From contig CM074702.1 of the NCBI GenBank assembly GCA_037367355.1, positions 2,232,001 through 2,296,000 of the forward strand: a DNA stretch of 64,000 nt, in the 5' to 3' direction. Origin of the DNA: Neoscytalidium dimidiatum (Eukaryota > Ascomycota > Dothideomycetes > Botryosphaeriales > Botryosphaeriaceae). A model generated the notes under the pieces. That model was not told where the DNA came from. It was given only the letters and a program-made list of their open reading frames with translations, and searched no databases. Of the stretch, positions 1-64,000 are shown in pieces (position 1 is the first letter of the stretch; each line of letters opens with the position of its first letter). The translations under genes were made by a program, and so were the position numbers.

Positions 1-959
1 CGGGAGCACAGAATCGAGATCCCGGTCGCATGTGCAGCGGCTCGTACCTTCTTCCGTTTCCCTAGTTCATCACCAATGGCTTTCTCTGTGTATCAATCAT
101 CACTTGGCCCCGTCACACTCCGTCCAATGGAGGACGTATATTGCCGTAAGGGCTAACTTTCATTGTGATAGACATGCGCGAGCACTTTGTCATCGACCCG
201 CTTATCTCGAAGAGGCAACAGCTCCTGCTTGCGACACAGTTGTGCCGGATGGTCCTGAAGGTGAGTCTGCAGGTTTCTTTGGTCGCCTCACAGTTTCCCG
301 CTTGCCTTTCACATGCAGCCCTTTTTGCCCCCCAGTCACATTATTTTTGGGGCCCAACGGCGTCTGTGATATATCATCACCCTGTGGCCGCAGTCCAAGT
401 GCGCCATCCCGACGTCCCCCCCTACGCCACAGTTACACAACATGGCGTCTGGCCCATCTAAACGAATCGCGAATCGCCGCGGTCCCAGGCTCTGCACTGC
501 ACCCTCTGGTTTCACAAATAACGCTTATCCCCCTTGGCTATTTTTCCTGCCCTCGATTATCCCTGGGCTTCTCACCTGCACAATTGTCATTCCCCTCCAC
601 TCTCCTTCCCCACTACCCATGCCTCTCGCTTCTCGCCGCGCCGCCCCTGACCTCCGATCTCGCCGGGGCCGTGAGCAACGGTTGGTCGTCGCTAGCCAGT
701 GACAACATGTCGCATCGCGTCTTCCCCGCTTCCCCGTCCGCGCCGTTGCGCATCACCCACATCCACCCACATCCCCAACATCCCAAACAGGGATCCCGAC
801 CAGGCTTTTAGCCCACCGGGTCTGGGTTCTGAATCCGATTCGCGAGCGCCTCTTCACCGCTTATCTGAATGAGAGCCTTGGCTAATGCGTATACTTTGTT
901 TTTCTCTGCGACAGGTCAACAATGTCATCATCGCTGGAAGCGACGAGAACGAATTCTGA
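1..959 (+). CDS. CCT5: T-complex protein 1 subunit epsilon (CCT5), 3' end only
   Basis: C-terminal end of the epsilon subunit of the cytosolic TRiC/CCT chaperonin, which folds actin, tubulin and other clients by ATP-driven cycling. Two exons are clear: 172-260 (DMREHFVIDPLISKRQQ.. to RMVLK) and 915-959 (VNNVIIAGSDENEF then TGA). Together they match the equatorial-domain helix and acidic tail typical of fungal CCT5. The acceptor before 172 (GATAG) and the donor and acceptor around 261-914 (AAG|GTGAGT, GCGACAG|GTC, with a CTAAT branch-like site) are good. The 261-914 intron is 654 nt, long for this genome. An upstream exon may end near base 44 before GTACCT, but its reading resembles the family only weakly, so it is left open. 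The rest of the gene lies left of the window. Identification rests on remembered family motifs and is confident. Confidence 0.85.
261..914 (+). other. Long (654-nt) intron of the CCT5 gene
   Basis: Donor GTGAGT after the VLK codons and acceptor GCGACAG before VNNVI, both in phase 0. A pyrimidine-rich stretch and a GGCTAATG branch-like site precede the acceptor. The ATG-initiated frames inside it have no family resemblance and are taken as chance. Confidence 0.75.
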
Positions 960-1391
960 GACAGCTGTCATAAGGCGCCATGCGCATGAGAAGGGAGTGA
1001 AAAAGAAATGAGGAATAGAAGACGAGGGAATGGACGGAGCGAGGCTCTGCCACCGTTGTGGGGGAGCTCATGGCTGCAGACGGAAGGATCCTATCCGCCG
1101 GAGACGCGCGCACGATGTTGCCGCAGGAGGCTCTTGCTTTCTTTTCCCGGCGGATTAGAAAGTGCCAAATGTCCGGCGGGCGCTGCATAAGGCGACGGGG
1201 AAAGTATGCAATGTAGTAGCGAGAACATAAAAAGCGATAGAAGGAAAGAACGAATTTTCCTTGGCTGTGTCTCACTGTCACCTCGGTGTTGCTGCCCTAC
1301 GATGCAGGCTCATCCCTTGCTCCCCTCGTGTTATCTACTGGTTACGTGATGGCGCGGAATGCTGTGTGATTTTCTAGAATGCAAGTTTTTG

Positions 1392-1398
<7 letters not shown>

Positions 1399-1423
<25 letters not shown>
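1399..1423. repeat. (CT)12 microsatellite
   Basis: Perfect CT dinucleotide run followed by an imperfect CCCTCTCC tail. It lies in the gene-free interval downstream of CCT5. Confidence 0.95.
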
Positions 1424-4400
1424 CCTCTCCTTTACTCGTCACTAGACTGCGCGGGCGCTGCGAAGGGGGGGAGGACAACGTAAGATTTGTTGTTGACCGT
1501 TTTCCAAACAAGTACGATGGACTCATGAAACCCAGAATGATTGGAGGAGAAGTAATCTCCGGTATTCGAAATACTACTGTACATGGGACTTGCATCGGAA
1601 CACGGCAGCTTGTCGTGCCTGTACATGCAACTGTATGTACAGTACATGTGGTGCAAGCATTTTCCCACAATGTATGCCGCGCACATGTGCTGCACGTCTT
1701 GCCGTGCAGCGAACGTGGCAGAGACAAAGACGGGCCTTTTCTTGTCTGCACCATGTGATGGTGGGAATGCTGCATTTCTACCCCGCCTGCCCGGTTTTGC
1801 TTACGCTTTCGCCGCGGAGTGTTTTGTTTCTCCGTGCGGTGTATCGTATCGCTGCTGCTGCTGCTGCTGCTGCTACTCTATGTTGCATTTTGCTGTCGTG
1901 AAGGTCTTGGTCTTGTTGATTGGTGCAAGGGGGATATCAGGAAAAGACGGAAGGGAGCGGGTGCCGTGCGATGGATGGTGCTGCTCCTTGCTTGAGACGG
2001 TACGACGGATCGCCGCGGATGGGCAGTTGAGGACATTCGTGTTGAGAAACTTCTGGAAATGCTCATTCTGATGATCAGTACAGTGTACACGAATGCAGTT
2101 GCTGGATTACGCGTCCAAAGGTCACGGTCGGTGTTGGAATGTTTCACCCTTATGGTTGCTGTATGCAAACCTGCAGCAAAAGAGGTACGTAGGAGTAGAC
2201 TCTTCAAGCTTCATGACTCGTAGGCAGTTGAGCCAGCGCCTCGGATGCGAAATTGACAGGTATTCTGATCAATCATGTCTGGAGCACTCCCTTCAGCTCC
2301 GGCTGCTGTTTTCTTGTTGCAGGCCAGCATAGCACGTCGATTGTCATGAGACAGAAGCGTGACTTTAAAGAACGTTCTCGAAACCAGGCAGAGTGTGAGA
2401 TCAAAGAGCAGGATTATCAGTACTGATCGCTAAGTGGAACTGCGTTTTGAGGTTTGTTGAAAGCGTCTTCCATCGGGCAGATTTGCAACACAGCCATGTC
2501 CTGTGTAAGCACTGCTGGGCAGTTCGTTGCTCTACTCTGGCGAATGCTTCCTTTCTGACCAATGAGAAGCTATAGATGATAAGAAGCATTGACATCTTCC
2601 CAATCCGGAGAGATGTTTCTCTTTGTGGTAATTTGAGGCGCAGGTCAGGGCCACCGCGTCATCAGCGGCGAAGTTGACGGTTATCACGACGAGCCTCCAC
2701 AGGAGAAGTCTCTGCATCCCATCTAGGATTTTCAGAATGGCCGATACAAAATCTGACTGTCATACGAACTCTTCTCTTCTCGGGGAGAGGGGTGGGGTGG
2801 GATTTGATCCACTACATGTCAAGCTCAGACGTCATAGGCGTTAAGGCCACCCCCTCGTGCTCGCCACGTAGGACTTCATGATGGGAAAAAAAAAAATTCA
2901 CACACATCGCGGGCCTTCCGTCATAGCACGACATCACTGCATCGACTCAGGGACCAGAGATGCCCATCGAGTGCAGGCAACGAAAGGATTTGGTATCATG
3001 CCCTCATTCTCCGGGTGCCATATCCCACTTCTCTGTCCAAGGCGACCCTGCCCACCAATTCCCCGCGCTGCCCTGCTCCGCTTCGCACTTTCCCCGGCCC
3101 ATTGAGACCCGACGAAGATCCGATCCGCTGACCCTGAATGCTTTGCAAGAAGGCAAAAGCCGAACGAAAGAGAGAGATCCCCCAGACGAATAAACGAGGG
3201 CATCCGAGCGTTGGCGGCGGCGATGGCGGTGGCGTCAATTGGGCCTCCCATCTCCGACTTCCTCTTCCCCAAACCCCGGATAATGTCAGCGCAAACCGAG
3301 CGATGATTGGCATCCGAACCGGGAAAAATGCGGCGACCTCCTCCACATCGTGAACCCTCATCTCGTCTCTTGAGTAATGAAGCTTGTACACGCGCTCAAC
3401 TCGATGCCCCCGCGCGCCAGTGCCCCCAAGCGAGGATCGGAAAGAGGGCGTCGTGCGAATGCCCGCGGATCCGGCCAAACTGGAGGTCAATGGCATTTCC
3501 CTCTATACAGTAAGCCGTCGAACCAGCATGCCCACAGGTCATCAAGAGGTTGAGGCATTCAGGTACGTCGCCCTCCCACCGGGGCAACCAAAACGCATGC
3601 CAATCTCGCGCCTCCTAAAACCCAGACGCATATCGTGACCGGCTACGGCCGCCGATCAAATAGTCTAGGCCAGGACTCTTTTCCCGCCGCAAAGGCCAGC
3701 CCTATTCACATTGCTGCTGCGTGTCGCCCTGCATGCAGACAACGCATGGCGCGAGACGAGCGCAGCGGGAGGAGCATCACGCTCAACCCACCACCTACGT
3801 CATCGACCAAGCTTTCCCCCACACACAGGGCCCTCGCTTCCCCCTGTCCGTCAGCTTGTTAGCTAGCAAGCCTCAGCCTCCGACTCCGACACGACACCAC
3901 ACGACACGACACGACACTGAGGAGCGGAGCCGATGCAAGTCACGCAACAACAAGGGGCGCGCAGCAGGCCAGCAGCTAGCACAGCAGCAGGAGCGAAGCT
4001 ACACCGCGCTGTGCCGGGCGATCCGTCCGATCAGAGACAGTCAAGCACAGTAGCTAAGACACAACGCTAAAAAGGACGCCGCCATCGCGAACATCTCACT
4101 CTCGCCTTGAACAGGCACCACATCGGCCGATGCACCATCAAGCGCGGCCGACGCAAGGCACGCCCGGTATACAGCGCCACCTCTCACCACGTAGGGGGAG
4201 GGGGAGGAGAGGGGAAAAACGTGGCGAAGCGGCGGTGGCATCGGGGGAGCCGCAGTAGGTAGCATCTACTCCTCCCTCTATCTCGACATCTGTCTTTCTA
4301 GTTACGTAGCTACGTCGCATTTACCGCTCGCCAAATCCCACAGAGCACGCCAGAGCCAGAGTCAGATCAGGCGCGCGCACACACGCGTTACAGCCTGGCC

Positions 4401-4461
4401 CTTCCGCCCCAATCACCCCCCCTCTATTCCCTCAATTCAATCTTGCCCGCGCACAGCCCTC

Positions 4462-4487
4462 CTCTCTCTCTCTCTCTCTCTCTCTCT
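4462..4487. repeat. (CT)13 microsatellite
   Basis: Perfect CT run in the gene-free interval, about 190 bp from a second, longer CT run. Confidence 0.95.
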
Positions 4488-4667
4488 GTCACTCGTCCGC
4501 CCTGCTCTCTTACTGCCTCCCCTTCCATCTCTCACACCACGCCGCGGGCGGTGCGGGTGGCCTGTCCAGCAGTGGGCCGGGCACGGAGGGCACGGATGGC
4601 CGGCCACGTTGTTGCGGGCTGTGCGCGGCGCCGTCCGTGTGTTGCCCCTCCGCCCCCTCCCTCTCTC

Positions 4668-4670
<3 letters not shown>

Positions 4671-4716
<46 letters not shown>
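4671..4716. repeat. Compound (CT)18(GT)5 microsatellite
   Basis: A 36-nt CT run passes directly into a GT run. It is the longest pyrimidine microsatellite in the window. Confidence 0.95.
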
Positions 4717-4990
4717 CTTCTTTCCTCGCCCAACAGTCGGGCCTTCTCTTCCTCGTTTACCCTCTCTCTCTCCCGGCTCCAGACCCCGTGCGTGCCCTTC
4801 TTGAAGGGCATGAAGAGGAGTTTCGTCGCCCCCACCCTCCTCCTCCTCGGCTCTCCCCCGCCACTTTTGCTGCCCTCTTCCGTCTCCCCGAGTAGCGAAA
4901 GACAGTGAAGGGGGCGGCGGCTTCCGATAGCCAACGGAGGGGGTTGGTGTGGGTACGTGCGAAACCGTCCGGAGGGCAGGGTAGGATACG

Positions 4991-5019
4991 GCAGGGCAGG
5001 GCAGGGCAGGGCAGGGCAG
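4991..5019. repeat. Pentanucleotide GGGCA minirepeat
   Basis: Five to six tandem GCAGG units without interruption. A (GAC)n-rich stretch and a 20-A run follow within about 130 bp. Confidence 0.9.
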
Positions 5020-5125
5020 TCAAAGTGCCCTTTGCCATTGATTCGCGTCGATGCTTGGGCGGCGGCGGCGGCGACGACGACGACGACGACGCTGACGATT
5101 CCTCTAGCCGCTCGATGCTTTGCGT

Positions 5126-5145
5126 AAAAAAAAAAAAAAAAAAAA
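5126..5145. repeat. A20 homopolymer
   Basis: Uninterrupted run of 20 A. No target-site duplication or retroelement body was noticed around it, so it is recorded as a simple repeat. Confidence 0.9.
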
Positions 5146-6146
5146 CAGTGAATGAATGCACAGGGCGCCAATAGCTGGCACGATGCAAGATTGACACGAT
5201 CTTGCGGACCAAAGCCCGTCGGAGAGGAGTAGCAGGGTTCGCAGCCTCCTGCGAACGCGGTCTTGCCCGAAGGCGAAGGGCGGCTATATGCATTGCCCTC
5301 TTTCCCGCATTCCCCGTTCGGGCAGCCAAGACTCAACGCATTATTGGAAGTGGTGGGAACAGTAGTAAATCATCTCATGCCCGTCCTTTCAAAACTTTTC
5401 CTTGTAGACCTCAATGCCAATCGATAGAAGAAAGCGAGAAAAAAAAAAGAAAATTCTTTCAACGAACATTCCGTTTCTTTTTCTTCCTTTCCCCGCCGGC
5501 CCCACGGCCAGCACGAGAACAAAAGATGATCTCCGGCAAGGGGGGGGGATAAAACATGGCCAGACCATCGGAGAGCCCGTTGGGCGAAGCGGGAATGGAT
5601 TGCAGGTAGACTGAGCAAACAGCGTTGATTCTTCCTTTCCTTCTTTTCTTCTCCCCATCCCAAGCGTCCCGAGACTCGGGCCGATCCGAACCCAACGGCG
5701 TGGGAAAAGCCAAAAAAAAAAAAAGAATCTCTCGCAGTAATCTTCTTAGAAAGCGTGCAAATCTCGATAGATGCGAGGACAGAGAAGGCGGTGATGAGAA
5801 GAAGAAGAAAAAAAGAAAAACGATGACCTAAGCCGCTGACGCGATCTCTGCGAAGGTCCAACCGATGCGACTGCGAACAAAACTCCAGCGAACGGTAGCA
5901 TCCGTCCAAATGTATCAGTGGCAGCGTGCGTGACCTTACAATAATAAGGCGCGCCGCCCGACGCAGCCCCAGGGGAACGGAAGCTCTGGAGCTTCCGCCC
6001 GCCAAAAAGACGCGCACAAACGGCTTCTGCCATCGCGTCCGTAGCACCACGCGGTGGTTTCCCTTACGGACGAGACGAGCGCGAAGCAAGAAGGACGAGT
6101 AAGGCTCGCGGTTGACCGAGCAAGGTGGCCTCGCGCTCGCTCACCG

Positions 6147-6147
<1 letters not shown>

Positions 6148-6175
<28 letters not shown>
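6148..6175. repeat. (GA)14 microsatellite
   Basis: Perfect GA run in the gene-free interval. It is the purine-strand counterpart of the CT runs nearby. Confidence 0.95.
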
Positions 6176-6177
<2 letters not shown>

Positions 6178-7282
6178 AGCGGAAGCGAAGCATCGCCGCC
6201 CCATAAGCGAACCCACCTGATGAGGTTATCACTGCGTTTGGTGATGTTGTTGTTGATGTTGTTGCTGCAGCTGCTGCAAGGGCAACGGAAAACGGCGGCC
6301 CTTTCCACCAGCCCTATCAAGCCTTCCCAAAGGCAGACAGGCCACTTTCATGCACACAAACACAGAGAGAGAAAGAACAACGGGCGGATGAACCCACAGC
6401 CCTTGGATCTAGAACGCGTCTGCGCTCGCGACAAGCCCACCTTTTTTGGAGAGGGAGGGGGGCTGCTGCGGCCAAGGCAGCCATGCGGATCAGCGATTCG
6501 CAGCCCAAAGAAGCGATTCGCGCGGCAAACCTCCCTGCTTCAGAAAGTGCTGTCTGTCGCAAGGCAGCAGCAGCAGCAGCAGCTAGGCCGGGCCAGGCCA
6601 GGCGACAGCCCGAAGAGCCCCACGCAGCCATGCCTGCAGCAGATCATACAAGAGGACTCGCTTGCCATTGCTACGATGGACAAAGACTGACCGGCAGCGT
6701 GACCTCGTAACACGCAAGAGAAATGAGGAGAGCCAATCCACGAACCAAAAACAATAAAAAAAAAAAGAATGATTGACGATAGTGGGATTGAAAAAAGGAA
6801 AAGAAAAAACTCGTCGACACACACATGCGCGCGCCTTGGGTTCCCGACGCAGCGGGAAGCAGGTCTGGGTCCCTCGTACTCGGAACAACAGCGACAGATA
6901 ATTCCAGCCATACGGCATGCTTTCCGCAGGAGAGGTGGGAAGGGGGAGGAGGGAACAAGAAGATGTGTACCAAGCCTTCGGGTTTCAATCTGATGCATCC
7001 CGCCGCCCCTCCCCGATGCCGCAGCCGCCGCCGCCGCCATCACCACCACCACTATCGCAACATCCATCGCCCCCTCTCGAAAACTCACCTACCCCCCCCG
7101 ACTCGTTTGTCTTGTGAGACACGCAGCCATGCACTTCCCCCTTCCACACGATAGGAGTTGACTCCGTCACGTATCGACGATCACCCTTTCCCACCTTTCG
7201 GCGCGCCATCGGTCGCGGGTCGTCATGCGAAAAGAAAAAAAATGCCGCTTCGCAGGATGGTGTCGCCGTCGTCATCTTAAGG

Positions 7283-10200
7283 CTACGAGGAGGGCTTGTT
7301 GGTGCCCGGTCTGCGCTTGTACTTTCGCGGGTCTGTGTTGCGGTGTGCCGCCGCACAAGCGAGTCAGCAAAAGAATCCCGTTGCGTCGTTTTGAATGCCC
7401 TCTCTCTCTCTCTCTCTCTCCACCCTCTCATGCATGCGGTGGAGATATCCGTGCCACACAATCAATGCGTATGCGGGCCGCGCAGGGACCCCCGTTTGGG
7501 GAAACGGAAACGTAAAATGAAAGAGAGCAGAGTACGTAAGCGAGAAAACAAACTGATAGAGAAACGCGTGATGTGGAGAGACGGCGGCGAAAATGAACAA
7601 CAAAGACCGGCGATAAGACGCAACCTCAAAGAGAAAGAGGAAGAGACCAAAAAGAAAGAGGAAGAGACCGAAAAAAAAAAAGAGAGAGAAAAGGAAGGTT
7701 TCGGCAGCGGCACATGCAAGCGCAGCATCGCGGCCTAGCAAGCTAACGATTCCAACCAAGGCGCTCGAGCGCAAAAGGCGGAAATTTCGCAGCAACAGCA
7801 GCAACAACAACGCCAGCGCTCGAGCATGTCCAACCACCCATGCCGAAAGGTGCCGCAAGGTCCCCCCGTTGTATAACAGACACAACGGTATAACGCCTAT
7901 GCGCACAGCGCACACGCAACACCTTCCCCTCCCCCTCCCCTCCTCCACACGGACCCCCCTCCAAATCAAAAAAAAACGCACGCGCCTCTATCTCTTCGCC
8001 AAACCCGCCCTTCTGCCCACGGGGAACCTGCAAGTTTTCCCCGGCGCCAGCGAGAGCTCGCATGGCCGGAGGGGGAAAAAAAGGACACGGGCATGTGCGA
8101 TTCCCCGTCCGTAAGCTTAATCCAACGCACATGCACACGGACACAGACACAGACGCGATGCCCATACGCGAATAATGTGCCGTGTGTGCGTGTATGCTGT
8201 GTGTCGTGCTCGAAGCAGATTCTGGTGCAAGCTTTCAATCCCACTCTCCGCTCTCTCTCCGTATCTCTCTCTCTCTCGTTGTATCCCGCTTCCCCCCGCG
8301 CGCATTGCCGCCGGCGAAAGGTGGAGAAAGCGGTTTGCCGGCCGGCCGGGAAGACCGGGCGCCCGAGCACGAACGCAAAACAAACCAATGATCAACACAC
8401 CCACGCCATGCGTTATCAGCGCGCACCCCATCCCCTCCCTTCACCGGAGAAAAGGGAAGGACGAGGAGGGCGGTCAGAGAGAAAGAGAGAGAGAGAGAGA
8501 GGAAGAGTGGGGAAATAGGAGAAGGGCGGGATAAGCAGAGCGATGCGGAGTTGTGTGTGTTGTTTACCTTCCTCCAATGAGGGAAGTGGGGGAGGGGGTA
8601 TGTGTGCGAGAGAGCGTCCACCGGAAGTAAACAAAAACAGTAAAGAGCACGCGCGCGCGTCTCACGGAAGGGGGAGAAAAAAAAATAGGACAGCGGCAGA
8701 GCGCCCAGGGGGGGGAGGGAAGGCAGAAATAGACCCGCGCCTATTGGCTTCAACAAAAAAAAAACAAATTAGGCGCAACGAGGGAAAATCGGCTGTGCCG
8801 CAGCGAAGCAGAAACACGCTACACACCACCAACAATCCTGAAACGCGTCTCGTTGGCCGGGATAAAAGAAAAAAGAGAAAGGCTTGCGTGAGGAAAACAA
8901 ATAGGCTGAAAACAAAAAGAACGACCAACAACCAGACGGCCGGGACGGAGGATGCGTCCACGTGGGCGGTGGATGATGCAACGAAAAGGGTAGTGAAACT
9001 CTCCAAAAAGAAGGAAAGACGGAAAAGCGCGAGCCAACCAACACACCACCATTTCTTCTACGGAAAAGACTAGAAGGACGGGGGAAAAAAGAAAAAGCAA
9101 AACACTAACGGAAAGCCTAAAAACGAAGGGGGGGCAACAATCGGAAGCCTGAATCGGCAAAACGGAGTTTTTCTTTCTTTGGTGTCTGAAGAGGCACACA
9201 GAGTTGCCGGAAAAACGCTTGAACATACCTTTTCTCGACATGCGCGTCCGGTCACGCGTACCTGCATCGAACACGACGCCCAAACGTCAGCAGCGATCCC
9301 GATCCTTCGAAGAACAAAGAAAACCATGAGGCATGCGCATGCGTGCATTGTTGCTGTGAGCTGTCCGGAGAGCGGTGTGGCGGGCGGCGCGGAGCAGCGG
9401 AGTATTCCCTCTGCTGGGATTTCAGCGAGAAATCCCCGTCTCTCCGTGTCTCCGTTTTGGGGCGGTTGGTGGCACGGTGGGCAGAGGAGTCGGTCGAGGG
9501 CTGTCACGCGGCCGGACTTGAAACAGGAGGCAACAATGTCGCCGCCGCCGCGGACGGATTCTTCTTTTTGTCGCCGCGGTTGCGGTTGCGGTCGGTCGGT
9601 CGGTCGGTCGCAGGCCCAAGGGTCGGTCGCGTGTGCCGCCCCGGTCGCAGTGCAACCAACGAGCAAGCGGAAGCCAGAAGCGCGGGGCCGATTCGGCAAT
9701 CTAGAGTCGCAGCCGACAACAAATAGAAGTATACCGCCGGGAGAGTGGTGCCCCCCGGTGCCATTGAGTAAGGAAGATGATGAGCCACCCGGCGGAACGA
9801 ACCAGCCAGCGACCGCGCGCGGACGTACGGCGAGCACCCGCGGTCGCATGACTTGTTTTTGAAATTATCGAAGTATTCCAATTGACCGCCGCTGGTCTGC
9901 CTTGCCCCCCAAGAGGCCGCAGGGGTGAGCCCTTTGCATTTAGATGACGCCGTATACTCGATAGGCAGAGCGAGGCTTGTCCAGGCGCGCAGTCCCGCGG
10001 ATGCACTATTGGTAGCCAGCCAAAGGTGCCAAGCCCGGTGGCAGCAAAAGCCGACAGCCAGCCAGCCAACCACCAGCGGCGCGGCGACCGTCGAGATTTG
10101 CAGGGCTGCGTGTGTGTATGTGCCAAGCAGGAGACCCGAATTCCGGCGGTGCGTACTCCTGGACGGACGGGGGACTACCGGCGGGGCAAAAAAAGGGGAA

Positions 10201-13200
10201 CGGCAGCCTCGACTGAGGGAGGAGAGGGAGGGGGAGCTGAAACTCGACCAGGAGCGTGACCCCAGATTTGCGAGGAACCCCAAAACCTGGGGCAGCAGCC
10301 GAGAGTGGGGCATAACACGCGGCGGCTGGGCCGGCGCGCACGTGGGAGGCCTGCAAAGAGCCGGATGAAGGTCTGCCACAAAACCTTCTTCTGCTACGCT
10401 TCCCATGTTTGCCCATCCGCTCTTCCACGCTCGGCTTATCCGTCGGCTCCTGCCTGAAGCTACCTCGGCCACTCGCGCGGGGCTACCTTTCGAAGAGAAC
10501 CTGGGGGAGCGCCGACGCCATTGGCGCGCTGGAAGGGCGATGGAAAAAAAAGGCGCAGCCAGACGACAAGAACCTTGGTTGCAATGCGCAGCCATGCGCC
10601 GCCCCGAGAAACGCCCAATGCGCGCGCCAAAAGCCACCGCCGGAGCTCGAGATGGGGGAGTTGAGTCGCGCGCCTGTGCTGCTGCAAACGGCGGGTTCTC
10701 CGCGAGCGCCAGCCCCTGCTGGCAGCTGCACGACGCCTGGCCCGCGCGGACCGCCCTGTCACAGCTGAAAGATGTCCTTGGAGGCGTGTCCAGTGGCCTT
10801 CGCTCCGCAGGTGCGACGCTGGCTCCACCTCTGCGCGTGCTGACGCTGCCTCGAGTGCTCGTTCCCCGGCGCCCGGGTCGCCTCGCTGCTCGACACAAGG
10901 GGGAGACCACAGAGCCCGAGTGCTTTGGGTTTGGCCTCTGACAACGGCGTGCCGGAAGCGGGTGTAGACACCCAAATTCCTTAGTGTCCGGCTCCTTCTT
11001 CGTCGTCGGCGAATCGCCGCGCCCCTAAAGCCAACGGCCTGCTTACGGCGCGCCGTCGCCAGACGCGAGGGCAGTGAAACTCGTCTTTGTGTAGGGTTTG
11101 CGCAAGAACATTGGGCAGCGGGAGATGGGGTCAAGGGGCGAATGGGAGAACCGTTTAAGCTTTTCACGATCAGATGCTGGTCATTTCACGTACCTTTTCC
11201 ACCTTCCCAGAAGCCTGTGCCTTTCTTGCCGACGAGCGTCGCGTGGCATATTCCGCAATCTTCCGGCCGGTAGTTTTGCTCGCGCGAGCCTGCGAATTTC
11301 GTAAAAGAAACGCCGTTAGGGTCCTCTGCATCTCCGGCCGGCCGGTCGAAGAGCCGCTGCGCCGGCGGGGGTGGTGATAACTCACAAAATCCACTACGCA
11401 CACAAGCAAAAGACGTCGTCAGCAATGCGCGTTCAATGACTGCATGATGATTAAGGCAGGAAGAAATGATCGACGGCGTGCTGTAGGGCTGCAGATGGCT
11501 CGGGGGAAGAATGCCGCGAGGGCCCCAGGGCACCGAGTCAGACCGCCCGCGCTCCCCCCTTGGCAACGGACCGCCGAAACAGGCAACGCGTGCGGGGGAG
11601 CTTAGCCGGGATGCAGATGTGCGTGCGACGTCACTGTGGAGCATGGATCTGGGGAGCCTCGACGCAGATCGAGCAGGCCCGGCGGGCGCGATACACCATC
11701 AAAAGTGACATACCAAATCATTCTGTTCGCGTGCTCGTTCGGGTGATCAGCTTCGTCGTCGTGGCACCTGCGATCGCTCCGTCAGTATCTGCACAACAGC
11801 GCGACCACGGCCGTCCCGATGCCTGGCGATCTCGCGATCTCCAACCGGTGGGCGCTGAGCTTGCGCCCGGGCAAATGACGATACCTGTCACATGGGTACA
11901 CCTTATTGCAACAGGAGAACCTGGTGTTTTCCAACAAGGCGCAGAGTCAGCAACAGTCCGGCTGACGGTACTAAACTCGGCAAACGTTGTGGCTTGCGGC
12001 CTACCGGAACCACCGATTGCTTTTGCTGTAGTGCTTGCAGCGCCCTCGTCTGGGCAGCTCCTGGCCCGCCACGATTCCGAGCTTCTCTTTGGCCTTCGCA
12101 GGTGGTCAGCTGTGGCCTCAATGACAGTGAAAAGCCTGCGTCAACAAGGTCGTGGCCTGACAAACCTTCTTGCGCGGCAGAGCACGGGTCGCTTGCGCTG
12201 GTCACACCGACATCAGTTGTTATGCATGGTGATACGAGTAGGCTCGTCGGGACCACCTCCGCCCGTCACGCCCCTCGAGCGCGTCCGCCCTGCACGGAAT
12301 ACATACCTGACGACGCGCTGACCAGCAGAAATTTAACCTCCGCAATCTTGAATGCTAAACAATGGTACAAACATCAGTTACTCTTGAGCGTAGCAAAGGA
12401 GCGCGATCGTGCCCAAACCACCAATTTCGGGCGGGCACATGTCTCAGGGAGACACATACTCATCTTCTTGTGGCATTCCCTGCAGATCGCCATCGACGAA
12501 TCTCCTCGCACTGAGACAACACCGGGGCTGGGATATTGAGTAGAGCATCCAGAGCATGTCGGGAGAAAATTGCTAATAGGCGATGTTGCGTCAGCCACCA
12601 CAATTCTTCAATCGGCGCGAGGCAGAGCCCAGGCAACGGGCGCGCGATACCGCAGGCGCTTCAAGTATCATCCAGAGAGGTTGAGGAACTGTGCTGCAAC
12701 AGTTTCGCGTCCGGGAAAAATGCTCTGACTGCGCACAGGATGCATCAAAAGCATTCGCACCCAATCGGGGCGTCCTACCTTGGGAGCATGTCAACAGGTG
12801 TACATCCGTCGAGGTCAAGGTAGCCAGCCCGAACAGAGTTTGCATGCATCAAATCCATGCGATATCCTTTCCATAAATTAGTCCCATGACCCAAAAAAAA
12901 ATTTGCCGTACCCCACGAAAATACCTATCCCCATGGGGTTTGCGCATTTCTTGCATGATTCACTGCGAATTCCTCTGTAGTCTGCATCAGCGTTATTCTT
13001 GATGTTGTTGACGTCCATCGTGTCCTTGCAGCGTGTGCATTTGATTGTCAGACATAGATTGACGAGCTCGAGTAATTCGATGCTGTAGAGCTCAAGGCGA
13101 GGAAACGAAATCGTGATCCCCCGCTCGGGACCGGATGTTTGAGGGTTTCCCCCGGGGAGGTCTGAGCCACCTCCTTCCGCTTCTCCATCACTACTTGAGT

Positions 13201-15007
13201 CATCAGAGTAAGAGTCGTAGGAGTCCTCCTCGGCCTCGTCATCGGGACCATCTCTTGCCCACTCCGGAGGTCTTGGAATTGTAATGATGTGACTCCTGTC
13301 GTCAGTAGAGCCAGCCTTTGTCTCCCCAACCGCCTCGGCGCCAGACGCCGCGCTGCTTCCCTCAGCAACTTGTTCCTGTACGGTTGTCAGGTCCTTCATC
13401 TGGCCGTCTAGACCTTGCACCCGGGCGTTCGGGCTTTGCTCCGCCTCTGCAGGGGGAGCTTGGGCCATTGCATGCATGTTCTGCGAAAGGTAGTTAATGT
13501 GGTTCAGCAATGACATATGCGCGAACTGTCTACTTCTTTTCTCGAAGGCTTGCTGGACGGGCGTCGCATCACGCTTGTCAATGCCCATGAGCTCGATCCC
13601 GCACGGCTGTAGGGGGTAGAGCTCAGGTACCAGCAGCTTCACCGTCTTGACGGCCTGCAGAGCAATGGGCAGGTCGGCCCTCCGCCTGGGCTCGATAGGC
13701 ACGATAAACGCGCCATCTGCCAGGGTGGAGAACTGAGGTAGGCGGCCGAGGCGAGCCTCAAGCTGGCGCGTTTCCTGGTCGCGCCGCGCTTTGGCCCGGG
13801 CCTTGTCCTCAAGGCTGTATGCAGGCTGAGGTGGCGGTGGCCTTTCCTCCGGCTGCGCTGGCAATTGGGGTTGCACGGCAACAGGCGGTGGTGAGGGTGG
13901 TGGAGGAGTGGGGACACTACTGGCGTGCTCGCCATGCTTCGGCACGGCCCTGGCCGCCGCATTCGGGACTATTTTGATGGAGAAGGTCTCGGCGGGCTGC
14001 GCGGTCAGTAGCTGCTCCAACTGGCGGTCCAAGGCGTTCATCAGGCCCAGCAGCGTCTGGCCCGGCTGCTGCTTCGCGACAAGGGCATCGAAGCCCCGCT
14101 CGACGTTCACCTGAAAGCCCCTGTCCATGTCGCGATTCGTAACGCTGAGCGACGGACGGCCCTGGTTCGGGTAGGCGGCGGGCACGCGAAGACGGCAGGC
14201 CAGCTCGTCAATGGCAAAAGGGAAGTCCGGGTCAGAGGGCTTCATCCCGAATGCCAGAATGGTCGCGCCGCCGCTGCTCGATTCGTCCGGGCCAAATCTG
14301 CGGCGGATCTGCGCCAGCTGAAACTCCCGGGGATCGTCCTGCTGCGCGCGCGGAGTGGGACGCTGGACCACGCGCGGTGCGGGCGGGCGCGGCGGGCGCT
14401 GAGTCGGTGTGGTGTTTTGAGCAGCGCCGTCCGCTGCAGCAGAAGGTTCGCTGCGTTCCGGATCCGCAGCTGTCTGGCCTTGGCGCGACCCTGACGGGCG
14501 TTGACGCGCAGGTCGGGCCTTTGCAGGCTGACCGGTGGAGACGCGCTGCTCGTGGACAAACGCACACTGGTCGCCGGCGCGGCAGCCTGGAATGCACAAC
14601 AAAAGAATCAAATCAGCACCGCGCTCAGGGATGGCATGATGGGGCAGTCTGGTGATCAGCGGCGAGCCCGGGCTACCCCACGGGCGTCGTCCGCGAGGTG
14701 CTGATAGGCAAAAGGCAATAAGAGGGTCGCGTAAGCTATTACCGGACGCGGTGCCGTAGAAGCGGCATGGCCTCCCGCGCGGTGGCGCAGCGGGCGAAGA
14801 GGCAGCTTGAGCGACGGGCGAGGCTTGGGGTTGAGGCTGAGGCCGCGCTGCCTCTGATGCGCTGGCAGCGGGCGACCCTGAGGACGCTTGCAGGGCGGGT
14901 GAGCAGATGACCGGACGTGCAGCGGCTAGAGTGATGCGTTGGCAAAACAACGTACCGGACGCGCTGCTCGTGCCGCTGCGGATGCTTGATCGACCTTCCG
15001 CGGCCAT
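7283..15007 (-). CDS. CCCH plus CHY zinc-finger protein, 14 exons, two giant introns
   Basis: Fungal nucleic-acid or ubiquitin-pathway type zinc-finger protein; the precise role is not established here. Exons in coding order: 15007-14956, 14877-14743, 14586-12925, 12866-12779, 12572-12460, 12354-12307, 12197-12166, 12093-12005, 11920-11885, 11767-11714, 11393-11386, 11289-11194, 9261-9229, 7332-7283. They sum to 2,496 nt, or 831 aa, with all phases compatible. The start has strong context (ACCATGG). A CCCH finger (C-x8-C-x5-C-x3-H) at about residues 54-75 is created by splicing exons 2 and 3. Two RWD-like regions follow (about 150-270 and 336-436), then an acidic stretch, Cys pairs (IKCTRCKDT, ESCKKCANP, PTCSGCS, ICRECHKK), the CHY finger at about 711-805 (GRCKHYSKSNRWFRFSCC, YPCDRCHDD, MICGFCSREQ, DCGICHATLVGKKGTG) and a basic tail (GTRDRTRMSRK, DPRKYKRR). 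Intron 1 (78 nt) is in frame and could be retained. Confidence 0.85.
7400..7420. repeat. (CT)10 microsatellite inside the giant intron
   Basis: Perfect CT run about 70 bp inside the 3' end of the last giant intron of the CHY/CCCH gene. Confidence 0.9.
8485..8501. repeat. Short (GA)n tract inside the giant intron
   Basis: GA run within a longer purine-rich stretch (about 8430-8600). A broken CT run lies at about 8246-8278. Confidence 0.85.
9262..11193 (-). other. Giant intron (1,932 nt) of the CHY/CCCH gene
   Basis: Donor AAAAG|GTACGTG after GGK. A CTGCTGAC branch-like site about 25 nt upstream and a CGATGCAG acceptor precede GTRDRTRMSRK; the split codon G|GT gives Gly. The intron is GC-rich and holds a GGTC tetranucleotide repeat near 9591-9610. 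A 468-codon open frame on the - strand (9504-10910) reads through most of it, but has no family character and looks like a by-product of high GC. Without splicing the frame ends at once (GGKGT, stop). Confidence 0.75.
11386..11393 (-). other. 8-nt microexon of the CHY/CCCH gene
   Basis: Eight bases are flanked by a strong acceptor (pyrimidine-rich, GTGCGTAG, with a CTGAC branch site upstream) and a strong donor (GTGAGT). They join TG..T and T..GC split codons to give the sequence ICGFCSREQ. Skipping it shifts the frame and destroys the CxxC knuckle of the CHY finger. The flanking introns are 320 nt (11394-11713) and 96 nt (11290-11385). Confidence 0.75.
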
Positions 15008-17055
15008 GGTGATAGGCAGCTGCTGTTTTTAGACGTCGATTAGGAAGACAATCGCGGTGCGGAGCGGCGATCTGGGGGTCTGAAGCTTGCTGCGTCGCGG
15101 GCGAGGTCAGCAGGCCCTCATATGGGTGCGGTTGTGGTGTTGAGCGCTCGTCTACCGTGCTGCCAGCGCAGCAGCCCAAGCACACATGTCGCCGTCATGT
15201 TCACGCACCGAAGGGCCTGCCGTGACTCATAAGGCTGCAGCGCACTGGACGGCGGCGGCGGCAGCAGCAGCAGCAGCAGCACAAGCGGCGGCGGCAGCAT
15301 CTCGTGCACTGCGGTGCGCGATCGCCCGTGAGGGCCGCGCGCGCCCCGTGTTCCACCTGCACATCGCCGCCTGCCCTGAATGAGAGACCGCGATGCTGCC
15401 ACTGACGAGCGTGTGAGCCCATTGTCGTGCTCTTAGCCCATCCACCACTCTACCGCCGGGAGCACGCACTCACGCACGCACGCACGCACGCAGTGGCAGC
15501 CTCCCAGCTATGTCGGCCCGAGGCCTCTGCCCTCGCCCACCTCTCTGCCGCCGCCGTCGCCGCCGCCGCAAAGGGGCAGCTGCACGGGCACGCAAAGTCC
15601 TCTTCCTGCTTTTCCTGGGGGCCAGCGCCCGCCAACCGCCCGTGGCACACGCGAAGATTTTTTTTTTTTTTTTACCTTTTCACCTACGCGTCTGAGTAGC
15701 CCTCCGCTCGGCGACCACCGACGCCCTGGCTGCCACAGCCAAAGACAAGCTCGCCCCGCCCCGCTCGGCACGCAGGCGGGCGGCTCCTTCTTGGGGGCGG
15801 TGATGATGGTAGTGACGATGATGATGGCTCGATGATTGTTTTTGCGCCCAGGCCACAGCGGCAGGAGCAGCAGCAGCAGCAGCAGGCCTTCCATGATGCG
15901 ATGCCGCAGCACATGCCCATGCCCACGTCCACGTCCACGCCATCCCATGCCATACCCCATCCCCAATCATCCCATGCTCTGCCATCCCATGCGCGGCCGC
16001 CCTCTTATCGCTCTTACCGCCTCTTGCCTCTGGTGGTCCTCCTCATGAGGGTGTGCACGCGCTTATGCACTTGCTCCTGGGGCGAAGTCATGGATCAAAG
16101 CTGGCCGGGCCACGCTGAGGCTTTTCTTGCATGTGCCTGTCACCGTTTTTTTCGAGGCCTGCAGGCTTCGTCGCTGGGGCGGTGGGGACCATGGCAGAAA
16201 TCGGCTGGCATCGGGTCCAGCGTCGCTAGCCAGAGATGGTACACACACGCAGTGAGGGGAGCCTGCCAGCCCCTCTTCGCCCATCATCCATCAGGAACAG
16301 CCGCAGCCAGAAGCATCCACAGCGGCAATCCGCTCATGCGAATTGCGCATTATCGTACAGCCCCTCACTACCGGTGAGCCCACTCGCCCTTCGCCATCGG
16401 TACTCATTCGCGTGTACTATCGCGCTCGCTCACACATCCCGGTGCATAGCGCCATTGGCTTGTTTCGAAATCCACTTTTCCAGTGATTACGCTACCTAAG
16501 CTGATTACCATCTACAAGCCGTGAGGTAATTGTGCTCCCAGGGCTTTTTCTGGCCCGGTGGAGTCCGTGGCTGCCAGAATGCGACTCGGCTCCACCCTAA
16601 CGCTTCCCCTACAAGTACAGAATCCGTATAGTGTTACAGGGCATCGACGGCGGCGGTATGCTCCGTTCGCATGTGAAATCCTCCCCCAACCCCCCCTCAA
16701 TGCAACCAAGGCGCGAGCCAATGTCGATGTCTTCCGATGATGAACCCGTCCGCCGTCCGCCGTCCAATGAAATAAACCACAAAAAGAAAATTCGTAGCAT
16801 CGTTGTGCTGCTGTGAACAGGTGCAAAATGGTATCCCGAAAAGAAGAAGTTTGAAAGCAGTCAGATGTGACCCGTGCCGTCCCGCCATGAAGCCCATGAG
16901 CCCATGAACACCATGATAAAAAAAAAAATTTATAAACGACTAGAAGCAAATCGCCAAACACCGTCACGCTATGTTCGCAAAAATGCAGTCAATGGCCGCC
17001 CGGTTCCGTCCAGGCATGTCGAGTGTTACCCGCTCGGGGAAAGAATGCAATCTGT
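15008..17055. other. 2-kb intergenic region upstream of the CHY/CCCH gene
   Basis: This should contain the promoter of the CHY/CCCH gene and the 3' flank of the DUF3295 gene, both on the - strand. It holds CAG/CGG-rich stretches (about 15250-15300), an ACGC tetranucleotide run (about 15472-15490) and degenerate CCCATG-type repeats (about 15905-15990). No gene was recognised. Confidence 0.55.
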
Positions 17056-18840
17056 TTACCATCCTCTTTCGTGGTACTCCTGGAGACCGGTGTCGAAGTA
17101 ATTTGTCGTCCAGGAATTGTTGCCCTTTGCTGCGTTCTCCTTGACCGTGGGAAGCGCAGATGGCTGAGGCTCGCCAGGGTAGTTCTTGAGATTCTTCACA
17201 TCGGTTGATGTGTGCCTCCTCTTCAAGACCGCGTTGTTGGTCGAGTTCTTCTGCTGGCGCTCCCACAGCAGGTGCTTGCGAAGAGACTCGGTCAGCTCCG
17301 TGGTGAGCATGTTTCGCCTGGTGGTCCGAGGCGAGAGGGCCGGAGGGGCGTGTGTGTTAGAGGTGGTCATAATGATGGGCTTGGACCTGGGGATTTGGTT
17401 TTCCTGCTCAGGTTGGTATCGCAACGTATGAGTGTTGGGGGATGCCGCAACGGATGGTCCATTGGGCGAAGATGTCCTTGATCGGCGCAGGGCAGGGGTG
17501 GACCGGGATGCAGCGTTCTGTAGTGCCTGGGCGCGATCGCCTTCGTGCATAAGGGTCGTCAAGAGCGAGCGGCGCGAGGTCAGGTTGGGCTTCGAGTCGA
17601 CCCTCTGGAAAGACACTTTCTCGTTGACGCTGGACGGACCGCTCTCATCGTCCGAGTCCTCCCACTGATCCTCGTCATCGTCCTCGATGGCGCTCTCAGA
17701 AACCTCCTCTTCCTCGCTATCGCTCTCGAAGACTTCCTCGCTCTCGTATGCCTTGTGCTCGGGAATCCTGGAGGAAAGCTCGTCCTTGAAAGACGTTTGC
17801 TTGCGGGGTCCAGCGTTCGGCCTCTTCAAGCCGTCCGACAACGAGCTACGCATGTTGCTCAGCTGGCTCATCTGCATGTGAGTTTCCAGGGAGCTGTTGC
17901 CGTCCTCATCGGATGAGCCACCGAGGGTGAACATCGCACCCTTCTTCTTCTGGACAGGGGCGGGCTGTGTGTGCTGCGGTTGCTTGATGGCGGGAGCGGG
18001 CAGAATGCTTTGGTGAAGATTCGTCTTCGACCTGTATGAAGACGAGATGCGACCAGGCGAAAAGCCACGGACGACGCTGTGTGAGCTGCAGTCGGTCGAA
18101 GTGCTGGTGTCCGAGCCCACGACGGGAGGGCTCATTTTTGAGAGATCGCTGTCAACGGCGGTAGCAACAGTGGAAGTGGAAGACTCGGGGACCATTTGGG
18201 GCTTCGTGGCCGCAGGAGGAGGCTTGGATTCCTCGGCTGGCTGCTCGTTCAGCTTAGTCTCCTCGGTCTTCAGTTCGGGAGATGGCATCGGCAAGGGGGC
18301 GAGAGGCTCCAGATCCCGCTTCTCCTTGATGGAAATGACTAGACTCTCAAGGTCAACAGGCGTGATGTGCTTTTCTGTGCCGCGATTCCGGCTGTCTGTC
18401 GAGTCTTGTCTGCGAATGTGGGGCCGCGAAGAGGTGGTGGATTGCAAGGTGGATGCGCTGTCGACGCGCTCGTCGGAGTCGTCCGAGTCAACGCTGGAAG
18501 ACAGGGCGGGAATGGAAAGCGAGCCCGAATCTGAGGTCTTTCGCGAGTAGGACCAGCGCGGGGTGGTGAAGAGGGCGGTGTTTGCGTTGTGGTCGGGAGC
18601 GCAGCAGAAGGTCTCGCGATTCCATAGGCGCCAGCTCAGGTTCTCGAGACGGCGGCCCTCTTCCATGGTTTCGGCGCACTTAGAGAACACTAGAAGGTGA
18701 TCAGCGAGACGAGGCGCGCGTAGTGAGCGCGACAGCTTACCCGACCAGAGACCGAACAATTGCTCGGCAGAGCGGGTGTCCACCGTGTGAATGGCGGTCG
18801 ACTCCACATGGAGTATGGGAACCTGGGGTTTGAAAGGCAT
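17056..18840 (-). CDS. AreA GATA-like (DUF1752) / DUF3295 regulatory protein, Mks1-like
   Basis: Two exons, 18840-18741 and 18689-17056, 577 aa, joined by a 51-nt intron. The splice recreates LFGLWSVFSKCAETM, followed by LENLSWRLWNRE. This is the short N-terminal domain known as the AreA GATA-like domain (DUF1752), at about residues 28-60. The remainder is Ser/Pro-rich and predicted disordered, with an acidic block (about residues 350-395), a conserved KVSFQRVDSKPNLTSRRSLL stretch and the C-terminal ELTESLRKHLLWERQQKN segment typical of DUF3295. Related fungal proteins are linked to nitrogen and TOR signalling, but no zinc-binding GATA finger is present here, so direct DNA binding is not implied. 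The ATG at 18840 (MPFKPQVPILHVES) is preferred; there is no ATG upstream in the frame. Confidence 0.8.
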   Translation of the reverse strand: MPFKPQVPILHVESTAIHTVDTRSAEQLFGLWSGKLSRSLRAPRLADHLLVFSKCAETMEEGRRLENLSWRLWNRETFCCAPDHNANTALFTTPRWSYSRKTSDSGSLSIPALSSSVDSDDSDERVDSASTLQSTTSSRPHIRRQDSTDSRNRGTEKHITPVDLESLVISIKEKRDLEPLAPLPMPSPELKTEETKLNEQPAEESKPPPAATKPQMVPESSTSTVATAVDSDLSKMSPPVVGSDTSTSTDCSSHSVVRGFSPGRISSSYRSKTNLHQSILPAPAIKQPQHTQPAPVQKKKGAMFTLGGSSDEDGNSSLETHMQMSQLSNMRSSLSDGLKRPNAGPRKQTSFKDELSSRIPEHKAYESEEVFESDSEEEEVSESAIEDDDEDQWEDSDDESGPSSVNEKVSFQRVDSKPNLTSRRSLLTTLMHEGDRAQALQNAASRSTPALRRSRTSSPNGPSVAASPNTHTLRYQPEQENQIPRSKPIIMTTSNTHAPPALSPRTTRRNMLTTELTESLRKHLLWERQQKNSTNNAVLKRRHTSTDVKNLKNYPGEPQPSALPTVKENAAKGNNSWTTNYFDTGLQEYHERGW

Positions 18841-21800
18841 CGTGGGCGACGGCGCGGCCGTTGCGAAGGTCGCGGTCGTGGTGGCGGTTATTTGAGGTTG
18901 GTGGTGGTGGAGGGAGCAGTGGTGCAAAGGGCGAGGATGGCTGTTTCCGGAGCAGACGATTGCGTCAAGATCGGCAGGCCCAAATACCGCAGTGCTGGCG
19001 ATTGAGTGCAGGCGTTCGGCGCGGGTTCATAAGTAATGCGGCATGCCCGGACAGCGTGGCAGGCTTGGGCAGGTGAGACAGCAGGCGTGCGTTGTGCTGG
19101 CGTGTGGTGAGGGTGAGGGTGAGTGGCGGCCTTGCAGTCGGTAGGCAGGTGGTGTGTGTGTGTATGTGTGTGTGTGTGTGTGTGTGTGGGCGCGGGCGTG
19201 GACGTGGGCCTGCGGAATGGGAAGCTGGGGGGGGCTCTGGATCATAAGAATCCGGGAGAGCGAGAGACAGTGCTTTTGTCTGACAAGTCAACCCGCACAA
19301 GCTCACGGTGCCTGCGACCACCACGACCAACCGGCGCCGTGGGACTTGAGGCGTTTGCGCATGGGCAGAGGCATGGAGCGGCAGAGCATGGGGGGGCGCA
19401 CACGCCGGGGGGCACGGGCAGTGCGCGCACGGAGAGACGCGGGCAGCGAGAACGCGCACGGGGGGAGGGGGCAACCTCGGAATGCAAGTCACAAGAGCAC
19501 ACGCTGGATCTGCCTCAGCCTGCGGCGTGCGTCCAAAAACGTGCAAGGCCACCGCCAGCGCGTACGAGTCGCGGTGGAGCCGGCTGCAGCGCCAGCGACG
19601 CTTCCGCTCTTCCCCAGAGTAGCGCCGACGTCCCCTGGCAGCCCAGCGCCCAATCGAGCGCCGCGCGGCTGAGCTGCTCCGGCCGCCTGAAGAAGCTCTC
19701 TTCCAGAACCGCAACAGAACAAAGCCGCCCGAGTCAGCGCCCGACACCGCCAGCTGCCCATCCAGCGCCGCCCGCCGTTCCTGGACGCGCTCTGTGCGCA
19801 TCGCCAGACACGCCAGCCGCCCGCGCGACGAGGCGGCTGCCCCGGCGACCACGGCGGCAAGCCGTCGACGCCTGGGCAGCGCCTCTCCGGGGACCGCACG
19901 CGCCGCCGTGCGCGCTCCGGCTCAGGCGCGCAGGCCGTGATCTGGCCGCGTTTTTTTCGTTACCGTCGGCCGTGGGTAAATACCGGGCGTACTGCTCGCC
20001 CAAGACGGCCAGCGCCTAGCCGCAATCGACCTCCACACGACCTCGCTCCGGCCGGCTTCGCCTCAAACGTCGAGCGGCCGGCCTGCGGGCTGGATGATTC
20101 AAGCGCGTCTCGAATGCCACATCGCGCTGGCCCGTACGAGCAGGTACTTGTACCAGTACGTAACAGCGCCCGCCTGCCGCTGCTGGACTTCTCTCCGCGC
20201 CCTCTCCGCCGCCCGGGGCCCTGTTGCTGCCTCTGCTGTGGCCCGCCGCCGCCCATTGCCAGCCCGCCATTGCCAGTGGCGGCGACGCGACGCGACGCAG
20301 CGCTGGCCGTCGCCCGCTGCCCGTCTGCCCGCTGTCCGCTGCCCGCCCGTCGCAGAGTTTTGCAGCTCACCGGTGAAAGCACGCGCGACGGGGATACTTG
20401 GGCGGGCGGGGGGCGGCGTTGTGTGTCGGCAGCAGCCAGGAACACAGGGTCGCCACGCCGCTGTTGTCGCTGCTGTGGCTGGAGCATCACATGTGCGGGA
20501 GGAATTTTCCGGTTGCAGCTGACTTGCTCTTCTCGGCAGGCCGCAAGCCCAGCGTGTCGCAATTTGAGGTTGCTGCTCTGAGCATTGGCGGCCTGCGCAC
20601 GCCCGGCCGCACGCACGCATGCACGCTCGCTCGCTCGCTCGCTCGTGGCGTGGGGTGCTGCGATGTGTACTGGCTGCTGAGGCTGCTGGCGCGCGCGCAA
20701 TTGCGCTGCCCTGGACGGTGCCCTGGTGATTGACTGATGCGAGCTGCCCTGGGCGGGAGGATCCAACGGCGGGTGCTTGATCTGACGCTCTCGACGAGGC
20801 TGTCGAAGATCAAGCGCGCGCGCGGCCTGGGCTTGCCTGATGAAGTGGCAGTGGGCGGGCAGTCATTTGATGCGTCTCAAGCACGCCGGTGGCCATCATG
20901 TGCAACCAGCTGTTTTCAGCAGTGGTGATCCGCCAGCTTACTGCGGATCTCCAGGAGAGCGCAGATGACCAGAGCCGGGGCGTGGTGTCACAGCAGGCAG
21001 GCAGACCGGCCAGGCAGGCCGGGCGACGACCGTTGTAACTGTATGCGTGACCAGGCCCTCCAGACCCTGAGCTGCAAACCCCCCCGTCGTCTCCGCAAAA
21101 AGCGGCGACGCTACCCCGGGGGTACACGCTGCGCAGGCGAGTTTGCCACCTGCGCCCAAGTCTCGGCCGGTAACGAGTTAGCAGGTCGAGTCCACGCTCG
21201 CTGTTTCTCCGCCATTGAGCGCGCGCAGATCAGGGCCAGCCAGGGCCAGTCAGGGCCAGTCCGGCCACAGGGTCAGCCTCGAATCTCGTCGGAGCTTTAC
21301 CACCCATGCGCCCCCCGTGATCCCCGCTCCACTCGGCGCCCTGGGGCTCCCGCCACGGCTGCTCCAACAGGCCACAGGCCGCTGCTCACGGCCACTGCCC
21401 TGCCCGCGCTGCCTCCCGTTGCTTCTGCCGACCGCTGAGCCGTCTGACAGCCTCTCCGCCGCTCTGCGCGCCTGGCCGCAGCCGCCCAAGCGCTCCGTGC
21501 AAGTGACACGATGTTCAGGCGGCTGCGTGCTGCGCAGTCCCCGGATTGCGAAGCCTTGCCGCATGGTCGCAAACGAACTTCCCCGGACACTTGGACCACT
21601 CACGCCCAGCGCGGCCAATCCCTCCCGTCTGGCCGATGCAGCAAGCGCTGGCGATGTAGCGTCGGGTTGTACGCAGCAATTTCGTGCTGACGCGAGGGCC
21701 GCCGGCAGGGCAGCAAGGGGAGATTCGCTTTCCAGAAGGCCGCGGGCCCATCGTGTGTAATGGGGTGCAGTGGGTGTAGTGGGCGCAGTGGGCGCGGCGG

Positions 21801-24800
21801 GCGATGACGGGGCGGCGCTGCCAGCTGCCGTGAAACAGGATGATTCCCGTCGCGCATGAAGGCGGTGAAAGTCAGACCTGTGAGGCCTCCATGTGATGGC
21901 ACAAACCTCTGAGACAGCAATGCCTTCCACTCTCCAGGTATCGCGACACCCATCAGCTGGCGCACGCCGCCGCCCGCTGCCAGCGCTGCCAGAAGGGGAA
22001 GCCGACCCGATCGCGCCATGGAGCTCTGAGCGCTCGCTTCGACGGGCGGTAGGATTTGGACCAACACCAGGGCCGCAACCACCAGAAACAACAACGACAC
22101 CATCCGGGCACGCAGATCGTGATCGTGCGATCTCTGGCGCGGATGGGCATCGGCGAGGGCCATCTCGATTCCTCCTCGCTGGTCAGATCGCAGAGCGAGA
22201 CACACGGGCAGCAGGGAGCGCGGTTGCGGTTCTCAGCAGCAGCAGCAGCAGCAGCAACACACACGCACACTCGCATCATTCCTTCACAATACGACGCTGT
22301 CATTTCGCGCGGGCGACGCAGCGCTGGCAGTGTCGTCTCAGCGGGCGGTCTCAGACCACACGGGCACAGAGCAGCGTAACCGGATCTCGTCTCGCCGGCC
22401 TGGCTGTATCTATCTCTCGCGGCAGCGGTAGGTGGGGGTGCGCGAGGCAGCAGAACACCAAACCAGTCCCCCGGAGAGCGCCATCGGACCCGGCAACCTG
22501 GAACGGGCTTGCGGCTAACCCCAGAAAGGGCGCGGACAAGACGGGCGTGCCGGCTTTTGCAGGTCTCGTGGATGGGCCTGGCTGACGCAGCCGCTTCCTT
22601 CGCAAGTGCCGGCGCCGGCAACCCTTATCAAACCCGCTGGATGTCGTCTTGTTTGCTCTCCCTCGCCCCAGCACGCGAGCGTGGGAGGGAGGGGGGAGAG
22701 GGGGGAGAGTGGGAGTCGAGAGGCGTGGCCGCTGCTGACTCGGGCGAGCGCTGGCTTTTGCCGACCGGCTCGCACTCTCTCGTTTTGGCTGGCTATCTGG
22801 CTGACAGCCCGTCCGTCGTCTGGCCCTTTGCGGAACCGTGCCGTGCCGCTGCGTCGCTAACGCCCCGAATCCGACGGCCCATCGGGCATTTCACGTTTCA
22901 GTCGGCAAGCCAAGCGAAGCAGTCGAGACTCGATTGGGCCGCAATGGCATCGTGAGGGACGGTACTGAGTGCCACGCAGAGGGAATGGGCTCTGCCCATC
23001 GTTTATGCGGCGCCGGCCGATGCCAGCTTCGACGGCAAATGCCCTGCCGTTCACCACCACTATCACCACTGGCACCACCAACACCACGGCGCCCCAGAAG
23101 CAAACGTCCTCTGGCAGCGCACCGGGGAACCTCTCCCGCTACCCATTCCGTCCCACGCCCGGCCTTCCGCGTCTGCGTGGTCATCTGCCCGAGCGGTGTT
23201 GCTCCCCTCTTTCCCCCGTTGCCAGTGCCATGCTTCGGTACCCAGCGCTTCGCTCCCAGCACCAGGCTCCCAGCACCCAGCGGCACGGTGCACTCAATTG
23301 CGGAAATTGGAGCGTCGCCGGCCGCGCATTGACGAATTGGCGGCACCAATTTGCGCTGATTGCTGCCAAAGCTGCCATCGCGACGCCGTGTCCTTGGGCT
23401 CTGGGAAGCGCAGCCGTTGTGTCGGCAACAGGACAATCTGCAGCGAGCCTGCACGCTGGCATCATCGGCGCCATGAAGACGTGAGCGCTCCAGCAACCGC
23501 TCCGCTCAGCCACGCACGGACACAGCCTCCGTGGGGAAGGCAAAAGGAACTTCAAGCCATCAATGCAAACCTCGATAAGCAGCCGGCCTTTTCAATCGTG
23601 TACCACCGCAGCGCTCGCACCGCTGCCCTCTGTATGACCTGCTGCTGTTGGTAAGTCGCTTTACCCGCTGCTTATCCGCCTTCATACGCTACGTGTCTGC
23701 TGCGCGGACGTCACTCCCTATCACCCTGCAGCATTAGCTCCCCCACGCCGAGAGCACCGGACTCCCGCCCACGTGCTCCCCTTCACGCCGTTCCGCTCAC
23801 TCGGGTCCCCTGAGCTGCTGTGCCGTTCCTTCATTTCGGAAGCTGGCCAGCGCTCTGCGCCGCTACTGCGGGGAGCTCGGGAGTGCCTTTGAGATCGAGC
23901 ATCCGCAGATTGCTTTCTCTTCTCACCACTAGCCCGTTCCCCTGAGCTGGAACGCGGGCGGTTTCCCGGCGGAAGCGTTAATGTCAATCCCCGGGATCGC
24001 CTCGCCGCAGAGGCCTCCGCGGGAAGAGAATATATCCAGAGCAATCCAAATACGAACATGCGCGTGCAAGGTGCGCTCCGGTCAGACCTGACCGCTACAT
24101 GGATCCAATACTCGCCGCGATAATCCAAATAATAACGACACCACACCCCCAGCCGCCCGCCTACCAGCGCGGGCACCGAAAGAGCCCCGTGCATTGACAG
24201 CACGACAGATCCCTCATCTTGCGTCAACCAACGGCGGCGGCGGCAAATGTACGATGGAATCGGGCATGCAAGCGCCTCGAGCGCCTCCGCCGCACAGCAG
24301 CAGCAGGCCGCGGCATGTCTCATCAGCTGTCAGGCCGGAGCCTTTCAGCAAGTGGCCGTAGCAGATGCGCAGCAGGCGGCGAGCCGAAGCGCCGGGTCGT
24401 CCAAGCGTTTCCGTCTCCAGGATTTCTATATATTGAACTCCGTACAACTCTCCCGACTCGTCTCTCGCCTGCCACTTCTGCTGTTCACGCGGACGCCTAA
24501 TGCAGCGGCTACCCCTGCGTCGCACGTTCAGCAGTCGCCAGCATTCTTTTCAGCCATGGTACAAGCAATTACCGGTGGGAGGGATAAGCAGCTGGCGCGG
24601 GCCCTCTTCCCCCTGGGCGCACCTACACTACAGTGCTGCAGACCATCACGGAAATAGCAACAAGATAATGCGAACAGAGACACGTTGTTTCCCGACCGCC
24701 CTTTTGCCTCACCGGCTGCCCTCCACAGGCTGCAGGCACATGTCATCATGGCCACGCCTTGCAGGAGAGCGTACCTGTCTACCGCGCTCCAGCTGGCAGG

Positions 24801-25213
24801 GCTAGTCATGCGCACATTCAGCACTCGGCCCCCAACCTCGCCTCAAAGCGCTGCTGGGCTGCTCAGACGCCTACTCACATGGTCGAAAATGGAAGGACAC
24901 GATGGCACCGTGTACGGGGCCGGTTGGGGTTTTGGGGCCGTAAGCATTCATCCGAGGGCGGATGTGTCAGCGCCATGGCTCAGCTTTCCCTCCCGTCGAA
25001 GACTATTCTCGTCAGCGCATGCGCCCCAACGCCTTCTCCGCGAATCGCCCCCAGATTTACTCTCCGTCACTCGGCTCCTCCGCCCCGCGGCAGCCTCATG
25101 CTCTACCTTTCCCCCGGATCTTCCGGTGGCTGAACTCCGTGCGGGCTGTCGTAAGCCGCGTGTGTGCGCGCGCGCGTGTGTGTGTGTTAGTCGTGGCCGG
25201 TGAGGCCGTTTGG
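18841..25213. other. 6.4-kb GC-rich stretch with no gene I can support
   Basis: Upstream of the DUF3295 gene. Open frames are numerous and long on both strands because of high GC, but they overlap, change frame and lack family motifs. It holds a GT microsatellite, a GGGCCAGTCA-type repeat (21236-21264), a CTCG run (about 20625-20645) and several CAG runs. One frame deserves mention: 22103-21600 (-) starts with a signal-peptide-like segment (MVSLLFLVVAALVLVQILPP) and would give a 167-aa protein of no recognisable family. I do not call it as a gene. Confidence 0.5.
19150..19187. repeat. (GT)n microsatellite
   Basis: GT run of about 38 nt with one TA interruption, just upstream of the DUF3295 gene. 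Confidence 0.9.
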
Positions 25214-25550
25214 TCACTCAAACGTAACTTTGCCCGTCTCCTCATCCATTCCTCCCGCCCAAACCCTAACTCCGCACAAGACCGCTCCCGTCCGCGCGTC
25301 GTACAAGTGCGGGCGCACCAGTAACATGCCCGACTTGTAAGCAGCGTAACCTGTCCAGAAATACACAAACCCGCAAAATGATAGTCACTGCCAACCACGC
25401 CAGCGCACCCAAACCCAGGTCTCCCCAATCGTATCTCATCAATCTCGCTGTCAAGGATGCACCCAACACGTAATTCATCCCGGGGACGAATGTTGCGCCT
25501 GCTCGCTCCCTGATTTCCCTGTCTTCCCCGTCTCTGCCAAAGACTTCCTC
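25214..25550 (-). CDS. Uncertain coding island, possible membrane protein
   Basis: On the - strand one frame reads REIRERAGATFVPGMNYVLG, continuing to a hydrophobic stretch (LGLGALAWLAVTIIL). A second frame reads GYAAYKSGMLLVRPHLYDAR and onward to a TGA at 25214. Both look protein-like but are in different frames. They could be joined by a 64-nt intron (donor G|GTTTGG within DLG, acceptor CTGGACAG), which would remove the hydrophobic stretch, or they may reflect a frameshift. No convincing upstream exon or start was found; a tempting intron upstream would be only about 35 nt. I do not recognise the family, and this may be a decayed gene. Confidence 0.2.
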
Positions 25551-26174
25551 TGTTGTCTTGTCTGCCTTGCATGGCCCTTACCTCAGCCCTATCCCCTCCC
25601 AAGCAGGTCATCTGGCACGCTGGGTTTTTCCACTCCCCTCAAACCTTGCGCACCCAGCCTGACTGCACCGATCCACACAATTTCAACACATCGCATTTCT
25701 AGGTCACCAAGCCCGTTGTCATCTCCCACAAAAGCCGGGCACGATAGCGAGAGCGAAGCATGGGCACTTAACGGTCGCCCGTCGCCACGCAAAGCAAAAA
25801 GAAATCCTACGAACCACAAAACTCACACACAATTTCCCCTCCCAATGTACCATTTTGGGGGGACCGAGTAAACGCGCGATTCCATAGCTTTGATGAATAC
25901 TCACTTACTCCGCACCCATCCCATGGGGATCAAATGATTAGCGTCCCACATACCCCGCCTTTTTTTTTTTTTTTCAATCCTCTCTGTCAGTCGCCATCCC
26001 GCATCGCTCGTAACCCTTACTCCCCCATCCCGTCCCCCCCCCCCCCCCCAATCTCGCCTCCCACCCTCGCACCGAGCCGTCCCGCTCATTCCCGCGACGC
26101 ACGCACGCACTGTACGCCCGCGCACATGCGCACACCCTTTTATCTTTTTTTTTCTTCTCCCTCCTTCCCGTCAG

Positions 26175-26246
26175 CGCATCGAAGTGATCAAGAAAATTAA
26201 GCACGGCGAAAACCAGCGTGTGACAAGCAGGAACTATATCTCCTAA
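26175..26246 (+). CDS. Orphan terminal exon of an unidentified gene
   Basis: A long pyrimidine tract ending CCCGTCAG is followed by a 72-nt open segment coding RIEVIKKIKHGENQRV plus TSRNYIS and a TAA stop. The acceptor quality and the well-formed, charged C-terminus suggest a real last exon on the + strand. I could not find its upstream exons in the preceding 7 kb and do not recognise the family. Given the giant introns elsewhere in this window, the rest of the gene may lie well upstream. Confidence 0.35.
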   Translation, partial: RIEVIKKIKHGENQRVTSRNYIS

Positions 26247-27089
26247 TTTCACGTTTTTTTTCCGGTGGTCCCGCTGCCAATCACGTTTTTTCGAACCAGA
26301 GTAGCGTCATCCCATGATCTCAATCCGACATGTTTTTTTTTCCGATACGCCCTAGATCGAGGGGGGAAATAGAAGGGCCCCATCATCTTTACATACTCAT
26401 TTCGGTCGCGACCTGTCGGCCAATTTTTATTCCAACTTTTCTTTTCTTTTTTTTTTTAGTCATTCTTGTCACATCGTTTGCACCCTTGAGCGCTGGTTGG
26501 ACCGGAGGCGATTGCAATCCTCCGACCGCTGCGCGCGTGATTGGGGATGTCTTATATCCGGGTGCTCTGGGCTGAAAAAGGACGTGGTGCGGGAGGAAGG
26601 GAGGGAGGGAGGGAGCGGCGCGGGGAAATAAAAAAAGAAGGAAAGCGTTGATCGTGGCTTGCAAGGCTTTCTCTGCGTAAAGATGGTGGTGTGGGGGATA
26701 GGAGAGAGCAGAGACGGGAGGGGTGGTGGGACTCGAGCGTCAGCATCGAGATGGGTAAGTGGTAGGGCAAAGCAAGTTTTGATTCTTAATCAGGGCTGCT
26801 CCCGTCTCATCTCCCCGGCGCATCTTTTTTTTCCCCCCTTCGGTGCTTCCGAAGCGGTGAATGAGGGCAAGAGCATCAGAGACATGGAGAAGGGGGAGTT
26901 TATTGTGGGACGTGTGATGCCTAAACCCGCCCAACAGCTGTGAGAAGCTCGTATTGCAGGCTCTCTTCGAGATTGCGGAGCCGCGTGAGAGGATGCGGTA
27001 TCCCGAAGCAGCAGTCATTGTTGTTGTTGACTGAGACATGGGCAGTGGAAGATGCATATCTACCGGGACAGGGCGGGTACCGCGCTGCC

Positions 27090-27092
<3 letters not shown>

Positions 27093-27125
<33 letters not shown>
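27093..27125. repeat. (CT)16 microsatellite
   Basis: Perfect CT run of 33 nt, then CCCTCTCCC. Confidence 0.95.
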
Positions 27126-27129
<4 letters not shown>

Positions 27130-27888
27130 TCCCTTTCTCGCTCTATTATCAATCATTGTCGGGTTCTCTAAGGATTTTGGTTTTAATTAAACAGCACTGT
27201 CATGTACAGTCAATCCAGCACGTGTGCGCGTGCATGCATATGCATCGTCGTTGAGGATGGGCAGTGGCGATGTCGCGTGCTCTGGCCCATAAGCAGAAGA
27301 AAGAACGATCCGAACGGGCATCTTGAAGCATATCAGAACAGCGCCGGTAACGGAAACAGGTAGTTCTTTGCGGCGCAGCTGCTAGCGCACCACCCTCGCG
27401 ACAAGGGCCATCGCGGTCGAGGCCGCGCCTGGCGGGGGAGCCGCACGAGGAGGGTCAGATGGCTTCTTGGAGAAGGCCCGTTCTGTTTCGACGGTTCTTT
27501 TTCGTTCTCGTTCTCGTTGGCGGTGCGGGCGCGGCGCCTGCCCGCCTGCAGCATGTGCTGCGAAGACGCCCTGCCGCGTCGGCGTGCGTTGAGGAGAGGG
27601 TGGTGGGAGGGGGAGCATGTGCAAGGATCTCGGCCCGGGGAAGAGGGATGAGTGAAGTGACTTGCTGCGGGAGCGTTGAGAGAAAGGAGAGGGGGATCTT
27701 CAGGGTCCCTGGGAGGGAGGGCCGTCTGCTCACGGGATCGTGCATGTTGCATGTGTTGAGGGATTGACCACTGGCTGGGGTTCGTTTTCTCGTTGCATGT
27801 GAAAGGGAGGTTGGGGGATTGTCAGCACCCGTGGGGAATGGTCAGACGGGGTTCTCTTGCGCCATCGCACCAGAACGCGGGCAAGCAA

Positions 27889-27933
<45 letters not shown>
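27889..27933. repeat. (CAT)15 microsatellite
   Basis: Fifteen perfect CAT units. Depending on frame this would code polyHis (+) or polyMet (-), but no supporting gene surrounds it. Confidence 0.95.
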
Positions 27934-27935
<2 letters not shown>

Positions 27936-29289
27936 CCCCGTCCCAGATTTCCCTGATTGCGTTCTGACAATCTGGTGAATCACGGTCGTTGCTTTTTGTT
28001 GCCATCCGCTATCCCCAAAGTTGCACGGACTGTACAGAATATTGGTGCTCGTCCTTGGGCGCTTATGCAACGCGCTTCTTTGATGACTTCATGGGCGCTT
28101 GCTAATCTGACAGCGCCCGACTTGCGCGTCGCTTCTGAACGGCCGTAGACCACCCGGAAGGAACGGCTCCGTCTTCACATGAAGTTGAGGTGTTCGTCGA
28201 AGGACCCGTAGTCTAGACCGTGGCGAGCCCGGCGCCTCCGCATGACTGTTTCCGGTCAGCAGTGCGTCAAGTGTGAGACGATGCATACGAGAGGCTCAAG
28301 TCATCACTTTCCATATTTGGAATCCATCGCACAACTTCAAAGCATGACATACAGTGGCCCACTTCGGCGCCCTGGTTGCCCTGACGCGAGTGCCTAGCCG
28401 CACGTGGTCGGCCATCGCTTGGGACCGAACGCATCGGGTTACCCGAGGATATCGGCACAACAAAGAACTATTTGGATGCTCAGAGCCCTCTCCTGGTGGC
28501 TGTACCTTCTTTCATGTGTCTGCAGACATGACATGATCCTGTATGATCTCGTGCAATGAGTCTCAATTCCATCGCACAGAATGCCGGAAACGTGGCCGCA
28601 GGTGTGTTGAACCAGATTGAGAGAGAACATGGCTTGTATCATGCCACCAGAGATCATAGGACCACCGGCCGTAGGAGAAAGTGGCGAGATGTCATGCCTG
28701 TTTCCATCAGGTTGCGTCACATCCTACTCGCCCAACTATTGAGATTCAATGTGCCAATTTCAATTGGTGCACAGTAGCTCAGGAACAGGATTATACTATA
28801 CTATCGATCGTGAATATCAAGGAAATTCACGTTGTGCATGCTGGGCTTGGTAGAAGTGGATGTATCACTATTAATTCTCTTCGTAATTTAGCGTCTGAAC
28901 GAGGACCAAACGTCGGAAGTTCTCAAAGTCTTCCCGCTGGTGCGGACGAGGTCAATCCGAACTTCAGGGTATCGAAGAGTTAATCCATATCTAGTGCCTC
29001 CAGCGCGTCTGAGTGCCTGAAAAATTTGAAATTTATTTGCAAGTCAGTTTTACCGCAATTAATCAGTGGATCGAGTTTTCCGTTTTCCGAAATCTCATTC
29101 TTGCTATGTAAAGATTAGGTGAAGCATATTACAAACTCACCCACTCATCTCCGAAAAGAAAGGAAGCAGCAGATAAACCAAACCATAAATGATCGTGAAA
29201 GTGGCATACACGCCATCTGCAGACCTCATACTCTGATGAAGGGGGAAAAGAAAAAGAAAAACAATGAGAAAAAGCAACAAACGCCTCAG

Positions 29290-30470
29290 AGCACCCCTAA
29301 CGACAACCGCACCATAGCCTTCCCCCTCAACCACTCGGTCTGCACGCCCCGCCTGCCGCAGGACCTCCCCACCGTGCAATGCTCGCACGTCGCGTGCGGG
29401 CTCGCACCGCCCGTCACCGCCAAATACGGCACCTTCCTCACCCTCGACCAACTCCTTTACGCTCCCTCTCGGCCTGCATGACGCGGGTCCGCCGCGCGCG
29501 CGAGCTTGCCAGGCCCCCGGGGCGCACGGCGGCGGTGGCGCGGCCGACGCCCGGGTCGGTCGCGATGCCGCAGCAGATCTGGAAGGGGAAGTTGCCGGGC
29601 TCGAGGGCGACGAGGCCCGGGCAGCTGTTGGAGAGGAGCGTGCCGTAGAGGGCGCGGATCGAGTGCGTGGTCAGGAAGGAGGGGCCAACCGAGCAGGGTT
29701 AGGAGTGCGGGAGCCCGCGGTGCGCATGCCGAGCTCTTGGGCCGTCTGGTTGGAGGTGCGCGGGAGGAAGGAGGGTTGGGAAGGCGTCGACGATGGGGTC
29801 GCCGAGGGTGCGGTTTGCTTTGGTATCGAGTTTGGTGAGGGAGATGCTGTGGGAGGAGTCCATGATGGAAAGAAAGGGGACGATGGAAGTGGAGGAGATC
29901 ATCCTACACCGGGCCATTGAGTGTGGTTTTGGGGTTGCGGATACGCATTCAAGCGCTCCGGGGCGGTGTATCCATTCTGGCTACCTTCGGCCGTACCTCC
30001 AGTTATGAGGGGAAAACTGGCTAGGTTATTCTCAGTGCCGCGGCAAACGGAGGTCTGTTCGATCACGTAGACCTGGTAGCCCTACAAAGTAACTGGTGAA
30101 TCCCTTGCGATTGTCGGGAGTGTTGAGCCAGGTCTTTTACACTGCATCTGGCCAGCAACGATAAGAGGACAGACACCCCCGCAAAATTTCCAGTAAGTAC
30201 AGTGCCAGTGATTGCTAATGATTCTATTAGCACTGGTTCAGAACCAACATTGAGAATCTCGTACCATGGAAGAACACAACAGGATTGACATTCGTGGCTC
30301 CAGAGACCCGCGTCAACTTCCCGACATACATCTGATCGTACATTAAATGTCCGGCGCTGGTGTTGACATATCTACCACCGACGTAGAAGAAATCACGGTA
30401 ATGTCGAGCCTCGTTCGAAGTGCAATCTGGAGAAATAGTATTTATACTGACGCAACCATTAATCATCACG
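29290..30470 (-). pseudogene. Decayed fungal alpha/beta-hydrolase gene
   Basis: On the - strand consecutive pieces of one protein appear in changing frames. In coding order they are: YVGGRYVNTSAGHLMYDQMY with a VVFFHGT oxyanion-loop motif (30469-30227 frame), WLNTPDNRKGFTSYF, YQVYVIEQTSV, TENNLASFPLITGG, QNGYTAPERLNAYPQPQNHT ending in a stop, GDPIVDAF, TTHSIRALYGTLLSNSCPGL, LEPGNFPF, VPYLAVTGGASPH and VQTEWLR. These match a secreted-type fungal alpha/beta hydrolase family in the correct order. Several frameshifts and an in-frame stop separate them, so no functional product is expected. One ancestral intron may survive after HGT. The nearest intact paralogue is not in this window. Confidence 0.8.
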
Positions 30471-31707
30471 TTTCACCGATTGAGAGCGTCACCTTGATTG
30501 AAGTGAGAAGCGGCCACAGAACTGACGATGCAGCTGCGAAAGTAATGGCGGAGACCCGTAACCATGGCTCAGATTGTGTGATCGAATCGAAAGGCACGAG
30601 AGATGAAATGATAAGAACGGGAGCGTAAAGCTTCAAGCGTTCACTTCGCATCGCCTTTTAATATGTAAGAGAGCGGGAGGGAGGTACACAGATATCTCCG
30701 AGATGCGTTTATAGATCATCGGCGAAGGTGCTTGAAACATGAGGTTGCCCCGCTGGGAGGTCCCGTCCTATGGTCGCCACCAGATCTCGAGTGCGATCAT
30801 TAGATGTTTATTCTCACCTCTGATTATATCTCTATTAGGGAATGCTTAGTTAGGAACTCATTATTCGGTGAATGCCGCGCTCTGCTCTGGATTTGTGAAA
30901 ATTCCCATCATTCAGGCTCTCGTTAATGAACTTTTGGCCACCTCGCGTAGAGAAAAACGCTCGAGGCCCCACCATCTGTTTTGCCGACCGCTGTTATGGA
31001 AGCTAGCCAGCCCTGGTGGTGGCCCGTAGATAGTGCCATGAATCATAAAGTGAACTTTTCAACACTCGTATTCACCTCTGCTACCAATATCTTTAAGCCC
31101 TCTTCACCTTAACACCCAGAAACTCTTACCAAATCATCTCTTAAGACGTAGCACAAGGACGAACGGCCTTTTACGGCATTAACCCCGATCTCTTGGACAC
31201 CCCTGCATGTTTCTAATCGTCGGTGAGTCAACCCATCAGGTACCTTGACGGCGAAACCAACTCGAACCCAAACAGGTGAGTCAAAGTTTCCAGCCCAAGA
31301 GGTAGCAACCATGAGAACTCCAACCGGGTGAAAAGAGAAACAGTCAAGTCAATCCACCAAGCCCGAAGTAATGTGTTGAAGAACGCCCGCACTCGCTGTC
31401 CAGACATGAGAGAAAGTGGCCGAAAGATCCAGGAGGTGTTCAGGCCGAAGTCCTCCAAGAAAGAGAGAAAACAGAGAACCAAGCAAGCAAGAAAAAAACA
31501 AAAAAAACCGGGGGGATTGAAACACTCCCACACAAACACCAGACTTCCAAAGATTTCCCAACCAAAGGATGACTAAGTCCGGCTCCGTATTCCCACGTGC
31601 CCCATGAAAAACGCCTCCTCCATGCCACCATGGCCTTTTTAATCCGTGCCAAGCACCCGCGAAGAAAAATCCAATTGCCCTGTGAGATAAAAACACGTAA
31701 AGCAGTA
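30471..31707. other. 1.2-kb intergenic region, AT-richer, nothing recognised
   Basis: Between the hydrolase pseudogene and the end of the Ppc89-like gene. The first 180 bp may include the decayed 5' end of the pseudogene. No other coding signal is seen. Confidence 0.5.
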
Positions 31708-34700
31708 TTAATATACCGCTCTCCTCTTCCAGCCAGCACTGGAGTTGAACTCGGACAAGCTCTCAGTGTCGCTGATTCCTTCCCAAGGCAGTTCGTCGTC
31801 ATCGGTGAGACCGCCAATCTCGCTGTCTTTCTCCCTATCGTTGATGACAACGCGCTTGCCTTTCGCCTTTTGCGTCTTCTCGCGCATCTCCTCGGGATCG
31901 ATGCCGACGCTCAGGAGGGTCTCTTCGAACTCCTTCGCGTCTGCCTCATTCAACTGACCAGCGGCCTTCTGCCCCTCGACGACATCATAGAGATTATAGA
32001 TCTGCTCGTTCTTAGCACTTATAGCCTGCAGAAGTTCAGTAATCTTGGCTTCGACATCCTTGCGCTTGCGTCTGCCGAGCGAAGGATCGTGATTACGGAG
32101 CAGAGAGTCGTATGCTGCCTTCTGTAGTAGGAGATGATTTAGCTCGTCGTTCAACTGTTTGATAACGGTTGCAAGAGCGAGAGGCGCCGGTTGCGAAGGG
32201 CGCATAGTGGCATCCACATCATCAGGCATACGTTCTGATACAGGAACGGGCTGAGGAATGTTAATCGGCGCCTCGTGTTCATCCGAACAAGTTGTCTTGC
32301 GGCACACAGTGCAGTTCGCGTCATTGTGCTGCTCAATTGTGCTGGGCATCGATTGAGGGTTGACTGTGATATCAGGAATGATGAAGGCTGATGTCATCTC
32401 TACAGGTGCACTGCGGCGGCGCCTGCTGTTCGACTCGCTGCGAGCCGATTGCTGAGTGGCATCCTTAACCGGACTGGCTGGTTCAGACGTGTTCGCGCTC
32501 AAGATACGACCTGTGTTGGCCTCAGTGAGGTCCATCGGCCGAGACGCGCTCGTAAGATCCTTCATCGATGACTTGCGCGGCATCGACTGGACAGTATCGT
32601 CCTTCGCTTGTCGGGTCCGAGATGCGGAACGAGAGCGCTTCCTGGCAGCTGCTCGTTCTTCTTCAAGCATTCTCCTAAGGCGGGCAATCTCATCACGGCC
32701 CATGAAGCTGAGTTCGGTGGTATCGCCAGTAGCTTCCTGAGTCTGCTTGGCCAAGCCTGGGACAGCACCGTGCATGATGGGAGTAGCATTGCGAGAATGG
32801 GTGAAAGCGCTAAGATCAGTTGTCGACTCCGTCTCGTCATCGGCGTCGTGGTGAGCGGCTGACTGCGGGTCGGACACAGAACGCTGAGGGCCTATCGTAA
32901 CTGACCTGGGCTTGGAGTTTGAACGGGATGTAGGCAATTCGGACCTCCTTCGACTGCTGGAAGTGCGCCTCTGCCTGCTGTCGAACGTGCGAGTGCCATT
33001 CTCCGTAGCTTCTTCACGCGAAGCACGGCGTTGCGAGGTTGATCGCCTGACGCTGGGCAGCTCCTTGGTGTCCTGCATTTCCCTGACAGCATTACGGCTC
33101 TTCTCAACCTTCCTGCGGAGGCGATCCTCCTTCCGTGCCCACTCCTTTGCGTCCTCGTCACGCTGACTCTGAAGCTCCGTCACTAGAAGCCGCAGTTCCG
33201 CTATTTCATCGCGAAGGATTCCATTCGCATCCTCTCCATTCAGTCCGGTGTGAGACTGGATGGTGTTGTCGTCCCTCCTGTTGATCCTCTCACGGAGTTC
33301 GGACTCTCTGTCCTTTCTTTGCTTGATATCTTCTTGACGCTGCGCTTTCATCTGGGCTATCTGGGCCTTCAGGGCATCACTCTCGGTCTTGAGCTTGGCT
33401 TGCTCTGCCTTGACCGCTTGAGCCTTCTTGGTCTCTGCCTGAAGAGCCTCGTTCTCCTTCCCAATGGCAGTATCTTTCCGGCTCGCACCCCTTTGTTGGC
33501 GCGGGGGATGATTCTCGTACTGGGCGAGATGACCATGTAGCTCGTCATTTTCGGCGCGGAGGGCCTCGATTTCCTGGCGAAGGTTATCGTTTTCGACGAG
33601 CAGTTCATCCCGTTCCGTCTTGATCTCCTCTGCATTGAAGAAGGCCACTCCGAGCTGGGTGACTGCGTTGTCGCGCTCTTCCGTGACTCTTTTCGTTGCG
33701 ATTTCGTTGACCGAGTTCTTTCGTTCGGCGCGTTCGAGACGGCTGCGCAAAGAATCGACTTGCGATTGGAGACCTGGGCAATCTTAGTAAAGGAGACAAA
33801 AGTTGTTGTACGCAGGTGCTTACGGTTCTTCTCAACCTTCCAGTTATCCCTTTTGTTTCCCTCTCCATCAGTGGAGCCAAGGGCGCTGTCACTGCGACGC
33901 ATGTCTTCCTGCGCAGTGAGCTCGGCCCTCAAGCCGGCAACTTGCGTCTCATAATCTTCAATCTTCTTATCCGCTTCCGCCTTTTCTTGTTCCATTTGCA
34001 TAAGCTTGTCCTTGAGTAACTGCAGAGAAGTATAGAGCGCCTTCTCCTCCGAGGGAATGGGAACGTTGTCAACTGGCATATGCTTGGTTGTGGTCTCCTC
34101 TCTCAAGCGGCTTGGGATAGGCGCAGAGGCAAAACGAGACCGCGACCTCGCGTTCCGCGAGAACACGGGAGTTCCATCCTTGAAGGTTCCCGAGACCAGC
34201 TCGGTCAGGTTAGGAAGATCAGGGAGCATGAAGGATTGGTGGGTGCCCGTTCCGGGTGCAGCTGACCGGGGGGTAGCATAGACGGACTTCTGAGGGGTCT
34301 GCGATGGCGTGTCGTTGAGTGCGATGCCCGAAGCCTGGCGCGCCTTGCCAAATCGGGGATTCTTGACGGTGAATGTTTGGGTAGGTGGTCTCTCCAGGAA
34401 GCTGTCGTCTTCCTCGGCAAGTTTGGCGTGGATTGCAGCTGCGGATGGTCGGCTGGACGCCTTCTTGGGTGAAAGGCGTTCAGAGTTTCTCCCTCCTAGC
34501 CGCGCGGCTATATTCTCAAGGTCTTTCTGCGGCAGAGAAGAGGCGCGGCGCAACTGGGCGTCGCGTCGAAGGTTGACGCGGTCAGCACCGTCACTCTTGC
34601 GCGGGGTTGGACGCGATTTGTTTCGCGCGGTTTCGGAGAGGTTGTAGAGGCTGTCGTTGCCGATGCTGAAGCCGTTGGGCGACATGTCGCCCAGTGACTT

Positions 34701-35135
34701 GCGTGGGGTGTTCCTGTTGCTTCTGCTCTGGCCACGGCCGATTTCAATGGACCTGCTTTCGTCGATCTCGTTGCTGTCGGAAAAGTCTTGAAACTCTTGT
34801 TGGATTTGGGAGGTGTCGATGCGCGGCTCAGGCCTTTGGGGTTGCCAGTATTTGAAGCGCGCGGCGCTTGAACGCATGTTCGTGATAGGCTGGGTGGTGT
34901 CGTCGAAGCCTTGGTGGCGGGTGGACTCAGGAACGTCGTCCTGGGCGGGGTTAAAGCTGGATTGGGTGTCGAGGTCGAGATCGACGTCGGCGGTGGGAAG
35001 GGTGTTGGAGTTGTCGTGGCCGATGGAGGAGGGATGAGGAAGGGGCGAGCTGCGTGCTTCGCGCAAGCTCTGGGACATCTCCCGAAGTAATCGGGCGCGA
35101 GACTCGCTCGGACTGGCGTGGGATGACGAAGCCAT
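31708..35135 (-). CDS. Spindle-pole-body coiled-coil protein, Ppc89/Cep57-like
   Basis: Two exons, 35135-33824 and 33773-31708, 1,125 aa, with a 50-nt intron (AAC C|GTAAGC, CCCAG|GT) inside the coiled-coil region. The N-terminal 330 residues are Ser/Arg-rich and disordered with several SPxK/TPRK sites, as in cell-cycle-phosphorylated scaffolds. A long coiled coil runs from about residue 360 (EEKALYTSLQLLKDKLMQME) to about 690. At about residues 975-1045 lies the Cep57-type microtubule-binding segment (IKQLNDELNHLLLQKAAYDS ... LYDVVEGQKAAGQ). In fission yeast Ppc89 anchors spindle-pole-body components, and this protein is likely its counterpart. The acidic C-terminus (GGLTDDDELPWEGISDTE) is typical of the fungal family. 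The role is inferred from domain arrangement. Confidence 0.75.
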
Positions 35136-36128
35136 ATGTTAGTTGACTGCAGAGGGGCAGTCGACGCGACGGCGGGGGGGCGCGTCCAAGTAAGATGGGA
35201 AGTAGCAATTGGGTATCGGAGATCACGAGTTGTTCGGCGGTGTGGGGATATGTATGCAGCGCACTGGCTTAGTCCATGTCGCGGTGTTGGCGGAGAAGTC
35301 GCGTCGCAGTGTGGAGAGCACTTGTGTGTTGACGCCAGAGCGAAAGGTAAACAACGCCAAGCAAATAATGGCCCGTGCTGCTTAGTCAGCCATCTCATCC
35401 CAAACTGGTCTCCTTTCTCGATGCGAGAACTGCATTTGACATCATTTCGAGCTTCTTCAAGGTCTCCTCAGAGCGGTGAAGCTCGCAATCCAGCCTATGG
35501 CCAAAGACAGTATTGGTGTGGTGGTTTTCCTACACGAGACTGGAATCAACCTTTCATGCACTCGCTGTGTCGACGCTGCCTGCATGCTGCTGCTTCACCG
35601 ACGTGCAGCAGACCTTGCTATCCACAATAGTTGCCACTTGTACACCTCCATGCGTCAGGCTGCCGGATGGCTTTGAAGCAGGATGTGTGTCCACCAGCAA
35701 GGTGTGTTGCTCGGAACAGTAACCGCAATCCTGGGTACTCAACGCCTCACTTTTCTCGCCATCTCGCTGTCTGATAGGGCTGAGATATCTCTTCTTACGA
35801 CTCATTCAGCGAATGTCTCAAACACAGAGAGCATCACAGCGCATCTTCACACGGATATACCCTGCTGAAGTCCGAGCGCGAGCACCCTCAGCCTTCCCAA
35901 TTCATAGCTGCAGAGCACCGCGCATGTTCGCCTCGTATCACCCGTGTACGCACTTGCAGCTCGTGTCTAGACGGGCGAATTGTTTCAACTCCAAATGCTA
36001 ACTGATCTATACATCTAAACTCTACATGGCACTCGTAAATATCAGTCTCATACGCCGCCTACTTTTCCGTTTCCTCGTGATATCCCGCCGATAGTCCCGG
36101 TGTCAAAAAACACAAAAGATAAAATATC
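35136..36128. other. 1-kb intergenic region, no gene seen
   Basis: Upstream of the Ppc89-like gene and downstream of the permease-family gene, both on the - strand. Only short open frames without family resemblance are present. Confidence 0.55.
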
Positions 36129-37930
36129 TCAGTTCCTCAATGTCAACGTAAGGCCCCTCCTCGGAACGCCTTTCCTCTTTCTCTGGGCCCCCCTCTTCTG
36201 GACACCCCTTTTCGTATATCCATTATCGAACTCACTGCCAGGACCAAAATCGGGCTCGCCGCCCAGAGTGCCAAAGATATCACCCAGGTAGTTTTCCGCC
36301 TCAACACCGGCCCTGAACGTGCTGTTCCAGCCGCTGACGATGCCCTCGACGACCTTGACGCCAGCGAGGTAGATGTTCTGGATCGACGGCTCGAAGCCGC
36401 CCTGGTCGGCGTAGAGCAGGTTGTCCAGGGGCGGCTGGCCCGGGTACGGCCGGTCGAAGTCGGAGGCGGTGCGCATGACGACGATGCGCGAGAAGTCGAG
36501 CAGGCCGGCCTTGGCGCCGCGCATGAGGGACTCGAGCGTGGCGTTGTCCTCCTGCTGCGTGGTGCAGTAGACGGCCGTGCCGTTGGTCACGACCTGCGTG
36601 AAGTTGGCGAAGGCCTCGCCCAGCAGCCGGCCGGACCAGTACACGTCGCTGGTCGCCGTGTCGCAGGCGATGACGGACGGCGGCCGCGCGCCGGCCGCGT
36701 ACAGGCCGGCGCCGTAGTGGGCGCGGTACGCCACGGCGGTGTCGCTGTCGTTGAGGGCCGCCTTGGCCGCGAACGAGACGGCCAGGTCGCGCAGCGCCGT
36801 GTTGACCTCGAACACCTCGGTGCCGTACAGCTCGCCAGGGTACTCGTCCGGAAGGTAGCTGCCCTGCGGGATGTAGCCGGTCGTCCAGTTCTGCGGCACC
36901 TCGCGGTAGTCGAACTCGTACTGCAGCGCCACCTGGACCGCGAAGCGCGCGAACGTCACGCTGCCCAGCGTGCCCACCTCCGGGCTGATGCCGGCGATGC
37001 CCGCGACGAGGAAGTACGTCTCGCTCAGGTCGAAGAGACCGGACGTGTAGAGCGCGGTCAGGGTGACAGCTGCGTTGATCTCTGCGAAGCAAAATCATTA
37101 GCTATCCTCTTTATCGACATATTGTCGGACGGCGTTATAGGATGCAAGCACGGCGTCGTGTGACACAGGGGTGGCTGCGTGTTGTTCTCTTCTTTTCCCT
37201 GCAAATTCGCTACCGGGGTAGGTGACCGCTAGTTATCTGCGAGAGTGCTTTGATTAAGCTTTCTTGCTGGCGACGTATCCGCGTCCCCAGATGCGGTCAG
37301 GCCCACCTCTTTCCTTGCTCCGCACGCGATAACGGCTGCGCGATCCGTTGTAGCTGCAGCTGCTATGTTGTCCCACGCCCCACCGCCTTTTCTTGACCTC
37401 TGCTAGATATGACCCAGCCGGCAAGCATGACGTAGACAGCGGATTGAGGCCCGATAGGAAGAGTTCTGAGTTTGCAAAATGCGGGGAATTCCCACGGAAA
37501 GAACGGGCGATGCTGGGGCCAAAGAAGCGAAAAAAAAAAGGAATCTGACCGCGAGATGTGAAAGGACATGGGTACGTAGATAGTGAGACTTACCACCTTC
37601 GCCAGTGACTAACTGACAAACTTCTCCGTCAGATGTGCAGTGAGCGTCCGGGAATAACGGCGAGAAACCCGGCACGCTGACGTTCTTGGCTAGCAAGTCG
37701 AACTCGGGGATACCCCACCACACCTCCGCTTCGGGGTCAAACATGCTGACGATGAAGACCTTGGGCTTGATTTGTGAGGCACCTCGGGATGTTATATCGG
37801 CGTGGTAGTATTGGTAGAAGCCACGACGAGCGGCAACCTTTGCGGCATCTGGTCTTGCGACAGACGGGGAGGCGGAGACAAAGGAAGAAAAGGCGGCCGC
37901 GGCCGCGGTGGATATGGTCGAAAGACGCAT
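36129..37930 (-). CDS. Purine nucleoside permease (NUP) family protein
   Basis: Two exons, 37930-37594 and 37081-36129, 429 aa. The protein starts with a signal-peptide-like sequence (MRLSTISTAAAAAFSSFVSA). The body carries NUP-family landmarks: PKVFIVSMFDPEAEVWW, TGEGEINAAVT, YFLVAGIAGISPEVGTLGSV, FARFAVQVALQYEFDYRE, MRTASDFDRPYPGQ and ADQGGFEPSIQNIYLAGVKV. The family is named after a Candida nucleoside transporter but resembles nucleoside phosphorylase folds and has no multi-pass membrane region here, so true transport is uncertain. The splice junction (GGT G|AG ATC) exactly restores GEGEINAA, so the 512-nt intron is real. The C-terminal tail is strongly basic (KRGVQKRGAQRKRKG), which is unusual. 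A same-strand shadow frame in exon 2 is GC-driven. Confidence 0.85.
37082..37593 (-). other. Long (512-nt) intron of the permease-family gene
   Basis: Donor GGTG|GTAAGT and acceptor TTCGCAG. The joined product matches the family without missing residues, so no further exon is needed inside. Confidence 0.75.
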
Positions 37931-40380
37931 TCTCAGACGAAACGTCTGCCAGAAAGAGGAGAAGGCTACAGAGTAAGAATTCAGCCCTCAAAGAACCAAT
38001 CAGTGAGCAACCACACAATTGGCGTGGATTAGGCCTTTTTCAAATCCAAGACAGCAATTCTTAGTCTACTAAGCAGCAACATCAGCAGTGGGATCTCTCT
38101 GCCTTTTAACCTCCGTCAGAAAGACCGACCCCAAGGCCGATGCGGTGACCCTCACGGCGGATCCGAAAGTCCAGCGCATGCATAGATAGTAGCATTGGCC
38201 AACAGAGGCCAAGGCGGGCAAGGGAAGATCACTGCGGATTGCACATAGCTCCATCGCCCTCGGACGGCAGTGCCCAGGCCCGAATGACGCGGTCCCCACA
38301 CCCTACCGGCCATTCCAACCGTAGCAAGGCAAAGAAGCGAAGGAAACGAAAGGCGTAGAGTCAGGTACCCGAGACGAAAACCGAAAGCTATCTAGTCAGC
38401 ATTGTGCATGGATAGCTACGGCCGCAGATCCCCGTCCCTTGGATAGCTTCTAGCTGATTACCGCAATCGGGCGCCGAGGCGGCCTGGGGGGCCAATTTTC
38501 CGTATTTACCTCGGAGAGGCCGCAAGGAGGAAGAAACATCAGAAGAGCCGCAGCAGGCAATGCTTATACAGCCCCGTGGTGGCGGTGGTCAAGGTACTGC
38601 CGTGTACAACCATTACCTCATCTTCGTACCAACAGCTCGCACAAGGAGCGCAAGTCGACTCATCGTTTCCTCACGCGCTATCTTTGGCAGTTCCTTCGGC
38701 AAATATCCAGGAACGAGAAGAAACAAAGGAGGGGGTCAGTGCAAAGCAATGTCAACCCGACGCCCAAGCTAGCGGGAATCGCGATCCCATGATAGCGGAT
38801 AACGGTCCTTGGTGGCACATAGGACCGCCATCGATCCTGATCGGCGGTTTGTCCCAGCTGCCTGATAGCTGGACGTCAACCTGGGGACGCAGAGAGGCGT
38901 CAAGGTCCCACAAAACAAGGCATCCACCAACTACTTCAGCTCGCCGACGCTCCAAGTCATTCTCGCAAAGAACACTGCCTCCTTCATACCCGGCGATCTC
39001 CCACATCTAACCGACCCGACGGCCTCGGCCTCGGAGTTTCCAACACAATCAAAGAACATTGGCCCCGCTCCAGAACCACACACAAATGACCATCTGCTAA
39101 AACTACCCCATCGAGCCTAGATACCACGAGAAAGGGCTCAGTCACAATCAGGAAACGGCGGCCGATGCCGTCAAAGGCGTTAGGACCCTCCGAATAGGGC
39201 CGCTCCCCGGCCGCCTCCCCCACCGAGCGAAGAAATGCTTATCGCGTCCAAGAAACGCCTTATGTAAAAAGCTTCGATGGTCAATTGCGTGAGCACTTTT
39301 CCTTCTCAATCCTCCTTCACCGTGCATCCAGAGGAGCCCTGTTTTCTCAGATACCCGCGCATAAAAAATCTGCGTGTGGGTCGGAACAGTGGGAGCGCCA
39401 GCAGGAGATGCGACCGGCAACATCTTGCGGTGTGCCTTCTTCCCTGGCCCGAATCCGAAGTGCGTGGGCTGGGAGGGTGTGGAACTCGTAGATGGGACGA
39501 TGTGCCCTTGCCGCCGCCCGGATCACCGTTGCATATGCAGGACGGACGGCAGACCAAAAAGGCGGAGAACTCCCATCCTCCCGGCAGCCCGTACTCTCCC
39601 CCTGCGTGTTGAACGCTCAATAATCGCGCCCCGCGGGCGATAAGTTGATTCACTTTTACCCCGTCTCGTCGGTGCCGTCCGAACCGCAAGGAAGTGAACG
39701 TGAGGATTACGTTTCCCTCCCATCCCGCCGTTCCCGCGTCCAGCAAAAAAACCCGTCTTTTCCCGTATCTCTACTCTTATCTAAATGTCTCACATCGCTG
39801 AAATGCGCGGGGAACGCCGCGTGAGGAGGCGTCGAACTCGTCATCCAAATTATCACCGGGCCAGATCATCGGTGTCAACCGCTCGGCACTTGGAGGTGTG
39901 GTCCCGATAGGGACCCGTTTATCCAGAATGGTCTGCAATATGCATGGCTAAGTTGATCTTATTGATGCTAACGCTATGTGGTAGTCAACCGATTAGACCT
40001 CCTAACTTGCAGGGAAAAGCATCAGAGCAATGTTTTTACCTCACGCTTCCTCCACAGCTTCATCCTCGAGCTGATACCGAGACCCCGTCTGCAAAAGCCG
40101 ATTAAAAGCATTAATAAGCAAACAAAATACAGGTACAACAAGAATGAAACGACAGAAGCCACCCAAGAGACGACAGCTGAGCCCAGCGACCGTAATGCAA
40201 AGCCAAAACTAAAAAGCGAATTGCTCAAGCTGGACCATCCCGGTACAGCGATATTTTTTTTCAGAATCCATCCCCGGTGACGCCATAACGCACCAAAACC
40301 TCGACAGAAAAAAAAGGACGAAGCCACCCTACAACCACTAACCACTCCACTCACACGTCCACCACTACCGCCCACAACCG
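37931..40380. other. 2.4-kb intergenic region, no gene recognised
   Basis: Between the permease-family gene start and the IKS1 gene end, so it should hold the promoter of the former and the terminator of the latter. Open frames up to about 145 codons exist on both strands but lack family character. Confidence 0.5.
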
Positions 40381-42648
40381 TTACCCCTCCGCATCAAACC
40401 CACCCCCCTCAAACTCCCTCCCCCAATCCACCCCTACCGCCGCAACCCTGCTATTCCCCAAACACAACCACCCCGCCCTTCCCGCCGCGCCTCTGACCGC
40501 GAAATGCACCGTTAAAAGCACCAAGCTCGCCACCACCTCAACCTGCAGCCTCGCCCAGCTCTGCCTATGTGCCAGCGGATGATACGACGACGCTAGCGCG
40601 CTACCTAGGAAGCCAAAATCCAGCGCCGCGAGGCACAGCAGCGGCGTCGCGATCCACGGGCTGGCGGCGAAGGGGGCGCAGGGACGGAACAGGGAGATGG
40701 CCTTGACGAGGAAGATGGCGAGCTTGAGGGACGAGATGACGGCGGGCACGGCGAGGACGCCGTGTAGGCGGTGCGCGAAGCTGGTCGTCATCGTCGACGG
40801 CGGCAGCATCAGGCGCGGCGTATCCGGGGGCGACGGCGAGCCCTCGTGCGAGCTGCTTGGCGGCGAGTAGTTTTCGAGCTTGCGCTTACGGAGGATGAGG
40901 CCCGCGGAGTTGGGGGGCGTGGGGTTGCGGGCGTTGTTGGGAGAGTGCGGATGCGGATGCGGGCGGCGGCTCATGGGCGGGCTGGGCGAGCGGTGCTCTT
41001 CGGCCGTGGCTTGTTGCTGGCGGAGCTTCGAGGGAGGCGCGCGCATGAGGCCAGTTTGGGTGGATTGGCGGCGCTGCAGCTTGCTCGGACTGGGGGAAGG
41101 GGATTCTGCCGAGGAGATTCGCGGTCCGATGTTGTCGAAGGAGGTGCCGAAGCCGTTTATGTCTTCGAGGCCGGATCCGGCCCCTATGCCCTGGAGAATC
41201 TGCTCTGTTGTAGGTCGTTCTACGGGATCCAAAGACAGTAGTCGCCTAAGGAACCTATAGAGTTTGTCTGGTAGGTCTGAACGCACTCTACGCACGTCGT
41301 CGAAGCCTTGCCAACTGGCGATCTCGGCTCTTAGCTGCTCAAGGTCTTCGTTCTCTTCGTGTAGGTCATCTGCGTTCTGATACGGAAGTTTACCGAAGCA
41401 CATAAAGTAGACAATCATGCCCAGAGAGAAGATGTCTGACTTGGTAGTGAAGTTGCCAAAACGGCCATCTGGGCCCTCTCTTCGGAGTACTTCTGGGGCG
41501 CAGTACGATATGGTACCGGTGTGGCCTGTAGACTTTCGCGCAGCATTGATCATTTGAACTTCGCCGAAATCACTGACCAGTACTCTGGTCTTGTTGCCGG
41601 TAGTGTGTAAGAGGCAGTTTTGCGGTTTTAGATCTCTATGAATGTACCCATGAGAGTGCAAGTGATGTAATCCCGCGGTTATGTCTTTGAAGAACGAGAA
41701 AATCTCTTCAAAGGCCATGCGGCGGGGTGTGTTGAGGCCGAGTGGTGGCTCGGCCTGTCCCTTGGACCTGCGGCGCATTCTTTCCTTCAATTGCTGTGTC
41801 GTCACAGAGGCTTCTGCCTGATTTAGGATGTAGTGATGGAGGTCGCCGGCGTTGCAGTATTGCTGTAGAATGAATGCGCAGGGCACGCTGGGTCCAAATG
41901 CGCTGATTTGGAAGTCTTCCAGCCATACGTGCCGGTACGATACCAGATTTTGGTGAGAGAGGTTCTGGAGAAGCTGAACCTCCACTAGAACCTTCTCCAA
42001 CCACACGTGGTCGTCTCCAACTGGAACGCGCTTACAGGCGAACTTGCCCAGAGTGACTCCATCCAGCACATGGCGGACTAGCAATACCACGCCCTTTCCA
42101 CCTCTTCCTAGCTCGCCCTCCTCCACGAAGAATGTCTTGAAGTAATTCTGGCTGAAGGCACTGGAAGAGATGCCATGCGAAGCAGACGGCGTAGCCGGCG
42201 TGCTTCCTACGAATTCGGCGCCAGGCGGCGGGGAGCTTATGTCGGAGCCGCCAGATGTTTGTCGCAGAGCTCTTCGGCCAAGCGGTGGCCTCCGTTGCGG
42301 CGAGGTCTGTCGCGAAGAGGTCTCCGAGCCCGGGCGACTATGGTGCAGCATGCGAAAGTACTCTGGATTCACGAAGCCATGATCTGGGTCGTCGTCGTCG
42401 CCGGGGCTCCGGGCCTCGTCGCGCAGCGGGCGGTGGCAGTAGGGGCAGTTCGGATTGGCGAGCTCGACATCGGAGGGGCCGCGCGGGGCGCGCAGAGAGA
42501 GCTGGCGCGAGCGCTCATCGTAGACGACGACTGCAGAACCATGACGGCTGGTGAGGGATCAGTAGAGAAGTAGACGGGAGCTGTGCGCAGCTTGAAGGGA
42601 AGCTTACAGGACGATTTCGCCGCGATTCAGCCGCGGAACCAACGACAT
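40381..42648 (-). CDS. IKS1: IKS1-type serine/threonine protein kinase
   Basis: Two exons, 42648-42608 and 42547-40381, 735 aa. Splicing gives the N-terminus MSLVPRLNRGEIVLRHGSAV, then a small Cys pair (NCPYCHRPL), a linker and a protein kinase domain at about residues 155-475. Visible motifs are the glycine loop GELGRGGKGVV, lysine in FACKRV, HRDLKPQN, DFGEVQ, APEV and DIFSLGM, all intact, so the kinase should be active. The C-terminus has a disordered Ser/Pro region with His/Pro runs and then three hydrophobic segments (for example VLAVPAVISSLKLAIFLVKA and VEVVASLVLLTVHFAV), suggesting membrane anchoring. Yeast Iks1 is a poorly understood kinase linked to ionic and stress sensitivity. It is not part of an obvious cluster. 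Confidence 0.85.
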
Positions 42649-43853
42649 GGTCCGCAAAGGCGTGCGGGATCTGGAGTCGTTATTGGAGCTTCAGCTTCAC
42701 TCGGTGTTGGAGGAGAGGTGGAGTGGCGGCGGACGCTGGCGGACGAAGATAGCTTGCGGCACAGAGTAACGCCTGAGGCACTGGATCGGGCGGGCGCGAC
42801 GCATCTCGGTGTGGCTGATGTCTGACGACAAGGCACAGAGAGACGAGCGGCAGGCAGGGTGGGTTGTCGGGGCACCGCCGCTCCACAGAAATCACTCGTG
42901 CTTTCGCCGGCCCATCCACATCTTTCCACCACTCCCAAACAAACAACGGCACAGCCCCTCGCATGCGCCACACGCCCCCCGCCTGCTGCTGCTTCACAAT
43001 CTCCTTGTCGCGCCTACGTAGCTCTGATACGCACATGTTTGTTAATCGTTGGTAAGCTTATTGGCTTCTGCACGTCTCCTGTCTTTGTTACGATCATCAT
43101 CATCACAGTGCATGCCAAGACCAGTGGCAATCGCAACTAGACTGTGGTCTGCTGACACCCATAGTCTCCTCTCTTGAAACAGCATGAGGAGAGCAGTCAA
43201 TCAACTTAAAAACTTTCCAGGATTCGTCATCGCCATTGCCATGACGACGGCACGTCATAAGTTAGGAACTTAGGTCCAGTTTCTCGTTCTATTCATGGCT
43301 CAGACACCCACGCCAGGACCCTGGCGCTGCTTACCAGGTTACACAAAGGCAAGTAAGGGGTAGCCTTAGAGTTGCTCACTCCAAAGCGCTCAGTCGATCA
43401 GTACAAGAGGATTACCCTTTCATGAACCGTCACAAGACCCTTAACTACATGAGCACAATCACTCTTCGAGACTTCCCACCTAGGTTGAAGACAGAGCAAT
43501 AGTACAAGAGTGAGGGGGGGACAACGTTAACTTCTTGGAAAAACCTTCCTCAGGACTGTACAGATATACTTCGAAAAAAAAAAAAGAGTATTATACAGTC
43601 TTCACCTTCCAAGCTCGCTTGCCATCAACGACACCTGAAAGTGCGATCTGCCCAAGTTATCTCTTCGCCAATCGATATCAATATCACACGGAATTTACAG
43701 ATACGCCGCCAGCACGAACCCTGCCACAGCCAATATCGCTGTCAATACCTCCAAATTCCCGTCTCCACTTCTCCCTCCACCATCCGACGTCCTCGTCCCA
43801 TTGTCTGAATCAGAACCGCTATCGCAGGGCCCTCCTCGAGCCCTGCCGTCCCT
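42649..43853. other. 1.2-kb intergenic region, promoter of the IKS1 gene
   Basis: Lies between the IKS1 start and the CE5 esterase 3' end. No coding signal was recognised. Confidence 0.5.
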
Positions 43854-44680
43854 TCAGACGACAAGCTTACTGTTCACAAAATCCAGCGCGTCCGTCGCGT
43901 ACCGGTCCAAGTACGTGACGTGAAGAAGTGTGTTATTACCACTTGCACAGTAGGTATCGCCCTCGTCGCAGTAGCTCCGGATGCGGTTGCCGTACGAATC
44001 GCACGAGATATTCGCCGGACGAGGAAATAGGCCGTCGCTGGTGCTGTTGCCCGCGTCGAAGGGCTTGCCGGCGACGAAGCGTGGGTCACCCATCTGGATG
44101 ATAGCAAAGACTGTCGACAACATGAGTTGAGTTCGGCTTTCCTCCTCCTTCATCATTCCACTCTCTCTTTCTCGTAAGGCCGGAGTGGAAAGGGGGGGAA
44201 AAACACCACCCTACCTCTGTCCCCAATCGCCCTATCAATCGGCGGCGTATACGCGTTCCCGAGCACTCCCCCACCGCCACACAACGTATCGCCCACCACG
44301 TGCGCTCCCTGACTGTACCCGAGCAGCACAATCTGCGCGCACGGGCACGCGTTCGCGTAGTCGGTCAGCGTGCGCGTCATGGCCGCGGTGCCCTGCGCGC
44401 TCGAATCCTGGTAGTCATCCAGCGTGGCCGGGTAGTCGATGGACTCGTTCGTCGCGCCCGGGTTGGCCTGGATGATCTGCTGCGCCAGCGAGCCGATCAT
44501 GCCGGGGCCCGGCTGCTCCGTCGAGGCGCGCGCGATGATGAGGTGGACGGGCGCGCAGCTGACTTGGCGGACGACGAGGTTGGTGGTCGCGTCGGCAAAG
44601 GTGGGCGTGTCCATGGGGAAGGCGATGGAGGCGCCGCTGAGGAGGGCGAGGGTGCGAAGAAGGAGGAGGACGGTCGGCAT
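43854..44680 (-). CDS. Secreted CE5-family esterase (cutinase / acetylxylan esterase)
   Basis: Two exons, 44680-44215 and 44110-43854, 240 aa, with a 104-nt intron whose junction restores GDRVFAIIQMGDPRF. A signal peptide (MPTVLLLLRTLALLSGASIA) indicates secretion. The catalytic Ser123 lies in GYSQG, and Asp207 (CDEGDTYC) and His219 (HVTYLDRY) are 12 residues apart as in acetylxylan esterases and cutinases. Cysteines flanking these motifs fit the family's disulphides. The early ARASTEQPGPG motif leans toward acetylxylan esterase rather than cutinase, but the substrate (plant cutin, acetylated xylan or other esters) cannot be settled from sequence. No cellulose-binding module is present. Confidence 0.85.
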
Positions 44681-45957
44681 GGCGAGCTTTTTCGGTGCTC
44701 TGGGGTGGCCTTCAAGGTTCTCGTGCGGGAGGATGGAGTGAAGGAGTTTAGTACGTGCGGCGCGAAGTCAAGAGGGAATATGGTGAATGAAGAGGAAATG
44801 GCTTCATGTAGTACCTGGTTTCCTCGCCTGGTTACTTGCTACACCAAGGACCTGGGTGCAATGACCTTCTCCCAGCGCTTGAACCATCATGTTAAGAATG
44901 TCCGAGGCACCTTCAAGTCTACCCCACACCATGCCCGGTCTTCTCCTGGCGGAAACAAACGCCTCTTCCGCTCCGGGCGGGGATGCATTCAGCCGCTAAG
45001 GAGCTTTGAAACCGCAGCAGTGTAGATCTGCCGAACGGTGTGAGCTGCATCATATTTTATGTCCCTGGCTTTCATCTTCTCTGGTCCTCGTAGCCGATGA
45101 TGTCAGTAAAACGAATGCCATCCTGCTTTCCCTCATCTGACAGATTGAGCCTTCCCGGGAGAGTGTTGGCAGGTGTAGTTGATCCTTCGAGTCGGTGTTT
45201 GGTCAGAGATTTGTTTAAGGCTCGGTTAATGCGCGTGGACGCGCAGTCTGGGGTGGTCCCAGGACGCGACACCATGTCTGTTACTGGTTCGGGCCTAGTG
45301 AACGGCTCGGCGACTTGGGGGGTTTGCGATGCTCCAGAAGAAGCCTCGGTAAGTGAAGATCCTCTTGTAAGATTGTCACCTGCAAAGATGTAGATGCGAT
45401 AAGTCCATGATTCATCAAGCGACTAAATATGCACAAGCTCACGAGGAGAATGGATAATTTATGCCCTCTCTATGCTTGTGCTTGTGCTTGTGCTTGTGCC
45501 TGAGGTATGCGTTGGCGATTGGCGTCAAAAGCTTTGTCAGCGTGCCATGCAGGCAATCGCCTGTCAGCTGGACCAGCTCACACGTCCAGTGCCTGAATCG
45601 AAAGGTGTGGGGATGATTGGATTTTGATGTCCTCATCCTGTGATTGTCGCCGTTGATGCGGGGGCCTCGGTGTTCCACCTGGCTAGGCTTGGGAATCTGA
45701 AGCATGTGATTACAATAGTATAGGGGAGTGATACTAATACAGAATGCAGTGAAACCAATAGTCACTTTTCAATAATGCCAAAAAAAAGAATGATTCCCAT
45801 GCTCAACCCGCTAGGATTTTCCAACCTGATGTGCTGACAAAGAGGCAGTGCGCCTTTCTCTTGTTGCTTGACTAACTCCGACCAATGCATTCTTCGCTAA
45901 TGCGCATTAAATGGTGTATACGCTAAGAATTGAAGAGTTTGAAGAAATGGCGAATTT
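44681..45957. other. 1.3-kb intergenic region, no gene seen
   Basis: Upstream of the esterase and downstream of RIC8, both on the - strand. It contains a short GCTTGT hexanucleotide repeat. A 67-codon frame (45275-45072, -) has no family resemblance. Confidence 0.5.
45474..45499. repeat. GCTTGT hexanucleotide repeat (four units)
   Basis: Four tandem GCTTGT units ending GCC, in the intergenic region between RIC8 and the esterase. Confidence 0.85.
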
Positions 45958-47741
45958 TTAGTCCGGAGACGGAGGCTCGTCGTCGGGCAACTCCTGAATA
46001 CGTCCGGATTGAATGGCTTCTTCGACCGGGTTCTTGACATCGACGACGCCTGTCGCCTTGAGTCTGAGAACTGGTAAGTAAAGGAAAGTCTTGGTTTTGT
46101 ATATTACAGTACCTTTCAAACAAAACGAACAGCCTCTCCGCCTCCCTCTCCTTTTCTGCGTCCGTCATCGGCGGACCAGTGTCCTTGTCCTCCTCTGTAT
46201 CGTACCTCTGACCTGTGATAGGATTGTATTCCTTTGCCTTCTCTTTCTCCTCGGCGTTTTCGCCCCCATTTCCGTTGGCAAAAGCTTCCATGGCATTTTC
46301 CGGAATAGCAATGTTATGGCTGAGTAAAAATCCCGATGCAAAGCCGTAACCGACATTGTGAACGAAGGTCGATGCATCCTTGTCTGAGAGTTCGAATAAC
46401 ATAGACGAGATTTGACTCCGCAGATTTGGCAGCATGGCAGCTGTTGAGAGATTCAGGAGGCGAGATGACAGAGTATCCGAGTGTCCAAGGGGCTTCTTCC
46501 GATCGTCCTCTGTCGGCAGTAGGAGCCACTGCATATACTTTTTGACGCTTTCTGGCGCGAATTCGTAGATCCTGCGGATGAGAGTGACCAAGGGAGCGGC
46601 GACTTGATCTAATTCGGCCTCCGTGTATGCGGAAATTGACTTGTCGAGTAGCTCGATGAGGTGTGCGGCATTGCAATTCTGGTCAAATTTGGGAAAAACA
46701 TTGGATTTCTTGTCGTCCAAATTAAGGTTGAGGAGAGCATTGATCAGGTAACAGATGGGTTGCTGCAGAGGGGGATTCGGAACGGGAGCCCGCGAGAGGA
46801 TTTTGAGGAGATCGGGCGTGGACTTGGAAAAAATATCGGCGAAATCCGGATAGAAGTGCGTTAAATTGAATACGAGCTTCAGGGTCTCGGAAAGGGCCAT
46901 GTCATCCATCGGTGAGGAGGACTGCTTCTTGCCATTCTTCGAATACCTCTTGGAATGGCGGTAGATGCTCTGCGTGGGTGTGTCAACGTAGCTCCGCATG
47001 TGCGGACCGCAGCGCGCCATACCTGCGTGATTGCGTCACCCAGTCCTTTTTCCCTGACCAGGGGATCGAAATTCAGATTTGTGTCGTAAGTTAGGAGGAA
47101 CAGAATCCGCGACGTAAGGAACTCATCGTCCGCGTTGTCGCTCTGCGCAGATTCAGTCGCGCCGACCAATTTTTTGGTCGTCGATGTTATACAGACCTTG
47201 AGCTTCTCAGCCGCCTTGTCCGCATGTCCCTTGTCCACCAGGATCTGTCTGCACTGTGGTTGTAGGAGCAGGGCGTTGGCCAAGCAACGCAAGGCCTCGC
47301 GCGAGGTGACGGTGGAGGGGCTGTAGAAGCCGTGGCGGGCCAGCGTGTCAATGCCCTACGTGTCAGGTCTCAGCATTCGCAGTCAAATTGTGGCGTGTCG
47401 GGGCGGTGAGCGGCGTACGTCGGGCGTAAAGATGGGGTCGGCGTCCCGCACATCGCGGCCGTAGATTTTGATCTGTTCGAGGGCGGCATTGCGCTCTGCA
47501 GGCGGGACGGGTCAGCGCAGGCGACAGGCGGTGGAGCGGGTGCCGGCAGACTCACGGTGCGGCAGCAGACTGGAATCGTCGAGGTCGGAGCGCAGCTGGG
47601 CCATCAAGATGGACACCTCAGCTCGCTTTTCTAGACGACGTCAGCACATCAAGTCGGGCCGCAGCAAAGAGGGCGGAGAGGAGCTCGCATACTGTCGCCA
47701 GCGATGGAGGCGGCATAGGCGCCGTTGCTGGAGGAGGCCAT
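45958..47741 (-). CDS. RIC8: RIC8 / synembryn, guanine nucleotide exchange factor and chaperone of G-alpha
   Basis: Six exons: 47741-47693, 47630-47556, 47495-47419, 47355-47023, 46969-46113 and 46063-45958, giving 498 aa. RIC8 promotes nucleotide exchange on monomeric G-alpha and assists its folding; in filamentous fungi it supports growth, sporulation and cAMP signalling. The sequence is a helical armadillo-type repeat with landmarks ALRCLANALLLQPQCRQILV, LTYDTNLNFDPLVREKGLG, FNLTHFYPDF, ICYLINALLNL, HNVGYGFASGFLL and YNPITGQ. The last junction (AG|A CTC AAG) restores FERLKATGVVDVKNPVEEAI. The acidic end (QELPDDEPPSPD) is typical. The first three exons are short (49, 75, 77 nt) and the start context (CACAATGG) is good. 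It diverges from RIF1 across 822 bp. Confidence 0.85.
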
Positions 47742-48563
47742 TGTGGCATCGGTGGAGGAGGGGAGGGGTGGTGGTGGTGGTAGCGGTGGTGGTGTTATTG
47801 TCTGTCTCGGAGCGGGCGCGCTGGTCTTTACATTAAGGCGGGCACACGGGGCTGAATCTTAGGTGCGGCAGCGAGGAGATGGTGGGTCCCCGCATTGAGT
47901 CGCTGCTGAGTAGTGATCAGGTCTGGTTGCGTGTCCTGGGGCGAGCATGAGAGCAAGTCAGCCTGCGGCCATCCTTGCCCGGCTCGCACAGGATTGCTGA
48001 ACTGGCGGACGCGCATCCAGAAGAAGCAACGCAGCTGGCGGTGGGCTAGGGGCCATGTGATGCGCTGCGTGGACGGAGCGGACCCGTGGCCCTCATGCGG
48101 ACGCAATATCGCACAGAGAGATCAGCCAGCACGGAGCGATCGTCAATGACGCATGGGAGCGGCCGCGCAGAACAAGCACGAAGCACGCAGAGCGGCGGCC
48201 CCCAGCGCGGGCGCGGAGACGGAGAGGTTGTGCTGCACCAGCTGGGATCCCTGCCTCAGGCTGTGGCTCAGCTGCCCGGCGGGAGGCGAGAGCGAGCCCG
48301 CCCCGGATTTCAATTTAAATGGAGCCCGAGAGGCGGCCGCGCCGGTGCTGAGAGCGCGACGCGACTGCGCGCGTCCTGGCGCGTCTTCGGCTGCGGGCGT
48401 GCGCGCTGGCTGCCAACCTCTAGCTCTGCCGCAGCACGCCCAACCGCCTCACTCTAGCAACCTTCGATCTGCCTTCCGTTCCCGCTGCTGCCTCAAGAGC
48501 GGGCTCTCTGGCTCTGCAATGACTTAGTGTTTCTCAACATCTCCCTCCATTGCCCGCGCAGCC
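47742..48563. promoter_or_regulatory. Shared divergent promoter region of RIC8 and RIF1
   Basis: 822 bp separate the two start codons. The RIC8 side has a GGT-rich stretch (47760-47795) close to the start. The RIF1 side is CT-rich just before its ATG (GCAGCCATGG). No specific factor site is claimed. Confidence 0.55.
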
Positions 48564-51500
48564 ATGGCGACCACATCGCCGAGCCGGCTCGAGAGCCTAC
48601 CTGCGCGGCCGCCTACTCCTCCACGCGAAGCCGACAAGTATATCGACGACGCCATACAGTTTCTTTCCGACAGCTTCGAGGTGGAGGAAGCGACGGGCAA
48701 TGCTCCTGCCGATCCAGACCCGGCCTTTATGAATACCCCACCGCAGCATTCGCCCTCCACTTCCGCCGAGCAACCCACCGGTTCTGGCAGACGCAAGAAG
48801 GTCGATTTCTCGCCCTGGACCGCGTATCACAGTGTCAATGACCTCGCACTCTCTCGGCGTGGACTTCCCGGCTCCCCTCTCCGCCCGCTGCCTCAACCGC
48901 GAGATCCTAAGACCTTGAAGAGCATCTTGAAAGCGCACGAACCCCCTGTCACTCAGCCATCAACCCCGAATTCCGGCCACACTTCCAATACTTCGGACGA
49001 CTTTGCGACGATGTTGAATGGCCTGGTTCAGCAACTTGCTGGAAGTTCCCGCTTCCACAAGCTCGACGCATACATGGCTCTGCTCAATACGCTGAAGACG
49101 TACGAGGGCAAGCCAGATGCGAAAGCACTGGCTGGAAAGGTGGACCTGCTGGCACAGTTCATCAAGCGCGACATGACAGCTACCAACAGCCAAACCGGCG
49201 GCCTGGACGTTCAGCTTGCCCTACAAGCACTAAAACTACTTGTTGCCTTGATGGAGATTGGCCATGTCGCCGCGCGAATTCCCGAGGTATTCCGGACTTT
49301 CTTCCTCGACAAGGCCATCGAGACCTTCAGCGACGCCACTGCCCCTAAGCAATGGGTCAATCACATTCTTCACGCCTTTAATCAACAACAATTCACGCAA
49401 GCCATGACCGCTGACCGTGCAAACCGTGCCATCAGTGCGCTTAAGGACATTGAGGACCGTATTTCTGGGAACAACGTGATCATCGGTAGAATGTTGGCTT
49501 ACCAGACACTCCTGGGCCAGCAGAAACTGGTCATGGTCAGCAGGTCCTCGGACTGGATCCAACATATCTTCCATGGATTCCTGAGCAGTAACAAGGATAT
49601 ACGGAAGCGAGCTGTCGAATTGTGCACCGTCGCTGGCATTGTTGTTGGCGAGGTGGCCCAAGTGTCCCGAGTTACCATGGAGATCTTGGCGAAGGAGCTT
49701 GATGATGGTAAAACCTATGGAGAATACTTCACCGGCCGACTCGTCGAGATGCTTTCGGAAGATGAAACAGCTCCGCATGTGCCATTGATATGGTCTGCTG
49801 TAGGCTTGCTTCTTAGGAATCGACGACGAAAGCTGGAGAGCTGGAAGCTACTCAAGGATTGGCTTCACGTCTTCCAGAGCTGCGTCAACTCAAGTAACAG
49901 GGAGGCCGCAATCCAAGCGAATGGCGCCTGGAATCGCTTCGTGTATGCATTGCGGCCGGACCAGTCCACTCCTCCAAAATTCAGGAATCTACTGCGCCAG
50001 GCAATCGTAGCCCAATTCAATCGCAAAGGTGGAGACAAGGATGCACTACGAATGAAGCGGTCTGTTTTCTCCAGTTACTGCAATCTACTATACTACGCTC
50101 TACCTCCAACGGCTCCCGTTGAGCAGCTGGACCTGTACTGGCAGGAATTTGTTGTGGAGGGCATTTCCGCCATGATTGAGAAAGAGCGGAAGGGAGCTTT
50201 TATGGCTTGCAAAGTATTGACCGCTCTCTTCAAGCGCAACACGACAAAACTTTGGAACGAGAATTTGGCCGTGGAATCTCCTACAATATCCCTAGAGAAC
50301 ATTATGGCATTGGACGCAAGATGGACACGACAAAGATTAGGTCACATCCTGCCGCCTGTCGAGCGATGTCTTGCTTTAGCTCCTTGGACATACAACTTCC
50401 AATCCGACGAATCACCATCAGACGCCCCGGTGAAGACGATGTGGACCGTCCTCATGTCGACCGTGTCAGATGCAGGTAGCAAAGAGGTCACAGCGTCCAT
50501 GGACTTCAAGGAGGCTTGTGCACAAATCATGAGCCTCTTCCGCCGCCTATGGATGAAATATCCGGAGTCCCTTGGTCAGGACAGCAACATCGAACAGACT
50601 TGGATCGACAAATTCGGCTTCTTGGTTCTGACTACGGTTGAACTCTTGGGTCCCAGCTCATTCGCTGATCCAATACTTTCACTTAACTCTGCTGGAGAAT
50701 TTGAAGTTGCACCCACTCCTTCGCATCGACCCAAATCCCGCGGATCCCTACAATCACCGCTCCTCCACCTCCTTCGCCTCTTTGTCTCAAACAAATCATC
50801 TACTGTCGAATCCGCCTCAGTGCTCCGCCTCTCAGAGCGTCTCCTAGATCTTTGTTGCCAAGCAAAGAAATCTAGGAAGTCTAAACTTGAACTCCTCAGA
50901 AATTACGTACAGGAGTCCCGTCCTTCCTCGGATTCCCAACTCAAGGCTGGAATATGGAGGAAGTGTGCAAGAGAAGCCGAAATCTGTCTCAAGAACTCGC
51001 CTCCTCCCACGTCTGCAGACCGTGTAGCCCAGTCGCTTGGAGAGGAATACTGTTCAGTCCTTGACATCTTGATATGTGGACTGGATCATGGAACCGATGA
51101 GGATCTCGTCGTGGCAACTCATCTATATGACACCTTCGTATGTAGAGTGCAACACGAAGTCAGCGATGGTGCTAGCGCAGCAGCTGTTGCTCTTGCCATC
51201 ACTGAGCCGTTGTCCGAAATTTTGCAGTCACCTCCAAGCAGCTCCAGCCTCAACACAGTGATGAGTTTTGCAACCCTGGTGCTTCGACATGTGGAACACC
51301 CAAGGCATCGCAGATCAGTGGAACAGGCCCGCAGAGCTCTTTGGGGAGTCAGCACGGGTCCCCAAAAACCTGCGGATTTCGACCCGTTCAACCATCTCTA
51401 TAAAATGATTGTGTCGCGGTTGCAAGCTGCATACGAGAGCCTAGAAGACATCAAAGGAGATTTGGTCATCGGGTTTTCGGCTGCGTTTGGTGCACTTCTA

Positions 51501-54444
51501 CAGCGCTGGCCTGTGTCATTTTCAGCTGTGTTGCTTCGCAAGGTACAAAGTGGGATTGTCATTTGGATTGAAGATCCCGCAGGGAAGCTGTCAGGGGGCA
51601 CAGCGGAGATACAAGGAGGTCGGCACGCGGTGAGTATGATCATCTAGCAATTGGGTCAAATAGCTGACGCTCAGTAGGTATACGCTTTGTGGGACATCGT
51701 CATGGCCTGCATCGAACATATCCCGAAGCACGACAGCATGCTACTTAAGGCTCTGGAAGCTTTGCTCGTTGCGGGATTGCGCAGCAAACGGCAAAGGATT
51801 GTTAATGTGACCATTGAGATGTGGAATAAAAATTTTGGTGCACAGGCCGGCCTCGAATATCCTTCTGGAGTTGAGAAGAGTTTACGACGCCTCCGACCTA
51901 TTGCTGATCTTCAGCTGCCTGACTTTCCTGAGGGAGCACTTGACGACGTAAGTGTATATTCAATTTTATTCTAAAAAAAAAATAGGACTGATGCCCAATT
52001 AGGATGATGAGCCAGCGCCGACTTTTGAGGATTCTCAAGAAGATATCGGACCGCAGCCCACCCCTTTTGAAATTCGCGGACCTTCTCCACTCCCTCGACG
52101 CCTGGATTGTGCTACTTCCGCAGCTGTTCAGTCAGAGCCCGCGCTAAGTAAACGAGCTGCAGCATCTAACTCCAAACCCAAGGCCAAACTACGCCATGAT
52201 GACTCGCAGCTCGACTTTGCACCGATTCCATCATCACCCACGGACGAAATGAAGCCGGATTCTCAGTTGCTAACAGACCATCAGAAAGAAGTCAGAGAAA
52301 GGCAACAGGAAGCTGCAGCTATGTTTCCTGACATTAGCTCTAGTCCTACCCCACCGATTAGAGACAGGAGATTGGGCTCTCTTGCCTACTCGAAGCCTGT
52401 ACAACATCTCACCCCTTCCGGTGATGGAGAGCCACGGCCCACACCTACTCTCAATCTTCAAGAATATAACGGCCATCAAGACATCCCTAGCTCCTCTCCG
52501 ACCCCGAAATCCCGTAGGGGAGGCCGAGATGGAGCGGGAACGGATACTTCATACATCACATCTTCCGCTGTGGATGCCTTTTTTGACACCAATATACCAT
52601 CGTCTCCACCGGGCCTAGACGACGATGATGCATTACCGACTGACTTGAGTTTTATCAAAGAGAGCTTTGTAATAGACGATCGGAGTACGGAAGCGGCGAG
52701 AAAAGATCCCCTTAACGGCCTTGAAAGTCAGCTCGATGACGATGTGGTCGCTCAACTAGTGGGTGATGTCACGAATTTGTCGGAAGCCAACGTGAGCAGG
52801 CTTCAGCGAGAATCCTCTTTCGTTTCGGTTTCCAGCCGCGCGAGCGAGTCGGAACTTGCGAGCTCAGAAATCGATGAAGAAGTCTCCCAGCAACTTGAAA
52901 ACGAAGTTATTGCACAAGCTCTTCGTGAGCGAGAGGCATCTTTTGCATCGAAGAAGCAGTATTTGCCTAGCGACACAGTTCTTGACGAAAGCAAACAAGT
53001 TGTGCATAGCGACACGGCTGGCGACATGCTGAACGACCTGCTTGGGGACGGCGAAGGAATCAGCTCCTTTGACGATATTGCTGCCTACCTTCCACAGGGG
53101 ACTGCTGGCACTGTATCAGAGCCGGCTCAGAGGATTCTCTTGGAAGATGCAAATAGGACGCCACCTTCTCCCACCGAGAAGGATACTTCCTCAATTGACC
53201 TTCCGATCCGCTCTTCACCAGCCAGGAAAAAGCCAAGTCCGGGAGTGATACAGGCAGAAATACAAAATGAGGAAATCATTGTGGAAGACTCTTTCGTAGC
53301 CTTGGATTCTCGAAGATTTGCACCAAATCCCACAAGCGAATCGAAGCCCCAGACGAAACAGCCAACCACCAAGATCAGAGGGCATAGGAAACGCAAGTCC
53401 GAAACAATAGCCGAAAGCAGCCTACCTTTAAAGCGCCCGAAGACAGCTACCCTATCTTCCAATGTACTTCCAGACGCACAGAACGACAGAAAGACAGGAT
53501 CCGACTCAGACAGCGATGATAGTCTACTCAGCAACATATGCGTGGATACGTCTAGCATAGATGGACTTGTAGTCACAAGCGAAGCTAGCTCTTCTGAGCC
53601 GCACCGCAGCAGGCTGTCACGATTTTCCAAACCAGAACCTGAATCTGAGAAAGCCTCTGTTCTGAAAGGCAGTGACGGACGCAAAGCGGCAGAGCAGGCA
53701 CTTACCTCATCAAGGGCATCACCCCGGCTATCAGTAACTGACCCCGAACCTGCTCTTATGCAGTTCAGCAAGAGGAAGACAAGGCTCTCACAGTCACAGG
53801 CTACGGATCCAGATGATGATGAGACGAGGGATGTGTCCGCCGTCGATGGCAAGGCCGTTCAGGAAACCCCAGCACCCAAGAAGAGGAGAGGCCGTAAGCC
53901 AAAGGGAGCGGACAGCCAGGCTTCGAGCCAAGCATCTGATGCGCCGTCCACTGTTAAAAAGTCCGATCGTGGAAGCACCTTGAGGGGCACTCGAACCTTC
54001 TCTCATGTGGGCAGCGCAGGGAATGAGGGCGCGGCCGAGGAACAATCGCGAATCACAACTTTCCAAGGCATACCAGGCGGCAGCAAGGCCACGGCCAAAG
54101 TGTTGACGGAGCAGAAGAAGCGAAAGAGATCATGCGATGGGAGGGGAGTCGCAGGTGGCACACCAGGACCTGAAACACATGCAAGCGAGCAGGCAGCATC
54201 GCAGCAGGACCCGGACGCACGCCAGGGTTCTACTGCAGCTGATGGGAGTTACGGCGAGGCATCTGACGAGCGGCCAAAGTTGCAGCCGAGGAGCATCATC
54301 GAGCGGCTCAAGCGGGTGCTGTCAGATTGCAGGCAGCTGGTGCTAGGAAGAACGGAGGAGCGTGAGATCGACGATGTGATGTTTGAGCTTAGAAGAGAGG
54401 TGCACGAAGCGGCTCGACGGGGAGAAAGGCAGTCAGGGAATTGA
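48564..54444 (+). CDS. RIF1: RIF1, telomere-length and replication-timing regulator
   Basis: Three exons, 48564-51629, 51678-51947 and 52003-54444, 1,925 aa, separated by introns of 48 and 55 nt. The large N-terminal half is a helical HEAT-type Rif1 domain (about residues 130-1100) with no low-complexity breaks. Ahead of it sit two protein phosphatase 1 docking motifs: KVDF at residues 79-82, in the conserved context DFSPWTAYHSVNDL, and SILK at 120-123. Rif1 recruits PP1 to oppose Dbf4-dependent kinase at origins, so these motifs fit that role. Beyond the HEAT region lie the conserved LRHDDSQLDFAPIPSSP (about 1175) and SQLLTDHQKEVRERQ (about 1199) motifs, a long disordered acidic/Ser-rich region, an AT-hook-like KKRRGRKPKG and a conserved C-terminal helical end (SIIERLKRVLSDCRQLVLGR). 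The start has excellent context. Confidence 0.9.
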
Positions 54445-56465
<2,021 letters not shown>

Positions 56466-58547
56466 AGAGGGGCAATTTTCGGAATTTGTAGGCAAAGATA
56501 TGACTATTGAAGTGCAGGTGCTATCGAAAGAACACTCGAACGGAGATCGTCGAATGGGGTTACTTAACGACGGGAGAGTGATTTGGACGGACGTGAAGAG
56601 CAGAAGCGGGTCTTCTCTGACGGACTTGTGCGTATCAAGCATATCTCTCGAGATATTCCCTTTTACTCCTCTTCCAGACATACGAATGCAACCGATATGG
56701 AAGGTGACGAGTTGTAATACGGCCTTGCGGTCCCACGTATTACCTGATGCCGGGTTCTTTGTCTTTCGCTTAGCTTCGGGAAGATATTGGTGCATCCGAA
56801 AGGAAGGACACTTCGCTACTTTCTATGTACGTTCGGAGTTGAACACGTCGTGAAGCCGCGGGTGTACCTAGGAGTCGATTATCTTGGGTGATGAGGATTC
56901 CACGCTCAATGGTTTTCGGAGTTCTCCGTGTGTACAAAATCCTATCTTCCGGGACATCGTGTCGTTGAAGGCTGACTCGACCTGTCACCGCTACTTTTTA
57001 CATCCATTTTGTTGGACGTCTGACAGACAGGTTTATTTCTTTATACTGCCTCATCCACAGCCCTCGACTTTCCTATGTAAGGTCCATCCCAACACTTTTT
57101 AACCAGTTACCTCTTAAAGAATCCACGTGCTCACGGAGCAGACTTCCCTATCCATAGAGAAGGCAGCAAATATATGCCGTGCGTCAAGTGAGCGAACCAG
57201 AACTTCAGTACCCAACCTTAGGACAAAGCTTGATTCGGGCAACTACGTCAAGACTATAGTAAAGGTATGTTGACATGATTCTCCTGAAGGGAATGGTTCG
57301 GCAAGAACAGAAGGCAAATATTTTCTGACAAACTTTAGTGCCATCGCCAGGGCGATGGACGCAAAATACTTAGACACAATATACACCCTCGGTGAAAGCA
57401 TATTGCATCCGAAGAATGACAAAAGAGGTTATGATAAACAAATCAAACAGCTCGATACCTCCTCAAAGTCGATTTATATCGCGGTTACTCGAGATAAATG
57501 GGCCTCGACATTTCCTATACCTTTTCTACTTTCAACTCACACGACCTCTACTAACTTCAACGGGATGCTGATACATCATCTGCTTCTGACAATCGTTATC
57601 ATTCTCACGGGCTGTGAAGCGAAGCCGCTCACAGAAAGCCGTGCAGCCGGGTCCAGCTATCTCGCTTCAGCTATCCAGTGCAACAGCGAGCAGTCACTGC
57701 ACTCACAGTCGAGGGCAGCCTGGAGTAGCGACCACGGGACGGCCGTGGCCAACCAGCACCACCGGCACGGACCACGGCCACCGTATCCGCCGTGCTCACA
57801 GCCTCTGCAACCGCACCGACCATAACCCCACGCGACGGCGTTCCCCCCGCGCGCTGGGCCAGTCCACCACAGCCTCGTTGTCCGCCGCCATGCAACTAAC
57901 AGCGACGAACGGCGCCTTCGGAACGCGCGATCCCAGCGCCAACATTTGAGGAATTTGAAAGAATGAGATCCACGTGAATGTCCTCGAATTCATTCCAATA
58001 TACCTGTGTTTGGGCCAATGCTTCGAAGCTGATCGGCTATCCTGATTAGGTGGCATTGAACATTGCATACAAGCCAATCATGGACACGCTGCTGCGGGTC
58101 CATCTTCAGCCCCCACGGAAAGCCTCCATGCCGGACTTGCCTCGGTCTACATATCCTGGCCCCGGAGCACGTTGCTAGGCCTTGCGATATTCGATTCCAG
58201 CCCCGCCAAGCCCCGCATACTCTGTGGATGCTAACATTCGGTTATGTATATCAACCCCGCTAAACGCGGCAATATCTCAGAATACGGAAGAGCTGGCAAC
58301 GTCAGCCATGTTGCGCTACTGCAGTCAGCTTCAAATAGGTTAGAGGACTGTATCGATATTTCCCGCGACGAATGAGGTATCGTTGGATATATAGCTAACC
58401 GTTGCAACGTCTGAGATAAACCTTACGTCCTCCTTCCGTGCTCCTGCTCTGTCATTACCCGGCTTTGTCTATTGATTTGCGTACTCCAATTTCAGCAATC
58501 CAATTCCAGCAACACATCGGAACTAAAAATCGTAAAGTTTCGTCACT
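56466..58547. other. 2.1-kb intergenic region with one doubtful small secreted ORF
   Basis: Between the epimerase and the SDR gene. One frame, 57565-57825 (+), starts MLIHHLLLTIVIILTGCEAK, which resembles a signal peptide, followed by a His/Pro/Ser-rich tail; it would be an 86-aa secreted protein. No family resemblance, intron or context supports it, so it is only mentioned. The rest shows no coding signal. Confidence 0.45.
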
Positions 58548-59735
58548 ATGGTGGAAATCACGATCGAAGATCATGGCTTCAACAAGCTGAGAGACAAAGT
58601 CATCTTGATCACCGGTGCATGCCATTCACGTTACAATTGAAATACATACTTCAACTAACGGATAGAACAGGTGGTAGCTCTGGAATTGGTCTTACTACCG
58701 CTTTACTCGCAGAGCAGCATGGCGCAAAGGTGGTTGTAGGAGACATCAATCCGCTCCCGGCTGAGACCGATATCGAGGGCAAGAACCTGGTCTACTTGCC
58801 CCTAGATGTCACATCCTGGACTTCGCAGTCTTCATTCTTCAAAAAGGCTCATGAGCTGCATGGTCGAGTTGATCATGTGTTTGCCAGTGCAGGTGAGTAT
58901 CATATATGCCGCAGTACATGGATACGAAGGGGATCGGGGTCGTGACTGATTGCGCGGACAATGACTTGTCTTCTTCGCAAAGGTGTTGCACCACAGGTCT
59001 CTTTCCTTGACGAGCATTTCGACGAAGCCGGAGAGCTCAAGCAGCCTGATTACCATGTCATCGACATCAACCTGAAGGGCGTGATCGACACGGTCTTTCT
59101 GGCGCTGCACTACATCAAAAAGCAGTCGTCCGGAGGCAGTATTGTTGCCGCCTCTTCGATAGCCGGTAAGCTCAACACTCCATCATCCCATCTTTTCAAC
59201 AAGCAACAAAATGCTAACGTCGATTGACCAGGTCTCGTCCCCTTCCCCGAGCTCGACTACAGTAGGCAGCTGCTCCGCACGCATTTCTCTCCCTGGCTGC
59301 ATCAGCAAACCCCCAGTTACTAATAGCTCTTTTTCCCACCCAGGCATCTCCAAGAACGGCGTCATCGGCCTCACGCGCTCGTTGGACTACAAGCTGTCCC
59401 GCAGCCTCCCGCACATTCGCTGCAACGCCGTCGCGCCCAGCTGGACCGTCAGCAGCATGGTCCCCGCCGTGCTCGCCGACCTCGGTGGCATTGTCCAGGA
59501 GCCTTCGGTTGTGGCTCGGTCAGTGGCACTGCTGCTGTCCGATGAGACGAGACGGGGCCAGACGCTGCTGTCGTACGGAGGAAAGGTTGTGGAAATGGGA
59601 CAGGTGATGTATAGCGCGGTGGAGAGGACGGCGCCGGAAATCTTGGGACCGGGGGGCGTGGGGGTGCTGGAGAAGATTACGGATTGGGCAGCGCATGAGA
59701 AGGAGAGGAAAGAGAAGGAGGAGAGTGAGAAGTAA
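58548..59735 (+). CDS. Short-chain dehydrogenase/reductase, classical NAD(H)-type
   Basis: Five exons, 58548-58614, 58671-58892, 58983-59165, 59232-59261 and 59344-59735, about 297 aa. The first junction builds the cofactor loop TGGSSGIG (TGxxxGIG). After strand beta-2 comes VVVGDINP, whose Asp favours NAD(H) over NADP(H). Further motifs are the HVFASAG loop, NLKGVID, catalytic Ser in VAASSIAG and YSISK (YxxxK) formed across the junction of exons 4 and 5, all intact. Exon 4 is only 30 nt. The intron before exon 5 has a TTACTAAT branch site. The C-terminus is extended and very charged (EKERKEKEESEK), unusual for the family. It resembles 15-hydroxyprostaglandin-dehydrogenase-like fungal SDRs; the substrate is unknown. 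Confidence 0.85.
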
Positions 59736-60333
59736 GGCGTGATTTGGTAAATGGGAGAGGGTGAGGAGCGACAAAGGGATGATGATTCATATCTTCGACT
59801 GGCAAAGTAAAGGATCGGCACAACTGAGTATCAGCAAAAACTGTCTAGATTTGGATGTGTAGGTCTATGACCAACTATCAGATCTACCTATAGTGCGCTC
59901 ATGGGAGTTTGAGAGCACTCTGTGGCTTCTGCAACGCAGTTCCACTTAAAAAGGCGGGGGTTTGGAAAGGTTGTCATAAGCAAATCCACACCACGGGATG
60001 TATACACCGCGTTGCGCTTAACACATTTAGCACAATTTTAACACTAGAAGAGGTATTAGCTAGCACCACGCAGAACAAATTGCAGCAAGTGTTTCCAGAC
60101 ATGAATCGGTGTTGTAAAATTTCCCGATGTTGTGAACGTCCGGCGGCGAGCGGGAGCAGGTTTTCAAGTTTGGTCGGCATGCGCCAGCAGAATGTGTTAG
60201 CTTACACCAAGGACGCTTCATCACCGCCTTCCGCTCCTATATATTCAGCTAGACTTTACACTCTACTCCAGGTCTTTCGCTAACAATCTTCTTGATTTCT
60301 GGTCCCACTACACCACTCTCTCGAAATTGACGA
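59736..60333. other. 0.6-kb intergenic region, promoter of the pseudokinase gene
   Basis: Between the SDR stop and the next start on the same strand. No coding signal was recognised. Confidence 0.55.
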
Positions 60334-61619
60334 ATGGCTACACGGGCTTTTCTTTCCCGTGGCATGATGCTCCGGGGATGCAGCGGGCGCAAGTACGAGC
60401 TCAAGAGTCCATGTCGGGTCCGTTTAGATGGACTACCATCTTCTACCTGGCTTGGATTTGATATCAACAACCCGAAAAATCATTACATTATCAAGCAACC
60501 ATTCGACTTTTCCGACTATCGACAAGTGTTTCACCGGAACGAGGCGCATTTGGGCCAAGAGTTGAGAGAATCCCCATTTATTCGCCGCCAGGTTGATTTC
60601 ATTCCAGAGGTCATAACGGATGATGGTCAGGTGGTTGAGCCTCAAAGATTGGTCCAGGAACTCATGCAGAAGACCGTCTGGGACGCTCGCTGGCAGAGGG
60701 CTTTCACACGTAAGGAAATCAAGTCGATCATGAAATCGACGCTCCACTCGCTGATGCGCATCGAGTCACTGGAGCTCGTGAATATGAGTAAGTCTGTCTT
60801 GTTTGTTGGTCAAGCGTTTCAACTAAGAGCCTTTCTTTGGCAGATTTGTGCATGGAGAACATGCTCCTGAACAACCACCACATTAAGCCCCGAGATCCCC
60901 GCGAGTCACCCCAGCTTGTTACAAAGCTTGCAGGCCTCTCCCACTGTAAGTGACCCTCTCCAATTTACACAGTTTAATTAGATTCTTATAGAAATTGAAA
61001 GGCTTCCGCCCGCAACATGCGTCCGTCGTAACACCACCATATCGCGCACCTGAGGTTCACTCCAACAAAAAGCTGTCATACCCTGCGCACGTCTGGTCCT
61101 GGGGAAGAATCGTAAGAAATCTGTTATCTGGATATCAGACTGATAATCGAGAAGCTGACACAAAAATCTTCCTAGCTCGCCAATCTTCTCGAAGCCCAGA
61201 CTGACGTCTTCGCCCGTGGAACCTACGGCACTGGAGAGACGTCGCATTGCGGCAATGATAACTTCTACGAGTCCTACAGCAAGGCGCTGATTCTCGATGG
61301 TTTCAGCCTTGAGAACGACCCGCACTACTACGGATGTCGCAGTTTTAAGTCAGAAGGACAGGCGTCTGCGGGCTTTAGGGAGTGGAGCAAGAGGCTTGAG
61401 GTCATGGGTCTCCGTGAAGATGACATCAGATTCCTGAGTTGGGTCCTTGAACCTAATCCAGATGACAGGCCAACTATGGCTGATATATTACAGTCGAGAT
61501 GGCTGGAAATCGATGAGAAAGAAGATGCCGATGATTTGATCGAGTTACGACACTCGAAGATCTTCAATATGGGAAAGAGTGAAGAGCAGGAGGCGTATGA
61601 GGGCATGGAAAAGCGCTGA
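60334..61619 (+). CDS. SRPK-like protein kinase homologue, probably a pseudokinase
   Basis: Four exons, 60334-60787, 60844-60945, 61002-61111 and 61176-61619, 369 aa, introns of 56, 56 and 64 nt. The C-lobe is clearly kinase-like: TPPYRAPEVH (APE motif), YPAHVWSWGRI (usually DVWSxG) and VLEPNPDDRPTMADILQSRWL. The catalytic loop reads LELVNMNLCMENMLLNN, where HRD-type residues and the lysine are replaced (Asp to Asn, Lys to Cys). The DFG region reads TKLAGLSH without an Asp. A conventional glycine loop is not visible. It therefore probably lacks phosphotransfer activity and may bind protein or nucleotide only. The third-exon acceptor (GAAAG) was chosen because the other AGs break the frame, so that junction is less certain. 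Confidence 0.7.
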
Positions 61620-62218
61620 GGGCCCACGGCCGATGGATGAAAAGAATTTTCGGAGTGAACGGACGGAATGGGACCTGACAACCCCTCATATAGGAAACCA
61701 TGTTGGAAATGGGAAATTGTGTAGGGTTTTTGTGGGTGGTTAGGAAGGAAAAAGTGCTCAATCCGAAGGAAGGACTACTGCGTCCGGTCATGATTGGTGA
61801 TACTCATGTCCGGGCGACTATCCCGTATTGCTAAAGGCCGTAATGCTATACAACCCAGTCGTTGTAGCCCATTCAGAAGTATGATATCAGCCAATTCAAA
61901 TATCTGCCTGCAATGCCCCCGAACCTGGCATCAAGAACATGGGAATTTTGCAGCTTTCGAATTCGAAATCATCTCTGAATTTTGAACAGTTATCTGATCT
62001 GTACTTCCAGAAACATGTACAGCCGAAAAAGATTCAAGACTGTGTCCATTACCGACGGATCGTCTATGATGCAACAAGGTATCGTCGCTCATACGCTCTG
62101 ATGCGAAATAACATGAATCATCCAAAGAAACAATGCAAGATGCAACCCACTCATATGCAAACGCGCAAAGATATTACAAAAGAAAAGAGGAAACAGACTT
62201 CCTTTGCCACTCACTGCC
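61620..62218. other. 0.6-kb convergent 3'-3' intergenic region
   Basis: Between the stops of the pseudokinase (+) and the glucanase (-). No gene is seen; both transcripts should terminate here. Confidence 0.55.
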
Positions 62219-64000
62219 TCAGTAGTTCTCTGCCAACCCCATCCCTGAGTAGTCAGGGATACTACTCGTGTTGCACTGAAACGCGCTGCGATCCCAGACC
62301 TTCTCGGGCAAAATCCCTGCCTTCATGCCGGCCTCCCAGCTCCACTGGGTCGCCTTCTCCGTCTTCCACGTCCAGTAGAACCATCCCCATCCCTGTTCGA
62401 AGCTGTACATCTGCGCGAGCGCGAAGTGCAGCAGAAACTGTTTGTACGCATCGCTGTACTCCGATGGATCGGCATTCGCATTGTTGCAAGAGCAGACAGG
62501 ATTGTTGTCCGTGGGGCAAGTGGGCGTAAGGACGGATGTGCTGCTGTTACCCGTGTTGTACGTTCCCTCCCAGCGCGTGCCCCAGCCAACGTTGTTGACG
62601 TTGGGAGTGCAGTCCGTGTCTGCCTGCGACCATTCGCCACACATGGTGGGCCCAAAGCCAGTGGTCTTGTCCATGGAGCGGAGGGACTGCTTTGTCCAGC
62701 CCTCGCAGGCGAAATTGACCTTCTCGGCGTGCGAAAATTTGATCAGATCGACGTTGAAGATGACGTACTGGTGGACGTCGAGGAGGAGGTTCTCATAATT
62801 CTGCATCTTGCCCTGCCAGTTGTCCAGGCCAAGGAACCCGTCGCCGAAAACGATGATGCCATCGATACCGTTCTTGCGGATGATGGGTATCACCTCATCG
62901 TACCAGGCCAGCACGTCGTCTGTGTTGAGCTCGACCATGCGGGGTTCGTTCACGAGACCGTACAGGGTGACAACGTTCTTGTAGCGGGGTTGGGCGAAGA
63001 ACTTGGAGAGCTGATCATGTATCTCGGTGCTGCGCTGTTTGTTAAGTGTGCCGTCGGTGCCGTTCAACCATCCGATGGCACCTTGCCTTCCGCTATGATT
63101 CCAGCCGTTTTGACTGCCAGGTATACCATGTAAATCAAGCTTCACGCGGAGCCCGTTTTGCCGCGCGTATTCAATACCGCGTAGGAGATAACGCCAGGAA
63201 ACCTTAGGGACATATGGATCTCCATCATAGGTTGTGACAGCCCAGTAGTTGAATGGAATGCGGACATGGTCGAAGCCAGCGTTGCGAATATCAACGAAGG
63301 TCTGCTTCGTAATCCAGGAAGAATAATGCTCTTCCAGGTTCGCCTTGGCCTTTCCACCCATACTCGTGGTAAGCGTCCACTCATCTATCACGCCATCGCG
63401 AGTACTGTAAGACTCAAAGAAGGACGGTGTGATGAAGGGTTCAATATTGAGCCAACCACCAACATTGACACCTCTGATGGGCATATCGCCATATTTGAAT
63501 TCGTCCTTCAGATTTGGAACATGTTCATTGGCTTGGACGTCGTCGTCCCACGTCGAGTTGAGGCCCATGATCGAGAGGCCGCCAACCGTATCGTTTGTGA
63601 AGGTGACATTGAAGTCTTCGGTGTCGTACCATGTGAAGGGGTCTAGAAGTCCACCTCTTGCCCACTCAGGTATATCGTCCTCTGATATGCCGTCCAGATT
63701 GCTGTTGTTAGGCTTTCCGGAGTCGGAGGAGGAGGAGCTGGCGGCAGAATCGCCGCCATCGCCCCTGTTTTTTCCTGAAACTACCACAGCAACAGGAATA
63801 ACGATTGCCAGAATGAGGACGATGATACCAACGGCGATGAAGATCTTCTTCCGCTTCTTCTTTTTCAGATCCTCATCGTAGTAGTCATCGCTACTTCCAA
63901 CTCCACCGCCTCGCTGAGCCAAGCGATACTCGTACTCCTCTTTGCCGCCTTCCTCAAGCAAAGGACCGCTGACAACGCGGCTCTTTTTGCTCTTCCCCGC
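62219..64000 (-). CDS. exgD: ExgD-type membrane-anchored exo-beta-1,3-glucanase (GH5), 5' end outside window
   Basis: Single open reading frame that stays open to the right edge (594 codons seen including the stop), so the start lies outside. It reads in with GKSKKSRVVSGPLLEEGG, then an acidic/basic cytosolic stretch and one transmembrane segment (KKIFIAVGIIVLILAIVIPV). This is a type II membrane topology as in fungal glucan 1,3-beta-glucosidase D. The GH5 barrel follows, with RGVNVGGWLNIEPFITPSFF, FDHVRIPFNYWA, LDLHGIPGSQNGWNHSGR, the acid/base Glu in LVNEPRM and the nucleophile Glu in MCGEWSQADTDC. It hydrolyses terminal beta-1,3-glucose from glucan, acting in cell-wall remodelling at the plasma membrane. 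Cysteines near the C-terminus (CPTDNNPVCSCNN) fit the family. No intron is seen in the part present. Confidence 0.9.
   Translation of the reverse strand, partial: AGKSKKSRVVSGPLLEEGGKEEYEYRLAQRGGGVGSSDDYYDEDLKKKKRKKIFIAVGIIVLILAIVIPVAVVVSGKNRGDGGDSAASSSSSDSGKPNNSNLDGISEDDIPEWARGGLLDPFTWYDTEDFNVTFTNDTVGGLSIMGLNSTWDDDVQANEHVPNLKDEFKYGDMPIRGVNVGGWLNIEPFITPSFFESYSTRDGVIDEWTLTTSMGGKAKANLEEHYSSWITKQTFVDIRNAGFDHVRIPFNYWAVTTYDGDPYVPKVSWRYLLRGIEYARQNGLRVKLDLHGIPGSQNGWNHSGRQGAIGWLNGTDGTLNKQRSTEIHDQLSKFFAQPRYKNVVTLYGLVNEPRMVELNTDDVLAWYDEVIPIIRKNGIDGIIVFGDGFLGLDNWQGKMQNYENLLLDVHQYVIFNVDLIKFSHAEKVNFACEGWTKQSLRSMDKTTGFGPTMCGEWSQADTDCTPNVNNVGWGTRWEGTYNTGNSSTSVLTPTCPTDNNPVCSCNNANADPSEYSDAYKQFLLHFALAQMYSFEQGWGWFYWTWKTEKATQWSWEAGMKAGILPEKVWDRSAFQCNTSSIPDYSGMGLAENY

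What the first reader, a model, noticed from the sequence alone, without database searches (positions are those of the whole stretch)
7283..11289. Two consecutive ~1.9-kb introns isolate the last two exons of the CHY/CCCH zinc-finger gene
The CHY-finger frame stops straight after GGKGT at 11193, but the expected family C-terminus (GTRDRTRMSRK, then DPRKYKRR) appears in two short islands 1.9 and 3.9 kb further on. Both are bounded by good splice sites, with branch-like CTGAC motifs and matching split-codon phases. Introns elsewhere in the window are mostly 48-110 nt, so these are 20-30-fold larger. An automatic annotator would almost certainly truncate this protein. Such introns in a filamentous fungus may carry an element, a non-coding RNA or regulated splicing.
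Basis: partly seen in the sequence, partly recalled or inferred. Interest (0 to 1): 0.78.

Follow-up and report, generated by a model that had tools for sequence, protein, structure and literature searches.

The report
Two giant introns near gene end
A conserved fungal zinc-finger gene has its last two tiny coding pieces set apart by two introns of about 1.9 kb, some twenty times the usual length for such fungi; the coding pieces are real and easily missed by gene annotation, but nothing special was found inside the introns.

Summary
On the minus strand a CHY zinc-finger gene resolves into 14 exons encoding one open frame of 834 aa. Introns 12 and 13 are 1932 and 1896 nt; the other eleven are 58-320 nt. 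Exons 13 and 14 encode GTRDRTRMSRK and DPRKYKRR, the conserved family C-terminus, with GT-AG ends, CTGAC branch-like motifs and matching phase 1. Of 120 listed relatives (of 1178 matches), 102 carry the full tail; the other 18 leave it at one of these two junctions, against 0-2 breaks at introns 3-11. So both intron positions are old. Whether the introns are long elsewhere could not be tested.

The suggested cargo was not found: both introns are single-copy and no Rfam match reaches its gathering score. A 468-codon open frame in intron 12 has no homologue and non-coding codon usage. The introns lie in a gene-poor block ending at a convergent CCT-epsilon gene. Intron 13 is unusually rich in simple repeats.

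Most likely: an ordinary gene whose last two introns expanded. A frame-neutral 33-nt exon between 1.9-kb introns makes regulated tail inclusion a fair, unproven alternative.

The parts
14956..15007 (-). CHY gene, exon 1 (ATG at 15007; start inferred)
   Evidence: N-terminus resembles Lasiodiplodia P0006
14743..14886 (-). exon 2
12925..14586 (-). exon 3, 1662 nt
   Evidence: coding codon usage in this frame
12779..12866 (-). exon 4
12460..12572 (-). exon 5
12307..12354 (-). exon 6
12166..12197 (-). exon 7
12005..12093 (-). exon 8
11885..11920 (-). exon 9, 36 nt, frame-neutral; exactly this piece is absent from the D. corticola and Phyllosticta citricarpa models
11714..11767 (-). exon 10
11386..11393 (-). 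exon 11, 8-nt microexon encoding GF of CGFC
   Evidence: CGFC present in relatives
11194..11289 (-). exon 12, ends ...FWEGGK|G
9262..11193 (-). intron 12, 1932 nt, phase 1
9229..9261 (-). exon 13, 33 nt, frame-neutral (phase 1-1), GTRDRTRMSRK
7333..9228 (-). intron 13, 1896 nt, phase 1, rich in simple repeats and pyrimidine tracts
7283..7332 (-). exon 14, DPRKYKRRPGTNKPSS and stop TAG
9504..10910 (-). 468-codon open frame inside intron 12, judged non-coding
960..7282 (.). 6.3-kb convergent interval without clear coding signal between the CCT-epsilon stop (957-959) and the end of the CHY gene

Best explanation
This is one ordinary, intact protein gene: a fungal CHY zinc-finger protein whose pre-mRNA carries 13 spliceosomal introns. 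The last two sit at old positions in the gene and have become about twenty times longer than usual by accumulating single-copy, repeat-rich non-coding DNA in a gene-poor stretch. The spliceosome removes them using normal donors, branch sites and acceptors and so adds the conserved basic tail (GTRDRTRMSRK-DPRKYKRR), which may be a nuclear-localisation or nucleic-acid-contact tail. Shown here: exon structure, frame, conservation of the tail, shared junctions in relatives, single-copy introns. Inferred: that splicing is largely constitutive, that the introns grew from short ones, and what the tail does.
For: One 834-aa frame through 14 exons with GT-AG introns in consistent phase and branch-like motifs. 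Full conserved tail in 102 of 120 listed relatives, with the remaining 18 leaving it at the same two junctions; 0-2 of 120 broken at introns 3-11. Several read-throughs continue MSRK-GM, as our donor GGTATG would give (P0044, P0051, P0062, P0115). Introns single-copy in 43.76 Mb. No Rfam family at gathering score, no Pfam family over its cut-off in the intron frames tested. The largest intronic frame has no homologue at E<=1 and codon score -0.13 against 0.14 (sd 0.08) for 33 training frames. Non-coding DNA continues on the other side of exon 14.
Against: No transcript evidence. Fungi splice mainly by intron definition and rarely have introns above 200 bp (PMC2397502, passages), so a 33-nt exon between two 1.9-kb introns might be spliced inefficiently. 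Intron 13 has more simple repeat (9.8%) and pyrimidine tract (11.7%) than any of 100 background 2-kb tiles (maxima 6.2% and 6.4%), which could be functional. I could not show that the introns are shorter in any relative, so 'expanded' is an inference. A 468-codon frame without stops is long for non-coding DNA.
Confidence: 0.68

Rival explanations
1. A C-terminal switch. Exon 13 (33 nt, phase 1-1) is a cassette exon and intron 12 can be retained or end in polyadenylation, so the gene makes forms with the full tail (834 aa), without exon 13 (823 aa), or ending at GGKGT (809 aa). The long introns slow or gate the choice.
For: Frame-neutral exon; stop codon lies within the donor of intron 12 (GTACGTGA), giving a clean truncated protein. 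Short exons flanked by introns over 200-250 bp tend to be recognised by exon definition, the setting of cassette exons (PMC2397502, passages). The models of Aureobasidium (P0054) and Saccharata (P0032) keep the PRKYKRR end but lack the MSRK piece, which may be annotation error.
Against: No transcript data. Cassette exons are rare in fungi (about 3% of cassette-plus-retained events in fungi and protists). No AATAAA-like signal was seen in the sense strand of intron 12 (only four hexamers tried).
Confidence: 0.15
2. The introns, or the block of which they are part, carry a functional non-coding RNA, an internal promoter or another regulatory element.
For: Extended stretch without clear coding signal (13.1 kb at threshold 14) reaching from CCT-epsilon into the gene; excess pyrimidine tracts in intron 13. 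A convergent interval has no promoter duty for either neighbour, so its 6.3 kb is unexplained.
Against: No Rfam match at gathering score; best sub-threshold match 19.7 bits against a cut-off of 40. No conservation could be tested. Repeats found are mainly simple CT, GA, poly-A and GGC runs.
Confidence: 0.11
3. A mobile element or nested gene was inserted into each intron.
For: Size and the 468-codon frame.
Against: Both introns match only themselves in the own genome; frame has no homologue among 7992 scored candidates and non-coding codon usage; no Pfam family over cut-off; the longest inverted repeats are simple CT/GA runs (25 of 122 pairs shown).
Confidence: 0.03
4. The gene really ends after GGKGT and the two islands are chance or relics; or the assembly is wrong here.
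For: The unspliced frame does stop there.
Against: Tail is conserved in 102 of 120 relatives, score far above chance, phases and splice sites fit. No sign of misassembly was seen, but read data were not available.
Confidence: 0.03

Closest known systems
Fungal CHY-type zinc-finger proteins with N-terminal CCCH-like motif (PF05495), e.g. Macrophomina P0001, Lasiodiplodia P0006, Aplosporella P0002
   Same: Same protein throughout, 94% identical to Macrophomina over the CHY region and about 80% over residues 180-818; same tail
   Different: Here the whole tail can be read from the genome across two 1.9-kb introns; deposited Botryosphaeriaceae models that I saw lack the final exon
A. fumigatus metR, with a 599-nt intron called unusually long and said to be conserved among Ascomycota (PMC3757043, passages)
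   Same: A long intron in a filamentous ascomycete gene, at a conserved position
   Different: Here two introns, each three times longer, around a 33-nt exon at the 3' end; cDNA proof exists there, not here
Stwintrons and exon skipping in Aspergillus (PMC6616335, seen as search listing and abstract start only)
   Same: Unusual intron architecture linked to exon skipping in a filamentous fungus
   Different: No sign of a nested intron: no zero-length exon motif [CT]AG-GTRNGT in either intron

Membership tests
Fungal CHY zinc-finger protein (PF05495) | zf-CHY domain over the curated cut-off | tested here: met
   38.7 bits against 31.3, residues 732-793 of the spliced protein
Fungal CHY zinc-finger protein (PF05495) | Conserved C-terminal tail GTRDxxxMSRKDPRKYKRR | tested here: met
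   102 of 120 listed relatives carry it; present in the spliced model
Fungal CHY zinc-finger protein (PF05495) | N-terminal CCCH zinc finger | tested here: inconclusive
   Weak matches below cut-off: zf-CCCH_2 18.3 against 25.8 bits, zf-CCCH 12.4 against 20.5
Spliceosomal (U2-type) introns | GT-AG ends, branch motif near the 3' end, consistent phase | tested here: met
   the match to a motif does not prove use
Spliceosomal (U2-type) introns | Removed from the mature mRNA | not testable with these tools
   No RNA data; inferred from conservation of the joined protein
Regulated cassette exon | Frame-neutral length and symmetric phase | tested here: met
   33 nt, phase 1-1; skipping gives 823 aa in frame
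Regulated cassette exon | Both inclusion and skipping transcripts exist | not testable with these tools
   No RNA data
Transposable element insertion | Related copies elsewhere in the genome | tested here: not met
   Each intron matched only itself in the own genome
Intron-encoded structured RNA | Rfam match at gathering score | tested here: not met
   None in 4000-16000; best sub-threshold match in 7283-11300 is 19.7 bits against 40

The most novel reading that the evidence does not exclude
The gene has a built-in switch for its C-terminus. Two exceptionally long, pyrimidine-rich last introns hold a frame-neutral 33-nt exon, so the fungus can make a zinc-finger protein with the whole basic tail, with half of it, or ending at GGKGT through a stop codon placed inside the donor site; the arrangement could be conserved in the Botryosphaeriaceae.
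Probability: 0.1. Interest if true: 0.6.

Novelty: new member of a known kind. Interest (0 to 1): 0.33.

Why it matters
Mainly a lesson for gene annotation: a conserved protein end is hidden behind introns that fungal pipelines tend not to bridge. In Sordaria, for instance, models with unusually long introns were screened and corrected or removed (PMC2851567, one passage). In the relatives listed, 18 of 120 deposited or predicted proteins leave the tail at exactly these junctions. If splicing here proves regulated, the locus would be a compact test of how an intron-definition organism handles a tiny exon between very long introns.

Tried and rejected
Tried without gain. Six-frame translation of the whole interval against Pfam failed because the references contain stop codons; ten single open frames from 1377-6687 were scanned instead and gave nothing over a cut-off. 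A scan of prokaryote genome contigs for stray fungal DNA with the CHY region found 36 pattern matches and no relative. Aligning the odd tails of 12 relatives' models to our introns showed only the exon 13 match and otherwise chance-level similarities (output partly cut). Solved structures: best match to the Aplosporella orthologue has E 0.029 to an unrelated cytochrome. A structure model of that orthologue (mean pLDDT 71.4) is of low confidence over the whole zinc-finger and tail region (about 633-773), so it says nothing about the tail. Literature: no paper on introns in this gene family was found with the terms; searches gave nothing that I used.

Rejected. Nested protein gene: the 468-codon frame has no homologue and non-coding codon usage (in that output the line 'exon3 real' is one base out of frame, the true frame is the first of the 'other frames', 0.12). 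Transposon: single-copy. Known RNA. Misplaced tail elsewhere: each tail motif occurs once in the window.

Results against my reading. The earlier failures of three Botryosphaeriaceae models show that long introns are not the only annotation problem. In the second relatives list, 109 new proteins, most stop at intron 3 or 4 (34 at residue 620, 42 at 648) and only 4 reach residue 807 or beyond; that list was chosen by the N-terminal part and many entries are unnamed predictions, so I did not count it with the first. One control position inside exon 3 (residue 605, a variable stretch) showed 24 breaks of 120; the other 11 control positions 0-2. The non-coding block is 13.1 kb at threshold 14 but splits into 7.9 and 4.8 kb at threshold 12, and one sampled 10-kb stretch also had an 8.8-kb gap. 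High simple-repeat content is not unique to intron 13: the convergent interval has 8.2% and the DNA upstream of the gene 8.1%.
Full report
What is there. The minus strand from 15007 to 7283 holds a gene whose 14 exons join into one open frame of 834 aa. Pfam finds a CHY zinc finger over its cut-off (38.7 against 31.3 bits) and only sub-threshold CCCH matches near the N-terminus. The nearest protein is Macrophomina phaseolina, 94% identical over the CHY region, followed by Aplosporella and others, with Lasiodiplodia at 86%. The genome has 43.76 Mb in 40 contigs. I infer a member of the Botryosphaeriaceae; the species was not identified.

The two introns. Introns 12 and 13 are 1932 and 1896 nt; the other eleven are 58, 69, 72, 84, 96, 105, 109, 117, 156, 206 and 320 nt. 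Published means in the family are 116 bp for Botryosphaeria dothidea (PMC7325678), 85-87 for Diplodia sapinea (PMC12693491) and 86-88 for Lasiodiplodia theobromae (PMC6739476); I saw passages of these papers. Both introns have GT...CAG ends, are phase 1, and carry CTGAC about 26 and 32 nt from the 3' end. In the whole of intron 12 the sense strand has a single CTRAC motif, the one at the expected place; intron 13 has two. A rough expectation from base composition is about three in each, so this is no strong signal.

Why the islands are exons. Exon 13 encodes GTRDRTRMSRK and exon 14 DPRKYKRRPGTNKPSS, continuous with GGK in exon 12. Against the family consensus exon 13 scores 48; the next best of 566,390 eleven-residue stretches in 284 kb of this genome scores 31. 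Of the 120 relatives listed (1178 matched), 102 have the full tail, 12 leave it after MSRK and 6 after GGK or GGKG. By an alignment criterion, 4 of 120 are broken at junction 12 and 18 at junction 13 (a protein lost at 12 is also counted at 13), against 0-2 at each of introns 3-11. Where relatives read on, they often read MSRK-G and then M, as a donor G|GTATG in phase 1 would give. Both intron positions are therefore shared with other Dothideomycetes and probably with lichen-forming fungi. How long those introns are I could not learn: the proteins carry no DNA, and the one prokaryote contig scan found no relative.

Annotation. Five named Botryosphaeriaceae models were seen and none has the last exon: Macrophomina ends at MSRK, Lasiodiplodia breaks after GGK, Diplodia intermedia and Neofusicoccum ribis end at intron 3, D. 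corticola ends at intron 10, immediately before the position of our 8-nt microexon. Elsewhere in the order, Aplosporella has the full tail, two of four Phyllosticta models do, and Saccharata is disturbed at junction 12. A six-frame search of the own genome with PF05495 found two other genes and not this one, which fits a domain cut into exons of 89, 36, 54, 8 and 96 nt.

What is in the introns. Each matches only itself in the own genome (that search skips simple repeats). No Rfam family reaches its gathering score; the best of three weaker matches is 19.7 bits against 40. A 468-codon open frame (9504-10910) has no homologue at E<=1 among the 7992 candidates scored, no Pfam family over cut-off and a codon score of -0.13, like wrong frames of real genes (-0.16 and -0.18), not like the 33 training frames (0.14, sd 0.08). 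Intron 13 holds 9.8% simple repeat and 11.7% pyrimidine tract, above all 100 background tiles of 2 kb (maxima 6.2% and 6.4%); intron 12 is within the range for simple repeats (4.2%). Repeats across 950-11300 are mainly CT, GA, poly-A and GGC runs.

Setting. The next gene on the left is the chaperonin subunit CCT-epsilon on the plus strand (TIGR02343, 623.9 bits for a 355-aa exon, below the whole-protein cut-off of 710.5), with its stop at 957-959. The two genes converge across 6.3 kb. With a simple codon model no coding-like segment of score 14 or more lies from just left of the window to 12976; at score 12 one appears between 4598 and 5102. Ten open frames in this interval gave no Pfam family over cut-off. 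The two exons thus stand in about 10 kb of otherwise non-coding DNA. One sampled 10-kb stretch elsewhere had an 8.8-kb gap, so such blocks are not unique.

How it most likely works. The best-supported account is a normal gene: the spliceosome joins exons 12, 13 and 14 and adds a basic, conserved tail whose role (nuclear localisation or nucleic-acid contact) is my inference. The unusual part is size. Fungi splice mostly by intron definition, with cassette exons about 3% of the cassette and retained events in fungi and protists, and short exons between introns above 200-250 bp are thought to be recognised by exon definition (PMC2397502, passages). A 33-nt exon between 1.9-kb introns is therefore demanding. 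The predicted alternatives are simple to test: intron 12 kept, 809 aa ending GGKGT; exon 13 skipped, 823 aa in frame; intron 13 kept, 954 aa.

Novelty. Long introns are known in filamentous ascomycetes: a 599-nt intron in A. fumigatus metR is called unusually long (PMC3757043, passages). This is a larger and doubled case, without a new mechanism shown. I rate it a new member of a known kind, interest 0.33.

Noticed in passing
window 11386-11393 (-): An 8-nt microexon (TGGATTTT) is needed to restore CGFC in the zinc finger; leaving it out shifts the frame.
   Followed up: partly
window 11290-11385 (-): Intron 11 is 96 nt long and has no in-frame stop, so its retention would insert 32 residues in frame into the zinc finger.
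   Followed up: no
window 960-7282: A 6.3-kb convergent interval between CCT-epsilon and the CHY gene without clear coding signal and with 8.2% simple repeat; unusually long for a tail-to-tail gap, by my general knowledge.
   Followed up: partly
window 19928-27574: A second long stretch (7.6 kb at threshold 14) without clear coding signal by the same codon model.
   Followed up: no
window 17056-18840 (-): The upstream neighbour is a DUF3295 protein with a GATA_AreA motif.
   Followed up: no
relatives P0125 and P0126: The D. corticola and Phyllosticta citricarpa models lack exactly the residues of our 36-nt exon 9, including zinc-finger cysteines; annotation error or real skipping.
   Followed up: no
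P0002 residues 100-220 and 260-380: The structure model of the Aplosporella orthologue shows two confidently folded domains before the zinc finger that recall RWD-like folds; the name is recalled, no fold search was run.
   Followed up: no
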